From the NCBI GenBank assembly GCA_022539475.1, contig VCMS01000198.1, forward strand, positions 103,182-167,181: 64,000 bases of DNA. The letters are read 5' to 3'. This document shows, in pieces, positions 1 through 64,000 of this stretch. The notes under the pieces were generated by a model. That model was not told the origin of the DNA and did not search any database. It was given only the letters and a program-made list of their open reading frames with translations. A program made the translations under genes and the position numbers. Position 1 is the stretch's first letter, and every line of letters begins with the position of its first letter. The DNA is from Gracilaria domingensis (taxonomy: Eukaryota; Rhodophyta; Florideophyceae; Gracilariales; Gracilariaceae).

Positions 1-960
1 GAGAGAAGGGTGCCGTGCATCTGATGTCAGTAGAAGTTGGAGACCGATAGAGAGTGGGCGGATGATGAGGTGACAGGGAGATGCGGTTTGGGGGAGATGG
101 AGCGAGGTGGGGATGTTGGGGTAGATGAAGGAGGAACTGGACGATAGAAATTGTGGAGATGTAAACGAAATGCCGGCCGGCTGTGTGGTGCTGGTGGGTG
201 GTATGGTGTTTCGGTTGAGGCCGATTACGAGACCTGCGAATTCGTTACATACGGTTAGAGGAAGTGGAGATGAGAAATCATGTGTATGGGTAGATGGAGT
301 GTCGCGGAAGGGAGGTTGACGATAGAATTGCGGGAGGAGAATCAGGGTCTGAACGAGAGATTGGACGGCTGGAGAATGAAGCTGAAGGAGTGCGGGAGAA
401 GAGCTGAAGGCCAGCTGGGCAGAGGAAAAGATTGGTAGAAAAGAGAGGAGACGGGAAAGAGTGTGGCGGAAAGACGGAGAAGCGGCAAGTGTGTGGGAAG
501 ACGATTGCGCGTTTGCAGAAGGGAGTACCCGTGTGACAACCGAAGATCAAATGGAGGTGGGGGTGGGGATTGCGGAAAGAGCCGTCTGAAGAAAGAGGCC
601 GTAAGGAGATGAAGAGTGGTGAGCATGGTGCCACGGGAGGGAGTCGGAGCTCCGGTGGTGACTGGGTTTAGGAGTGCGGCGGAGGTAGCGCGGACTGCGA
701 AGGGATTCTGAGGGGACAGGAGGAGAGAAGGATGGGAGGGATTTGAAGCCGTTTTGGGCGAGGCGGGTATACGAGAAGGGGAGAGGTTGTCCGCCTGACT
801 TCTACAAAATGACGTTTGCGGAGATGGAGAGAGAGGATGCGAACGCGTGATGGGCGAGAAATGGGTAAATAGCGGGGTGGTGTGGACTGGGAAGAAGTGA
901 TGGGATGATTGAGGTGGGATGAGTTGCGATTGGCATTGCAACATGGGAGAAAATGGAAAC
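1..960. other. purine-rich tract, possible decayed coiled-coil coding
   Basis: The + strand is strongly enriched in G and A and poor in C for nearly a kilobase. Minus-strand translations are Pro/Ser-rich and look like artefacts of this skew. The + strand gives short Glu/Arg/Lys-rich stretches, for example 325-438 (ELREENQGLNERLDG...), broken by stops and frame changes. This could be the relic of a coiled-coil protein gene or simply a purine-rich repeat. No intact gene is supported. Confidence 0.4.
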
Positions 961-1707
961 GCAAACTAGCACGAGTGCAGTTTTGAGAGAGGGTCGCGGA
1001 AAAGAGTGAATGGGGTGGTGCGGCGAAGTAGAACCTCTACAAAAACTAGGGACCCAAGAACTAAACTGCGCGAAATGGAATTTAATATTCCAAAATTTCT
1101 TAATTTTTTGAGTGCCAGCCTCTGCCACCCCTCGCGCGCCCCAAATAGCCCCAAAACTAGCTTAGTTTTCAAAGCAAACAGACTATATTCTACTTTGCAA
1201 AACACAGACGCGAGGCACGGGCGGTCTTACACCCGCCATTTTCCGTGCACGGAGGGCTCATTCCCTGAGTCTACCTCCCCTAGGGAGAAAGGACTCGAAC
1301 GCCTTGAGTGTCTCTCCCGCCCACGGATTTGCACTACACATTGTCCGTAATTTGCCCCCCACGATCTCAGTTTGCACTCCGCGCGCACTCACAATAATGA
1401 AATAAACTGTCAAAAAAGTAAAGTGCCCTGCCAAGCGTGTCACATTGGAACTCGGATGGCGTACAGGCGGAGTGCAGTTGGAGGCTGAACACGCCGAAAG
1501 ATGCACTGCATTTGCACTCACAAAATTGAAAAAAATTCTTGTAGGTAATGGGGCCGATACCGTCCTCAGATGGTTTCCCTCCATGAACAGGTGATAAGTA
1601 CGACCATACAATTGGGAGGCGGTCTGGAAGCCCTCGGTACACTGATGTGGCATACGCGGTAAGTAACTACCTCCAGATGCAGGGAGCCTTCTTTGACGCC
1701 CGACGAT
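961..1707. other. intergenic, nothing recognised
   Basis: No coding region or RNA gene could be recognised. The stretch holds one copy of a 17-nt motif (1103-1119) that recurs inside the gypsy element, and otherwise appears to be unstructured unique sequence. Confidence 0.5.
1103..1119 (+). repeat. 17-nt motif shared with the gypsy 3' region
   Basis: ATTTTTTGAGTGCCAGC occurs here and again at 15123-15139 in the same orientation. In both places a similar CAAAAT...CTTA block lies just upstream, so the similarity covers about 31 nt with small indels. This suggests a fragment of a related element here. Confidence 0.5.
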
Positions 1708-1881
1708 TTGCGTCAATTCCATTGGAACGATGGGGACCAGAGAGAGGAATGGAGGATGCATAGTACCAACGCTGCTTAAATAGCCCTAGTAGGGCCCTAG
1801 TAGGGCTACTTAACGAGCGTTGGTACCATGCATCCTCCCTTCCTCTCTCTAGTCCCCATCGTTCCCATGGAATTACTGTCA
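1708..1881. repeat. large imperfect inverted repeat (foldback)
   Basis: The arm at about 1708-1772 is matched in reverse complement by about 1817-1881, with roughly 90 percent identity over about 65 bp. The centre (1783-1808) contains repeated CCCTAGTAGGG blocks. A 14-nt copy of GCTGCTTAAATAGC at 1771-1784 recurs inverted at 1926-1939. This may be a foldback or MITE-like element; no transposase is associated with it. Confidence 0.75.
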
Positions 1882-1906
1882 AGCTGCAGAAGTTCTGCAG
1901 CTTGAC
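1878..1906. repeat. perfect 13-bp hairpin
   Basis: The arms GTCAAGCTGCAGA (1878-1890) and TCTGCAGCTTGAC (1894-1906) are exact reverse complements with a 3-nt loop. It immediately follows the larger inverted repeat. Confidence 0.85.
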
Positions 1907-1939
1907 TGACTGGAGCCTGGATACCGCTATTTAAGCAGC

Positions 1940-3299
1940 CGCTGTGCCAACTTCAGCCAACTCACAACAAGAACCATCAACCGATCTCGACTACCAATTA
2001 TACTAAGTCGCCATACATTATTGCTTACCAAAACTAATTACAGGGCCTCCTACGTTTGCGACAAACAGTACTGCCTCCACCAAGGGTTGTTTCCACCACT
2101 TGTTAATGCTGTGAGACTACCTCAACATATTATCAACTGTCTTTACATCAATCATATTTGAGTCAATCGTGGATTATTTTCATCAATTTTTGCTTTATCG
2201 TTCAGTTCACGTAACTTGTTTTTCATTTCTTCCGCTATTGAAGATTGCATAATCTGTACATTTCGTATCCAGCCCTCGCTCGTCAAGATTCGGTTTTGAA
2301 TTCTTTTTTTGTTGGTTTTACTTTATCGATTGGGAATTTGTCAAGAAAGGTAACCGACACTGTAGTATAACATGCCCGATCAACGGGGGCTCTACATGAC
2401 CAAGTGGTAACATCACAGACTCTAGGGCACGTGAATGTACTGTACCACTTGTTGCTCGCATGCACATGCACGAATAGGACTAATTAGTTTATTTTCATTG
2501 ATTTAGAGTTAATATTTGCTAAGTAGTGTAGATATGTGGCCGAGGGGGTGCACCACAAGTGCACCTCCCGGTGACCCACGTGGAACTAGGTCCGTGAGAG
2601 CCAGAGGGGCGTTCGGGCGTACTAGACCCCCGAGACGCCAACCTCCCAAATTAAATGGTAAATTCAAGCTCCAACTAGGCTAAAGTGAGACCAGTTTGGT
2701 TCTGCAGTCACCAATTGATAGGTCTAGTCGTCCTTTATCATTTTTGCGGACCTCGAGTGTTATAAGTGCCTGCCGCACACTAGAGCAGGCGTATTTAAAA
2801 CTTGGTCACCGAACACTATAGGCAACGGTGGGTGCTGCCCACTTATTACCTGTCACGTGTTTCAATCTCCGCAGGGTCGAGCCCATCCGGTTTCTTCACT
2901 CTGAAATCTCGCACCGATCGGTTATACAACATATTTTAGTCTCCCGACTTAGAATTTTGGATTACCAAGTGGTTTTGAGGAGGGAGGATTTGGAAGTCAC
3001 GAGATACCCCAATGGTTTGGTTCCGAATGCCAAAGAAATTCGCTCCGACACCAGCTACCTAAACGGAGAAAAGGGACGCACTTTACCCGAAAGGGGCGCC
3101 GAACGCGCCACCAAGTGGTCTCCCCATAAGGGGTTCAGCGCTTTATCCTGTGTTGGATAACCCAGAGTACCTCATTCGGGAGAAACGCTCGCCCAAGGGA
3201 AAAAAGGAAGTCTAAGAGGCTGGGGGCCCCTCGACCTTGCACCGGGCTGAACAAGATGACGAAGAATTTGCGTCCGCTGTAGCGCAGCCCGCTTCTGTA
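1940..3299. other. AT-richer intergenic, nothing clearly recognised
   Basis: No intact gene. A TATTTAAG motif at 1929-1936 precedes a stretch that could be a retroelement leader. From about 2820 short readable stretches may be the decayed upstream part of the Gag relic that follows, but I cannot align them convincingly to the intact Gag. Confidence 0.35.
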
Positions 3300-4765
3300 A
3301 CAACCCAGTGGTAGACCAAATGGAGGTCTCAGTCGCCCCGCGACTGGACCTGGACGAGGTCACCCGAGTGGTAGTTGATCGAGCCTCCCAGGAGGTCTTC
3401 AAAAAGGTACCCGTGGTGGTGTTTCAGTACCTCGAGAACGAGGTACAGGGACACATAGACCGAATGGTAATGGTGGCTCTGCATCAGCGATGAGTGACGC
3501 TTCAACCTGAGATGGTGGCCCAGGCCACACTCATGAAGCACGCTCCCCAGTCTGTTGCACCGACTGCTTAACCATTTGGTATTCTCCATCCCTACCTTCC
3601 TACTCAACAAATTGCTGAAAGACTTATCGACTGCGTCGTGAAAGGGGCAGAGGCTCCCGGTGTGGAGGGCCCGAGGTACGTACACTTCCCCCAACCTAAT
3701 AGTGTAGCTCCATCAGAACCAGATGGCGGAGACCGTGGTGGAGACCGTGGTGGAGGCTCTTTGAGCTCTGGAGACGAGCTTTGACATAAACCAAATGCTA
3801 AGAAAAGAACGACCAAAAAGGCAAAATAGAAAGAGTCTCCGGTCGGATTCGGACCCTTCGTCCTCGTAGACCGACTCCGTTTCGACAGTACACCACGGCC
3901 GCAAAGGTTCTAGCCCAAGAGGAATGGCTGTCGGCAGAAGGACCGGAAGAATTCCTGAAGGGGTAAGACCAAAAGGTATAATGACTCGGAATCGACTTCC
4001 GACGAAAAGACTGACCGAGAGGTAATTAAACCGCTCACTGACCTGCTCATCAAAGCGGTTGATTATCGTAACCTAGGTTGGAGAACGGACATGCTGAGCA
4101 TAAGAAAGAGGTGGCTCAGAAGATAAGGAATCATCATAGGAAGCTTCGTTTCCAACTGGGTGAAACTTGTCAGTGGGGATAACCCTGTCGCGATTACTGA
4201 TTTCCTTCAAAGATTCAAGATAGCATGTGGCTAAAATGGGTTTTCAGAGGCAGTGCCTATGTGATTGTTTTAATTCTACCTAACAGATCAGGCCGAAGCC
4301 TTGCGTTATAGCCGCTTTCATGGTCATAACATGGCCGTGGACGAAGACCAAACGGAAATGTTGACAACATACTCACAGTTAATACAGGAGGGGTATGCAG
4401 AAGTGCTCGCGTATTGCAAGCGCGCTGGAAAAAACGAATTGGAATTTGATGGCTCCATATGGACGCTAGCCTTCCGTTGCAGAACAATCTTCACTACTAG
4501 GAGGTATAAATCTATATGTACCGACAATGTGGTGAAGTATATCCGATCACAGGTCCGCAATTAGTTGGCTACGAACCGTACGGTCGACTATAACGCTCTA
4601 GCCTGTCAAGCGCAAGAGTTAAGCGACACAGCTCGGTCAGAAACAGGGAAGGACACCACAAGACTGGGCAAAACATCGAAAGAAAAGGAAAGAGAGAAGA
4701 CTAGACTGTCGGTTCTCGAGGTGAAGGAAAACAACAGCACTACGAATGAGGCACCATTTCAATAA
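3300..4765 (+). pseudogene. decayed Ty3/gypsy Gag relic
   Basis: Several separate frames translate to pieces that follow the order of the intact gypsy Gag at 7920-10286. Segment 3308-3493 resembles its Val/Glu-rich N-terminal helix region. Segment about 4010-4290 gives NPVAITDFLQRFKIACG, the counterpart of DPITVLKFLSAFKTACN, with several stops and frame changes. Segment 4301-4765 (VLAYCKRAGKNELEFDG..., then LACQAQELSDT) matches the following capsid-like region. Protein similarity is clear in pattern but nucleotide identity is low, so this is an older and distinct gypsy family. No Pol homology follows it. Segment order and motif correspondence are seen; the family assignment is inferred from the neighbouring intact copy. 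Confidence 0.6.
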
Positions 4766-5228
4766 GCTTCTTAGGTTCATTCGATCTACTTGGTTAACAC
4801 CCAGCCGACAGCTCGATTGCACGGCAACACCTCGTGGTGTAGCTCCCGTTACACACGAAGTGACATGAGCTGTTCAAAAATTTTGTTGGGGGCAGGAAAA
4901 TTTATTCATCTCGTCGAGCACAGAGTAAATGTGTAGCAATCCATATCAAGAATACGCAATGGCAATGGGGATGGAACGGAGATATGGCCGTTCTTGTCTC
5001 CAAAATGCTGTCTAGCTGAAAACATGAAAGTTGGAGCTCTCTGTTTCCTCTACCATTGAAAGCAAACAGATGTCGAAACCGAATACCAGAAGCGGAGATA
5101 TCATTAGAACGAAATATATCTTTGTTTACTCGTTCAATCGCCAATTATTTCCACTTCTGAAGTAAGCGGATTTTCGTGCACCGTCATCCTCATAATACCT
5201 GTCCAGCACATTCTTTATTAAGTAAGCC
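4766..5228. other. flank of the copia insertion
   Basis: No gene recognised. It contains one copy of a 33-nt motif (4933-4965) whose inverted partner lies beyond the nested retrotransposons. It may therefore be the left part of an older element into which copia inserted. Confidence 0.35.
4933..4965 (+). repeat. 33-nt motif, left copy of an inverted pair
   Basis: The core AATCCATATCAAGAATACGC and its flanks match the reverse complement of 22487-22519 with about 31 of 33 positions identical. The two copies bracket the nested retrotransposons and the broken DNCGGQNKNR gene. Confidence 0.6.
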
Positions 5229-5233
5229 TCTCT

Positions 5234-5455
5234 TGTTGAAGGTTCAAGCCAGCCCTCTGACCGACACAAACGGTTACGGCTAGACACAGAAGACAGTCGA
5301 CCACACTAATGACCGTTAGATACCAAAACAGTAGAACGTTTGTTCTGCAGACTAACTTATGCAGTATAAAAGACGCAGACTCACTGAATAGGCCCGAGAC
5401 CTACTGGGTAGTGTCTGTATACTCTTTACGACAGCATCCTAACCTGCGAACCATA
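5234..5455 (+). repeat. copia 5' LTR
   Basis: Direct repeat of 20128-20349 with four substitutions seen. It starts TGTTGAAGG, ends AACCATA, and is preceded by TSD TCTCT. The internal TATAAAAG at 5365-5372 is the likely promoter box. The bases following the LTR (GGTTATGGGCCCAGAG) should hold the primer-binding site, but I could not match a tRNA. Confidence 0.93.
5365..5372 (+). promoter_or_regulatory. TATA box of the copia LTR
   Basis: TATAAAAG lies about 90 nt before the end of the LTR, where the U3/R boundary is expected. An identical copy is present in the 3' LTR. Confidence 0.6.
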
Positions 5456-5548
5456 GGTTATGGGCCCAGAGTGACGGAAAGAAGAAGAAGATCAATACCC
5501 TTCTGGACCAGACCAGACACTCTCTTGACCTGTACAACGCCAACCAAC

Positions 5549-7267
5549 ATGTCGGGATACAAATACTCGATCGTTCGCCTAAACGACACCAACTACATTG
5601 AATGGGAGCACCAAATAGCTCTTATACTCTCCGGAGAAGGTCTCTGGGAGTATGTAAGCGGCGAAAAGCGAATGCCAAATGCAGACGCAGCGTTGGAAGA
5701 GATGAAGGCCTGGAAGCGCAAAGATCATCAGGCAATGGCACATATTACCTGCACCGTAGAATCTGTTGCAAAACCAACAATCTTCGATGCAAGAAGCTCA
5801 GCCGAAATGTGGAACAAGTTGAAGACTAAGTATGAAGGACGCAACAAAGCTTCACTTCATTCCCTTCGACTAGAGCTCACATCTATGAAGCTCCGAGCGA
5901 AAGAGTCCATACACTCCTTTGCTGACCGAATCACAATGATCGGAACGAGTATGGCGAAAGCCGGAAGAGAGCTCCACGATGACGAAAAGGCCACTGCCTT
6001 ACTTGCTGGCCTTCCGGATGGGTACAATGCAGTCAAAGACTCTTACATAACTCACAAGACACTGCCTGAATTCATCGAATTAGTTGCGAGACTAGAGGAA
6101 AAGGAGAGGCAAATGAAAATCGACAGTGAAGCCTCCGATGACGAAAACACTGACAAACGGGGAGGGACGTCCTTCTTCACAAAGAGGCAACCCCGGAAGC
6201 GAATGAATCGGAGCGTAGAGTGCTACCAATGCGGAAAGAAAGGACACATCCGCCGTGACTGTTGGAGCAATCCGAAGAATAGAAACAGGAATGAACGGAG
6301 GGACCAAGCGAGCAGAGAAGCAAACGTGACGCGTATAGGACTCGTCGCGGGAGACAAGAGCTCATCTCTGAACGAGAATACGTGGTTCCTTGACACATGT
6401 GCTAGCGACCATATGACTGGCTATAAGGAAATTCTTGAGGACTATCAACCACTGGAAGATACTGAGCCTGTCGCGACCGCAGATAAGGGCACGTCGATCG
6501 AAGCCGTAGGAAAAGGAAACGTCAGACTCATGTCGGAGGTAGACGGTGAGAAGTTCAAAATTCTTCTCACCGGGGTATCATACGTACCAGACATCCGACA
6601 AAACTTGATAAGTTCGGGACGCCTGTCGGCAAAAGGATCTTCTATATCTCACCCAGCGTATACAGGAGAGGTGATTGTTAGAAACAAAGGTAAGAAGATC
6701 ATGACCGGCACTACGAAAGGATCTAACGTCTCTTTCCTGAATAGCGTCCGACTTGCACCGAGAAAGCAGGCCCTAACAACCCAAAAGAAAGACCTGTTGC
6801 ACGCACGACTATGCCACGTAAGCCCGAGAACAATCGAGAAGATGCTCAAAGAGAACACCGTAGACGGCCTCACCGGATCAACAGACGCCAAACCGAACGA
6901 AGCCTGCGAAGGCTGCCAGCATGGCAAAGCAACAGAAAGACCTCACCCACGAACACCCTCGCGATATAAGACTCCGTTGGATCTGGTCCATATGGACGTA
7001 ATGGGTCCAATAAAGCCACTTTCGCTGAATAGAAGGCAGTATATCCTAACAGCGCTCGACGATGCCACAGGTGCGTCATGGGTAACGACACTGAAGAGAA
7101 AGGGAAACGTGAAGAGCGTCATGGAAACGTTCCTCACAGAAATACAGAACAGTGCACGAACCAAGATCAAGCGAGTGATCTTGAGGGTTAGAACAGACCG
7201 CGGCGGAGAATTTACCGGAAAAGAAGTAGAAGCAATCTTCCGGAAACGAGGCATCATTCATGAGCTC
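5549..7267 (+). pseudogene. copia Gag-Pol, 5' part (Gag, PR, integrase start)
   Basis: First plausible ATG is at 5549 (MSGYKYSIVRLNDTN), just downstream of the LTR; the frame is open further upstream into the LTR but without need. In order: a UBN2-type Gag domain; a CCHC zinc knuckle at residues 225-238 (CYQCGKKGHIRRDC); a protease with LDTCASDHM at about 282 (copia-type, with Cys where Gly or Ala is usual); a GAG-pre-integrase HHCC-like region (CEGCQHGKA); and an integrase core with D483 and D550. The frame is cut at residue 573 by the gypsy element, between the second Asp and the Glu of the catalytic triad, and continues at 17794. Confidence 0.93.
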
Positions 7268-7822
7268 TGTAAGATACTGAGCCGTGACGGTTGCAATGTT
7301 GACACTGTAAGGAAACCCGCTCGCCGGATGGCGTTGTTGTAGTAGACATATTAGTAGTAGTAGTAGTAGTCCACGCGTATGCCGGTGGCAACTAGTGCCC
7401 CGTGATCGGTAAGTCGTACACGTGTGTGTCGACGGCGGAATAGGTATTTATTTTCGCCAGCTCGGCTGTAGCCACCATGACAGTAAACCAAGGTGCTTCC
7501 TACTAGGTTCTTCGTCTTGTTTCCCGTGGCACGGATCCTAAGTCGTAGTAGGAACCCAGCTTGTCTAAGACCTGCACAGGCTGTTCTGCGGCGATATCAC
7601 TACCGTTGCACCGGCTCTCTGGCTAGGCGCGTGGTACCTTTTCTGGACTGCGCGTGTCTCCGTACTCGGTTTCACCACAGAGTGCCGTGGACTACTCCGC
7701 ACCTTCAACGACCGTCTTTTCCGACTCGGCAGCTCACACGGCCTTACACCCCGTGTGCCGCGCATCCACACCACCGTTCCTGGACATTCTCTTGAGTAGT
7801 CGCTTGTGCGCACTATCTCACA
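7268..7822 (+). repeat. gypsy 5' LTR
   Basis: 555 bp, TG...CA. It is identical to 17234-17788 except for three transitions (near 7480, 7499 and 7780). It contains a (TAG)n run near 7351-7368 and TATTTATT at 7445-7452, a possible promoter box. After the LTR a candidate primer-binding site begins with TGG at 7825. Confidence 0.96.
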
Positions 7823-7919
7823 ACTGGTCTCCCGACCTAGAACGGTTTCTCGTAGAAGAATAGATTCGTTTTTGCCGTATCGGAAGTAAGGAGTAGCCTA
7901 AAAAGCTGCACAACCCCTC

Positions 7920-10286
7920 ATGTCTTCAAAGTCGAAGTCCTCTCGGCTCGACGAGCTTGCTCGTCCAAAGTCTGTTTCGGCTCGTGTGACTACCGGCAGG
8001 GCCGAATCGAACCCACCTGCGCTCTCTCTCCCGCCCCCGCGGTCGAACAGTAGCCGCAGTGAGCCGCAAGGACTCGTACCACAAGTGGATAACCCGGAGC
8101 GTTTGCTCCGCCGCACCGGAGAAGCACCCCAGAACACGGAAGTTAGAAGAGGAGACCCTGGACCAGCACCTTGTGTGCAGACCCGTGGCCCCGAATCGGC
8201 AATCTCCGCCATGTTAGACGCAGCGACCGTCTCGGATTTTGCCTCCCTCCTACCCCAGTTAGAGAGGTGGTTAACGGAGGAACTCTCTAATCGTGTGCCT
8301 GTTCAGGTAGACAGTGTCCTTGAACAACGGGTCCGGTCCGGTATAGAAACGCAGCTCCCTGTGATCGTGGAGACTGTGTCCACCCGTCTTCGGAATGCTT
8401 CGGTTGTAACCGATGTGGTGGTTGAAACTGTGGAAAGTGAAGTCGCGAACCAACTCCGCAGGCATCGCCTACTGCCTGCTGGATCATACCCTCAACCTCC
8501 ACCCGCAAGGGATGTGGTGCAGCAACTTGGTCACCCCGACAGGGCAACTCGCGCTGAACCCTCAAGGGATGAAGTATACAATGCGGGCGGCCTCCCCCGT
8601 GATGGGCAGATCGCGGTGGGCACGTCGAACGTCGCTCGAAACCCGAGGTTGGAAGGGCTCCTCAATGGAGCAGATACCATTCGAGGCACGTCGAACCCCT
8701 TACCGGCTCGGATGAACCCGAACTCGGATGGCCTCCTCCACAATCAAGAACTTGTGCGGGGCACGTCGAACGTCGATCCAGTTCTGGTACCGGATTCGGA
8801 TGGCCTCCTCCGCAGTAGGGAGACTGCGCGGGGCACGCCGAACGTCATCCCGAACCCGGACAAAAAGAAGCGTAACAAAAGGAAGAACCGTAATAGGAAG
8901 CGTCGAGGGTCGCGTCATACTCGTTATGGAAACTCCGACTCCGATACCGACTCGGAGCATTCTGACTCTGATTCGAGTCAATCCAGTGATACGGAAGACG
9001 AATCTGATGTCTCCCGTATCCGGCGAATCAAGCCGAACAATCGGGAGTTCGCCAAGGTCCTGAGCTTCAAGACCTACCGCTTGATGAACCGTTCCGGAAG
9101 GTACAATGCTAAAGTGGCCCGGACAGTCGCGAAGTCCGCTAAACGGATGGCATTGCAGATTCCCGAGAAGTTCAGTGGGAACGATCCGATCACGGTCCTC
9201 AAGTTTCTCAGTGCGTTTAAAACCGCATGCAACCAGAACGGCATTCACGAAGGAGCTGCAGTCTGGCTCTTCCAGTTTTTCACATCCAGCTCGGCTTTAG
9301 AGCTCGTCAAGAACCGTATCTCGGGCGAGTCAGGAGCCGTGGATTCGGATGAGGACGATGAGCTTCTACGATCCTATCCGGAGGTCGTGAACCATCTCCT
9401 GGAGACGTACGCTACTGACGAAGTCATCGCGGAAGCGTATCACGATATAACAACTTATCGGCAGAGTTCCGGAATTACGGAAAGTGAATTCTCGGACCGC
9501 TTGTGGAAGAAGAATCTCCGCTGCGGTAATATATTCACTGATTCGCGTTTGAAGGCTTTATTCGTGGAAGGTTTACTACCAGCGATCCGCGCTTCGGTCC
9601 GCAATCATTCTGCAACACACCCGAAGATCGGATTCAGGCAGTTGGTACTATTTGCAGAAGGTCTAGGAGATACTCACCGTGGCGGAAAGAAGGTTCATTC
9701 CACGATCGAGAAAGCCCGTGACGCACGCAAGTCGCGTACGCGAGCTCTCCTTACCGAAACGGATACTAGTACGGAGTCCGGAGTAGTAGAAGACCAGGCT
9801 GGAGAGGCCCTAGCAGTGTTGCCCTCGCCGAGCGTCTCCTTCCCGTCGATACCAGCGACAAGTACCGCTTCACCTTCCCAGATGGGTCAGAGCACGATGC
9901 CTTCAACACCGTACTCGGCATACCAAACCCCTCGACAATCCTTTGACCCGAACCGGAACCCAGCATGTCGTTTATGCTTGTCAACTACCCGCCCTTGCTG
10001 CGAGTGGATGCCTGCCGAAGTCCGGAACAAGTTGCTCCAGCAACGTGAGCAAAATTACACCCATCGGGTTGATGAAGGTTATTTCCGCCGTCGGATGCCA
10101 TTTACTGGAGGCCAGGCACGTCGACCCGGTAATGTCGGTAGCCAGAGAAGTCGCGCCGACAATAGCGCTCCGATCCCCGGAAGTTCTCAACCAGCCAATA
10201 GAAGTCCCCGCCGTTCGGCCTTTATCCTGGAGGAGGAAGAACCACATCATCCTGAAGAGGAGGAAAACGCTCAGCAGGACGCGTAG
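7920..10286 (+). CDS. gag: Ty3/gypsy Gag polyprotein
   Basis: 788 aa from the ATG at 7920, about 100 nt after the LTR. The N-terminal part is Ser/Arg/Pro-rich, then a Val/Glu-rich helical region (about 90-190), then four degenerate repeats around RGTSN (about 235-310). A basic Lys/Arg/Asn tract and an acidic Ser/Asp run (SDSDTDSEHSDSDSS) follow, then the retrotransposon Gag capsid domain (about 410-600). The usual CCHC knuckle is absent. A Cys-rich patch at about 683-695 (CRLCLSTTRPCC) is the only candidate nucleic-acid-binding motif. Gag assembles the cytoplasmic particle in which reverse transcription occurs. It stops at 10286, overlapping the -1-frame Pol. A decayed relative lies at 3300-4765. 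Confidence 0.92.
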   Translation: MSSKSKSSRLDELARPKSVSARVTTGRAESNPPALSLPPPRSNSSRSEPQGLVPQVDNPERLLRRTGEAPQNTEVRRGDPGPAPCVQTRGPESAISAMLDAATVSDFASLLPQLERWLTEELSNRVPVQVDSVLEQRVRSGIETQLPVIVETVSTRLRNASVVTDVVVETVESEVANQLRRHRLLPAGSYPQPPPARDVVQQLGHPDRATRAEPSRDEVYNAGGLPRDGQIAVGTSNVARNPRLEGLLNGADTIRGTSNPLPARMNPNSDGLLHNQELVRGTSNVDPVLVPDSDGLLRSRETARGTPNVIPNPDKKKRNKRKNRNRKRRGSRHTRYGNSDSDTDSEHSDSDSSQSSDTEDESDVSRIRRIKPNNREFAKVLSFKTYRLMNRSGRYNAKVARTVAKSAKRMALQIPEKFSGNDPITVLKFLSAFKTACNQNGIHEGAAVWLFQFFTSSSALELVKNRISGESGAVDSDEDDELLRSYPEVVNHLLETYATDEVIAEAYHDITTYRQSSGITESEFSDRLWKKNLRCGNIFTDSRLKALFVEGLLPAIRASVRNHSATHPKIGFRQLVLFAEGLGDTHRGGKKVHSTIEKARDARKSRTRALLTETDTSTESGVVEDQAGEALAVLPSPSVSFPSIPATSTASPSQMGQSTMPSTPYSAYQTPRQSFDPNRNPACRLCLSTTRPCCEWMPAEVRNKLLQQREQNYTHRVDEGYFRRRMPFTGGQARRPGNVGSQRSRADNSAPIPGSSQPANRSPRRSAFILEEEEPHHPEEEENAQQDA
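8621..8860 (+). repeat. in-frame minisatellite in gag
   Basis: Four copies of a unit starting CACGTCGAAC or CACGCCGAAC begin at 8621, 8687, 8762 and 8834, spaced 66, 75 and 72 nt, all multiples of three. They encode degenerate RGTSN...DGLL repeats in the linker before the basic tract. Confidence 0.75.
10256..10286 (+). promoter_or_regulatory. candidate -1 frameshift window of gag-pol
   Basis: The Pol frame becomes open right after a TGA at 10253-10255 and overlaps the end of Gag (stop 10284-10286) by 31 nt in the -1 frame. The overlap contains GAG GAA AAC (Gag frame) at 10260-10268, a possible A-rich slip site, although not a textbook XXXYYYZ heptamer. Pol has no convincing ATG of its own at its start, which supports frameshifting. 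Confidence 0.5.
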
Positions 10287-13200
10287 AGGCGCCGCGCCCT
10301 GTCAAGGATGACAGCCTCAATGGAGGTCCAGCCGTTGAACGGAAAGCCGTTGCGGAAGAAGGACTCCATCATGAAGTGTTGAACTGTGAGATTGACACTT
10401 CCGAACCGGTTTACTTGTTTAGGAGTCAGAACTACAAAGTCCTGACAGCCCTCTATCACAAGCCCCGCCTAACACGGATGATCACAAGTGTTCTGGACAC
10501 AGGAGCATCCCCAAACCTGGTACACACCCGCGCTTTACTGCCCGGATGGGAGTCTCAGTTATTACCGATCAAGGCTCCCCGTGTATCGGATGCCTCCAAC
10601 CGTTCGATGAATATTCTCGGCGTAATACCCCTGGATATCCGACTCGGTAACTTGAAGGTACGGATCCGGTTCCTTGTATCTTCCAACCTGGCAGTGGACT
10701 GTATCCTGGGCACATCCTTTATAGATCGATACATCAAAGCGATCTACCCCGGGGAACGGAAAATTTCGTTCTACAACTCACCACCCGTTGCCCTTCTTGA
10801 CGCACACAAAGGTTCTCGAGATGGGAAGCCCATCCCCGCTCGCATCCCGAGACACACGGCATCACAGAAGCTTCGTGTCGCTCGCTCCATCATGCTCCCT
10901 CCTATGTCTGAGACGGCTGTCTTGGTTCAAACCGATACAAGTGGAATGGTTTACTTACAGAACAAGATTCAAACCGTTCGCCGGAACCTGCAACTACTGG
11001 CAAATGGAGTGATGGAAGTTCTTCCGAACCGGCCATTCCATGTATTGGTGGCCAACATGAGCGAACGACCCACAACTCTATCGAAAAACACCGTAGTCGG
11101 CGAAGCTCAACCAGCCCCCGCTGCTCTTTTCTCCATCACCAACCCCACTATCACACAAGTCGACGAGGACGTCGACAGCCCTAAGAAGGGGGGTACAAAA
11201 GACGAGATTGAGTCACCGGAAGCGGACTGGACATCGACAGTGCACATCGGTGAAGAGTACGAGCCGCAGCGGAATAAGATCATTCAGCTGCTTTCCGAGT
11301 ACGCTGATATGTGGGACGGACACTTGGGAACAATCTCGGCCGCAAAACATCGGATTGAACTAGATCCTGATGCACGTCCAGTGCACCAAGCCCCCTACCG
11401 ATCCGGTCAGAAGGCCCGAGAATGGGAGAAGGAGCAAATCACAAAGATGTTGAGGGAAGGAGTAATTGAACCGTCTTCGGCAGAGTGGGCTAGCCCCGTC
11501 GTCATCGCCTTGAAGAAGGATGGCTCCTGGCGCTTCTGCATCGATTACAGAAAGCTCAACGCCGTCACAGTTCGTGACTCTTACCCGATACCACGGATGG
11601 ATGAATGCATTGATTCACTGGGAGACGCAAGAGTGTTCTCTACCCTCGACGCCAACTCGGGGTATTGGCAAGTGGAAATAGACAAGCCCGATAGGGACAA
11701 AACTACTTTCACCTCCCACGTGGGTCTCTACCGCTTTATTCGGATGCCATTTGGTTTGAAGAACGCCCCTGCGACGTTTCAAAGAGCTATAGATGTCATC
11801 CTGAATAAGGTTCGTTGGCAATTTGCTATCGTGTATCTCGACGATGTCATAATCTACTCGAGCTCCGTCACGGATCATTACCGACACCTAGCTAAGGTAC
11901 TTGACCTACTCCGAGAAGCCGGAATAACACTGAAATTGAAGAAGTGCTTCTTCTTCCAGTCAGCAGTTGATTACCTGGGACATGTGATCCGACCCGGGAA
12001 GCTTCAAGTGGCGTCGAAGACTTGTGACGCTGTGACAAAAGCTAAACCACCACGGACACAGACCGAGCTCCGGGCGTTCCTAGGTCTCTCCAATGTCTAC
12101 AGACGCTTCGTGCCGAACTTTGCAAGGATCGCCCACCCGCTGAACCGGAAGCTTGAGAAGGACCAACCTGTCGACCTCGAACCGTTTTCGGAAGAAGATA
12201 TGGAGGCGTTCGAAGAACTGAAGAAGAGGCTCACCTCCCCTCCAATTCTATCTTTACCGAAACCCGGAAAGCCCTACATCTTGGAGACGGACGCCTGTGA
12301 CCGTCAAGTCGGATGTACTCTGCTACAGCAGCAAGAAGACGAGAAAGACTACCGCCCAATCGGATACTGGAGCCGTTCGTTAACCGCGCCGGAAAGGAAC
12401 TACAGCACCTCTGAGCGAGAGTGCCTGGCCATCGTATGGAGCATGCTACTTCTAAGGCCATACCTGGAAGGACAACGTTTTGTAGTTCGAACGGATCACA
12501 ACGCTTTGCGCTGGCTCCTCAATATAACCGACGCTACGGGAAGACTCGCGAGGTGGCGTCTACGCCTCGCAGAGTTTGACTTTGAGGTGCACTACCGACC
12601 CGGCATAAAACATCTTCCTGCCGACGCAGTGTCACGGATGCCGACCGACGGAAATGATGAGACGCCTTTGGAGGATGAAATCCCATGCCTGTTCATAGAA
12701 GAGATGGAGACCGACACGGACTATGTTGTGGCAGATGTCCTCGTTAACGGAGAAGTCATCAAGGACGCGCTGATCAACTGGCCAACAATCACCGATGACG
12801 GTGAGCCCTTGCATGTATTCACAACCGTCCCGGAGCAACCTGACGTCACTCCGATAACGGTTGAAGAGTTCATTGCCGCCCAGGCGAGGGACCCTTTCTG
12901 CAAAGCTAAGGCCGAATCCGTCGGAGATCCTAAGTCCCAGTTTGACTACAACCGTTCCGGGATACTGTGCAGAATATCACCGATCGACGGAGCAGTACAG
13001 AGAGTCGTACCGGAGTCCCTACGGGAAAGAGTTCTTGAACTCGCTCATTTCCAACGCTTGGCTGGACACCCCGGTGCAATCAAGATGTACTACACCCTAC
13101 GTCGGGATTTCTACTGGCCACTCATGTCGCAGCATGTATTTGAGACCGTCTCTCGGTGTGAACCGTGTCGAGCCGTTCGCGGAACTCATTTCAGGAACCA

Positions 13201-14620
13201 AAAATACTTGAAGTTGTTCCCGGCAACGGGTCCCTTCGAGTTTGTGGCCATGGACATACTCGGACCATTGCCGAAAACCGGACGCGGAAAGAGATACATA
13301 TTGGTGATAACGGACCGCTTTACTAAGCTCACTCGAGCCATACCGCTGTCGGACACGAAGGCCGCTGATATCGCTATCGCGTTCCTCGAGAATTGGGTCT
13401 ACCCTTACGAGATTCCCACTTACCTCCTCACCGACAATGGCCCGCAGTTCGTCGCCAAGTACTTCGAGTCGCTCTCTGCTGATCTCGGTATTACGCACGC
13501 TCTCACGACGGCATATCATCCGCAGACGAACGGGCAGGCCGAAAGGTTCAATAAGGTTTTGGTGAACCGCTTGCGGCATTACGTAGCAGAGCACCAGAAG
13601 GACTGGGATAAGTTGGTCCAGCCGTTGGTGTACGGGTACAACCTGCAGGTTCACCGCTCAACCGGATTCACTCCCTTCGACCTCTCGCTTACGCGGCACC
13701 CCCCCGGGATCGTGCTCGACGAGCCTACGTCAGCTCTCCCGCAAACGGCATCTCTGCACCCGACAACGGCAGAATCCCGTCGCGTAACACGCGCCCGCAT
13801 CTCGAAACTAATCAAGCTTGCCTACACCAAACTAGGCAAATCGCAGGAGCGCTACAAAGCCTCCTTTGATTCCCGGATACGGTACACTCCGACCTTTAAG
13901 GAAGGGGATATGGTTTACTTAGACGCTCCGCCTCGGAAGAAGAATTCTACCGAGTACGAAGATATCGTCAAAAAACTATTACCGGCTTCGGAAGGTCCGT
14001 ATAAGGTCGTTCGTGCTACTGAAACCACTGTCACACTGGACATCGACGGGTTGCACGATATCGTTAGTATTGACCGAGTGACGGCGGCGCCCACTCCTGT
14101 CTCCGAGGAGAGCGCAACCCCCACCCCCGTCACCGAATCTAATCCCGTATCGGCACCCTCTCCTATTTCCGAAGAAAGGGATAGCATTGCCGATAAAAGC
14201 CTTGATGGTACAACCGGAACGGAAATGGACCCCCGTTCAGAAGCACCGCACTCGGAATCTGACCCCACGCCGTCACGCGACGAACATGCACCGACTGACG
14301 ACGGTACCGCTGAAACTCCGGTTCCCGCTGATCCGACACCGGCTACATCCGAACCTACTGCGGCCACACCCCACCCAGATACGGAGAAAGAATGGGTCGT
14401 GGAGAAGGTCACCGGCCACGGTACAGCCGAAGACGGTGAGGAGCTCGTACGAGTAAAGTGGTACGGTTTCAAGAAGTCTACGTGGGAACCAAGACGGAAC
14501 ATCCCACACAACTTTGTGGAACGATACTTCCGTCGAATGGCTGTCGAGGACGCATCGAAATCTAAGAAGGGGGGCAAGAAGCGCCAAACAACTCGGAAGC
14601 AGGAAGCTCCGAAGCGGTAA
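10256..14620 (+). CDS. pol: Ty3/gypsy Pol polyprotein with chromodomain
   Basis: The frame is open from 10256 and overlaps gag in the -1 frame, so expression as Gag-Pol by frameshift is likely; the GTG at 10376 is not a credible eukaryotic start. Counting from 10376 the order is: aspartic protease VLDTGAS (D41), reverse transcriptase with YLDD at 487-490, RNase H (ETDACDRQVG, then RTDHNALRW), integrase H2C2 zinc finger (HPGAIKMYYTLRRDFYW...CEPC), integrase core D960, D1020 and E1056 (D-35-E), and a C-terminal chromodomain at about 1339-1395 (WVVEKVTGHG...VRVKWYGF...TWEPRRNI). It copies the element RNA and inserts the DNA; chromodomains of this family direct insertion to marked chromatin. Every catalytic motif is intact. 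Confidence 0.96.
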   Translation, partial: RGGKRSAGRVEAPRPVKDDSLNGGPAVERKAVAEEGLHHEVLNCEIDTSEPVYLFRSQNYKVLTALYHKPRLTRMITSVLDTGASPNLVHTRALLPGWESQLLPIKAPRVSDASNRSMNILGVIPLDIRLGNLKVRIRFLVSSNLAVDCILGTSFIDRYIKAIYPGERKISFYNSPPVALLDAHKGSRDGKPIPARIPRHTASQKLRVARSIMLPPMSETAVLVQTDTSGMVYLQNKIQTVRRNLQLLANGVMEVLPNRPFHVLVANMSERPTTLSKNTVVGEAQPAPAALFSITNPTITQVDEDVDSPKKGGTKDEIESPEADWTSTVHIGEEYEPQRNKIIQLLSEYADMWDGHLGTISAAKHRIELDPDARPVHQAPYRSGQKAREWEKEQITKMLREGVIEPSSAEWASPVVIALKKDGSWRFCIDYRKLNAVTVRDSYPIPRMDECIDSLGDARVFSTLDANSGYWQVEIDKPDRDKTTFTSHVGLYRFIRMPFGLKNAPATFQRAIDVILNKVRWQFAIVYLDDVIIYSSSVTDHYRHLAKVLDLLREAGITLKLKKCFFFQSAVDYLGHVIRPGKLQVASKTCDAVTKAKPPRTQTELRAFLGLSNVYRRFVPNFARIAHPLNRKLEKDQPVDLEPFSEEDMEAFEELKKRLTSPPILSLPKPGKPYILETDACDRQVGCTLLQQQEDEKDYRPIGYWSRSLTAPERNYSTSERECLAIVWSMLLLRPYLEGQRFVVRTDHNALRWLLNITDATGRLARWRLRLAEFDFEVHYRPGIKHLPADAVSRMPTDGNDETPLEDEIPCLFIEEMETDTDYVVADVLVNGEVIKDALINWPTITDDGEPLHVFTTVPEQPDVTPITVEEFIAAQARDPFCKAKAESVGDPKSQFDYNRSGILCRISPIDGAVQRVVPESLRERVLELAHFQRLAGHPGAIKMYYTLRRDFYWPLMSQHVFETVSRCEPCRAVRGTHFRNQKYLKLFPATGPFEFVAMDILGPLPKTGRGKRYILVITDRFTKLTRAIPLSDTKAADIAIAFLENWVYPYEIPTYLLTDNGPQFVAKYFESLSADLGITHALTTAYHPQTNGQAERFNKVLVNRLRHYVAEHQKDWDKLVQPLVYGYNLQVHRSTGFTPFDLSLTRHPPGIVLDEPTSALPQTASLHPTTAESRRVTRARISKLIKLAYTKLGKSQERYKASFDSRIRYTPTFKEGDMVYLDAPPRKKNSTEYEDIVKKLLPASEGPYKVVRATETTVTLDIDGLHDIVSIDRVTAAPTPVSEESATPTPVTESNPVSAPSPISEERDSIADKSLDGTTGTEMDPRSEAPHSESDPTPSRDEHAPTDDGTAETPVPADPTPATSEPTAATPHPDTEKEWVVEKVTGHGTAEDGEELVRVKWYGFKKSTWEPRRNIPHNFVERYFRRMAVEDASKSKKGGKKRQTTRKQEAPKR

Positions 14621-14688
14621 TGATCCCTCTCAAAACAGGTTCGAGCTTCCTGCTCCGAAGCGGTAATGATCCCTCTCAAAACAGGTTC
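14606..14688 (+). repeat. 46-bp tandem duplication over the pol stop
   Basis: A 37-nt block that includes the last Pol codons and the TAA is repeated exactly at 14606-14642 and 14652-14688. The second copy lies outside the reading frame. Confidence 0.9.
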
Positions 14689-15289
14689 CAGCGTCATGTC
14701 TAATTGACATTGCTTCTTCGTAGCAGCGCTCTTCTCCGTGTCGGCTCATTGCCTCAGCACACGAAGCACAGATGAAAGGAGACGGCACACGGAATGCGTT
14801 TGAGCACTTTGCGCAATGCGCAGCACGCGCTGTAGAACCCAGCAAGGACGCGGTGCACGCGGCGGCGCCCAGCAAGGACGCACCATGCAACGGGGAGCGA
14901 CAGCACCAGGCGCGCATGCTCTCTAGGCCCGCATACGGCAGGGAGCGCCTGGAAGCGCCAGAGGCTACTTGCAAGGATAATCAAAATATCTGTCGCGGAA
15001 ATTACCCCTCCGCAAACGGTCAAAAACGGCGATTACTCTTTTGCCTGATATCTCGGAAACGAGGCCGTTTCAGAGGCTGAAAACACGCGATTTGGGCTCC
15101 TGGCGCCCTCAAAATACTTAGGATTTTTTGAGTGCCAGCGCGCACGCCCTACGCGCATTACTGATTACCGAATCGGTTACCAAGCGTGCGCTCGTGCATG
15201 GCGGTACAGGAGCTCTCAAAAAATTCAAAGAGTTTATTTGAGCAGCATTGCTGTCCACAGAGTGGATTATCGCTCTCGACTGACACGAT
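14621..15289. other. noncoding spacer between pol and the antisense ORF
   Basis: Contains short direct repeats (CCCAGCAAGGACGC at about 14849 and 14868) and the 17-nt motif also present at 1103 (here 15123-15139), with a partly complementary CTGGCGCCCTCAAAA upstream. As it lies between two convergent coding regions it could hold the 3' ends of both transcripts. Confidence 0.5.
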
Positions 15290-17032
15290 CTAATGCTCCG
15301 TGTTCGGCATTGTTGATGCAATCTTCGATGTTTTGTTTTCTGGCTGCGCTGAGGTCACTTCTTGAATCTCTTCTTCACGCATTATCGTCTCAGCACCCTC
15401 CTTCACGGCATCCATAATGGTTACGAAATCTCCGGCAACCGTCTCTCGGAAGCGGTCAAGAAGTTTGGCGGTTTCAACCCATTTTCTGGCACGCTGCAGG
15501 GCCTGCACTATGCTGTCCGAAATCGGTTCTTCGAGCTGCTCGCAGCGTGCGTTAAGGCTCTGATACGCCTTGTACACACGCCCAGAGAGATGAGTGCCGT
15601 CGTCGGACAAGTCCCGCGCCGCATCCGTCACGGATGACTCGTGAAGATGTTGGAGGACAGTTCCCGGCTCCGGCTGGATGTTCATCCAGCAAACCTGGGC
15701 TACCTCTGTGTCCTGGGCCCTGACCGGCGTGGGAACTTCCACTACGGGAACGGCATCAATCTCTTCTCCTTCCACACTCCCGTTATCGGTGTTTTGAAGA
15801 TGGCCGCCGGCGATGCACTCCGGAACGAAGCCGCGCGCCTGCGGAAAGTAGTGCTCGGCGTACTGCCGTGGAGCATCCATGCAATCCGACTCCGGAAGAA
15901 TTGGAGGATTATTCTTGTACTCGCGTCCGTCGTCTCGCTCTGCAGGATGTCTGGGAATATCCGAGAAGCGGTCGTTTTCGAAATCATACCAAAGATACCC
16001 CGGGTTCGGCGTCTTGTCCCAGTCGATGCGTACAACGTAATCCAGTAGGGCGTCCGCCTCCGCTGCACCAAAGTCGGTACCACGGACAATGTTCTGGACA
16101 CCGATCAGGCGGATGAAGCGAACTAGCTCGCAAGGAATCTTCATCAGCCGTCCGGTCGGAGCATCCAAGTCGGGGTCCCGTGCAAGGCGCCAGTCGCTAA
16201 ACTTCAATTGCATCGGTAATCCGTCTCGGGCAGCGTAGAGGAACGCGAAGAAAGCCAACACGCACCATTCCGTCTTCAACACTGCACGGACAAAGTAGCC
16301 CATCCGCTCGTGGGTGAGCATGAGACCGGTGTAGTAAGCCGCAATCGGAGGACTTGGCACGCAAAGGTACCGTGACACTTTGAAACACTCTTCCTCCGCC
16401 GCGACGGAAAGATAAAGACCCCGCCGCTTCGGTCGAAGGAGGTCATGAAATTCCTGGTTGTGCCAACCAAAGAATACACCGTGGCCGGTTCTTATGCGGG
16501 CCTCGTCGCTGATGTCATCACCCCATCGCTCACGCTCCGCAATGAGATAAAAGCCGTCAAGTGGAACCTCCCATGCGATGAGCGCAAGAAGGTTATGGCC
16601 AGGTGGCGGGAACGGACATGCGCTGTCGTTCGTATCATACTCCTCCCGAAGACGGATGAGCATAGCAGCCAAGCGCCTCTGGTAGTCGCGTTCTTGAGGA
16701 CACCGGACCCATGGCATGTCAGCAGGGACTCCGGATTCGGAAAGAACCGCATAGAAACGAGGTCCCTCGTCGAGCCGAATGCGCATATGTCCCCATCGGG
16801 CTTCCCACGAGCCGTCGCGTAGACGCTTGTTACCGACGAGGTATCCGACTTCTGGACGGACTGGGAGAGCAGCGAAGCGCGTCGCGTCAAACCACTCGGC
16901 CGAAGTGTCAACGTATTGATCCACAGGGTACGGCACAATCACCCGGCGCTGCGAGATTGAAAGGCGACCCGGGTGGCGGCGATGGTCGAACTCCGTATCC
17001 GGACTGACCCAATGCCCCCCTACCTGTGGCAT
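15290..17032 (-). CDS. antisense ORF of the gypsy element, function unknown
   Basis: 580 codons on the strand opposite gag-pol, between pol and the 3' LTR. The first in-frame ATG is at 17032 (MPQVGGHWVSPDTEFDHR); a GTG at 17101 would add 23 residues. I recognise no domain. The N-terminal two-thirds is Trp/Tyr/Arg-rich with a globular look (WVRCPQERDYQRRLAAML, GHGVFFGWHNQEFHDLL). Residues about 240-275 (GYFVRAVLKTEWCVLAFFAFLYAARDG) are hydrophobic. The C-terminal 150 residues are acidic and probably helical. There is no reverse-transcriptase, envelope or transposase motif. Its promoter would have to lie in the 200 nt before the 3' LTR or in the LTR read backwards. It may be a captured host gene or an element-specific accessory gene, as in some plant gypsy elements with extra antisense ORFs. 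Confidence 0.75.
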   Translation of the reverse strand: MPQVGGHWVSPDTEFDHRRHPGRLSISQRRVIVPYPVDQYVDTSAEWFDATRFAALPVRPEVGYLVGNKRLRDGSWEARWGHMRIRLDEGPRFYAVLSESGVPADMPWVRCPQERDYQRRLAAMLIRLREEYDTNDSACPFPPPGHNLLALIAWEVPLDGFYLIAERERWGDDISDEARIRTGHGVFFGWHNQEFHDLLRPKRRGLYLSVAAEEECFKVSRYLCVPSPPIAAYYTGLMLTHERMGYFVRAVLKTEWCVLAFFAFLYAARDGLPMQLKFSDWRLARDPDLDAPTGRLMKIPCELVRFIRLIGVQNIVRGTDFGAAEADALLDYVVRIDWDKTPNPGYLWYDFENDRFSDIPRHPAERDDGREYKNNPPILPESDCMDAPRQYAEHYFPQARGFVPECIAGGHLQNTDNGSVEGEEIDAVPVVEVPTPVRAQDTEVAQVCWMNIQPEPGTVLQHLHESSVTDAARDLSDDGTHLSGRVYKAYQSLNARCEQLEEPISDSIVQALQRARKWVETAKLLDRFRETVAGDFVTIMDAVKEGAETIMREEEIQEVTSAQPENKTSKIASTMPNTEH

Positions 17033-17218
17033 TGTCGTGATGAACCGAAGCGGGCGTCGAGGGCGAAACGAAAAGATTGGAAGGCGAAGAGACCCGAGCA
17101 CGGTATGGCATGGAGTTAATGGAACAGAGAGCGAGGGCGGATGCGCGGTATGTGAAGCGGGCTCCGAAGGCGGACTTCAGCGTTTCAGACGCGAGGTTGT
17201 CCGAGGACGGACAACAAG

Positions 17219-17233
17219 CTAAGAAGGGGGTTC
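17219..17233 (+). other. polypurine tract of the gypsy element
   Basis: AAGAAGGGGG ends three bases before the 3' LTR, where the primer for plus-strand synthesis is expected. Confidence 0.65.
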
Positions 17234-17788
17234 TGTAAGATACTGAGCCGTGACGGTTGCAATGTTGACACTGTAAGGAAACCCGCTCGCCGGATGGCGT
17301 TGTTGTAGTAGACATATTAGTAGTAGTAGTAGTAGTCCACGCGTATGCCGGTGGCAACTAGTGCCCCGTGATCGGTAAGTCGTACACGTGTGTGTCGACG
17401 GCGGAATAGGTATTTATTTTCGCCAGCTCGGCTGTGGCCACCATGACAGTAAACCAAGGTGCTTTCTACTAGGTTCTTCGTCTTGTTTCCCGTGGCACGG
17501 ATCCTAAGTCGTAGTAGGAACCCAGCTTGTCTAAGACCTGCACAGGCTGTTCTGCGGCGATATCACTACCGTTGCACCGGCTCTCTGGCTAGGCGCGTGG
17601 TACCTTTTCTGGACTGCGCGTGTCTCCGTACTCGGTTTCACCACAGAGTGCCGTGGACTACTCCGCACCTTCAACGACCGTCTTTTCCGACTCGGCAGCT
17701 CACACGGCCTTACACCCCGTGTGCCGCGCATCCACACCACCGTTCTTGGACATTCTCTTGAGTAGTCGCTTGTGCGCACTATCTCACA
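17234..17788 (+). repeat. gypsy 3' LTR
   Basis: 555 bp matching the 5' LTR at all but three positions. It is followed by the second copy of the AGCTC target duplication (17789-17793), after which copia coding resumes. Confidence 0.96.
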
Positions 17789-17793
17789 AGCTC

Positions 17794-20091
17794 ACAGCCT
17801 CATATTCTTCCGAGTCAAATGGTCGAGCAGAAAGGCTGAACAGAATGCTCTCGGAAATGATCAGGTCGGTCCTTTTTGACCTCTCCCGGATACAACCTGC
17901 CTTACCTAAGCCGGGTCGGTTCTGGGAAGAAGCGCTCTATACGGCCAATTACGTGCGCAACCGATGCTTAGCACGTGGGATGCATGCGCAGTACAAAGGA
18001 ATGACACCATTCGAAGCTGTGACAGACGAAAAACCAGACCTTTTCCACCTCCGGGTATATGGCTCCACAGCCTACATGGTACGCCCACCGCCGTTCCGCA
18101 AAGGCGAGAAGTTTGCGTCTCGAGTGTGGAAAGGCGTACTGGTTGGATACGAGACCTCCGGGTTTCGTGTATACGTGCCAGACCGACAGCAAATCTATGT
18201 ATCACGTGACGTCAGATTTGACGAGACCAGAGCAATACAGGACACACCACCGGCATCTGCAACTCGAGAACCCTTCGAACTCGAGCTCGGAGAAGACAGT
18301 GCCGCCCAATGCGACGCAAACGCAGAGAAAACAGAGACAAAATGCGCACCACAGCCAACCGAACCGAACACAAGCCAGGTACAGCACCCGAATGAAGATG
18401 GAACTGCACCACGAAGATCAACGAGAATCAGGAAACTGACCGAACGCGCAAAGGAATCACTGCCCTGGATGTCCAACTTCGGTGCCCAGGCCTTGCTCAC
18501 ACTTGAGAACAACATCAGCCCATCGGCGCGGCTACCGCTTACCGCAGAGGAGGCTATGGAAACAGAGGAAAAGCAAGAATGGATCCATGCGATGCGGTCA
18601 GAACTCCACTCACTAAATGAGAAGGATGTGTTCATAGAAGACCACATGCCACCCGACAGAAACCTCATCCCCTCCAAATGGACGTTCGATATTAAGCGAA
18701 ACGATAAGGGGGAGGTCACACGATACAAAGCGCGGTTCGTAGCCAAAGGTTTCAAGCAGCAGCAGGGGGTGGACTCCGGGGAAGTATTCGCACCGGTTTC
18801 AAAACTGGCAACGTTCCGGTATCTCATCGCGCACGCCGTACAACACGACCTTTCTGTTAGGCATATCGACATCAAGACCGCTTTCTTACACGGTGAACTC
18901 GAAGAAGAAATCTTCGTCAAACCACCATCGCTCTCCGAAGAATTACGACGAGAATTTCCTTTGAGGGAAGGATCAGTATGGAGGCTTAAGAAATCCCTTT
19001 ATGGACTGAAGCAAGCAGCACGCGCGTTCTACACAGTGTTCTCCAAAGCTCTACTCGAACTTGGGTTCAGCAGCGCAGAAAGTGACCCAAGTCTCTTCAC
19101 TCTCAAACACGACGATTTTGGATGGATCATCCTACTGGCATATGTACACGATCTTATCGCGGCAATCAACAATGACCATGCTTACTCTTGGCTTCTAGAA
19201 GGACTACGAGATCAATTCGACCTGCGTGACCTGGGAGAGGTGAAGCATTTTCTAGGCATCGAAGTGATACGAGACCCGGTGGCTGGCTCAATTTCTATCA
19301 CCCAACGCCAGTATATCGAAGACCTACTGATCAGATTTTCTATGAATAACTGCAACCCCAGGAGCGTGCCGATTCCAACATCTGCGGACCTTTCGTTCGC
19401 TGAAGCTGACAGAACTGCCAATGCAGATGTACCTTTCCGAGAACTGATCGGAGCTCTGATGTACGTAGCCAATGGAACAAGACCGGATATCCAGGTCGCT
19501 GTATCATTCTTGTCTCGACACATGCACGACTATTGCGAAGAACACTGGAAGCTAGCGAAGGGAATACTACGATATTTGAGAGCCACTATTAACCTTGGTA
19601 TAACTTATACAAAAGGTAAGTCACATTTGACCGGATATAGCGACAGCGACTGGGCGCCAAAGCATTCGGGAAGGAAATCAACCACTGCCTACGTATTTGC
19701 CCGCAACGGTGGTGCCATTTCGTGGAGGTCGCAGATGCAGAATGTCGTAGCGCTCAGTACAGCAGAGGCAGAACTAATCTCTCATAGCGCAGCAGCAAGA
19801 GAAGCTCTGTGGCTCAGGAAACTAGAACGAGATATTGCTGAACGCGACGAATGCCTTACTATTTTTGGGGACAATACGAGCGCCATTACGCTATCAAAGG
19901 AACACCGCGTAACCGATCGCACTAAGCATATCGACACAAGTGTCATGGCGCAGAGGGAGTACGTTTCAGATGGTCTCATAATGTTTGAACACTGTCCAGG
20001 ATCGCATTTACCTGCCGACATGCTTACAAAGGCTCTTGGCAGAACGAAACTCTGCCTCTTTAGAAGCATGATTGGTGTGACCTTGGTGTAG
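17794..20091 (+). pseudogene. copia Gag-Pol, 3' part (integrase end, RT, RNase H)
   Basis: Continuation of the copia frame cut at 7267; with the insertion and one TSD copy removed the joined frame is about 1338 codons. It begins with the end of the integrase core (NGRAERLNR; the Glu is residue 586, exactly 36 after D550), then the reverse transcriptase (SKWTFDIKRN, HIDIKTAFLHGELEE, KKSLYGLKQAARAF) and RNase H (GYSDSDWAPKHSGRKSTT, ALSTAEAELI). The catalytic box reads AYVHDLI at 19141-19152: the first Asp of the universal YVDD is His (CAC at 19147-19149). This should abolish polymerisation. No other stop or shift is seen in this part. It ends at TAG 20091, 36 nt before the 3' LTR. Confidence 0.93.
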
Positions 20092-20127
20092 TGTCACACA
20101 TCTAGAGTATCTGACTTGATGGGGGCG

Positions 20128-20349
20128 TGTTGAAGGTTCAAGCCAGCCCTCTGACCGACACAAACGGTTACGGCTAGACACAGAAGACAGTCGACCACAC
20201 TAATGATCGTTAGATACCAAAACAGTAGAACGTTTGTTCTGCAGACTAACTTATGCAGTATAAAAGACGCAGACTCACTGAGTAGGCCCGAGACCTACTG
20301 GGTAGTGTCTGTATACTTTTTACGACAGCATCCTCACCTGCGAACCATA
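20128..20349 (+). repeat. copia 3' LTR
   Basis: 222 bp, four substitutions from the 5' LTR, preceded by a G-rich polypurine-like GATGGGGGCG and followed by TSD TCTCT (20350-20354). Confidence 0.93.
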
Positions 20350-20489
20350 TCTCTTGTTTCGTCCTGTGCGGATGAAACTTTGGAAAGCGGAACTACAACG
20401 GACTGATACTCTGAACTGCGCAACGCTGCTTCGCTTATTGCGCGTAGTTGATCAGTAATCACTGTTCGCTTTCGAAGCGTATACCATTC

Positions 20490-22236
20490 TCAACATGAGT
20501 CAGTAGATAATCGTTTCACCATCACTCCGTCCGTAAATTCCTTGGAAAACCGAAATATATGATAAAAAGACAGTTTAAAGCCCGCTGGAATTTTGAAGAA
20601 GTTCTTCAACAACTTCTTCCAGTCAAACCAACAAACGTCTGTAGCATTAACGGCCTTCGAAGACATAGAACTATCGTCCAAAACCTTCATCATCTCAGCG
20701 GGACCAAACACATCAAACTGTTTTAACCTTCTTTTCACTAAGCCAAAAGCAGCATCGCAACGATTCTTAGTGTGTCCGGCGACCAAGAAACGTAGTGTAA
20801 TCTCGTCTTCATATCCCATACACACTCGCCAAAGCAAGAACCATAGCACAAAACGGTTCTTGTTTTGGCCGCCACAATTATCAGCGTGCAAGTCAATCGT
20901 TCTATGGTGCACTGTAACAGCATTTTCTACACGATTTTTCTCAATCGCATGACTGAGCATTGACGCAACTTCATTGCATGTCTTGCTGTTCGGCCAATGC
21001 CCCTCAAGAAGGCCATATACATAACAGATGCTTAAGCTGCTGGAGTGAATGCCAAGTATATCAAACTTCACCCCTGTGACAAAATGGAGCTGACCCGGCT
21101 GCCGCAGAAGATGCGGCAGTAGCACCTTTTCTGCGAAATCAAAGAAAAGATGAATAGGTGCCGTAGAAGGTTCCGTAGCTGCTGCAAAGTGAATTGTTCG
21201 GCAAAGAGAAAACTCATTGAGAGCTTCCTGCCTGTGCTTGTTTCGAGCATTAAGCAAAGTTTGCTGAAAATCAAAATTTCCTGTGCTCTTTGCTGAGTTA
21301 AATAGTGTTGTGCACTGGTCACAGAAATCGCTGCCAGCTTTGAATATTTGCAAGGTGGGATAGTGTGTGCTCAAAACTTTAAGAAACGTGCCTTTTGGTT
21401 AATAGAGCATCCGGGATTGAAGCCACAAATTGTTACGCAGCCGCCGCGATAATCTCCTCCCAGCGATCCTTATACAATTCATTCACTTGTTCTCTTTTTG
21501 TGTCGCTGCTCAGCCATTGTATGGGATCTTCATCATCTGAGCCTCTACCCGTCAGGCATGCTAATGCATGTAATTCAGCATAACGATCTAGAAACTCCAA
21601 CGCTGTCAAAGTCTGCATTGAGCGCTTTACCTTCCGCCCTTCGAACCGGTGATTTTTGAAAAGACTAAACCGCGAAGCGTCGAAACACTCGTTTGAATAT
21701 CGTTGTATAACTCTTGGGTTCACTTGCAAAACTGCCGCAAATCCGTAGAGACAAACATGAGATTGCCGTAACGCGTACCGTGTGGTATTGTTACCAGTCG
21801 CTTGGACTTTCCTTCGCTTTTTCTTTTGTTTGTTAGCGTATTGCGCATTCCACGACATCAGCTCGTTGGCAGCATCTTTACGTGCGGACAAGTAAAGACG
21901 CATATCGTGTATGACATTAGCACTGAAAGTCTCATCAAGCGCAGCGAAGCTTTCAGCTAAGGGAAAACGTGCATTGCTTGTACACTTTAGAATGAATAGA
22001 CAGTAGCCACGAGTTCGTTTGAAGTGGGTTTCCGCTCTTTTGCCTGTGTTGGTGCGTATTTTCTGGTCATTTGGTTTCAAAATACGAGCTAATTCTTGTT
22101 TTTCATCGTCATTGCCTGGCAGTTGGGAAGGTGATGGAGGCTGATGTTGCTGGTTTTCTTGCTGTTAGAAGTTTTCAGCTATAAGTTCTTCGATGTCGAT
22201 GCTATTGTCGTCCGCGAAGAACAGCACGGACTCCAT
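20490..22236 (-). pseudogene. broken transposon-like gene with DNCGGQNKNR motif
   Basis: Read on the minus strand from an ATG at 22236 (MESVLFFADDNS). The frame is stopped by TAA at 22165-22167, continues 22164-21433, then is broken by two frame changes over about 60 nt before 21374-20490. The C-terminal part has FKAGSDFCDQC, HADNCGGQNKNRFVLWFLLW and AGHTKNRCDAAFGLVKR. These match a family of uncharacterised proteins (DUF7869-like) that is highly repeated in oomycetes, algae and animals and that I believe to be transposon-derived, with acidic residues reminiscent of a DDE nuclease. The N-terminal part is helical and basic (KQKKKRRK). No GT-AG intron restores the frame in the gap. It lies directly beside the copia insertion. 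Confidence 0.7.
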
Positions 22237-22486
22237 AAGTTGAAATAGGTTTGATAAGTTGTAGACGGCAGCAGTGTTGCGGTTCAGAAGAGTATTAGTG
22301 AAAAGAAGAGAATGGCAATTTTGACGGTTTTCCTGGCCGTTTTGAAAAAAAGTCTGGTTCTTTATCCTCCGTCGTAAGTAAGCGATATCTTTGCACTCAC
22401 GTCACCAATTGGTTTTGTCGATGTCTCGTATAAAAGGTGATTGAATGGAAATTACGGCTGTGTGCATATTTCCACCACGGAAAAAA

Positions 22487-22519
22487 TTGCCATTGCGTAT
22501 TCTTGATATGGATTGTAAC
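22487..22519 (-). repeat. 33-nt motif, right copy of an inverted pair
   Basis: Reverse complement of 4933-4965 with two mismatches. It lies 250 nt beyond the start of the broken DNCGGQNKNR gene. Confidence 0.6.
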
Positions 22520-24216
22520 AAAAATGTGTACTGTACACAAATGTTGGCGTTCGAAAGAATACTAAGAAATCAGGATGGTTGGTATCACAGTCCACCATGA
22601 ACTGTGTCATTCTCCAAAGTCGGCAATCGTCGCGCACTGTCGCGTAGTGTGTGTCACGATCGGTCACGTTTTACTTTTTGGACTATATTGTGTTTTCAGG
22701 AATCGTCTAGTGTTTTATTTGTAGCACAATTATTTATGAAAGATGGGCTTTCATACAGAATTGACACACTAAAACTATGCATTTTCCTTTCTTCTTGGCT
22801 GTACGTGTACACGTTATAAAGCTGGACCTTATTTCAAAATGTAGAAGCACGCTAGGAACAACGGTTTAGCTCTAAGGCGAAAACTCATTTAAAAAGGGTT
22901 ATTGACTTGGACGGACTGCTATCACTAGACGACTGGTGGTTTTTAAGGGTTTTTATTATTTTTGGAGCGTTTTTACTACCTGATTTGGCATTTATGTCAC
23001 CCCTTACTTTCCAAAGCTCGTGCGCTGACTTTAAAGTTGTATGTTGGTTTTTGCGTACTTTTAAAAATGCGGAGTGTTTGTTGCATCTCATTTTTGGACG
23101 ATGTTTATTTGTGCTCTTTACAAGATTTCTGTAGTGATTGCCTTACAACTAACTTCAATTTTAAAATTGCAGGGACACCAGCACAAAACCTTTCAGTATT
23201 CTTCAGTGTGATGCTGTCAGTCAGCATCAGAAGGCAGTCACAAAAAGTAACGATAACATTTCCGCGGTGGACGGGTGCGGGTAACATGCACTGGAGCGGC
23301 CATATTTCAAATGTTAACCAACTTCATGTGCCCTTAATTATGAGCCTGGAACCCTGCGTTCGAGTCCCATATTTGCTTCACTTCCCTCCTGTTTGCCAAA
23401 TTTAGGTTGCTGGGTCAAGAAACTTTACTACACAGTTACAAATTGTACAACAAAAAGATGAAAAAGAAGCAGTCTCTGGTTTCCACTAGGTTCTGGAGAA
23501 AGACTTAGTTTGAAATTGGCTGAATTAGAGATTTTTGTCGGCTACAGCAAAGCATCCCGCTTTTTATTCTTTTATACCGCATTTGCTTTATTGGTCGAAT
23601 TTAACTGACGCGCATATGCAAAGCTACCTGTACAGTCATTAGAAATGTTTCAGCAAGTACGGAACACGAAGATACGAGATATAGTGCTTATTGCGTCTCT
23701 TGCGTACAGCTCTATGAGCGATCTTTACTGTTTTAGTGTAGGGAAAGTGTCCTAGTAAACAATGAAAGCACCAGCTCGATTACAAGGTGATCGAACATTA
23801 CGAACATCTTGAAGATGCCTCTTCTTCTTCTTTATTATGAGTGAAGATGCCTCATGTCGTGACAGAGAAACTAAAGGCGTGAGTCTCTCAGAACTCCTAA
23901 TCGCAGTCCAAAGAGGTTGTGGCGGATCAATGCTGGCCGATTCCAACTGCCCGCTGCCGCCCCGATGACTTCCGTAAGTACAGAACGGGCAGCGGGCAGC
24001 AGCAGCAAAGATCCAGTCACAGTCCCCAAATTTTAAATAAATCAACTTCTACGTCCGGAAACCCCCATTATTTGTATCCAGGAGCCATGCCTTGCTATGA
24101 TAGTTGTGGCACAAGATATGGACCGAATTAGAGAAGAGAATCCAGTCCCGCCACCTGGGTTCGATGTCCACCACGGCTGAAAAAAATGGTGAGATGATTG
24201 TCAAATCACGGTAATA
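22520..24216. other. AT-rich intergenic, nothing recognised
   Basis: Several short open frames exist on both strands but none has recognisable domains. A GTTCGAGTCC box near 23353 is not part of a foldable tRNA. Confidence 0.5.
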
Positions 24217-25869
24217 TCATTGTCTCCTGAACATGCTGTGAAACCCCTGAGGGACTGCCTGTGGTACATCTGCCGATGCAACGACCCCTAAATCCTTGGC
24301 GTCGAGAACGAACATAATTGACCTTTGTATCCTAGTATCGAGGACTACCACTAAGATACATCCGTCATCTTCTTGAACTCCATTTGGATCCGGAACAAAG
24401 ACAGGTTCGCTAACCATTCCATACTTAAAACCCTTGGTTATTCGTTTCCCGGTGTCAACGTCAACCTTGGATACTGTTCCAAAATGGTATCGATTCTCCG
24501 AGGTGGAGACTCCATACACGTATCTGTGCCGTTTCCTTTCTTTGCTAGGATTAATAGATGGGAGCTCCAACATGTGATGATTTAACATCTCCATCTGTAC
24601 CGGATAGGGCTTCCGCACTCCACTTCGTTTCGCTATCATGAAATTTTTCAGACTTACTCGAACCAGTGAGTTCTTGGCAATTTCTAAACCTTTGCATAGG
24701 ATTCTAACGTCGAAGTTATGCACGATAGACCCATCTTCGTAATGCGATAAATCTATGACAATATCGTCTTCAGTTTCATAAGCGTTAATTGTATGGAATG
24801 CAAACATAGGACTACTCTCGTAGACGGCAACGATTTCCTTCTCCGACCTTGAGATTACGACGAATTTTGCTTTCGAATTCTTGTCGAAATGCAGACCAGC
24901 CATTACTGACTGATGGAAATATATCTTCCACCACAAAATTGTTAAGGGGTAGAGGATCATCACTACGTAGTTCTCCGTGGTAGCGAAGCTATGAACGTAT
25001 CGCGGGGTGTCCCAAAACCTGCATAATGTTTCCGGTTTTCCTGTTTGTCCTATTTTGAACACATGATATTCTACACGAGGGCCCCCAAATGTGTAGGTGA
25101 AGTTGATAAACTCGCCTTTATCGGAGTCATAATGACCGTGAGCAGCTGCCATAAATCCCTTAAGGGACGGGTTTATGTCTTGAATCTTGAAGAAGTGATC
25201 TGCTTCCAATGTAGTTTCATCCAACTTTATGCTTTGCTGTGAATCCGTTCTGAGCACGACTCCTTTTCCTGGTATGTAATTGAGACAGACATTGACGTTT
25301 TGAGGAGGGGGGCGGCCTGTCATCGGATCAACTGAATCTGGTTGAAACAACTGAAAGAACTTGCTCAGCATCGAACGAGACGGGTATTTGTAGCCAAATG
25401 TGAGGTCTTTATAAGAATCCGACTTTGTCCCCTTAATGCATCTAACCTTCGAATCAGAGAGAAATCGGTTTCGATAATACACTAGGTTCCGATGCGTGTC
25501 TATTCTGAATGCATGAATGAGAGAAAGTCCATCAAACCAATGCGTGAGCTTGTACGGAACTCCATCCTTGTGTGTTGCCTCAAACGCTCCGGGACCAATG
25601 CGATAGAGCGTTGCCCGGTCTAAGTAGTTTGGAAGATGTCCATGCACAAGAAGACATACTTCGTTCGGAAGTTCAGGAACAGATTTCCATCCGATTGAAA
25701 TGTTTGGGATGAGTTCTGATGTTTCTGTGGCAGTAGAAGTCTCTGGTTTGACAATTAGAGCGCTTGGGACAACTTTTCGACCCGGGGAGCGCGAGTGACA
25801 TAGTGCGTATCGACGATCGGGGGAAGGAAGTGTCCTGAGCTGTGACAGAGACGATACGAATGACAGCAT
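24217..25869 (-). CDS. carotenoid cleavage oxygenase (RPE65 family)
   Basis: 550 aa from the first ATG at 25869. Family enzymes are seven-bladed propellers with Fe(II) held by four His that cleave a carotenoid or apocarotenoid double bond with O2. The four ligands can be placed: H244 (AAHGHYD), H293 (YVHSFATT), H359 (FAFHTINAYE) and H544 (GFHSMF), at family spacing. The early glycine-rich turn is RIGPGAFEATHK, then LTHWFDGLSLIHAF. Length is normal. The first 45 residues are Ser/Arg/Pro-rich with few acidic residues, compatible with a plastid transit peptide, but this is not certain. Substrate (beta-carotene, apocarotenal or other) cannot be told from sequence. It stands alone with long noncoding flanks. 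Confidence 0.93.
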   Translation of the reverse strand: MLSFVSSLSQLRTLPSPDRRYALCHSRSPGRKVVPSALIVKPETSTATETSELIPNISIGWKSVPELPNEVCLLVHGHLPNYLDRATLYRIGPGAFEATHKDGVPYKLTHWFDGLSLIHAFRIDTHRNLVYYRNRFLSDSKVRCIKGTKSDSYKDLTFGYKYPSRSMLSKFFQLFQPDSVDPMTGRPPPQNVNVCLNYIPGKGVVLRTDSQQSIKLDETTLEADHFFKIQDINPSLKGFMAAAHGHYDSDKGEFINFTYTFGGPRVEYHVFKIGQTGKPETLCRFWDTPRYVHSFATTENYVVMILYPLTILWWKIYFHQSVMAGLHFDKNSKAKFVVISRSEKEIVAVYESSPMFAFHTINAYETEDDIVIDLSHYEDGSIVHNFDVRILCKGLEIAKNSLVRVSLKNFMIAKRSGVRKPYPVQMEMLNHHMLELPSINPSKERKRHRYVYGVSTSENRYHFGTVSKVDVDTGKRITKGFKYGMVSEPVFVPDPNGVQEDDGCILVVVLDTRIQRSIMFVLDAKDLGVVASADVPQAVPQGFHSMFRRQ

Positions 25870-27865
25870 GCTCGAAAATGGAGAGCGAGGAGAAAGCAAT
25901 TGGATGAAGGAACTTCAGGTCGCCTTATGAGCCGAGATGAAGTTACCCATGCATCAGATGGGGAGGAGAGCGGTGAAGCTGATATTTGTACTACACGTAG
26001 TAACAGTCAAATGTTTAGCATGGATGAGGTGTAGGGCGTAAGATTCGGTCTTGAGAGGAGGCGTTTCTATGAAGTTGGGTATACTCGTGGTCATGCCATG
26101 CACACACATTTTTGCGTTCAAGTGCATGAAAGGCTAACCTTCAGTTGGACATAACCAAACTGGCAATTGGGTTTGTCTACAAGGATACTACGGCCACTAA
26201 TTAGTCTCTAGCTCAAGAAAGGGTCGATAGATATTGAATGGCAAGCTCTCGCGCGAAGTGACCATAGCGATCCAGGTGTGGAGCTGGCGTACATAAGGCT
26301 TATGCACATGCGTTTGTAACTTTGCGGTTACAGTATTGCCACTAAAGACAGCAACGCAAGAGCACAACTTCACATTATCACAAGCCTTTGCAACAACCCC
26401 GGACGAGCCTCGTTTTGTGCCGGTTGATTCATTACAAGGTAGGCGACTGCATTACACATTGTAGGAAAAAAAGATAATGTTACGGTCCTGGGTATCCTTT
26501 TAACTACGATGTTCCACAGCGAAGAGCAGTAAAAACTTGTGGAATTCGCTAGATGCATTTCGTGGCCACAGTGGTGGTTCACAGAAATAAGTACGCTTTG
26601 AAACCATACCTCTGCCCTTTGACTTTCTTCGGGAAAATGTGTCAAAGAGATTTATCCTAAAGCAATGAAAGCGTGGCAGAAATGGTATTGGATGAATGGA
26701 GTTCTACAAACTTCTAGGAGGGGTTTTACGTAGATTATCCGCCAATCATAAGTGACAATCTAATGCAAGTAGTTTTGGTTGCGAGAAATTTAATCCACGA
26801 TGGGCAACAAGATGGTATAACGAAAATGGGATGGTAGCTTGAAGCAGGCTATTGTTCTTTCCATCATTCCGATGGATGTTGGGTACGAAAGCACGTATGT
26901 ATCCAAGATCTGAATAAAACTCATTGAGGCAACCAGAGCAAAACCTTCAAACCAAGCTAAGGTATGATTATCTTTTGCCCTGCACCTGCACAGGCGCATA
27001 TGTAAATTTTGACAGTGACGTCCGTTTTATTGGGTGAGTCAATATTTAGGGGTGGTACTCGTTTTGCTGTTACTAATGATGATGGAACTAAATTGGGGTG
27101 AATTGTTGCAGTTTTGAAGACCGTCGATTGCTTCTGCGGTAACTTGTGTATATATGCTTAGTGAGCACTACTACCAGTCATTTCGGGAACTTCGTCTGCA
27201 GGGTAGCCCTCAAGGTTAGTCCCAGCCATTCGTTGTGCTAGGATACGATGCGTACGGCGCAGATACGACCACCTCGGCATGATTGTAATTCCAGGAATTA
27301 GAAACGGGTTTCGTAGAAGAAACTGTTTCTGTCAACAGTGTTTGCGTTCCTTTTATCGCCCCAGGAACTACGTAGACTGCTAGGACTGCAAGGACTGCAC
27401 GGAAAAATCTACACGCAGGATTAACGCTACCTTTGGGTACAAGCGCAGCGAAAGGCGGAAACATGCTGGGGCAGCTCTTTCGCTAAATGGTAACTTTACA
27501 TACAGAGGGCATTTCCGTTGCTGGTTTGGAAGGTGCAGAACTCTTACCTTTCGTCGCTAGCTTGAATTGCTGCCCGCTTCCTTTTGTAGAGGATACACCT
27601 TCAAGCAGTTCTCCAGAATTCATTGTACGTGTACACGCATTGGTACCAATCGCTCATCAGAGTATTATTTGTTTTTTTTGTATTTTGCGGAAATGAACAC
27701 ACAGCCCTCACTTCATTACAGAAAGAGAAACACTGCGACCTGCGGCGAGTCGACTCGACTCGACCGCAGATCTCTTTCGTTTCCGAAGAGGAAGCGAACG
27801 TCTTTCTGTGCAGTGCCTGAGGCACACCACGGGTGGCGCAGTTATCTGCATCCGTTTCGCACTCG

Positions 27866-27930
27866 TAACACTAGCTCGTGATGTGTCCAATACCTCTCAG
27901 GCGTATTGGACACATCACGAGCTAGTGTTA
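27866..27930. repeat. perfect 28-bp hairpin
   Basis: Arms 27866-27893 and 27903-27930 are exact reverse complements with a 9-nt loop. Such a perfect stem suggests recent formation or selection. Confidence 0.92.
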
Positions 27931-28132
27931 GAAGCGTTCCACTGAACTAAGCTGAACTTAGGTACTACACATTCAAGACAACTTGGTATTTGTGTTGAGA
28001 AAGGACGTGCTGAGCCCTGCACAAACATGATGCATAAATCACCATTTGCCACACCTACGCGCGCGCATAGCCATTCCCAGCCGCATCGAGGAGACGCTTC
28101 TGTTCCTCATAAATCCGTAACCACCCATATTT

Positions 28133-28234
28133 GCAGCGGTCCACGATGCTCAGGGACAAACTGAAGGCGTACGATGTTGTCTTGAAGACCACATCTTACG
28201 CCTTCAGTTTGTCCCTGAGTATCGTGACCGCTGC
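28133..28234. repeat. near-perfect 38-bp hairpin
   Basis: Arms 28133-28171 and 28197-28234 pair with one substitution and one missing base, separated by a 25-nt loop. It lies 200 nt from the other hairpin and 330 nt past the 3' end of the HEAT-repeat gene. Confidence 0.9.
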
Positions 28235-28566
28235 AGCTGTGTTCCCGGATCGGAATCTACTTGCGTTTTGTCTTCATTCAGATTATAGAAATAGTTCTTT
28301 TTACTTTCTGCAGAAAGACAACTATTCCTCATGCGCAGTTGCACAGTATTGGAAGAAACGGGTGGGAAGGCTAATACCTGAGGACTCAGTTGTTAGCCTT
28401 CTCATCTGCTTCTAACCATCTGAATGTCGATGTCGAAGACTCCTGAATGAGCGCCTCGAAGCGCTAATCCGCTAACAAGTTGTGACGAGTTCTGTTTTTC
28501 GTTCTAAACGGTATCGGCGCTGCCTTTAATTTGGAGTTTGTCATTCTGCAGTCACAAGCAAGTTGG

Positions 28567-30636
28567 TTAGAAACTAATGGAGCCCTGGTCTTTCACTCGC
28601 TTTTCTGCGGCTGCAAAATCGCGAATGCCCACTCTTCGCTGAAGACATCTGCGATACTCCCCAGCCTTCCTGCTCGAGACTTCGCTCAAGTCCTTAGTTT
28701 GTGCGTAGATTATCACCAGATTGTCAAGTTGCCGACAAAGATGGTCCTTGGGAACCCACTCGGCGGTTTCTGCTAAAACATCCACAAACCTGTTAAGGAA
28801 TCGCATTCGTCCATTATACGTTTTCTTACCTCCAACCACTCCAGCTTCTACAACCTTATCAAATAAAGGAGCCACTACGCCTCGCGATCTTGCGTTCCGC
28901 ATCAACGCCCGCCAAAGAAGAACACCGCCATCGCTCTCTTCCCATGGTTCTTGCTTTCTGACAAAACCGTGATCCATACAGCCTCCACCTCGTCGCAACT
29001 TTGGTGCCAGTGATCCGCAGCTGTACATGACTTGATTTGTGTGTACATCGTCAACTGCTAGTTGCGTCGAAGCCCCATACTGAGTATTACATACCCGTGG
29101 TATTTCTTTCTCGGATTCTTTCTGACTCTCAACGCCAACAATGAATTCCTTCACAACATCTGCCAGACGACAGGTACCAATAACGCTATGGTGAACATCG
29201 AAGACGCAACTGGCTTTCTCGAAAGAGTTCGCGCAATTCTCTCGAACGGAAGGAATATTGTCTGCTAGATGTGCGCGAAACAATTCAAACGTTTCAGAGA
29301 GGCTGCCTGTCTGCTCAGCGATCTCGCTAAACTCAGAAATAACGTCTGCTAAAGCCTGACAGGCATGATCCCGCACCGGCCATGACTCATCCTTGAAGCA
29401 ACCAACAAGACCAGCGATAACCCTCGCGATAAAAGGTGAAACAGTTTCACGTTTCAATCGCAACGCAGCCTCGCCAAGGCTCTGACACGCAGCTTCTCTG
29501 ACGGCGTGATTATCAGCCAAACATTGGCTCTCATAAAAGGTAATACATTCATCCATGTATCGCTCAAGATAAAAGCGGCCATCCTCAGCGATGACATGAC
29601 GCCATGTGTATTGCGAATAGTTGCGCACACCTTCTGCAACATAGTGCCGATTGAGACACATGCGCGGGAGAAAAGAGGGGTAAAGCCTTCGTTTTTCATC
29701 AACGTTCAAGGTGCTCATGATGGTTCTCGTTGCCACAGACGCGGCAAATCTCACCTGACTCCAATTGTCTTGCAATCCTTTCGCAATGACGGGGGCGCAA
29801 CGTTCCACAAGTTCGACGACAAAGCGCTCATCCACGCTACCAGCGGCTGCTGCGAGGGACTTGATAACCTTGAGACCAGCTTCTCTGACGAAGCGATTCG
29901 GATGCGAACTAGCAGTATCCACAAATTGAATGATTTCAACTACACCGTGAACTTCGAAAGCACTTTGCTCACCACTATCGATGAACATTTGCTTTCCACA
30001 TCCATCGGCAAGGGATGCAAAGCATAGCAACATAGTCTCTAATCCTTTCCAACCCTCAGTCTCGTGCACCATACGCAAGCCATGGAGCTTCGAGTCGGCG
30101 GCGTGCTCGTCCAATTCACGAGCGGCGACGCGGGATGCTTCCTTCAAACGTTGTGACTCGTCAAGAGTAAAGTTATGCTCAATGTGGCCGATGAGCAAGG
30201 GGACCAGATGTGTCCATGTTGACGTTCCTTCCACGACGGCGAGGTGTTGAATGAGTTGAGATACGGCTTCACGGACTCGTGGTTCACTGTGAGTGAGAAG
30301 AGTTTCGCATATTTTCAGCAACTGACCAGGAAATTGGTCAGATTGCTCTTTGAAATGACCGGCTGTCTGTCGCGTTTGAAGGAGCTTCGAGGCTGCTACA
30401 CAGGCACCGTAAAGTGCGTACCATGGATTATCACCGCGCATTACATTGAGAAGCCCTTGCCTGAGATGATAGATATCTTCAGAGGTCATGGAAGATAGAT
30501 TGACAGACAGATGAGATAGAACACGATCGCGTTGTAAATGGCAGTTGTTGGTTATGCCGAGCAGAATGCTATCAACTTGTGGCCGCTGTGGATGCTTGGG
30601 ATCCAATATAATTTGAACTTGTGCTGGAGCAACCAT
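28567..30636 (-). CDS. HEAT/ARM-repeat protein
   Basis: 689 aa, ATG at 30636. Made of helical HEAT-like repeats from about residue 85 to 500: LLTHSEPRVREAVSQLIQHL, PNRFVREAGLKVIKSLAAAA, DNWSQVRFAASVATRTIM, DNHAVREAACQSLGEAALRL, DESWPVRDHACQALADVI and DNIPSVRENCANSFEKA. The block LPRMCLNRHYVAEGVRNYSQYTW resembles an uncharacterised ARM-repeat protein conserved in land plants and algae. The C-terminus (MDHGFVRKQEPWEESDGGVLLWR...) is a separate conserved-looking tail. HEAT solenoids are scaffolds for protein binding; nothing here identifies a partner or location. No membrane segment or signal peptide. Confidence 0.85.
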   Translation of the reverse strand: MVAPAQVQIILDPKHPQRPQVDSILLGITNNCHLQRDRVLSHLSVNLSSMTSEDIYHLRQGLLNVMRGDNPWYALYGACVAASKLLQTRQTAGHFKEQSDQFPGQLLKICETLLTHSEPRVREAVSQLIQHLAVVEGTSTWTHLVPLLIGHIEHNFTLDESQRLKEASRVAARELDEHAADSKLHGLRMVHETEGWKGLETMLLCFASLADGCGKQMFIDSGEQSAFEVHGVVEIIQFVDTASSHPNRFVREAGLKVIKSLAAAAGSVDERFVVELVERCAPVIAKGLQDNWSQVRFAASVATRTIMSTLNVDEKRRLYPSFLPRMCLNRHYVAEGVRNYSQYTWRHVIAEDGRFYLERYMDECITFYESQCLADNHAVREAACQSLGEAALRLKRETVSPFIARVIAGLVGCFKDESWPVRDHACQALADVISEFSEIAEQTGSLSETFELFRAHLADNIPSVRENCANSFEKASCVFDVHHSVIGTCRLADVVKEFIVGVESQKESEKEIPRVCNTQYGASTQLAVDDVHTNQVMYSCGSLAPKLRRGGGCMDHGFVRKQEPWEESDGGVLLWRALMRNARSRGVVAPLFDKVVEAGVVGGKKTYNGRMRFLNRFVDVLAETAEWVPKDHLCRQLDNLVIIYAQTKDLSEVSSRKAGEYRRCLQRRVGIRDFAAAEKRVKDQGSISF

Positions 30637-31285
30637 GGCAGATGTGGAGGGTTCTTTCGCTTGTTGAAGAAGGTCATTGGCAACAGCGACGCGGTGGAAA
30701 TCTCGTTGAAGAAGCTACTGCGCAGAGGAGACATGCAGGTGCAACTTTGTCGAGCATGTTCGGCTTCCCACCTGCAAGCCCAAGCCGAGCTGTCGTTCGC
30801 AACAGGTGGATCAATGAACATCAATCGCTGACCAATTAAAACTTCTGAATTTGCACATGATCATTGATCAGTAACTTGCATACGTGGAGAGAGCATTACA
30901 GCATTACAGATTGTTCACCATCTCTTGGCATGTTCGGCCAACCTTCATTATGGCCTTCTGCCGCGGGCCTGTTCGGCAAACCGAAGGTTCGGTACAGAAT
31001 CTGCAACAGAATCTGCAACGCTTTCCGGGCTTTCGCATTGCGGCCAAGCAGGAAGCGCAGTGAGTAAAGATAGTTCTTCACCAGCAGACAGCCAAATATC
31101 AGTTTAATACTTCAGAGTCTACGTAAACATCTACGACAGAAACGAGAGACATGTCTGAGAGACCATCTTCGGGCACGACGGCCATACTCAGAGAAACAAA
31201 AACAAAAATCAACTATGCACCAAGAACAGCTAGCAGCATAGCGTATCAATTACGAATCAATTAAACCAAACGTAAACAACCAACC
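30637..31285. other. intergenic between two minus-strand genes
   Basis: Promoter side of the HEAT gene and 3' side of the phosphorylase gene. No other feature recognised. Confidence 0.55.
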
Positions 31286-33892
31286 TCAGGACTTATACGA
31301 AATCGATCCGGGGATAAACGGAGTGCATTCAATATCCCAGATTTGCTCAGCGTATTCGCGGATGGTACGATCGGAAGAGAACTTGCCCATACGAGCGACT
31401 GAAACAATAGTCTTCTTCACCCAATTAGTCTTATCCTTGAACGCCTCATCCACGCGGTCCTGTGCATCCATGTACGAGCTGAAGTCGCGAGTCACCAGGT
31501 AGTAGTCATTGTACGGTTGCAACGCATGCATGATGGGTTTGCTTGTCTCCGAACCACAGTACGTGTTGTTCTGGATCTGATGCATCGCCTCTGAAAGCCG
31601 GTCATCACGAACCTTGTACTCGCCGTACTTGAGTTGATTACGCGCATGCTCGATTTCAGGAGTGTGAAGTCCAAACACAAACATGTTCTCCTCACCAATT
31701 TCTTCCCGAATCTCAATGTTGGCTCCATCCATCGTACCGATGATAAGTCCGCCATTCATCACAAACTTCATGTTCGATGTTCCAGACGCTTCCATACCCG
31801 CCGTAGAGATATGCTCAGAAAGGTCATTCGCCGGGATGATCACTTCGGCGAGCGTCACATTGTAGTTGGGAAGGAAGAACACCTTGAGAAGGTCACCAAT
31901 TGCAGGATCGTTGTTCACTACGTGGGACACACCATTGATCAAACGAATGAAATGCTTCGCCTGCACGTACGAAGCGGCTGCTTTGCCTCCAATCACAACA
32001 ACCTTGGGGACAACATTCGCCTTCTCCTCGGGGCTCATTCCCTTAATCTTGTTGTAGCGACAAATGACACCAAGAATGTTCAGCAACTGCCGCTTATACT
32101 CATGAATACGTTTGATTTGAATGTCAAACAGAGCGTCAGTATTAACTTCGACATCGAACAACTTCTTGATGTAAGCGGCCAAACGTTTCTTGTTTTCCTG
32201 CTTGGACTCAATGAATTCACGTTGTAAGTCAGCGTTGTTCACATACTGCTCTAAACCTCGGGCGAGTTCAAAGTTCACAACCCATTCATCGGTTTCAATC
32301 CATCGAGAGATTACAGCCGCAAGAGTCGGGTTTGCCTGCTGAACCCAACGACGAGGGGTCACACCATTGGTCATATTGAGGATCCTGTAGCCGTCCTTGG
32401 CGAAGTCAGGGAACAAGCGGGATTTTACGAGGCCAGAGTGGATGGCAGCGACTCCATTCACAGTATGAGAACCCACAACTGCAAGTTGGGCCATACGCAC
32501 CATCTTTGGATATCCATCTTCAATAATGCTCATGCGCTGAAGCTTATGTCCATCATTAGGATACTTCTGAGCAGTAGCCTCAAGATGACGGCGGTTGATC
32601 TCGTATATGATCTGCATGTGTCTGGGAAGGAGCTTCTCCATGAGAGACACGGACCATTTCTCCAGAGCTTCCGGCAGCACAGTGTGGTTCGTGTAAGAGA
32701 ACACCTTCTTGACAGTTGACCAGGACGCCGTCCAGCCCATTCCTTCCTTGTCCATGAGAAGCCTCATGAGCTCAACAACTCCAATAGTGGGATGGGTGTC
32801 ATTAAGCTGAATGGCAACCTTGGTAGGGAGATCGGTCAGCGGGCGACTGATCTTCTTGAAGCGACGCAAAATGTCCTGAAGAGTGGCAGACACAAAGAAA
32901 AACTGCTGCTTAAGACGCAGTTCTTTTCCAGCTTCGGTAGAATCATTCGGGTACAAGACTGATGAAATCTTTTCGGATGCCTCCTTGTTCGCAATAGCAC
33001 CGTAATAGTCACCACGGGAGAAGGACGCCAGATCGAATTCCTTGGCTGGTTGAGCGCTCCACAGACGCAGATTGAGCGTGTTGTACGTATCATAACCAGG
33101 GATCGGAGAATCGTAGGCGACGGCGCGAACGATTTCACCGCCAACCAGTTTGAAGCCGTGACCCGTAGACTCGACATGACCATAGAAGCGAACGGGATAT
33201 GTGACATCAAGACGTTCGATTTCCCATGGGTTGCCATGGGTGAGCCAGTAGTCTGGAATCTCGATCTGATGGCCATTAACAATTCTCTGTTCGAACATAC
33301 CATACTTGTAACGAATTCCATAACCCCATGCTGGGTAGTTGAGCGTAGCAAGAGAATCCATAAAACAGGCGGCCAGACGACCCAAGCCGCCGTTTCCCAG
33401 GCCAGGATCTCTTTCCTCACGAACGATTCGCTCCATGTCAAATCCAAGACCATTCAAGGCGTCGAAGAACTGATTATGGATACCAATATTCATCAAGGCG
33501 TTCGTCAAATAACGGCCCATGAGGTACTCTAAGCTGAGATAATACACTCGCTTCACGTCCCTTTCCGTGAAGTATTGTTGCGTATCATTCCACGACTCGA
33601 TGAGACGATCTCTGACCGAGAGAGCGGTAGCCTGGTAAGCACCGAACGAATCCATGTTGTAGCGAGTTCTGGCGAGAGTGTACTCCACATGGTTTACGAT
33701 TTGTTTCTGAACGGCTGGGACGTCTCGAGCGAGGTACTGAGACATGAGGGAGGAGAGAAGCTTATTCCTCTTCTCGCTGGACTCTGACGTTGCATCCTGA
33801 GGCGTGGTGTGGCCAGTGACGGAGTAGCGACTCTCCGGAGCCGAGATGGTTCCGTGAACAAGATCACGGAACGAAGATGTACGGGCCTTCAT
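31286..33892 (-). CDS. glycogen/alpha-glucan phosphorylase
   Basis: 868 aa from the first ATG at 33892 (MKARTSSFRDLVHG). It releases glucose-1-phosphate from alpha-1,4-glucan with phosphate and the cofactor pyridoxal phosphate. Recognisable blocks: YYLSLEYLMGR, DPGLGNGGLGRLAACFMDSL, AIQLNDTHPTIGVVELMRLL, MTNGVTPRRWV, FDIQIKRIHEYKRQLLN, and the cofactor-lysine segment EASGTSNMKFVMNGGLIIGT with K709. Length is that of cytosolic or glycogen-type enzymes; the long insertion of plant plastid isoforms is absent. The 70-residue N-terminal extension contains Ser/Thr and could be regulatory. In red algae such an enzyme would act on cytosolic floridean starch. A non-ATG upstream extension of 30 residues is open but unlikely to be used. 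Confidence 0.97.
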   Translation of the reverse strand: MKARTSSFRDLVHGTISAPESRYSVTGHTTPQDATSESSEKRNKLLSSLMSQYLARDVPAVQKQIVNHVEYTLARTRYNMDSFGAYQATALSVRDRLIESWNDTQQYFTERDVKRVYYLSLEYLMGRYLTNALMNIGIHNQFFDALNGLGFDMERIVREERDPGLGNGGLGRLAACFMDSLATLNYPAWGYGIRYKYGMFEQRIVNGHQIEIPDYWLTHGNPWEIERLDVTYPVRFYGHVESTGHGFKLVGGEIVRAVAYDSPIPGYDTYNTLNLRLWSAQPAKEFDLASFSRGDYYGAIANKEASEKISSVLYPNDSTEAGKELRLKQQFFFVSATLQDILRRFKKISRPLTDLPTKVAIQLNDTHPTIGVVELMRLLMDKEGMGWTASWSTVKKVFSYTNHTVLPEALEKWSVSLMEKLLPRHMQIIYEINRRHLEATAQKYPNDGHKLQRMSIIEDGYPKMVRMAQLAVVGSHTVNGVAAIHSGLVKSRLFPDFAKDGYRILNMTNGVTPRRWVQQANPTLAAVISRWIETDEWVVNFELARGLEQYVNNADLQREFIESKQENKKRLAAYIKKLFDVEVNTDALFDIQIKRIHEYKRQLLNILGVICRYNKIKGMSPEEKANVVPKVVVIGGKAAASYVQAKHFIRLINGVSHVVNNDPAIGDLLKVFFLPNYNVTLAEVIIPANDLSEHISTAGMEASGTSNMKFVMNGGLIIGTMDGANIEIREEIGEENMFVFGLHTPEIEHARNQLKYGEYKVRDDRLSEAMHQIQNNTYCGSETSKPIMHALQPYNDYYLVTRDFSSYMDAQDRVDEAFKDKTNWVKKTIVSVARMGKFSSDRTIREYAEQIWDIECTPFIPGSISYKS

Positions 33893-35012
33893 GACCGACA
33901 CGGGCAACAAACACGAAAGGCACGCGAAGACAGGGGCGGTGAACGCTTGCAGACGACGGCGAAGACGAGGTCGGTGCGCCAAAGTGAAAGAAAGCTGTGG
34001 AAGCTACAACAAACCGCGACGACGACCGGACTCGTGCGGGTGAAGGGGATCGAGTGCTGGTCACAGCCGCGGCGATTCGAGTGCTTTCTTATCGAAAAGT
34101 TGTCAAGTCAATCCGAGCTCACAATTTTTTCGCGTCGGCTCTCTCCGTGTGGGAAGGAGCGCGCGCCAGCCTGTATCGGTCGATTTGCGCGCGCGGCGCA
34201 GGTGATTGGATGCGGTTAGATCTTGCAAATCTGTGGCCCCCAATGGGACGCGCCCACGTACGACAGCTGCACTGGCTGTGCAAATGTGCATCTGTCGGTT
34301 GGGGGAGAGGCGCCCCGCGGCAGTTGCCGCCAGTGAACAAGCACCACAAGCGACGCACGTTGAACGGCGGAACGGCGTTGGCACGCAGTGACGTCAGCAA
34401 TCATTACCAGCAGCGCTGCTGTTGTATGTTGCAGCGCGAGAAAGCACGTGAGCGCGCCAGATACTTGCCCGATTCCATCTTCAACCCGCCTCCCTGTCGC
34501 ATTGGACCTCTTGGGTGAATGCGGCTTGTAGTGGAAATGCACCTCCGATTTCATGTCCCAACAACCCCACACGTCGATTCAGGCGGCCTGGCATGGCTGA
34601 TGTCTAATCTTTTCGGATAATTTTGATATCCTCACAGTTACGTTGCCAATCACTGTCCAGCTGCGGTGTCCTGCTCTGCGGATCGGAGAATAAAAAAGCT
34701 GGTCCCGCCCACCGCGCCGCTCAAAATATTGCTGCCGGCAAGGCAATTATAGACGACTGTTAACACACTCCTCACATGTTGCCGTGCAAATCTTTCCTTC
34801 ATCGATTTCTTTATTGATCCCGCGTAGAACGACAAGTTAGGTACGGCACGAAAAGAGCATTCTTCGGGAAACACTATTGCTTTCCTTCTACGCATAAGGT
34901 TAAGGCACCGGGTGCGTACAGAGTACATCAATGTACAACATCGTGTTGAGCATCAGCGGTTGCGACACAAACCTCTTCCGCAACACACGCTAGTTATTCG
35001 AATCACACATGC
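33893..35012. other. intergenic, promoter side of the phosphorylase gene
   Basis: GC-rich in its first 600 nt; overlapping short ORFs on both strands have no domain. Nothing else recognised. Confidence 0.55.
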
Positions 35013-38000
35013 TTACGAAGCTTCACTCATCTGATTCTCAACAAGCCTAGCGTAAACTTCGTTCAAACTCAGTAGGTCTTGGTGAGTCCCTTTCTCCACA
35101 ATCTTTCCGTTCTGCACCACTCCAATCACGTCAGCATCCTTAATCGTAGACAGGCGATGCGCAATCGCAATAGTAGTACGTCCATGAGAGGCCGCATCAA
35201 GTGCATCCTGCACAGTTCGCTCGGAGACCGCGTCCAAAGCGCTAGTCGCTTCGTCCAACAAAAGCACTCGCGGTGAACGCACCAGACTGCGTGCAATGGC
35301 CACACGTTGTCGCTGACCTCCTGAGAGCTTGCTTCCCCTAGTTCCTACGTCCGTGTCATATCCCTCGGGTAGCTGCGTAATAAACTCATGTGCGTTGGCA
35401 GCTTTGGCGGCATCCACAATCATTGACTCAGTCACGGGTGTACCATCCTCCTGACCTAAACCGTACGCAATATTGTCGCGCACGGATCGATGAAACAGAT
35501 CCGGTTCTTGTGACACCAAACCAATTTGACCGCGAATATCTCTCAAGTGATAATCTTTGACATTCACACCGTCGATACACAGCTTTCCAGAACGTGGATC
35601 ATAGAAGCGTTCAATCAGCGACACAACCGTAGACTTTCCACTTCCTGATGCCCCTACCAATGCGAGGGTCTTTCCAGGCTCCACGTCAATAGTAAGTCCG
35701 CGCAGTACTGGAACATCAGGACGAGTTGGGTACTCGAACTTGAGTCCCTCCATAGAAACAGAACCGTCGATAGCCTTACCACCAGTTCGAATACCTTCTT
35801 CAGACGTCGGATCAATGGCAGACGTGCGATCCAAAAGGCGGAACAACTCTGTAGCCGCTACGCGAGATTTTCCAAAGTCAGGCAGAAAGAGAGAGGCCTG
35901 ACCAAGGGAAGAGCCAGCAAACAATAAACCACTCACGGCCTTCATAAGACCAGGGAATGTGCACTGCTCACGTTCGACAAAAATTGCACCAACCCAGAAG
36001 GAAATAGCCCATAGAATCTGAGCCAAAGCCTCTGCGATACCATACGCAATACCTGAAGTGAAAGCTGCTCGACGACCATTCCGCAGAGGGATTTCCAACT
36101 CTTCGTTGTACTTCTCGATGAACACATCTTGCACACCAATAGAACTCACTGTGTCATAATTATCAACAGCCTCAGAAGCGACAGCACCTGCCTTCGCAAA
36201 CTTCTTATTAGAGTCTGAGTCGAAACCAGAAATCATCTTGATGTTCATTGCTTCGGACAGCGCCATAGCCGGGAAGATTACAGTGACGACCAAGGCCACG
36301 CGCCAGCAGGATAAGAAAGCGATGAGAAAACCAGTCAACAAGGTACTGGTTATCATAGCAATTCCACCAAGCGCATCTCCTGCCACTCCCTTGACAAGCG
36401 TCGCCTCAGTTGCAAGACGGGTAGTCAGCTGACCAACAGAGTTCTCTTTGGCATCAAAGAATCCAATGTCTTGCCGCAGAATAGAGCGAAAAGCTTTCGA
36501 CCGAAGCTTTCGGGTAAGCCTCTCACCACTGATCCCCAGCATCGTATGTTGGAGAGTATATCCGATGAATGCAAGTCCACCAATGAGAACAAACATCCAT
36601 GACCAGAAGCTGACATCACCATCATCGTTATCTCTTAGCGTAACCTCAATGACCTAACGACAGGGAACACACGATACGAACAGGTTAGCATATAACGCAA
36701 GAATTAATATCGACGTCCAATGACATATACTGGTGAAGAGACGCAGGTTTGCAACTTACTTCTGTAAATGTGATCGCCATAGCCGGGAAAGACGCCCCCG
36801 CAACCGCCGCTCCGATCATACCAACCAAAATATACGGGATCTCCGGGACATTCATCTTCAGTGCTCGACCTAACACTCCACGGTCGACTATGGGAAGCTC
36901 GGCTTCTTCTTCTTCCACACGGGTCTTGGATAGAGAGGTGGCCTTGGTGGGATCTTCTGCGGCAGCCTTTAGGACTGCAGAAGAGTCTCCCTCTTCCTCT
37001 TCCTCTTCCTTCTCCTTCTTTCCTTCAACGTTCTGGTACTCGACCAATGTTCTATACGCACCTCTTTCAATGCTCAACAGGTCTGTATGGTTCCCTTCTT
37101 CGACAACCTTGCCTTGATCGATGACGGAAATAACATCGGCATTCTTGACAGTACTCAATCTATGAGCAATCGTGATGGTTGTACGTCCTTCTGCAGCGTG
37201 CTCTAACGCCTCCTGGACAATTCTTTCTGATTGTGCGTCAAGTGCACTGGTAGACTCGTCAAGAAGAAGAATCTTCGGGTTTCGCACAAGGGCCCTCGCA
37301 ATACACACACGTTGTTTCTGGCCCCCAGACAGCATCGCTCCGCGTTCTCCGAGAACGGTGTCATACCTTTCTGGAAGCTTCATGATAAAGTCATGCGCAT
37401 TCGCTTTCTTCGCAGCGGCCACAATTTCGTCATCGGTCACTTCCTTCCTTTGCAGAGTGGCTTCACCTGTCTCCGGGTCAAGCACCTTCTCCATGGCGGC
37501 GCCAAGAGCAATGTTCTCCCTGATCGACAGCATGAACAGAGTTGGCATCTGACCAACATATCCGATTTGGCTACGCAAAAAACGTACGTTCAACTCACGG
37601 ACGTCAATGCCATCAAGGAGCACCTGACCTTCCTGAACGTCATAAAAGCGCTCAATAAGACGCACCGTGGTACTCTTACCGCACCCTGAAGACCCAACAA
37701 GCGCATGACTAGAACCAGGAGAAACCTTGAGGTTGAAGTTATCGAGCACATTCGGACGGGCATCACTTTCCAAGTCATCTACAACACGAGTAGGGTAGTT
37801 GAACTGCACGTCGCGGAAGATGATTTCACCAGTAACGTTGTCTAGCACTTTTCCTTCATCCTCAAGTGGATCAATCTCACTCTTTCGTCTGATCACATCG
37901 TAAACACGAGGAGCGGCACCCCGAGCAATATTGAACGCATTGAAGGCTGGAGAGGCCTGACCAATCGAAATTGTTGCGATGAAAACACTAAAGAATGTGA

Positions 38001-38988
38001 TTATAATATCACCTGGTTCCATTGCTCCTGAACGAACCTGACCGGCGCCAAACGTGAAAGCAACAGCAAATGTACAGAAGATAACACCGTACGTGAAACC
38101 AAGAGCGCCACCGCTATATGCCGAACGTCTAACGCCGTAGCTATACGCCTCTTGCAACTTTTCATCATATCGCCTTGCTTCGCTTTCCTGTCCATTGTAT
38201 GCGGTGACAGTGCGAATCAAAGAGAGCACTTCTGACGCAACGCCACCAGCAGCACCGTACGACTTTTGCGTATCACTCGAACTTTCCGCGGCAAGTTTCC
38301 CAAATAGAACACCGCCAAGCGCAAGCAATGGTGAAATGGCAAGGATAATAAGAGTAAGTTTCCATCCGTAAATAAACGCGATGATAAAGCCTGTGATGAA
38401 TGTTACGATAAATTGAACAGCCGTGGCAACCTTTTCTCCAATTCCAGCCTGAATGAGGTTGACATCACCAGCAACACGGGCTGTAAGTTCGCCTCCATCA
38501 TTGGAATCATACCAAGAATAGTCCTGTCTCATGAGCGATTGGAAATACAATCGACGCAGACGATTGGTCACACGATGGGCAAATATAAGCTGAAAGCGAA
38601 CTTGAAGAAAGCTCGAAACAAACGCGACGGCAGCAAGAACGAGAAACCATTTAGCAATACCACCAACGGTTGAGGTAATTTCATCTAGCGCAACAGCACC
38701 TTCACCTGTGTCATCCGTTCCCCCGAATGCATTAATGACATCACCAAAGACAATGGTAAACAACGGGAGAATACAACCATGAACGGCAGCGGCGGGAATA
38801 GAGATAAACATGTATCGCAGCTCGGCGCGAGTGGCGTATGCAAACAGCTCTTTAAACGGAACAGTCTTATGCTCTTCCTTCTCTTTCTTTTTAGCGAAGA
38901 TTGCCTTGATGCGGCCCTTTAACGAAGAAGGGGTTTCTGACACCACATCAGAAGAAGGAGACGCCGAGCTCTGATTCTCGACGTCCAT
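35013..38988 (-). CDS. ABCB-type full ABC transporter (MDR/P-glycoprotein-like)
   Basis: Two exons, 36760-38988 and 35013-36653, joined in phase 0 across a 106-nt intron; 1289 aa, start ATG 38988. Architecture TMD1-NBD1-linker-TMD2-NBD2. NBD1: Walker A LVGSSGCGKST (about 428), signature LSGGQKQR (about 551), Walker B ILLLDESTSALD. NBD2: Walker A LVGASGSGKST (about 1074), signature LSGGQRQR, Walker B VLLLDEATSALD. Both sites look catalytically complete. The linker is a run of Lys/Glu (GKKEKEEEEEEG). The intron falls just after the start of TMD2. Family members export lipids and hydrophobic compounds across the plasma membrane or endomembranes; the substrate is unknown. Confidence 0.96.
36654..36759 (-). 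other. spliceosomal intron of the ABC transporter gene
   Basis: On the minus strand it starts GTAAGT and ends CGTTAG, 106 nt, phase 0. Removing it joins AITFTE to VIEVTLRDNDDGDVSFWSW and continues into the second transmembrane domain without a break. It is the only clear intron in the window. Confidence 0.9.
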
Positions 38989-39846
38989 TTCCTCTCAAGC
39001 GCTCTCAAAAACGTACAAACAAGATCGCTGCGACGACGAGGGCGCGGAAAACGAGGCAGGCCGTCGCGCACGAGAAGCGACAAACCGCGGCGCTGGACGA
39101 TGCGTCCGTCCGCTCTGGAGCAATCCGAGTGCGCACGCTTTTAAACCCGAAGAAGTTGGTCCCTAGATTGGACTGGGATACCTGGCAGCAGGCTGGTCCC
39201 GCTTTATGTCTGAGCGCTCATTCCGTTGAGTACGTGATTGTGATTTCGCTATACAAGGCGCAATGAACGGCAAAAGCAGGACAGAATGCAACGCTGGCCC
39301 ACGCCACGAGAAACGACATGGCACGGCGGATGGCGGCGCCGTGCGTCGCAGGGAGGCGGTTTACAAGAAAGTGCCGCCTCTTCTTTTCGGGCGTCACGCG
39401 TGAGTGATGCACGTGTACGACGTGCGCGTTGGTTTGGCAACGGTTGAGGAATCGCACGATTTCAGAACGCGCACCGGCGGGGCGCGAGATGAGAATGGCA
39501 CCAGATGATTGGATCGAATGGAAACGCTGCTTATGCCCTGCATGGCAATCCTGACCAATTGCCGACGCGCGTTTGGACGGGGTTGTCACCTCAAACAGCA
39601 GATCAATTCACCTGATGCGTATGGCCCCTCTGCTTTTCAGAGGCGAATCAAAGCGATGACGTGTTCGATCTTCGCATCGTCGGGAAACGCTTTCCGGCGG
39701 GCAATCCCCTCTTGAGCTCCCTCTTGAGCTGCGAGAAGGAAAGGCTTGTGACAGTATTTACAGTGCAGCTTTAACGCCCCCTAACTTATCTTATCTGTTG
39801 ACTTATCTGCTCTTCTCTCTGAATCTTGGTCAGCGTCAGATTTCGG
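38989..39846. other. intergenic between ABC gene and 5S rRNA
   Basis: Promoter side of the ABC transporter gene and upstream side of 5S. Short ORFs are without domains. Confidence 0.55.
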
Positions 39847-39853
39847 TATAAAA
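39847..39853 (+). promoter_or_regulatory. TATA-like box upstream of 5S rRNA
   Basis: TATAAAA begins 32 nt before the 5S gene, the position of the upstream TATA element used by RNA polymerase III at 5S genes in plants and some fungi. Confidence 0.6.
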
Positions 39854-39878
39854 ATTCTTGATGAATTCCCTCTCGCTA

Positions 39879-39996
39879 CATTCGGCCACATCAAGTCGAC
39901 ATGCGCCGCATCCCATCCCGAACTGCGAAGCTAAGTCGCTTCGAGCAGGGCTAGTACTGACATGAGGGATCGGTCTGGAATCCCCTGTGCCGAATG
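39879..39996 (+). rRNA. 5S ribosomal RNA
   Basis: 118 nt. The ends pair as helix I (CATTCGGC with GCCGAATG). Internal landmarks are CGCCGCATCCCATCCCGAACT, written here in part only (CCCATCCCGAACT), GAAGCTAAGTCGCTTCGAG (A-box region) and GGGCTAGTACTGACATGAGGG. A TATA-like box lies 32 nt upstream and a T-run follows immediately. It is a single copy, not part of a visible tandem array or rDNA unit. Confidence 0.93.
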
Positions 39997-40008
39997 TTTT
40001 TTATTTTT
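39997..40008 (+). terminator. RNA polymerase III terminator of 5S
   Basis: TTTTTT at 39997-40002 followed by a second T5 run at 40004-40008, directly after the 3' end. Confidence 0.85.
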
Positions 40009-40316
40009 GCCCACTCCCACACATGCACAGTGAATTTCATACGTAAAACGGGGACGACACGACTGCCACGTAATACAGCAGTACAGTATGCACACGGGGC
40101 ACATTTGCAACAAATGTGAACCACGGGAACGGAATCGATGCGAAGAGAAAACAGATGGACTTGCTGCTTTGGAAAGTACACCGAAGTACAACAAGGACAA
40201 CTCTGTTTCTTATAGTGCAGTCGCCGCCCCCATACTTCACCCAACTCGTCTGCTCGTCGCTTGTGGCTTCCGTTCTTCCTCATTCACACCGGTCTCGCCC
40301 TGCAAGTCGCTTCGAA

Positions 40317-40536
40317 ATGCAGCCCAACTACCAACCATCCTTCGACAACTCGCGTGACCAGCGCATCGAGTCCATAAAACACATGTTTCAACCACCACCA
40401 CAACAACAACCGATGCAGGCCTTCTATCCGTCAACACATCCGTTTCAACAATCCGTCCACCCCGCACAATCATCTCAGCTTGTTCCATACGCCCCTCAAC
40501 AAAACCCTTTCCAGGTGGTTCCCTACGCCCACCCTC

Positions 40537-40570
<34 letters not shown>

Positions 40571-40802
40571 GTTTGGTTTTCATAATCCATATGTTGCCAA
40601 CGCGCCTTCCATGGCGCTGATGCCCTACAACCAATCGGCAGTCGCTGTCCCTGCTATGGAGGCTGAACGGGCTGTTCAACCTTATTCCGCGTATCGCGTT
40701 GGACGGAAGGAAGGAAAAACGCGAGTTAATGACAGTGATAAGGCGTTTGGACCTTTGCTTGATGATATGAAACAAGCTCTCAAGAAGAAGAATGCTTCCT
40801 AA
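40317..40802 (+). CDS. Gln/Pro-rich small protein
   Basis: 161 aa from ATG 40317 (MQPNYQPSFDNSRDQRIESIKHMF). Residues about 20-90 are rich in Gln, Pro, Tyr and His with a (CAA)n-encoded Gln run near 40536-40570, a low-complexity prion-like composition. The C-terminal 40 residues (YRVGRKEGKTRVNDSDKAFGPLLDDMKQALKKKNAS) are ordered-looking and charged. No domain recognised. Function unknown; composition suggests an RNA- or chromatin-associated or condensate protein, which is inference. It lies 320 nt downstream of 5S. Confidence 0.7.
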
Positions 40803-41721
40803 CTTTTCTTTTTTGTATGTCGTCATCGTCTTTTGAAACTGAATCATGTCTCAACAACTTCATGTTCATTACTTCATCTCATATCAATCAGTAACCGTCC
40901 ACCTCGTTCACACCTACCAGCACCATAGTATCCGTTTTTGATTTGGGGGTTCACCACTCCGCAGAGCACCAGCGCTTTCGCACTACCTGTAAATCGTTTA
41001 GTTCACATATTCATTCTAAGTTTATCAGCTCCCAAGCACCTATCCATTCTGCGACTGGCCTGGTCTTCCCCATCTAATCCATCACATACTGTGCCCACCT
41101 CTGCTCACGAAGGTTTGCGTTTCCCCGTTCATACACGTCTTCATCCTCGCTTCAAGATACAGCCTGCAAAAGTATGTTTTTGCTCAAGGCGCCGCCATCT
41201 AATTGGAAGAAAAAAAACAGCACGCAAACGCGCACCAGAACAGTTTGAACTAGAAACGCGACCAATGCCTGCTTGCGGGTAACATCTTACCCTGATCTCT
41301 GTTTCTGGTGAGCCGTCATCAACCAAATCAATATGCCTTGTTCCATGCAGAATGTGCATAGTGGGTCATGAGTTCCGACCAGCTCTTGTCAGCAAATCGG
41401 TGCGTGTTCGTGTTCTCGATTACTGCGGTCTGACAATGACACGGAGCGTAGTGCATACTGCGCAGCAGTATGATTGTGTCTGCCCTATTGCGAACAACGA
41501 CACCACATGAACATCACCGATTCTGAAACACCTTTGCACGAAGACGTTTGCCGCACTTGTGCAGAACAAAGTAGCGAACGCATTGACTGCAGCAGGCCTG
41601 CTCTTCGCTCTTATTTGAGACCGTGGCTGTGGAAAGTGTGTTGATGATTTCCAACCTCAGGAACGCTCATAACCATTCCAATGATTGATCCGGTGACATG
41701 ACGCAAAAAGTAGGCGACAGA
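40803..41721. other. intergenic, nothing recognised
   Basis: No coding region with a recognisable domain. A short A5 run at 41705-41709 would be a T5 terminator for the minus-strand tRNA. Confidence 0.55.
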
Positions 41722-41803
41722 CGATGATACCAGGATTCGAACCTGGGCCCCCGAAGGGATGTGATTTCTAGTCACACGCATTAGACCGCTCTGCCATATC
41801 ATC
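41722..41803 (-). tRNA. tRNA-Ser (AGA)
   Basis: Minus strand, 82 nt including the discriminator G. Acceptor stem GATGATA/TATCATC; D arm GGCAGAGCGGTCTAATGC; anticodon stem TGTGA/TCACA with loop CTAGAAA (anticodon AGA); long variable arm with CCTTCGGGG; T arm CCAGGTTCGAATCCTGG. No intron. The long variable arm and anticodon agree on serine. Confidence 0.95.
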
Positions 41804-42223
41804 TGCGAACTGCTCGAAGACTAGACTGGTTGAAAATGGTACAAATACTCGATACTAACTTGATATTTGGCCCACAGATTGTGTCGTTGACTCTTTGAAC
41901 TTTGTGTAAGCAACTATTGCCCGATAGCATTAAAGAACTGTTGAATACTTGCTTCATACAGGTAAGAATTCCATGTATCTAAGAAAGCAGTCGAACAAAG
42001 ACGGTCCGCGTAGCTTCCCTTCAGATGGCTTATACCTTAATGTTAGCCTCTACCTTTCGTGCCTTACTAACATAGAAAGCCAACGGCCAGGCCTGTCGAC
42101 ATTTTGTATGTTCGTTTCCCTAGACCTTGTTCTCTACGCAGACTTCGTTGCGATAGGTAGTTTTAAACCATACTAGCTCCTGAAATAATATTCACGGCCA
42201 TTGCACTTACAATTCAGCGCAGG
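41804..42223. other. intergenic between tRNA-Ser and a gene relic
   Basis: No recognisable gene; a 75-codon open frame at 41949-42176 has no domain. Confidence 0.5.
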
Positions 42224-42660
42224 TCAAGAAGCAACTATCGTTTCAGCTGGGTCGCTGCAGACGAGGAAGCGCTCTGGCTCAATCCCTTGCAAGTTGTGTC
42301 TTGGAGGCCTTGGCACTCCATTGTATTCGTTGGTTTCATCTCGTTGGTTTCGTCTCGTGGCGCAGAAGAAAGCAGCCAAGGGGCCGTTTGACGAAATGTC
42401 ATACTCAATGATGAGCACAGGCACGTCCTTTTTAAGTCTGAGATAGGTGTTTTGTCCACAAAGTTAGTCCAGTTTGAATTGCCGGGACAAATGATATCTA
42501 TACCGGATTGTGCCGGATCGGCGGGAATCTCAAGAAAAGCCTCCACAGAATTGGTTCGCTTAGGACCAGGACACTGTAGGACAGTAAGAGGTTTTCCAAT
42601 TTCGACGAGAAACAACTGCAGGTCTTGAAGCAACTTACAATCCCAAACTAGCTGCTGTCA
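42224..42660 (-). pseudogene. gene relic with a one-base frame break
   Basis: Minus strand. An open stretch from about 42660 reads LLQDLQLFLVEIGKPLTVLQ and then NSVEAFLEIPADPAQSGIDI, up to about 42432. At an A5 run (T5 on the + strand near 42428-42432) the sense continues in the next frame as DVPVLIIEYDISSNGPLAAF. The two halves look like one protein-coding sequence, but there is a stop just upstream and no family is recognised. It may be a pseudogene fragment or a real exon with a homopolymer sequencing error. Confidence 0.35.
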
Positions 42661-43484
42661 ACAGTCGCTGCATATAATATACGTTTTGCAAAATAACGCT
42701 TGAAGCCGGAAGAATAAATAAGACTGTACAAGATACCTTTGGTACCTATGTTGCGCTTTTTGATACGTTATGATTATCACTTGACACAGTTCAACGAAAT
42801 CTTAGTCTCTTAGAGAGATTTGTCAAATCAGCTTTTCGCATGTCGTGTTTAAGCTGAGTTATCGCCCAAAATCTTTAGAGTGGAACACCGATAATGTTTT
42901 ACTTCCTTTCCGGCCCATTCCCCTCTGCTTTGTATGCGCCCTTGTAAATATGCGCAGTCCTGTACTTATTTACCAGTGATCGTTCAGGCCAGATTTACCT
43001 TTGGCAACGCTACGAATAAGCGTACGTTTGGACTGTCTCGAAGAACCTTCGGCTCTTCGAGACAGTCCATATTATCTTCTCCGTCACTCGCAGAATCCTT
43101 CTTTCACCCACTCGATTGCCATGAGTCCGGAATTATTGGACCAGAACATATTCCTCTGCAGGTGTACGGTTATAATTCCTGATCCTCAGCCCATCCAATA
43201 AATCTCCGATAAAACGTCTACCTCCCCTCTGTATGCGAGAAACTGGAACGAATTTGTTTTTCTCTCTCTCTATGTCTCTCTTTTATTGGGACACTGGCTT
43301 AAGTAGCACTACGTACAAAGCGATCATCAAGGAACGCTCTCGCACTGGAAGAGCAAACATTTTTTGTTCGTTTCTACTCTTACTCCTACCTGTCGTTTTC
43401 TGGAGTATATCAGAGCCTCCCTTCCCTGGACTGCCTCGTCTGTTCTAGACACCCCAAAGTTACCATCCTGGAAGTTCCGGCAAA
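42661..43484. other. intergenic, one hairpin
   Basis: Upstream side of the secreted protein gene; contains a perfect hairpin at 43029-43069. Nothing else recognised. Confidence 0.5.
43029..43069. repeat. perfect 16-bp hairpin
   Basis: Arms 43029-43044 and 43054-43069 are exact reverse complements around a 9-nt loop (ACCTTCGGC). Confidence 0.88.
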
Positions 43485-44696
43485 ATGACGCTCATTTGCT
43501 ATCTATTTGTTTTTCTCGTGTGCATCGCCTTGACTTCGGCACAGGTGGAGCGCCCCGATGATGATGTTGAGCCAGCGCCTCCATCAATTGGAGCTGACGT
43601 TCCGTTGACGTATTTTGGGCCAGCTCCTTCTCAAGTCGATCCTCGACTTGTGGGCCCAGTACAACTTTTGAAGTCCGGCGTCATTGATTTCGATGAAGGT
43701 ACAATTACCATTCCATTGTACAAAGGAAGATATTATGATAATACCACTCATTATTACATTTTGACTGATACGACGGACCCAGCCAACGCTGCTGCACTTG
43801 GACTAAACCATGCAGCTAAACTAGAGTACGTCACACCGGAATCTGGAGCAACTGCAGATCTGTCTCCAACTGGTATACTTGTGAATCGCACTGGAAAAGT
43901 AGACTTCTCTCCTGTTCGTGTTCTGGAACCGGGACCAGACATCGCCCCATTTCCTCCAGTTCAATTTGCCCCTCCACAAGTTGGTGACGAACTCTATTCT
44001 CCATATGTTCGTATTCTCAATGCTGGAAGCCGCTTGTACAATGCTCCAATCGTCGCTGATGGTATGAGTTCGGATGAGCTTGATGAGTATTGTGAAGGCA
44101 TTCCAGAGAACAATACGGAGGCATTTGAACACATTCACAGCAAAGTAGTGGCCATTTGTCCTAGTGAAGCGACAGTAACAGTCAAACTCACATCAGGATT
44201 TAGTTTCTCGAAGCCAGTGTTCTATATCGCCATGGATGCTTCGGGTGAACTCCCGGCTGCCATGGAAGACACTACACATGCGCCTCGTCTGGAAGAACTA
44301 CTTGTTGGCACGGACGATTCTGCATTCTCACCAGTCGAAAGACTGTTTGCTGTAACTAACGGTTGGACAAATCGTGACTTGGCTCCGGGGGCACCTCAGA
44401 ATGCGACAGTTCATCCCAGTCGTCAGGGTTTCTTCTCCGCTCTCCTCGGAGAGGGCAGTCCGCTGAATGTATTGGGAGGTATTCCAACAGTTGCCACTGA
44501 CTACTCTCCTGCATGGGATCTGAATGTAGGAGAGTGGACGCCATACTCTGTGGAGTACGGCATTCGAGATCGTTTGATTGAGGAGTTTCAAGTGCTTGGC
44601 TTTGTTCAACGCGGATATATGACAGGCCCTGGTGGAACTCCGTACGGAAGCAGTGGTTTCATTGTGAATTGTCCAATTGTACATAGATTCCTTTAA
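43485..44696 (+). CDS. secreted glycoprotein, uncharacterised family
   Basis: 403 aa from ATG 43485. The first 19 residues (MTLICYLFVFLVCIALTSA) form a clear signal peptide. Potential N-glycosylation sites include NTT, NRT, NNT and NAT. A block IDFDEGTITIPLYKGRYYDN followed by YYILTDTTDPANAAALGLNH resembles a family of secreted or periplasmic proteins of unknown function found in fungi, archaea and bacteria (I think DUF7482; tentative). No transmembrane anchor or GPI tail. The C-terminus ends GSSGFIVNCPIVHRFL. Extracellular or vacuolar location is inferred from the signal peptide; no activity can be assigned. Confidence 0.8.
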   Translation: MTLICYLFVFLVCIALTSAQVERPDDDVEPAPPSIGADVPLTYFGPAPSQVDPRLVGPVQLLKSGVIDFDEGTITIPLYKGRYYDNTTHYYILTDTTDPANAAALGLNHAAKLEYVTPESGATADLSPTGILVNRTGKVDFSPVRVLEPGPDIAPFPPVQFAPPQVGDELYSPYVRILNAGSRLYNAPIVADGMSSDELDEYCEGIPENNTEAFEHIHSKVVAICPSEATVTVKLTSGFSFSKPVFYIAMDASGELPAAMEDTTHAPRLEELLVGTDDSAFSPVERLFAVTNGWTNRDLAPGAPQNATVHPSRQGFFSALLGEGSPLNVLGGIPTVATDYSPAWDLNVGEWTPYSVEYGIRDRLIEEFQVLGFVQRGYMTGPGGTPYGSSGFIVNCPIVHRFL

Positions 44697-45102
44697 GATT
44701 TTTGTTTAGGTTGTATTTGCCCGGCTTGTGTGACTCTTTAAGATGGGGTTAGAGGGCCAACCCATAAATGGTTCCCTTTAATTGCTACCTTTCTCTAGCA
44801 TAGAACAGGTACATTAAGTTGACGGATGTATGTGACTGTGTCTATCTCATTCGTGGGCATGCTGAGGTACACAAAACTTCGTGCAGAACGTTGCTCAAAG
44901 AAATGCTTTCTCACAAGGAAGTGGATGTGTACTAATCATAGTGGTGGTGCCTCCTGAAATGACGATTCAACCGTTTTTGGAAACTACACGTACTGTGACC
45001 CTTCCCCCAGTTGAAAAACCTCTAAACCATGAAATAAGAGTGGGGAGTTCGCTTCAGTAAATCCCTGGCCGCAAAGTTGTGGTTTTAGGGAGGGCGAGGG
45101 AA

Positions 45103-45134
45103 GAAACAAAATTGTGCTGAAACAAAATTGTGCT
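45103..45134 (+). repeat. exact 16-bp tandem duplication
   Basis: GAAACAAAATTGTGCT occurs at 45103-45118 and 45119-45134. An imperfect hairpin (TTCACTTGTGAAC with its near complement) follows at 45139-45168. Confidence 0.9.
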
Positions 45135-46467
45135 TGAATTCACTTGTGAACTCTAGTTCACGAGTGAACTCAATCACGGCTCGCTCTAGAGATATCTTCC
45201 ATAAGACGACTCTATTTTCAAACAATGGCACGCACATACCAGTGGAAGAAATCTTGGGAAGTGATTAAAGTGGTTAGGAGTCGTTAACAAAACTCGCGTA
45301 TCGATTATTGCGGTAGCTTGTATTCATCGGCCTGCTGCATGAGGGCGAGAGAGAGAGAGGAAGACATGACTTTCTCTCGCGCATGCATTTTTTTCAAACT
45401 TGCTGTATGTGATGCAGTCTAAGATCGAATCGTATTCGATACATTGCACCGTTTCTCATGACAACGTACTTTGAACGGCACAAGTTTTGAGATGGAACTC
45501 TGTTTGTCGGCAACGCAGTCTTGCGTCAGCCCGAGAAGTTGTTTAATGTATGACGAAATGGAGTTCTAATTGACAACGAGGATAAGTTTACTTCACACTT
45601 GCATACAAGAAGTTGATCCGAAACTCGGCTTTGTGACACCTCAGACTAGATCGAAACATGACAAAGCCCTGTGCGCCAGAGGAAGAGAGTCAAACGTCCG
45701 TCATACAAGCCGCAGCCCGAAAGGATCGTGCTACTAATGCAAGAAGAAGAAGACCACTGGTCTTACAAAGGTAGGTTGCTCTAAATGACTTCCACAACCT
45801 TGAGAATGAAATGGAAGGTTTTCGGTTTCAGTAGCTCTAGGGAAGCTACTGATTTGCTCCAGTTTTCCGCGTGTTCCAGGTTTTGTCGGGGCGCTCTATC
45901 ATCACTATCATCACCCTTGTGTACCAACGAAACGTCAGTTTCGTTTTGAACAGTCGTTCACGGAAGGGATGACCGTGAAAGCATTGACAGCTTGTCCCGT
46001 ACCGATGGTACCGACGTAGCGAAGGACGTGGTAGTTGAAAAGCGTTATTGGTAAAATCTGCATCTTGGGAACATGAACAACAGCAAGTTTGATATGTCTA
46101 TCATGTGATGATCTTAACGCCACATAGCCTCTGAACTGTGGGTATCATAGTCTGCAGCTGTGCCACGCATCTGGATCTCCCGCAAAAGTGCAGCACCTCG
46201 AGGGACAATATTATTTGAAGACAACGATACGTTAACCTTTACACTCTTCAGACAATTACTGAGCTTGGCATACGCGTAACAACATTACTGGCGCCCATTA
46301 ATCAGGCGAGCTGACCTTATATGTTTGACCAGCAACGTTAACGCAGCGGCCTGACGTCGTCATCAACATCATACTACTGTATGCTGCAATATGTCGCTAC
46401 GCCATTCGATGAATGCTGAATTCTGCCAAGGAGTTGGAGAGAAGACTCGATAAGGTATTTCGAAACA

Positions 46468-46488
46468 GCACTGCGAACTTCGCAGTGC
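46468..46488. repeat. 9-bp perfect hairpin
   Basis: GCACTGCGA, ACT loop, TCGCAGTGC. A second short palindrome, ATGACTTGAAGTCAT, follows 17 nt later. Confidence 0.75.
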
Positions 46489-46823
46489 CAAGTGCTGTCA
46501 AGTCAATGACTTGAAGTCATCAGTTGCCTGCCAATGGTTATGAAATGGGATATGACAATGTGAAAGACAGCGCGCGATGTAGTGCATACGAAGGTAATAT
46601 CATGACAATGAGTTATCCACGTCTATCCAGCTTGAGAGGCGGATAGATAAGTTGTGCATCGACTAAAAAGACGTTTGCCTTCGGTACGTTTCTCGGCCCA
46701 TTAAACAGTTGACGTTAAAGGTACTGACGGAACTGTCGATACCGTCGATGCAAAAGCAAAAGGCACCTCAAAAGACAACGGGGAGGTATGATGGAGAGAA
46801 CCTTAACCTTATTATGCTGGCCA

Positions 46824-47102
46824 GGTGCCATCAAGGCCGGCTTTTGCGAGGAGGCCGAGATGGCACGATTGACGCCCAAATGTTCGCACGCCCTTCGCTG
46901 CAGAAAGAGGCGGCAACAAGCTCTGGATCGGTCCGCTTCATTGCTGTTCGCCAAGAATTGGCCGAGAAGAGCCTCACCCGATATTTTGGGGGCGCTTTGC
47001 ATTGTTGACAACAAGGCATGCGACCTGAGAGGTCGCATGAAGGCCTCCAATTGTGAAGACGCCGAGCGCGCTCGCTCGACAGCCGTTGCGCACGCGCTCG
47101 GG
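46824..47102 (+). repeat. two diverged copies of a ~75-bp unit
   Basis: 46824-46900 and 47031-47102 align with roughly two-thirds identity (GGTGCCATCAAGGCC... versus GGTCGCATGAAGGCC..., both with GCCGAG and CGCACGC later). In the + frame both translate to related stretches (IKAGFCEEAEMAR, MKASNCEDAERAR). It may be a decayed coding repeat. Confidence 0.45.
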
Positions 47103-47409
47103 GAGAGCAGGCCACTAAACGCTTCTCCTGCTGCCGCCATCCAAGCACAGCGCTTCGGACACCCATGTTTCTACGATTCATTCGCACCTTGGTGATACAG
47201 AATAAATTATCAGGAAGCCTCCTCGCCACAGGTGGCCGTATACAGGGTACAAGGGTTCGTTCGCTCTTATTCTTAAGCGCACCAGACGACCCTTCGCGCT
47301 CCGCGCTCCGCTGTCGGCCGTCCGAGTCCCCATTGTTTTTTCTGTAGTCATTCGCTGCACCCTTTTGAGTTTCTCCGAGCATTATCTACGTTGGCAACTC
47401 AACTTCAAT

Positions 47410-48084
47410 ATGGAGATGGTTGATCCGATGTTAGTGGCCAAGTTTCGCGCCAACGTCTCAGTCAAGGACAGGAGGTACCGTCTCAACAAATACAAGCAAT
47501 GTTTCGTTGGCATGGAAGCCATCGACTGGCTGGTTAATTCTGGCCATGCCAAGACCAGAAGCGAGGCAGTTGATGTCGGTGAAAGGATGCGCCATATGGG
47601 CTTGTTTGACCATGTCGTGTTCGAACATGGCTTCGAGGATAAGAACTACTTCTACACCTTCAACGATGACGAGCCGCTGGCCATGGATGATCTACCGGAC
47701 ATGACCGAGAGAAAGGGAATTGCTCTTATCGCTCATAACAATCTCAAGTCTACTCTCATAGAATGGACCCAGAAGCACAAGGATGCCCTCGCCAATCACA
47801 CGCTCGTGGCCACAGGAACAACTGGCGGTTTGATAAAGGAGAACACTGGTCTTGATGTGCGGCTCATGAACAGTGGACCACTCGGTGGTGATCAACAAAT
47901 TGGTGCACTCGTGGCAGAGCAACGTATTAGTGTCCTGATTTTCTTCTGGGATCCCCTCACGGCTCAACCTCATGAAAGCGATGTGAAAGCCCTGCTTCGT
48001 CTCGCAGTTCTCTGTAACGCAGCAATTGCCATGAATGTGTTCACTGCTGACCTGCTCATATCGGCTATTTCGAGAAAGAAGTAA
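47410..48084 (+). CDS. DEP domain fused to methylglyoxal synthase
   Basis: 224 aa from ATG 47410. Residues about 5-85 are a DEP domain (YRLNKYKQCFVGMEAIDWL, RSEAVDVGERMRHMGLFDHV, DKNYFYTF), a eukaryotic module for membrane or receptor-signalling contacts. Residues 102-220 are a full methylglyoxal synthase, which converts dihydroxyacetone phosphate to methylglyoxal and phosphate: IALIAHNNLK (K113), ATGTTG (134-139), SGPLGGDQQIGAL with D161, FFWDPL with D181, PHESDVKALLRLA with H188 and D191, and a C-terminal AMNVFTADLLI. The residues known as catalytic or phosphate-binding in the bacterial enzyme (Asp71, Asp91, His98, Asp101 in E. coli) are all present. This is a true MgsA-type synthase, not the regulatory MGS-like fold of carbamoyl-phosphate synthetase. 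The gene has no intron and no targeting signal. Confidence 0.95.
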   Translation: MEMVDPMLVAKFRANVSVKDRRYRLNKYKQCFVGMEAIDWLVNSGHAKTRSEAVDVGERMRHMGLFDHVVFEHGFEDKNYFYTFNDDEPLAMDDLPDMTERKGIALIAHNNLKSTLIEWTQKHKDALANHTLVATGTTGGLIKENTGLDVRLMNSGPLGGDQQIGALVAEQRISVLIFFWDPLTAQPHESDVKALLRLAVLCNAAIAMNVFTADLLISAISRKK

Positions 48085-48994
48085 TTGACTAAACAAGTTG
48101 GTCGTTGCGTCGTAGTGAAGCCAATTGTTGACTGCTCGCGAGGGACTTGTAAGGTCGGGTTAGATCTGATACAACAAAATGAAGCTTCTATTTATGAAGT
48201 CTCACTCGTCTGGCCCTTCGATGATTCTGTGACTATTCCGAAAGGGCATTGGGATCTTTCTGCTGAGTGAATCAAGTCGAAGTAGAGCGGTCTATGTCCA
48301 GCTTCGTGCCTATGATTATGAAGTATGTTTCCGGTACCCACCCTGTTTCTAGAATACTCCACCTAGGACACCAACTGGTCAGTTTCATCCTGACTCCTGC
48401 ATGAATGTCTCTCGCACACATAGTGAGTTAGGGCATAGTAATGAGGTGAAGTACATTCTTTCCTCAAGTATTTGTGATTGACCGTCTAACGCCCCAGAGA
48501 TCAACGCATCCAAGCTCTTTTACCTTCGACAAGCTTTTGCGGGGCCGGGAATGCGAACAATAAACTGTATACGCGCATTGTTTTCTATTTAACAGAAGTA
48601 CATAGTTACAAGTCTCACGTGGCGCAAAAGTATCAGGCCCTCCGAAATACCGACCTTTCTCCTTCCAACACCATCGACGGTTAATACTACCTGGGAGAAA
48701 CGGGGGAACTGAATTCAGAGGAAATGTCGGTTTTTAAGTGGCAAAGATTCAGCCGTAGGCTTGGGAAACGCTCCATTTCTCCAAGTTCTTGGCAGCCCAC
48801 ATTTCTCTCTGAATACACATAACAAGGTCATCGATCTATCCATGTATTTCTTCGCACCTCGAAGAAGAATGAGAAAAAGTATCAAAGCGTATGAATATCG
48901 CCCGTGTTTACATGATCACAAAACAAAAGAACAGTTACAGCGTTTAGCCGCAGAAACGAAAGATAAGAAGGGGATTTCGGTATGCACAGGCGTA
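48085..48994. other. intergenic between convergent genes
   Basis: 3' flanks of the DEP-MGS gene and the coiled-coil gene. No further feature recognised. Confidence 0.55.
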
Positions 48995-50278
48995 CTATGC
49001 AACCTCGACGTTGGGTTCCTGTACAGTTGTCGAAGAGCCACACTGGAGGACATACATTCTCCGAGCCTGGGTCTCCGCTTCCATCAAGCACAGCATTTTG
49101 AGACAAGCGTTAAGATGTCCTGCAACGTCCTCCCGCCACTTCGGGTTGTAAGTAGTAATATCAGCAAACTTGGATTCACCGTCTTCAATGGTTCGCTGAA
49201 GCTCACGATAGTGCTCCGAATCTGCCGCAAAGAACTTCTTCCCATCGCCCATTAATCTGTCGGCCTTTTCCCATGTGTCTGCGTTTTGGAGCTCTGTTTT
49301 CAACGCGGCCGAAATCGCCCCTCGGTCGTTAAGATACTGATTTGCCTTTCTCAAGGCAGATTCCAGTTCGGCAGCTTTCTGAGAAACTAGGACTTCTGCT
49401 TCTTCTCTTAGAGCTCGCTCTTTGATAGCAATTTGCTTAGTCTCATGTTCCAGCTGTTCTGCCCTTAACAACGCATCTTCTTTGGTCTTGGCACGTTCTC
49501 TTTCTTTCCATAGAGAAGACTCCGCTTCCGTCAAAGCAGCTTGAATAACTTCCTTTTCCATCTGAAGCCCATCAGATTTAATTTGTATTTCATTGATCTG
49601 CTTCTGCGAGACTTCGTACCGCCTGTTGGCTTCTTCTTTCTCGCGCCGTTCTTCTTCCGCAACGCGCTTAATCTCATTCGCTTTGCTCCGCAACGCTTGT
49701 AAGTCCGTTCGCAGCACGCTGACTTTCTTGTTATATTCATCTTTTCGCTGCTGCAGTTCATTGGCTTTCTTCTGGAAATCACTAGATAGACTTGCATAGT
49801 CTCGTCCCTTCTGTTCAGCTTTGATTGCTAGCTCGTCGTTCTCCTGTCTAATTTGATTCACCTCAAGGAGCAACTTTTCGTAATTATCCCGTGCTTCGTT
49901 AAGCTCCCCTTTGAGTATTTCTATCTTCTTGTCCGGATCCATGATATCCGTGTACGCATTTGAGTTCCTGGACCCGTCGCTACTTTCATCGTAAAAGGAA
50001 TCCGGTAACAAGGAGGACGAAGAGTCGCGGTGCCTGGAGGCCTTCCTTTTCCGAGTCCATCTCTCTAGCTTGAGGTCGAAGTTTTCGCTTTCGATTTTTT
50101 CCATGCGATTGTCCTTTTCTCGCAGCGATGTGACCAGAAGAGGTCTCTGGTGCGACTCGGAGATCAACATGTTTGGTAAGGTGAAATGGTTAACGGTGTG
50201 CCAGTGAAGAGGAAGAATGGAAAGCTGCGAGGAGGTAGCGGTAGGTAGCAGGCAAGGCAGGCGAGACACGATGAGCAT
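48995..50278 (-). CDS. coiled-coil protein with a CM1/centrosomin-like motif
   Basis: 427 aa from the first ATG at 50278; a second ATG at 50170 would give 391 aa. After a hydrophobic, poorly structured N-terminus there is LREKDNRMEKIESENFDLKL at residues about 52-71 (nt about 50065-50125). It fits the Cnn_1N (CM1) signature of centrosomin, Mto1/Pcp1 and CDK5RAP2, which binds gamma-tubulin complexes. Then follow a Ser-rich linker and a nearly continuous coiled coil (residues about 120-330) with heptads rich in Glu, Lys and Arg. The C-terminus (NPKWREDVAGHLNACLKMLC...) is helical. If the motif is real the protein would recruit gamma-tubulin complexes to a spindle-pole or polar-ring structure; the assignment rests on a short motif. 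Confidence 0.7.
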   Translation of the reverse strand: MLIVSRLPCLLPTATSSQLSILPLHWHTVNHFTLPNMLISESHQRPLLVTSLREKDNRMEKIESENFDLKLERWTRKRKASRHRDSSSSLLPDSFYDESSDGSRNSNAYTDIMDPDKKIEILKGELNEARDNYEKLLLEVNQIRQENDELAIKAEQKGRDYASLSSDFQKKANELQQRKDEYNKKVSVLRTDLQALRSKANEIKRVAEEERREKEEANRRYEVSQKQINEIQIKSDGLQMEKEVIQAALTEAESSLWKERERAKTKEDALLRAEQLEHETKQIAIKERALREEAEVLVSQKAAELESALRKANQYLNDRGAISAALKTELQNADTWEKADRLMGDGKKFFAADSEHYRELQRTIEDGESKFADITTYNPKWREDVAGHLNACLKMLCLMEAETQARRMYVLQCGSSTTVQEPNVEVA

Positions 50279-51572
50279 GCTTCTTTGTTGCTTTTGTTGA
50301 CGCAAAATAGTTGAGTGTAACCACCTACCGAATTCTGATGTCCAGCACCTACATTTAAACTTGAAATTTTGAAAATTCAAATACCCAATCCACGTGGCTT
50401 CCTCTTTGCGGCAGGGGTTGTTGAGGAAGTACCATCTTGGTAGGACCTCGAGTGTCTATCTGTCATAGTCTCAAGAGTCTATGGATGAGCCAGTGCCGTC
50501 ACACGACTGGAACATGTTTCCCTGCTCCGCGCACGCACACGGCTGCGGTGTTAGTCACATTGCAGGATACGGCAAAGAGTTTTCGATTCCGTTGCATCGG
50601 AATATGAAAGAACTGTGTGCGGCCTTTGAGGGGGCAAGATAAGACTGTGCATGCATTAGCCTTGAGAGAATGCTGCTATCACTCTAGTCGTGGATATGAA
50701 GTTGTGTATACAACTGAGTAACTGACAACCAGGCTACATGTAAAGTGTAGAGGCCATGGTTGGTCATTGTCGCGATATTGAAAGCGTGCAAAGTGCGGTG
50801 GATCGTCGCATTTAACCATCAGGTCTTTGGATGTGAACGGCTTCGACTGCTTTGGCAAACAGCATACCAAGCTGTCCCCACTTCTTCCTCACAGCGCATT
50901 GCCCCTATAGCTGTTTCCATTGCCACAGAATACAACTTGCCCACCACCGGGAGAATCTTTCGAGTGCCATCCCGAGGAGTGCCTTCGAAGTCGAGATAAA
51001 CCGATGTCGAAAGTGTTTATTATCATGATGATACTCGGAACGTCATAGCGAGCTGAGGTAGGGGACAGACGCTGTGCCACGTACAGCAATGTGTGGCCAG
51101 AACCACCGAATATGTCCCGCCACCAAAACGGCAGCTTGCCTTCTACATGGGTGGATTGCAAGCGGACCCAAAACATTCCAGGCACATTACGTCTATCCAT
51201 CCCAAAACGGGAAAGTTCGTGTGCCATATTATCGTCACAGTGCAGTGACAGCCAAAGAGTGCAGTAGCATGATGCTGTAGCTTAGGCGAGTTATGACTGT
51301 CGCCGTCGAACTCTGGTGGAAGCCAATTTCGCTATGTTTCCCGAAACGGAAACGGAAAGTTATCAAGAATGCCACGCCAACGCGCCGTGGCAACACAGAG
51401 GCCGGCGAATCAATCTGCAGAGCGAAAAAGCTCTCATGCTTAAAACATAAACGGGCCCCTGCCTTCGTAACTCGCTGAAGAAATCCATACGCTCTTGGTG
51501 TTCCAGAGAGCGCTTCTTCTCGATCTTTCGGATCTAAAGCAAGTTCGGCCGTCAACGCATAAAACATCTTGA
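50279..51572. other. intergenic between divergent genes
   Basis: Shared upstream region of the CM1-like gene (-) and the propeller-like gene (+). No other feature recognised. Confidence 0.55.
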
Positions 51573-53096
51573 ATGTCAACGATGAGCGATGTCCAACCCT
51601 CTAACACCCCCTTTCTGCACACGGATGGCTGGTGCGAAGTTCTGAGTCGAATGCCTGGCACGGACAGTCGCTTCGCAGCCCTCTCAGGCTCGTTCCTGCA
51701 CGAAGCATTATGCAAACGGAAAGTAAAACTCTACGAGCCGACTGATATCATATCGAAGGTCTCCACAATCCGAGAAGGAGTGGCATTCCATACTCTTAGT
51801 GCCGACGGAACCCTTGTGGCGGTGTTTTCCGAGACCATCTATCCTATCATTCGAGTGTACGAGTTGAAGACCAAAAAGCAGGTACTATTTCTTCGTATGG
51901 GTATGATGCCTGGGGTGCTAAAAATGGCATTTTCACCGGATAGCTCAGTATTCGCCGTCTACGGCGACCGAGCCTATTTGATTTATCGCTTAACGAAAGT
52001 GGGAGATGAGGATGGACTTTGGTACGTTGAGCGAATCAGGGCCATTGAACGGAAGTATACTCCGAACGTTGGCATCATGAAGAAAGAGGTTGGCATTAGT
52101 TTCTCGGAAGATATAAACCACGTTGTATTTCAAGAAATCTCAGTAGATCTGAAACGAGGAAGAGGAATGGGGATGAAGGTCAAGTATGAAGACGTGGATA
52201 TTTCGCTTTCCAGAGACTATCTTGATCAAGAAGTGGGGGTCACGACAACTGTTGTTCGGTGGCACGAGAACAACTACGACAGTGAGGTCATCTACAACAC
52301 CAGTCGCTTTTCCGTTGTTGATTTCTTATTTTCCGCACATCCTAACAGAACAGTCATACCTCCAGGTTGCGTGAGCAAGATGTTCGGGGTTGTTATATCG
52401 GCAGAGGAAAAGCTCTCTCGTCTAATATTTGCTCATTGTCCCACGACTGGAAAGCTCATCGAAGCTAAGCCGAGTCCTTGTGGGAAGTATTTGTTGGAGC
52501 TAAGAAGAGTGCAGGGTGGCGGTTATCTTATAAGAAAGATTGGTATGGCCGATTTGAAAGATATAAGCGTGTCCTCACTACCGATCCCTCCCTCTGACAC
52601 CCCTTTGCAAGTTGTTGACTTCCTCCTTGCAGCAAACATTGCAATAGTGATGTTCGCGGAGAGGGTTAACTTTCGCAGCAGCTCCGCAGGTTCTCGCAAT
52701 ACTTCGTTCTCAACTTTCACACCACACGGTTGGGTAGTGTATGACATTCGACATTCAGGTTCATTCTATGCAGTTATGAAACGGGACACTGGGACTGAAT
52801 ATCAAGCAGACAAGGGAAATATCACATTGAGTCGTGATGGTCAACATATTGCTGTTGTCCCAGTTCGAGAGACGAGAGATTCAGACTGTGAGTTGCACAT
52901 TTTCGACGTTTCTAACGGCTGCCTTGCCCAATTTCGAAGGATTCGAACATGCTGTTCTACAGCCAATGTACACACAACGAATACCCCCGAACGATGTGCA
53001 TGTAGACATGTCATCGGCGAGGGTCTTCAGGCTTCAGTTTCAACCTTTTCGAGAAACCATGAAGACATGTCAATTGTTTGGTCTTCCCCAAGGTGA
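51573..53096 (+). CDS. WD40/beta-propeller-like protein, unassigned
   Basis: 507 aa from ATG 51573. Several blades can be glimpsed as alternating strand patterns with Asp-Gly or Asp-Ser turns: HTLSADGTLVAVFSE, MAFSPDSSVFAVYGDRAYLI, ITLSRDGQHIAVVPV and ELHIFDVSNG. This is the pattern of WD40 or related propellers, though WD dipeptides are scarce. The N-terminus (LHTDGWCEVLSRMPGTDSRFAALSG) could be an F-box-like or short helical region, uncertain. No signal peptide or membrane segment. I do not recognise an orthologue. Confidence 0.75.
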   Translation: MSTMSDVQPSNTPFLHTDGWCEVLSRMPGTDSRFAALSGSFLHEALCKRKVKLYEPTDIISKVSTIREGVAFHTLSADGTLVAVFSETIYPIIRVYELKTKKQVLFLRMGMMPGVLKMAFSPDSSVFAVYGDRAYLIYRLTKVGDEDGLWYVERIRAIERKYTPNVGIMKKEVGISFSEDINHVVFQEISVDLKRGRGMGMKVKYEDVDISLSRDYLDQEVGVTTTVVRWHENNYDSEVIYNTSRFSVVDFLFSAHPNRTVIPPGCVSKMFGVVISAEEKLSRLIFAHCPTTGKLIEAKPSPCGKYLLELRRVQGGGYLIRKIGMADLKDISVSSLPIPPSDTPLQVVDFLLAANIAIVMFAERVNFRSSSAGSRNTSFSTFTPHGWVVYDIRHSGSFYAVMKRDTGTEYQADKGNITLSRDGQHIAVVPVRETRDSDCELHIFDVSNGCLAQFRRIRTCCSTANVHTTNTPERCACRHVIGEGLQASVSTFSRNHEDMSIVWSSPR

Positions 53097-55568
53097 ATAC
53101 CGTTTTAGGAAGCCATACCAGTAGAGAAGTTCTGAAGTGATAGCTAGGGAAAGACGAAGGCGATAAGGGTCGGTGACGTCGGAAATACCGAAGATATCTA
53201 ATACTCTCTCGTCGTAGCTCAATATATGCAGTATGGCTATTGAGTAGTGGCCAGTGGCTGCGATGTAGAGGTACTAGAGTCGCTGGGTCTTGAGCAAACG
53301 GGAAATCAGCTTCCCCGTTTTCATAAACAGAGAGAGAAGTGATTGTTACGCGCTCCATACTTCACAAAGGCTGGTGATTACGCCGTCCCGTGCTTTAAGC
53401 GCAGTGAGAAGTGCTAGAATTACGTTAAAAAAAAACGTTCAAGTCGCTCCAAGGGCGAAACGAATATCAAGTTCTGACAGCGAGAGAGAGAGAGAGAGAG
53501 ATGCACGGGAGAAAACCATCAACACCGCCAGGCAAAGAAACAGGAAATGAATCTTTTGAACTCGTTTGATATATATTGGATACCATTATTCGCCTAAGAG
53601 GACATTCTCTGTGAGCCTTGCCCCACGAAGATAGATCAAGTCCAGTAGGTTTGGCATTGTGCATAGGGTACTTTGGTACCTAATAGTGTACATGGGGAAG
53701 TCAATGATGAGAGAAAGGCAGTAAGTCGCGTTTTTCCCTCTTCTTTTCTGGGGTCTACAGTATTATTACCAAGGGCAGAACGCTAGGAGGGCTATAGATA
53801 CCTACTGGCACGAAGCTTCTTCTTCTTCTTCTCTGGTCAAAAACTTCTGTGAATCATGTCATATCAAATTTCTTGCTGACGACCCACTAGCAACCCTCTG
53901 CCAGAGCGCGCAAGGCAGAAGTCTTACCTGCCCAATTTTACACAGGCCATGTTCCCTTTCATCATCTTGTTGCCTCTTATATGCAAAAGAAAACGATGAG
54001 GTGCAAATGCGGTTTGAATGTTAAGAAAAGCGCAGAAAACCTTGTTCTACGGTGCTTTTTGACAAACGCCTCTCGGAGACATACGATCCCTGCTCTAGCT
54101 AAACAACGCGATTTGGATTTGCGAACGTTGATTAGAGAACACCCTCATCAGTTCTTAGCCTTCTTAGGCCCGTTTTAGCGAGAGAAAACTATCTGTATAT
54201 AGTTTTACTCTAGTTCTGTAATTGAGGACTACTGTCCGCATTAAAGACGAGGAAGACCCACTAGATTAGCCCCTGTTGACGGGTCTCGTAAAACTGTACT
54301 GAGAATTACTCCAATATCCCATCGAAGCACAACCGTGAAGTATCATCGCTTTGACCAGTTGATGCGGCGAAATGAAACTTAAGCTGGAGCATGAATGATG
54401 ATGAACGCAATTTATTCTATAGGTTGTAAATCACACGGGTCAAAAAAGACCGGTGGCTCCTACGGAGCAAGCCGACGGCGGTTTACCGCTGCCGCTGTAA
54501 GCATGAATGAGCAAATGCTGGAGTTCACGAGCAAAGAGAGATAAGCTCCACCGTTTCCACACAACGAACAGGACCAAGCTTGACATGGATCGGGGTGAGC
54601 TTGACATTGAATGTCAAGCTCCTGGGGCGAGCTTGACATCACAAGAACATCGTCTCAATTTTATTCACAAGTTAAGTAGTTCACCAAAGGCGCTTTGACA
54701 TCGAAGACAGTGAGAGACGGTGGTCCAACTCTCCCGCCAACTTCGGTCTTCAGCCTTCGCCACCATATTCCTACGCGTCAGTCCCGTCCAGCTGCGTTGC
54801 TGTATAAAAAGCCAGTTCAAAGACAGTTGCGCACTGGATGACAAGCAAGTTATCAATCGGGAGCTCGCTCGCCAGAAGGTGTTCCCCGGCTGCCACATCG
54901 TGCACTCGCTTCGCTCGAACACGATATAATGCCTTGGCCCACCTTGAGCTTGCCCCGGTTAATAACTTGTTACACACTGAGTATCTTTTTACATGTGCCT
55001 ACTTCCACAGTGTGGAATCCACACCACGCACAGAAAATGTTCAATCAAATTGAGACTACCAGAACGTTCCAGAAATTTTCTGAATCTCATATACCCAGCG
55101 GTAGCCTTCCTACGGCTGGTAGAACAAACAAACGACATGTAAGACTGCCCAGACTACCCTGGGGAGCGAAACTGAAGATAATCGGACCTCAAAGAGGTGG
55201 AACGGCTGTCTCCCCTTTCCCGAAGCATCAGTGTAAGCATGGAAACTGCAAACAGCGACAGAATATTAGAAGTCTGACTGGTTTTTCCTTAGCAGGGTTT
55301 TGGTTCTAGAAAGAACCAAGTCTTTCTAATAACTTGCTTGATCCGGGCAAAACCCTGATTCATTCATTCGAACTCTAGAAACTCAGTAGCAGATATGGCT
55401 TGTAGCGTACTTAAGCATCTAGCATTCTCGCCGAAGGCACGATGTCGTGCACGCAGTCAGCGGACATTCACAACATTGAAAGAGGGAAAAAGACAAGCAA
55501 GTTGAAATTTGAAGCTAGCTTCGCTTTTATACTTCATCACATATATGGATCTTACACGTACCTCAATC
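53097..55568. other. intergenic with microsatellite and short palindromes
   Basis: 2.4 kb with no supported gene. It holds a (GA)10 microsatellite at 53482-53501 and a cluster of AGCTTGACAT repeats with a 25-nt palindrome at 54577-54640. The last 100 nt are the promoter side of an Hsp20 gene. Confidence 0.5.
54577..54640. repeat. AGCTTGACAT repeats with a 25-nt palindrome
   Basis: AGCTTGACAT occurs at about 54577, 54598 and 54630. The middle copy is part of GAGCTTGACATT-G-AATGTCAAGCTC (54597-54621), a perfect palindrome with a one-base centre. Confidence 0.75.
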
Positions 55569-56045
55569 ATGGAGCCATTGTTCCCGTTCTCGTTCGCCAA
55601 CCGCGAGCTTCGTACGTTACGACAACTGGCGGATCAAATGGAGAACAGTTTCAGGTCTGCAGACGGCACGCAGCACCACGTACCGACGTACGAATATCAG
55701 CGAGATGCGAACAAGGTGCAGCTGGAAGTGGAGTTGCCCGGGGTGAAGCAGGAGCATATCGAAGTTGAGCTTCGTGGGTCACAGCTGTGCATCACGGGGC
55801 GTCGGTTCAAATCGAGCGATTTAGTGGTGGAGGAGCACAAGGAGGGGTCGGAGCAGATTGGAAGCGGAGATGTGAAAATGGATGAGGGGAAGAAAGCTAG
55901 TCTGGTGTATGAGCTGCAGGTGAAAGTTGGGGAGAACGCGGATGAGGCGGGAATCAAGGCTGAGCATAGGGATGGGGTGCTGAAAATGTTGATTCCGTTG
56001 AAGACGATGACGGAAGGTCGCAAGATTGCTATCACGCAGGGCTAA
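55569..56045 (+). CDS. small heat-shock protein (Hsp20/alpha-crystallin)
   Basis: 158 aa from ATG 55569 (MEPLFPFSFANREL); an upstream in-frame ATG at 55545 would add eight residues. The alpha-crystallin domain spans about residues 40-150: QLEVELPGVKQEHIEVEL (strands 2-3), LCITGRR, a charged loop (VVEEHKEGSEQIGSGDVKMDEGKK), then HRDGVLKMLIPL with the conserved Gly-Val-Leu. The C-terminus IAITQG gives the I-X-I motif that docks between subunits. ATP-independent chaperone that holds unfolding proteins; no targeting signal, so cytosolic. It faces a second Hsp20 gene only 94 nt away. Confidence 0.92.
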   Translation: MEPLFPFSFANRELRTLRQLADQMENSFRSADGTQHHVPTYEYQRDANKVQLEVELPGVKQEHIEVELRGSQLCITGRRFKSSDLVVEEHKEGSEQIGSGDVKMDEGKKASLVYELQVKVGENADEAGIKAEHRDGVLKMLIPLKTMTEGRKIAITQG

Positions 56046-56139
56046 ACAGCGTTGGTGCGTGCGAAATGTGTTTGTTTATGCTATGCACAAGTGCAACAAT
56101 GAGTTTGCAAGTAAAGATACGTTGATGATTGATAGAGTA

Positions 56140-56598
56140 TCATGTGTCCAGTGTGATCTTGCGCGACACGGTACGGTTGCAGACGAGCGGGATGTGAATG
56201 GTGAGAATGCCGTCCTCGTACGAGGCGACACGCACGGCGTCGGCATCGGCGTCGCGACTGAGCCTCATCTCGAGCGCGTACACGAACGCCGGCACGCTAG
56301 CACCCGCGGCACACGGCGGCGCCTCCGGCGCGGCGGCGCGCGGCGGCGCGAGCTTGCTGACGCGAAATCGCTTGGCAGACAGCACAAGATGGGCGTCGTG
56401 AATTTCCAGCGAGATGTGCTGCTTGAGCACGCCGGGCAGCTCCACCTGCACGTAGAGGCCGCCCTGGCTCGCCTGGTGGTGGTACACCGGCTCGATGGTG
56501 GGCGGCGTGGCCGAGTGCTTCTGCGAGAGCAGCGCGGCGTGCGAGTGCGGCGCGAACGGGTTGCGCGGCGCGTGCGACTGCGAGTTGGCGGCGAACAT
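56140..56598 (-). CDS. small heat-shock protein (Hsp20), second copy
   Basis: 152 aa, ATG 56598. The same fold as its neighbour: LYVQVELPGVLKQHISLEIH, LVLSAKRF, then YEDGILTIHIPL and the terminal RKITLDT (I-X-I-like). Between them the loop is Ala/Pro-rich (PPRAAAPEAPPCAAG), an effect of the very high GC content. It is convergent with the 55569-56045 gene, so the pair is an inverted duplication or an old pair now diverged: protein identity is limited and base composition differs sharply. Confidence 0.92.
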   Translation of the reverse strand: MFAANSQSHAPRNPFAPHSHAALLSQKHSATPPTIEPVYHHQASQGGLYVQVELPGVLKQHISLEIHDAHLVLSAKRFRVSKLAPPRAAAPEAPPCAAGASVPAFVYALEMRLSRDADADAVRVASYEDGILTIHIPLVCNRTVSRKITLDT

Positions 56599-56828
56599 GT
56601 CGGCGACGGGCGACCGGCGTGCGGCGGCGTGCGGCGGCGGCGTGCGGGCGGCGCGCCATGGCGCAACTCTCTGGCGCGGCGCGCAGCGAGCTGCACTGCG
56701 CTTGGCGCGGCGGTGATTGGATGCGTCGCCGCGCTCTCTTACAGTGCTTTCCGCGCCTCCGCAACCGCCGCAGATCCGTTGGGCGGCGCCGCAGCGCGCG
56801 CCGCCGTCGGTGAACGCCGCGCGCCGCC

Positions 56829-57024
56829 ATGGCGCTGTCGACGCGCGCGCTCGCGCTGTCGCTGCGGCTGCACGGGCTGCACCAGCACGCGCGGCGCTTC
56901 GAGCGCGCCGATCTGCCGGCGGCGCAGCTGCGCTCGCTCACCAACGCCGAGCTGCGCGACGACCTGCACGTGCGCGCGCTCTCGCACCGCCGCACGCTGC
57001 TGCGCCTGCTGCGCGCCGCGCCGC

Positions 57025-57073
<49 letters not shown>

Positions 57074-57404
57074 GCTGCCGCTGTTCGGCGAGATCCTGGT
57101 GGCGCTGTCGCGCGAGCGCACGCTGCACTCGTGGCTGCGCAGCGCGCTGCAGCTGGCGGCGTTCGCGCTGGCGCTGGCGCGGCTGCCGGCGGCGCGCGGC
57201 GCGCGCGCGCCGCCCGCGGCCGTGGCCGCGCTGGGCGCGCTGCTCGCCGCGCACGGCGCGCTGCGCCACCTCGCCGCGCCGCGCGCCGCGCGCGCGCGCG
57301 CCGACGCCGCCGGCGCGCTGCTGCTCGGCGCCGCCTCGCTCGGCGCCGCCGCGCTCGCGCTGCGCGCGCTCGCGCGCGCGCTTACAGTGTCGGCGGCGGC
57401 GTGA
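56829..57404 (+). CDS. DUF202-type three-helix membrane protein
   Basis: 191 aa, ATG 56829. N-terminal helices, then a (GGC)n-encoded run of about 16 Gly (57026-57071), then SRERTLHSWLRSALQLAAFA, which matches the DUF202 signature (RT-x-L-x-W-x-R-x-A-L). Two more hydrophobic helices follow (AAVAALGALLAAHGAL; AAGALLLGAASLGAAALAL). DUF202 is found in bacterial YidH and in the membrane part of eukaryotic VTC polyphosphate polymerase subunits. There is no SPX or catalytic VTC part here. Composition is extreme (Ala, Arg, Leu, Gly), reflecting about 80 percent GC. Function unknown; membrane location is inferred. Confidence 0.7.
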
Positions 57405-57824
57405 GGGCGCGGCGCGGCGGCTGCGGTGCGCGCGTTGCGCGGCGCGCTGTGAGCGTTGCGGCGCGCGCGGCGCGACGCGCTGCGCGGCTGCGTTTGGTGC
57501 CGCTGCGTGCGCCGCCCCGCCCGCCGCGCGCCGTCGCCGCCCCCGCCGCGTGCCGCGTTCCGCGCCGCGCGCGCCGCTCCGTCACGCGCGCCGCCTCCGA
57601 ATTAAAGCCGAGTGCACGGCCGCCGCCGCGCGCTATGCTCGCGCGCCTCTCGCGCTGACTGCGTCGCTCCGCCCGCCACACGTACATAAACCCGCGTCCG
57701 CCCGCCCTCCAGCCTCCCCCCCCCTCTCCGCCCCGCCCCGCACACACACACACACACACACACACCCACACGCAACACACACCCGCACACACCCGCACAC
57801 GCAACACACACGCAACACACACAC
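57405..57824. other. very GC-rich leader with CA microsatellite
   Basis: About 80 percent GC then a C-rich stretch and (CA)n at 57741-57765 followed by related CACACG and CAACAC repeats up to the next start codon. Probable promoter and 5' leader of the Lys/Arg/Ser-rich gene. Confidence 0.6.
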
Positions 57825-60131
57825 ATGGCCGTCGTCGTCAGCGGGGGCGGGCGCCCCGCGCTCGGCCGCGCCCAGGTCGAGGACCTTCTGCACAAGCTCG
57901 CGCGCACGCCCGAGCAGATTCTGGGTGAGCCGCCGCTCGGCCCGCTGCCGCCCAAGAAGCCGCGCCGCAAGCGCCTGTCGTACCAGGCCGGTCTGGCCAT
58001 CGCGCGCCGCTACGCCGATCCGCTCAGCGTGCTGGGCGAGCCGCCTCTGCCCGCCGAGCTGCCGCCAAAGCGGGCGCGAAAGCGCCGCATCACGCCGGAC
58101 GAGCCAGCGCCCGAGAACACTCGAGCCAAGAAGAGGAAGAAGCAGCCGTCGTATCCCGCGCTCAATGCCGCCGCCCCGAAGGCCACGCCCTCTTCCACCG
58201 CGCCCAAGCCCAAGGGCGCGGACGCCCGCAAGCTCAAGCCTGAGCCGCCCATTCACAAGCCGCTCAAGGTCACCGTCAAGCTCTCCTCCAAGTCTGAGGC
58301 CGCGCTTCGACGATCGCTCTCACCCGAACAGGAGCCGATGCCGCCCAAGTCCAAGTCCGACAAATCGCTCAAGTCCTCCTCCGCCAAGGACCGCGCCAAG
58401 GAGTCGCGTCGGGAGAAGCCCAAGCCCAGAATACGCTCGTCGCCCACCGCGCGCCCGGACGCCAAGGAGCCGAAGAGCGCCAAGATACGCTCATCCCCGG
58501 CGCCGCTGCCCGACTCAAAGGAATCCAAGAGAGGTAAGGACAGGCTTCCGTTTCGCTCCTCTCCGTTTCGCTCCTCCCCGTTTCGCTCATCCCCGGCCCC
58601 AATCATGGATGTCAAGGACACGCGCAGGGACGAGGACCGACCTAGATCGAGCGCGTCGCCAGCCCCGATTTCAGAGTCGAGGGACGTCAGGCGCGACGTT
58701 GAGCGGCCCATGCTGCGCTCGTCTCCGCTGCATGCCTCGGATAATAGGGAGTCGAAGAAGAGCTCTGACCGATCGAGACGAAGGCTGTCTCCTGCTGAAC
58801 TTTCAGATGCCAAGGATGGTGACAAGAGGAGACTCCGCTCCTCGCCCGCAAATCATGCTGATTCAAAGGAAGCCAAGAGAGATACGGACAAGTACGTCTC
58901 TCAGAGGAGCACCAGCTCCAAGTCTGCGAAGAAACCCCCCGCGTCGGTTCCGCTGTCCCGTCCCGCTGGTCGCATCCTTCGTTCCGAACCAGCACCACGC
59001 AGGTCCAGCTCGCCGGACACAACAAGGAAGTCCACCAAAGAGCGCCGCGGCGAGAAGAACATGTCGCGAAGAAGAGATGGTTCTGTTGAACGCGGTCGCC
59101 GCGATGAGAAGGAGTTGCACAGAAAACGGAGGGAGAGCTCTGTGGACTCGGCCCCGCCTCGATCCAAGCCGCGTAGCTCTGGAAAGCGGAGGCAACGAGC
59201 ACAAGACGATGATTTTTCCGACAGGGAGCAGCGAGTCTCTCGAGCGACCGAAAGGGAACCGAGCAGCGAGAAGGAGTACGAACGACTTTCTGACCGCGAT
59301 GTGCTTCGCGGAAAGAGCAAGGAGAAGGAGCGGAAGGCACTTCGGGATCAACGCAGAAGCGTTGATAGGGACAGCGACTTTGAGAAGAGCCGGAGACGAG
59401 AAGAGAGGGTCTCTGAACGCAATGGCTACAGGGAGAAGGACAAGCATCGTGGAAAGGACTCGGAAACAGAGCGCGAGAAGCACAGGGACGGTGAACGCGC
59501 TCGCGACCGCGATCGAGACAGAGAAAGATTCCGCAGCAAGGCACCAGAGAAAACGAGGGATCGCGGTTTGAAGAGGGATCTCGAGCGGAGTGGCGAAATG
59601 GAGAAGGAACGTGACCGCAAAGCAATGCGCAAGGAGCATGGGCAGGATTCCGATGCAGCGTACAGACGGTCTAAAGAGCGGGAAGATGTCCCCGTTTCCA
59701 GAAGCTATGAAGCAAGTTCGAAAGGCCGTATTGGATTCAGGTCTGAGCCACTTGACAAGGTCTTGTCCAAGAGCAACCGTGAGATTAGGAATGATGCTCC
59801 CACTAGTCAGAAGGAACGGGATAGAACCAAGGAAAGCACCCCTCGGAAGGCCCCACCCAGTTTGAGGTCAAAACCGGCGAGCGTCATTATGGATTCTGCG
59901 GCAGCCGAATCCAAGTCGCCCACAGAAGTTTCTCGCAACGGCAAAGAGACAGCATCCCCCGCTTCAGCGCACGCAGAGCCATTACCGCGGCCGACAAAGC
60001 ATACTCCTACGAACGAGGAGCTTCGGGTATCGGCGAAGGAACTGGAACGACTGGCAGCTGAGCAACGTGAATTTCTCAGTCAGTTTGACTCCCTCACCAA
60101 GCTGTGTGCTGTCAAAGGAGAAACACAATGA
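57825..60131 (+). CDS. Lys/Arg/Ser-rich nuclear-type protein
   Basis: 768 aa from ATG 57825. N-terminus has a duplicated unit: EQILGEPPLGPLPPKKPRRK and LSVLGEPPLPAELPPKRARK. Residues about 190-370 are a degenerate repeat centred on RSSP...D-x-K-E (for example IRSSPTARPDAKEPK, IRSSPAPLPDSKESK, PFRSS three times). Then come Arg/Glu/Asp/Lys-rich mixed-charge tracts (RERARDRDRDRERF) as in SR-like splicing and transcription-elongation factors. Many basic clusters would act as nuclear-localisation signals. The last residues (SAKELERLAAEQREFLSQFD) are helical and seem to run on into another frame (60067-60627), so this stop may not be the true end. No domain recognised; a nuclear RNA-processing role is inference from composition. 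Confidence 0.75.
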   Translation: MAVVVSGGGRPALGRAQVEDLLHKLARTPEQILGEPPLGPLPPKKPRRKRLSYQAGLAIARRYADPLSVLGEPPLPAELPPKRARKRRITPDEPAPENTRAKKRKKQPSYPALNAAAPKATPSSTAPKPKGADARKLKPEPPIHKPLKVTVKLSSKSEAALRRSLSPEQEPMPPKSKSDKSLKSSSAKDRAKESRREKPKPRIRSSPTARPDAKEPKSAKIRSSPAPLPDSKESKRGKDRLPFRSSPFRSSPFRSSPAPIMDVKDTRRDEDRPRSSASPAPISESRDVRRDVERPMLRSSPLHASDNRESKKSSDRSRRRLSPAELSDAKDGDKRRLRSSPANHADSKEAKRDTDKYVSQRSTSSKSAKKPPASVPLSRPAGRILRSEPAPRRSSSPDTTRKSTKERRGEKNMSRRRDGSVERGRRDEKELHRKRRESSVDSAPPRSKPRSSGKRRQRAQDDDFSDREQRVSRATEREPSSEKEYERLSDRDVLRGKSKEKERKALRDQRRSVDRDSDFEKSRRREERVSERNGYREKDKHRGKDSETEREKHRDGERARDRDRDRERFRSKAPEKTRDRGLKRDLERSGEMEKERDRKAMRKEHGQDSDAAYRRSKEREDVPVSRSYEASSKGRIGFRSEPLDKVLSKSNREIRNDAPTSQKERDRTKESTPRKAPPSLRSKPASVIMDSAAAESKSPTEVSRNGKETASPASAHAEPLPRPTKHTPTNEELRVSAKELERLAAEQREFLSQFDSLTKLCAVKGETQ

Positions 60132-60627
60132 GTTTGAAGAGACAGCCAAGAAAGCATTCGACGTGTTCTTCAAATGCTGTCTGAAGAAAGAGACAGAAAT
60201 GCGGTTACGGAAGCGCACGCATCGTGAGTGGATGGAGACGAGAAAGGAGGTTTTGGCAAAGTACAAGTACCTCGCCCGACATTTTGGGTCACAGCGAATT
60301 TCGGAGTTGGAGAAACTTGGACGCACACGAACGGCTCGCTTTTTGTCTCACCAAGTTCATAAGATCTACGTTCGCATATTCATTTTGCAACGATGTTGGA
60401 ACAAGGAACAACGTAGCGGAGAAAACGAAATGAAGTCTTTGATGAACTATTTGAGGCGTGAGGGACCTGCGGCCGACAAGAACAAGGTGCTTACGCCGCG
60501 GAAGACTGCGTATATCGCAGACCTGTTGAATGACTACCAGAACATTGTTTGCCTGTTCGATGCAATCGTGTCCGACTGGACGGATGGAGATTGCGAGGCA
60601 GGATTCGAAATGACAATGCCGTTCTAA
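60067..60627 (+). CDS. C-terminal part of the Lys/Arg-rich gene (frame shifted)
   Basis: Open in the +1 frame relative to the preceding gene; the useful part starts near 60118 (EKHNEFEETAKKAFDVFFKC) and runs to 60627. It is a charged helical domain (RKRTHREWMETRKEVLAKYK, TARFLSHQVHKIYVRIFILQ). It probably belongs to the gene at 57825. Two readings are possible: a 91-nt phase-0 intron 60027-60117 (GTATCG...AAAG), or a one-base insertion at the GG of 60117-60118, which would join LCAVK directly to EKHNEF. The second keeps all coding sequence. No known domain. Confidence 0.6.
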   Translation: MNFSVSLTPSPSCVLSKEKHNEFEETAKKAFDVFFKCCLKKETEMRLRKRTHREWMETRKEVLAKYKYLARHFGSQRISELEKLGRTRTARFLSHQVHKIYVRIFILQRCWNKEQRSGENEMKSLMNYLRREGPAADKNKVLTPRKTAYIADLLNDYQNIVCLFDAIVSDWTDGDCEAGFEMTMPF

Positions 60628-60952
60628 CTGAGTTGTGTCTGGTGCTTTGCTTTGACGAGTAACCACGCTTAGTTTGACTTTTTTTTTTCTAAATACCGAT
60701 GTGATAACTTGGAATGGTGTACATAGAATGAAGCTGCTTATGGCTTGTGACATGTACCATGTGTTAACAATTCAAACCGGAAGCCTACTCGTACCAAAGG
60801 TACTTTTAAAAACAAGGAGTACAGAACCCACTATGCATGGTGGATTCATTATACATGTTGACGAAGCGCGCAAGTGAGCAACATCTAAGAAAGACGAAAA
60901 GATATGTTGAGCATTTATGTTTCAGATACAGAGCGGTGGTTGCAGAATGCGC
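60628..60952. other. short intergenic between convergent genes
   Basis: 3' flanks of two convergent genes; a T10 run at about 60679 and nothing else recognisable. Confidence 0.6.
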
Positions 60953-61627
60953 TTACTGAGCTCTGGTAATGTTAACGGCTTTGCCAAACTGATCACCTTC
61001 AACACATATCTGATTCACGATCCAAGTGGCAACATCCAGTCTATCCACCCACAAGGTAGGAGTCTTCTGCTGGCCATCAAACATGTGAAGTTTGGCGCCG
61101 TCCTTTCCTTCGGTAAGACCGGTGGGTCGAACAATCAACAAATCATTCGGTCGTTCCTTGTAAAAGTCGGCAAAAATGGCTTCTTGTCGATCATGATCCT
61201 TTAGCAAATGTCGAAGAATGAAATAAATGACCATTCCTACACCGAATCCATACTGAATCTTGGTGCCACTTGCTCCCAACGCCGAGACGATGACTGTCTT
61301 CACCGGCGAGTTATAGCGACGCATAGCTTGTGTGATGGCGTTTGCCGTATCACCTCGAAGTGTGGAAGGCGAGGTGCTGTTCGGAACGCCGATGGATATG
61401 ACGATGTGGGTCGCTTTTGTGGCGTTGAGGGCGTCGTAAACGTCATCCGAGTCTAACGCATCTCCTCTTTGAACTGAGGCGCATTTTTGCGCTACCTCCG
61501 GCGGGATTGAAGCGGGATTGCGGGCAAACGCGTGAACTTGAGGCGGGTTTTGCTGGTTGGTGGCGGCTTCGATGACACGGCGACCGGTGCGACCGCTGGC
61601 GCCGATGACAAGAATTGAGATGGTCAT
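60953..61627 (-). CDS. NAD(P)-binding Rossmann protein (NmrA-like atypical SDR)
   Basis: 224 aa, ATG 61627. The N-terminal ILVIGASGRTGRRVIEAA carries the GxxGxxG dinucleotide motif (G8 to G14). Next come AFARNPAS (second strand), QRGDALD (conserved Asp after strand 3), THIVISIGV and VKTVIVSALGASG. A C-terminal WVDRLDVATWIVNQI is typical of atypical SDR/NmrA-like proteins. The catalytic YxxxK of classical SDRs is not evident, so it may be a redox sensor or a reductase with a different site. Cytosolic; no targeting signal. The gene points away from a long GC-rich intergenic region. Confidence 0.87.
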   Translation of the reverse strand: MTISILVIGASGRTGRRVIEAATNQQNPPQVHAFARNPASIPPEVAQKCASVQRGDALDSDDVYDALNATKATHIVISIGVPNSTSPSTLRGDTANAITQAMRRYNSPVKTVIVSALGASGTKIQYGFGVGMVIYFILRHLLKDHDRQEAIFADFYKERPNDLLIVRPTGLTEGKDGAKLHMFDGQQKTPTLWVDRLDVATWIVNQICVEGDQFGKAVNITRAQ

Positions 61628-62327
61628 TGGGAGTTTTGAGTTGTGTGAAAAGTAGTTGTGAGTTGTGTTGTGGGTTCGCTGATGGTATTACATGGTGCTT
61701 GGGGTTGAAAGGAAGGCGCGGTGGGCTTCTTTTATGCGGGTTGCGAAGACGGATTGGAGGCGTGAAGGATAGACAATCTGTTCAGCATTGGAAAGGCGGG
61801 ACAAGAGCAGTGGGGTGGCATTATCTGTGGATGCTGTGGGCGTGGCAGGGGGTTGTGTTTCGGACGTGACCTCTCGGCGTCGGCGAATCGAGAAATGGGC
61901 GCATGGAAGTGAAGCGACGAAGCTCGATGGTGCGTGTTGAAGACGCGATCACAAGTGTGCCCATGTGCTCGGTGCTTGGCGGCTGAATGCAACGTGATTG
62001 GCGGAGAGCAAAAGCGATTTGCAGTTGGACCAATGGCTGCGTAGAGCAGCTCTTCATCGAATGGTTCCATTTGGTTGAGATGTTGATCGGTACGGGTGGC
62101 ACCGTGCCATGGATTTTGCACATGGGTTGCACGCGGTGCAAGATTATTGTTGCGCGCGCTGTAGAAAAGAATGGCGCGCTGCGGCGGGGCACGGATTAAC
62201 AGATGTCTTAGCTTTGGAAACAAGGACGATACCCTCCGTACTTGCGGGATAATATCATACACTTCGAAGGGAAGGTGCGGATCGCCCGACCAACGTGGTC
62301 GTCGCTCAACGTGTAGCGCGCGGGCGT

Positions 62328-62360
<33 letters not shown>

Positions 62361-63363
62361 GCGACGGCAAGCAAGAGCGACAATTGGCTGCCACGAAGCA
62401 GAGCTGTATCGTTGGCGCACCAGCCTGTAAGCATACAGCTCCCGCTCAACGCGTCACGTGTGCGCCGACGAGCGCCCGCCACACGTAACGGGACGCCGCG
62501 CGCCTTTTCCGCGAGCAACCGCCGGCGGAGCCGCCGTCCAGCGCGCCCAAACGCGCCCAAACGCGCCTTTAAATCCGCGCCTCGCCGGCGCTGCAAGTCG
62601 CGCATACACGCCGCGCAGCGCTTGTTCGCGGAGAGAGACTCGCGCGACGCGCGCTCCGCGGTCGACGAGGACGCCGCCCACAGCGTGCATGCGCTGCTCC
62701 CCCTAACCCCCCCCCCCCCCCCCCCACGACGCGTCGCGCCGTCGTCGTGCGCGCGCCGCGCATGCGCGGCCGCGATGCTCGCGGCGCGACCACCGAGGCA
62801 GCAGCGCCGCACAAAAGGCGCGCACTGCAATTCCCGCAACCCGCGCCGTTTTCACTGTCAGCCGCGCGCGCCTGCGCGCGCGTTAATGCGCGCGCGCGCG
62901 CGCCGCGCGCGTGCGGGAATCAAAGTGACGCGCATTAACGCACGCGGCGCCCCGTTTTAGCCGCGTCGGCCAGGCGCCGCGGCAGTGCCGTTGCGCTCCG
63001 CCTGTCGTTTTATCAGCGCCTTGTTTAGGTACTGCCGTCCGCCTACTCGCGCGCCCGCCGCTCACGCTTACTTCACCTTGTCGTTCTTCACCCGCCCCGC
63101 CTGGCCCGCCCGCTTTTCCGGACGCGCGGCTGCAGCCTTCTTCCCTGTTCCGCAACGCCTGCTCACTGTTTGCGCCTTCTTCTCGCCTCTGGACGCCGTT
63201 TGTGAATTTGGGCGTGCCGCCGCTTTACACTGAGCTCTGCTGGCTCGCGAGCCTGCGGCCCGTGGACCGCTCCTTCTTCGCGGCGCGTTTGTTTGCTGCC
63301 TGCCGTTTTTGTTCCTAGCCTGCGCTGCGCTTGTACTTCTCCGCAGAACGTCACTGCATCATC
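61628..63363. other. GC-rich intergenic between divergent genes
   Basis: 1.7 kb, probably promoter sequence for both flanking genes. Contains (GGC)n at 62328-62360, a C19 homopolymer at 62707-62725 and a CG-alternating stretch around 62870-62915 (GCGCGC runs, Z-DNA-prone). Long Arg- or Ala-rich ORFs here are composition artefacts. Confidence 0.6.
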
Positions 63364-64000
63364 ATGCGCTTCTTCGCGCTGCTGGGCGTCTTGGCGCTTT
63401 GCCATCTGGCCGCCGCCGACATTCTTTGGGATACATGTGAGGGAGAGGCTGATTTCCCTGATATCAAGGAAGGAAACTTCTTCAATCTCTGCATCCAAGA
63501 CCACGAGTTTGTTGACGAGAAATGGCAGTGGACGCTTACCAAGTCAACCATTTCCAACACCGTCTTCGATGGCTGCCTCTTCGAAAACACTCGTGAGAAG
63601 ACCAGTAACTTCACGGAGGCTACTTGGAACACCGTTGTTTTCAAAGACTGCGAGTTCAATAGCCAGACTGAGAATGGCATGATCTTCGATAACACCGTCA
63701 TGAACAACGTGGAGTTTGTGGGCTGCACTTTCCATAGAAGCGCCGATATACATTTCACCAAGTTTTCGTTCAACACAATGTCACATTTGTGGACTGCAAG
63801 TTTCAGTCTGATACCAACTTTACTCTCGGTGAGATCAACGGTATGACCGTGCAAGATTCTAGTATCAAGCGCCGTCCATCCGCCACCACCCCGTCTGGAA
63901 ACGATGCCTTCCGCATGAGGCAGGTCACGGTTCGCGATTTGCTCATCAAGGATTCGCAATTCATTAACCCTATTCGTTTTGAGGGTGTCGCGGGAGCTGA
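63364..64000 (+). CDS. secreted pentapeptide-like protein, partial, frame break
   Basis: Starts at ATG 63364 with a signal peptide (MRFFALLGVLALCHLAAAD). The mature part has a repeating five-residue beta-helix pattern with Phe and Cys at regular places: TVFDGCLFEN, TVVFKDCEFN, VEFVGCTFHR. At about 63772-63780 the frame is broken; the pattern resumes at once in another frame (NVTFVDCKFQSDTNF...) and runs to the window end, open. One missing base restores it, so this is either a recent frameshift, a sequence error or (less likely) a non-consensus 104-nt intron 63697-63800. The original frame would stop at 63846. Likely a secreted right-handed beta-helix protein; no enzymatic motif visible. The 3' end lies outside the window. 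Confidence 0.7.

What the first reader, a model, noticed from the sequence alone, without database searches (positions are those of the whole stretch)
47410..48084. Eukaryotic DEP domain fused to a complete methylglyoxal synthase
Seen: one 224-codon intron-free frame holds a DEP domain (residues about 5-85) and directly after it a full MgsA-type methylglyoxal synthase with GGDQQ (D161), FWDP (D181) and PHESD (H188, D191). Known: methylglyoxal synthase is mainly a bacterial enzyme that drains triose phosphate to methylglyoxal when phosphate is short; DEP is a eukaryotic signalling and membrane-recruitment module. Inference: a horizontally acquired metabolic enzyme has been placed under a eukaryotic localisation or signalling domain, giving a regulated source of methylglyoxal. 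I know of no described protein with this architecture.
Basis: partly seen in the sequence, partly recalled or inferred. Interest (0 to 1): 0.88.

Follow-up and report, generated by a model that had tools for sequence, protein, structure and literature searches.

The report
Red-algal methylglyoxal synthase with DEP domain
A red seaweed gene joins a eukaryotic signalling and docking domain to a complete copy of a bacterial-type enzyme predicted to make the reactive compound methylglyoxal, an enzyme that published papers describe as prokaryotic or absent from eukaryotes.

Summary
Window 47410-48084 (+) is one 224-codon frame with a DEP domain (Pfam E 7.8e-21) and a complete MgsA-type methylglyoxal synthase above NCBI's equivalog cut-offs. 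It is not a carbamoyl-phosphate-synthetase MGS fold. The fusion is shared: 12 other database proteins carry both domains, two of them named, Agarophyton chilense and Gracilariopsis chorda. With a truncated 13th, their synthase domains form one clade apart from all 102 DEP-less rows tested. Twelve catalytic or ligand positions are kept in 14 of 14 rows. However, the equivalent of E. coli D20 is Asn in 12 of 14 (Asp in 272 of 273 DEP-less rows), and the long C-terminal tail is missing in 14 of 14. From recalled work, that Asp and a tail Arg form the inter-subunit bridge relaying phosphate allostery. Best reading: an active cytosolic DHAP-to-methylglyoxal enzyme that lost the bacterial phosphate relay and is now positioned or controlled by DEP. 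The enzyme part is well supported; DEP control is inference. The genome also fuses its nearest DEP relatives to a flavin oxidoreductase. No paper on this architecture appeared in the listings I saw. New variant of a known kind.

The parts
47410..48084 (+). DEP-methylglyoxal synthase gene, 224 codons in one frame
   Evidence: Open frame 47206-48084; translation P0001; GC 0.50 and GC3 0.57, within the range of seven neighbouring frames
47425..47661 (+). DEP domain (residues 6-84 from the model; Pfam match 16-84)
   Evidence: PF00610 E 7.8e-21; DEPTOR, P-Rex1 and Epac DEP domains by sequence, DEPTOR and P-Rex1 also among the fold matches
47461..47505 (+). Basic DEP hairpin VKDRRYRLNKYKQCF (residues 18-32), candidate docking surface
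   Evidence: Read from the sequence; strands 19-23 and 26-33 in the model; lipid binding not tested
47662..47703 (+). Linker, residues 85-98, variable in length and sequence
   Evidence: pLDDT under 50 at 89-94; 0-3 identical residues in the ten homologues other than P0003-P0005
47710..48081 (+). Methylglyoxal synthase domain, residues 101-224, without the usual bacterial C-terminal tail
   Evidence: TIGR00160 169 bits, PRK05234 182.8 bits; 1b93 alignment; Foldseek to MgsA structures; tail lengths
47737..47739 (+). Codon of N110, equivalent of E. coli MgsA D20
   Evidence: N in 12 of 14 rows of this family, D in 272 of 273 DEP-less rows
47890..47892 (+). Codon of D161, equivalent of E. coli D71 (catalytic base; role recalled)
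   Evidence: D in 14 of 14 and 273 of 273

Best explanation
A nuclear gene of a gracilariacean red alga makes a catalytically competent methylglyoxal synthase that converts dihydroxyacetone phosphate to methylglyoxal and phosphate. The fold and catalytic residues are shown by comparison; the hexamer and the activity are inferred from the family. DEP begins almost at the N-terminus, leaving no room for a targeting peptide, so the enzyme is probably cytosolic (inference). The two inter-subunit bridge elements that, from recalled work, carry phosphate cooperativity in bacterial MgsA are gone in most of the algal clade. In their place each subunit has an N-terminal DEP domain on a flexible linker, so a hexamer would display up to six DEP arms. 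I propose that DEP, through its basic hairpin or a protein partner, gathers the hexamer at a membrane or signalling complex. Control of the triose-phosphate drain would then be by place and signal rather than by the phosphate relay (inference). The fusion probably arose once from a bacterial mgsA and a resident DEP domain before the sampled lineages split (inference). It is kept alongside glyoxalase-type genes that could remove the product.
For: MgsA equivalog scores above both curated cut-offs. Of 17 positions tallied, 14 are identical in 14 of 14 rows, among them the equivalents of H19, K23, T45, T47, T48, S65, G66, D71, D91, H98, D101 and R107; H21 and V111 equivalents vary, as they do in the DEP-less rows. 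Predicted fold with mean pLDDT 90.6; MgsA structures are Foldseek ranks 1-26, target TM 0.70-0.94. One clade, SH-aLRT 98, 0 of 102 other rows inside. Both domains in 12 other database proteins (seven of these relatives and P0011 rescanned or checked by Pfam in part). D20 equivalent is N in 12 of 14; tail of 22 or more residues in 0 of 14 against 239 of 273. DEP found in 0 of 14 control genomes, MGS fold in 13 of 14. Only hit covering the synthase part in its 77.9 Mb genome. Glyoxalase II gene over cut-off; glyoxalase I-like frames present.
Against: No activity, oligomer, localisation or expression data. D20 is nearly invariant in the DEP-less rows, so its change to N might reduce activity; and two algal-type rows (P0122, P0123) keep the Asp. 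The paper behind the bridge was recalled, not read. DEP diverges faster than the synthase (21-23 of 69 against 70-77 of 119 identical in the five most distant rows), so its role may be loose or lineage-specific. Net charge of the first 95 residues is -4, which does not suggest a general acidic-membrane binder. pTM is only 0.61: the relative placement of the domains is not predicted. The four glyoxalase I matches were all below the curated cut-off (best 112.9 of 120). Ten of the 12 homologues come from unnamed assemblies. Single origin of the DEP part has weak support (70/53).
Confidence: 0.62

Rival explanations
1. An active synthase in which DEP is a passenger or solubility/assembly module without a regulatory role; phosphate control was simply relaxed, as in some short-tailed bacterial enzymes.
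For: DEP and linker diverge faster than the synthase. Short tails exist among DEP-less rows (8 of 273 with 15 residues or fewer, some perhaps cut contigs).
Against: DEP is present in all 12 rows of this family (window included) that look complete at the 5' end; P0011 and P0012 start inside DEP. R50, G57, G64, V69, F75, D77 and Y82 are invariant in the 10 rows; P0122-P0124 were not in that alignment, and by eye P0123 and P0124 lack G64.
Confidence: 0.2
2. A metabolite sensor: the synthase domain binds DHAP or phosphate and has lost most turnover, and DEP passes the signal on.
For: D20 equivalent changed in 12 of 14 rows and tail lost in 14 of 14. DEP is a signalling domain, and MGS-like folds serve as allosteric domains in carbamoyl-phosphate synthetases (established knowledge).
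Against: The D71, D91, H98 and D101 equivalents and eight further catalytic or ligand positions are intact in 14 of 14, which is unusual for a dead enzyme.
Confidence: 0.14
3. Contamination, misassembly or a chance join of two genes.
For: The synthase part is bacterial-type.
Against: One frame, composition within the range of its neighbours, neighbours such as a glucan phosphorylase closest to a chain named cytosolic, and the same fusion in 12 other proteins, two from named red algae.
Confidence: 0.01

Closest known systems
Bacterial methylglyoxal synthase MgsA (E. coli 1b93, B. subtilis 6f2c, Thermus 2x8w and 1wo8)
   Same: Fold, catalytic residues and equivalog score; 55% identity to E. coli over 123 columns
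   Different: N-terminal DEP domain, D20 equivalent is N, C-terminal tail missing, host is a eukaryote
Gracilariopsis chorda 'Methylglyoxal synthase' (P0005) and Agarophyton chilense unnamed product (P0003)
   Same: Same architecture; 71% and 87% identity; members of the same family
   Different: Deposited with an automatic name or none; no paper describing them appeared in the listings seen
DEP domains of DEPTOR, P-Rex1 and Epac
   Same: Sequence of the DEP part and, for DEPTOR and P-Rex1, fold; DEPTOR's tandem DEP mediates phosphatidic acid binding (PMC8439649, passages)
   Different: Not attached to a metabolic enzyme; a single DEP here; lipid binding untested
DEP-oxidoreductase proteins of the same genome (C180, C120)
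   Same: N-terminal DEP, nearest own relatives of this DEP (48% and 44%), joined to an enzyme of the NCBI PRK06370 oxidoreductase subfamily
   Different: The enzyme is a flavin disulphide oxidoreductase; its origin was not traced
MGS-like domains of carbamoyl-phosphate synthetase and PurH
   Same: Pfam PF02142 fold
   Different: Human CPS MGS domain 2yvq only 18% identical; such proteins occur separately in this genome (PurH on C231, CPS large subunit on C16, named by eye from their frames)

Membership tests
Methylglyoxal synthase (MgsA) | Score above curated equivalog cut-off | tested here: met
   TIGR00160 169 > 146.9 bits; PRK05234 182.8 > 84 bits
Methylglyoxal synthase (MgsA) | Catalytic and ligand residues (H19, K23, T45, T47, T48, S65, G66, D71, D91, H98, D101; roles recalled from E. 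coli work) | tested here: met
   14 of 14 rows of this family
Methylglyoxal synthase (MgsA) | MgsA fold | tested here: met
   AlphaFold2 pLDDT 90.6; MgsA structures are Foldseek ranks 1-26
Methylglyoxal synthase (MgsA) | Inter-subunit Asp-Arg bridge that relays phosphate (recalled; common but not defining, said to be absent in a short-tailed Thermus enzyme) | tested here: not met
   N110 in place of D20, no long tail
Methylglyoxal synthase (MgsA) | DHAP to methylglyoxal activity, hexamer | not testable with these tools
   Needs purified protein
DEP domain (PF00610) | Score above Pfam gathering cut-off and DEP fold | tested here: met
   74.2 > 32.7 bits; DEPTOR DEP fold match E 4.3e-7
DEP domain (PF00610) | Membrane or receptor recruitment | not testable with these tools
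   No binding data
MGS-like regulatory domain of CPS or PurH | Attached to the CPS or AICAR transformylase parts, without the MgsA catalytic set | tested here: not met
   Only DEP attached; MgsA catalytic set present
Horizontally acquired bacterial gene | Nested inside, or sister to, a defined bacterial group | tested here: inconclusive
   Separate clade (SH-aLRT 98), nearest other row P0049 unnamed; no sequence known to be cyanobacterial was sampled

The most novel reading that the evidence does not exclude
Red algae run a dedicated, signal-controlled methylglyoxal source. After losing the bacterial phosphate relay, the hexamer is switched by DEP docking to membranes or receptors, so methylglyoxal (or the triose-phosphate drain) acts as a deliberate stress, defence or overflow output. 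It would be matched by glyoxalases and by the methylglyoxal-scavenging guanylureas reported from Gracilaria and Chondrus, and be part of a wider habit of putting redox or metabolic enzymes under DEP control.
Probability: 0.22. Interest if true: 0.8.

Novelty: new variant of a known kind. Interest (0 to 1): 0.6.

Why it matters
Methylglyoxal in eukaryotes is usually treated as an accidental by-product of triose phosphates (general knowledge). A 2024 paper says the synthase is found in only prokaryotes (PMC11897720, abstract), and a 2015 paper on a green alga speaks of eukaryotic species where it is absent (PMC4722173, passage). A conserved eukaryotic synthase with an added docking domain makes enzymatic methylglyoxal production in a multicellular alga directly testable. 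It may also be a natural experiment in replacing metabolite allostery by domain fusion.

Tried and rejected
Rejected: CPS-type MGS domain; contamination or misassembly; viral source (no match with E <= 0.001 in BFVD). One plasmid record of 65 matched over residues 40-219 in one piece (Embleya), which could have meant a bacterial DEP fusion; its stretch has only the MGS domain by Pfam, so it is not one.

Led nowhere: a protein search with only the DEP region of P0006 found just itself among 5 candidates, so it says nothing about breadth. The bacterial donor is unresolved: 148 columns for 116 rows. Cyanobacterial (plastid) origin could not be tested: the plasmid search showed no cyanobacterium among 60 of 65 records and a cyanobacterial centre was not accepted. 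The paper recalled for the Asp-Arg bridge was not held; two searches around it gave one paper on human CPS1 and a list of 10 of 44 papers with nothing on it. dN/dS was not possible without the homologues' DNA.

Limits: both homology searches that worked scored only the 8000 candidates sharing most words and listed 120, so counts are lower bounds. The tree used 14 rows of this family, those 80 loci and 22 of the 193 DEP-less database proteins; the residue counts used all 273 (80 + 193). P0012 starts inside DEP and scores 31.1 bits there, just under the cut-off of 32.7; P0011 scores 18.8. The DEP tree gave the MGS-linked DEPs as one group with weak support (70/53).

Full report
WHAT IS THERE. 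Window 47410-48084 (+) is a single frame of 224 codons; the frame is open from 47206 and ends at TAA 48084. Pfam finds DEP at residues 16-84 (E 7.8e-21) and the MGS fold at 116-200 (E 1.4e-14), both over the curated cut-offs. NCBIfam places residues 98-222 in the methylglyoxal synthase equivalogs: PRK05234 182.8 bits (cut-off 84) and TIGR00160 169 bits (cut-off 146.9). In the PDB the best sequence matches are methylglyoxal synthases (6phe 8.4e-42 for residues 94-219, E. coli 1b93 2e-41 for 99-218), followed by DEP-containing proteins such as DEPTOR (residues 15-89) and P-Rex1 (18-107). AlphaFold2 on a 54-row alignment gives mean pLDDT 90.6 and pTM 0.61, with a loose linker at 89-94. Foldseek ranks 1-26 are MgsA structures and rank 27 is DEPTOR's tandem DEP; the human CPS MGS domain 2yvq is rank 46 at 18% identity.

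WHERE IT IS. The genome has 77.9 Mb in 680 contigs and the window lies on C198. Neighbours include a glucan phosphorylase at 31286-33982, whose best PDB match is a chain named cytosolic alpha-glucan phosphorylase 2 (4bqe), and an ABC transporter gene. GC and GC3 of the gene (0.50, 0.57) lie within the range of seven neighbouring frames (GC 0.47-0.50, GC3 0.38-0.58). The closest named homologue, from Agarophyton chilense, is 87% identical and the Gracilariopsis chorda protein 71%. The host is therefore a red alga of the Gracilariaceae (inference; species not named). DEP is found in none of 14 control genomes and the MGS fold in 13 of 14; the controls named there are prokaryotes.

IT IS A FAMILY. 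Two protein searches found 12 further proteins with both domains (P0003-P0010, P0012, P0122-P0124), plus P0011, which lacks its start but keeps the last part of DEP; two of the 12 have organism names. Rescanning eight of these 13 and related rows by Pfam gave both domains over the cut-offs in P0003, P0005, P0122, P0123 and P0124; P0012 and P0011, which start inside DEP, gave DEP at 31.1 and 18.8 bits (cut-off 32.7); seven of the 13 were rescanned in all, with P0049 and the Embleya stretch as DEP-less comparisons. Whole-protein identity to the window falls to 43-45%, so the fusion is not recent. Of 116 rows in the synthase tree (14 of this family, 102 DEP-less), the 14 form one group with SH-aLRT 98 and no other row inside. 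The tree is a quick one with few columns. The row next to it (P0049) has no name, so the donor is unknown, and no sequence known to be cyanobacterial was sampled. The MGS-linked DEP domains are one group in the DEP tree, but weakly (70/53).

WHAT CHANGED IN THE ENZYME. With E. coli numbering (offset 90, from the alignment), 17 positions were tallied. Fourteen are identical in 14 of 14 rows: the equivalents of H19, K23, T45, T47, T48, S65, G66, D71, D91, P92, H98, D101, R107 and N119. H21 and V111 equivalents vary, as in the DEP-less rows. The equivalent of D20 is N in 12 of 14 (D in P0122 and P0123) while it is D in 272 of 273 DEP-less rows. The C-terminal tail is 6-20 residues beyond A213 in this family, 0 of 14 reaching 22, against 239 of 273; 204 of 273 have both the D and an Arg in the far tail. 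I recall, from work on the E. coli and Thermus sp. GH5 enzymes (Zareian and colleagues 2012, not held; nothing of it was read here), that a tail Arg makes a salt bridge to this Asp in the neighbouring subunit and transmits phosphate cooperativity. On that basis both partners of the relay are gone together in most of the clade. This is the most specific hint that control has moved elsewhere, DEP being the obvious candidate. It is correlation, and two rows keep the Asp.

DEP AND ITS RELATIVES. The DEP hairpin carries a run of basic residues (VKDRRYRLNKYKQCF, residues 18-32), but the first 95 residues have net charge -4 counting K, R, D and E. DEPTOR's DEP pair is said to mediate phosphatidic acid binding (PMC8439649, passages read), which is a lead only. 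Of 10 DEP matches in the genome, 8 are over the cut-off, in seven proteins. The nearest to the window's DEP are two proteins in which DEP precedes a flavin disulphide oxidoreductase of the PRK06370 subfamily (C120 656.7 and C180 647.3 bits, cut-off 620), at 44% and 48% DEP identity. Two others are DEP-DUF547, one of them with a protein kinase. A DEP joined to an enzyme of metabolism thus occurs at least twice by architecture in this genome.

PATHWAY. This is the only one of seven matches in the genome that covers the synthase part of P0001. The other MGS-fold matches, six in number, include PurH (C231) and a CPS large subunit (C16), named by eye from their frames, a 2340-residue frame on C103 that I take for a CPS II/CAD-type protein without reading it, and three weak ones with one stop each. 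Glyoxalase II is present (248.7 bits, cut-off 200.8; 1 of 3 matches over it). Glyoxalase I-like matches number four in two places, none over the cut-off of 120 bits, best 112.9, two of them in one 435-residue frame. A 2026 paper reports methylglyoxal-scavenging guanylureas from Chondrus crispus and Gracilaria vermiculophylla (PMC13208526, abstract and discussion read). Its held main text has no occurrence of the word synthase. [quoted passage not shown] I take this to be the species now called Agarophyton chilense (recalled), which has this gene, so a tight link is not supported.

WHAT IS IN PRINT. PMC11897720 (abstract and passages) states that methylglyoxal synthase is found in only prokaryotes; [quoted passage not shown] The listings of seven searches showed no description of this protein: synthase with red alga (1 of 1 paper listed), synthase or DEP domain with eukaryotes (20 of 617), synthase with alga (20 of 29), Gracilaria with methylglyoxal (20 of 45), synthase with horizontal transfer and eukaryotes (8 of 8), Rhodophyta with DEP domain (2 of 2), and any two of the synthase and red-algal genera (10 of 795, none of the ten naming the synthase). 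Apart from the papers named above I saw only titles and abstract starts, and the library lacks most subscription papers. The G. chorda protein is already in public databases under the automatic name Methylglyoxal synthase, so the sequence is deposited though apparently undescribed.

HOW IT MOST LIKELY WORKS. Shown by comparison: complete DEP, complete MgsA fold, catalytic residues intact, family-wide fusion, loss of the tail. Inferred: DHAP to methylglyoxal activity, hexamer, cytosol, single origin by transfer, DEP-based placement or control.

Noticed in passing
L008:2840-4891 (+) and L009:2606-4858 (+): Two proteins with DEP in front of a mercuric-reductase/lipoamide-dehydrogenase-like flavin oxidoreductase (PRK06370 subfamily, over cut-off); a second DEP-enzyme fusion in this genome.
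   Followed up: partly
L012:2251-4584 (-): Protein kinase, DEP and DUF547 in one 777-residue frame; L010:2419-4326 (-) carries DEP-DUF547 without the kinase.
   Followed up: no
L106:3-710 and 631-2352 (-): A DEP protein whose frame overlaps a downstream frame that looks by eye like a phosphoinositide-kinase catalytic part (DRH..N and DFG-like motifs, recalled).
   Followed up: no
L097, L098, L099: Three MGS-fold matches each with one stop inside; L097 looks by eye like a decayed carbamoyl-phosphate synthetase large subunit.
   Followed up: no
window 5309-20091 (+): Several frames that read by eye as Ty1/copia- and Ty3/gypsy-type retrotransposon gag-pol proteins; no family search done.
   Followed up: no
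window 24217-25899 (-): Carotenoid-oxygenase-type protein (RPE65 family, E 1.7e-93).
   Followed up: no
window 56001-58000: GC 0.745 stretch with long overlapping Arg/Ala-rich frames on both strands; probably compositional rather than several genes.
   Followed up: no
L108 and L109 (genome C22:428809-429786, -): Two glyoxalase I matches in tandem in one 435-residue frame, like the two-domain enzyme of plants (recalled).
   Followed up: no
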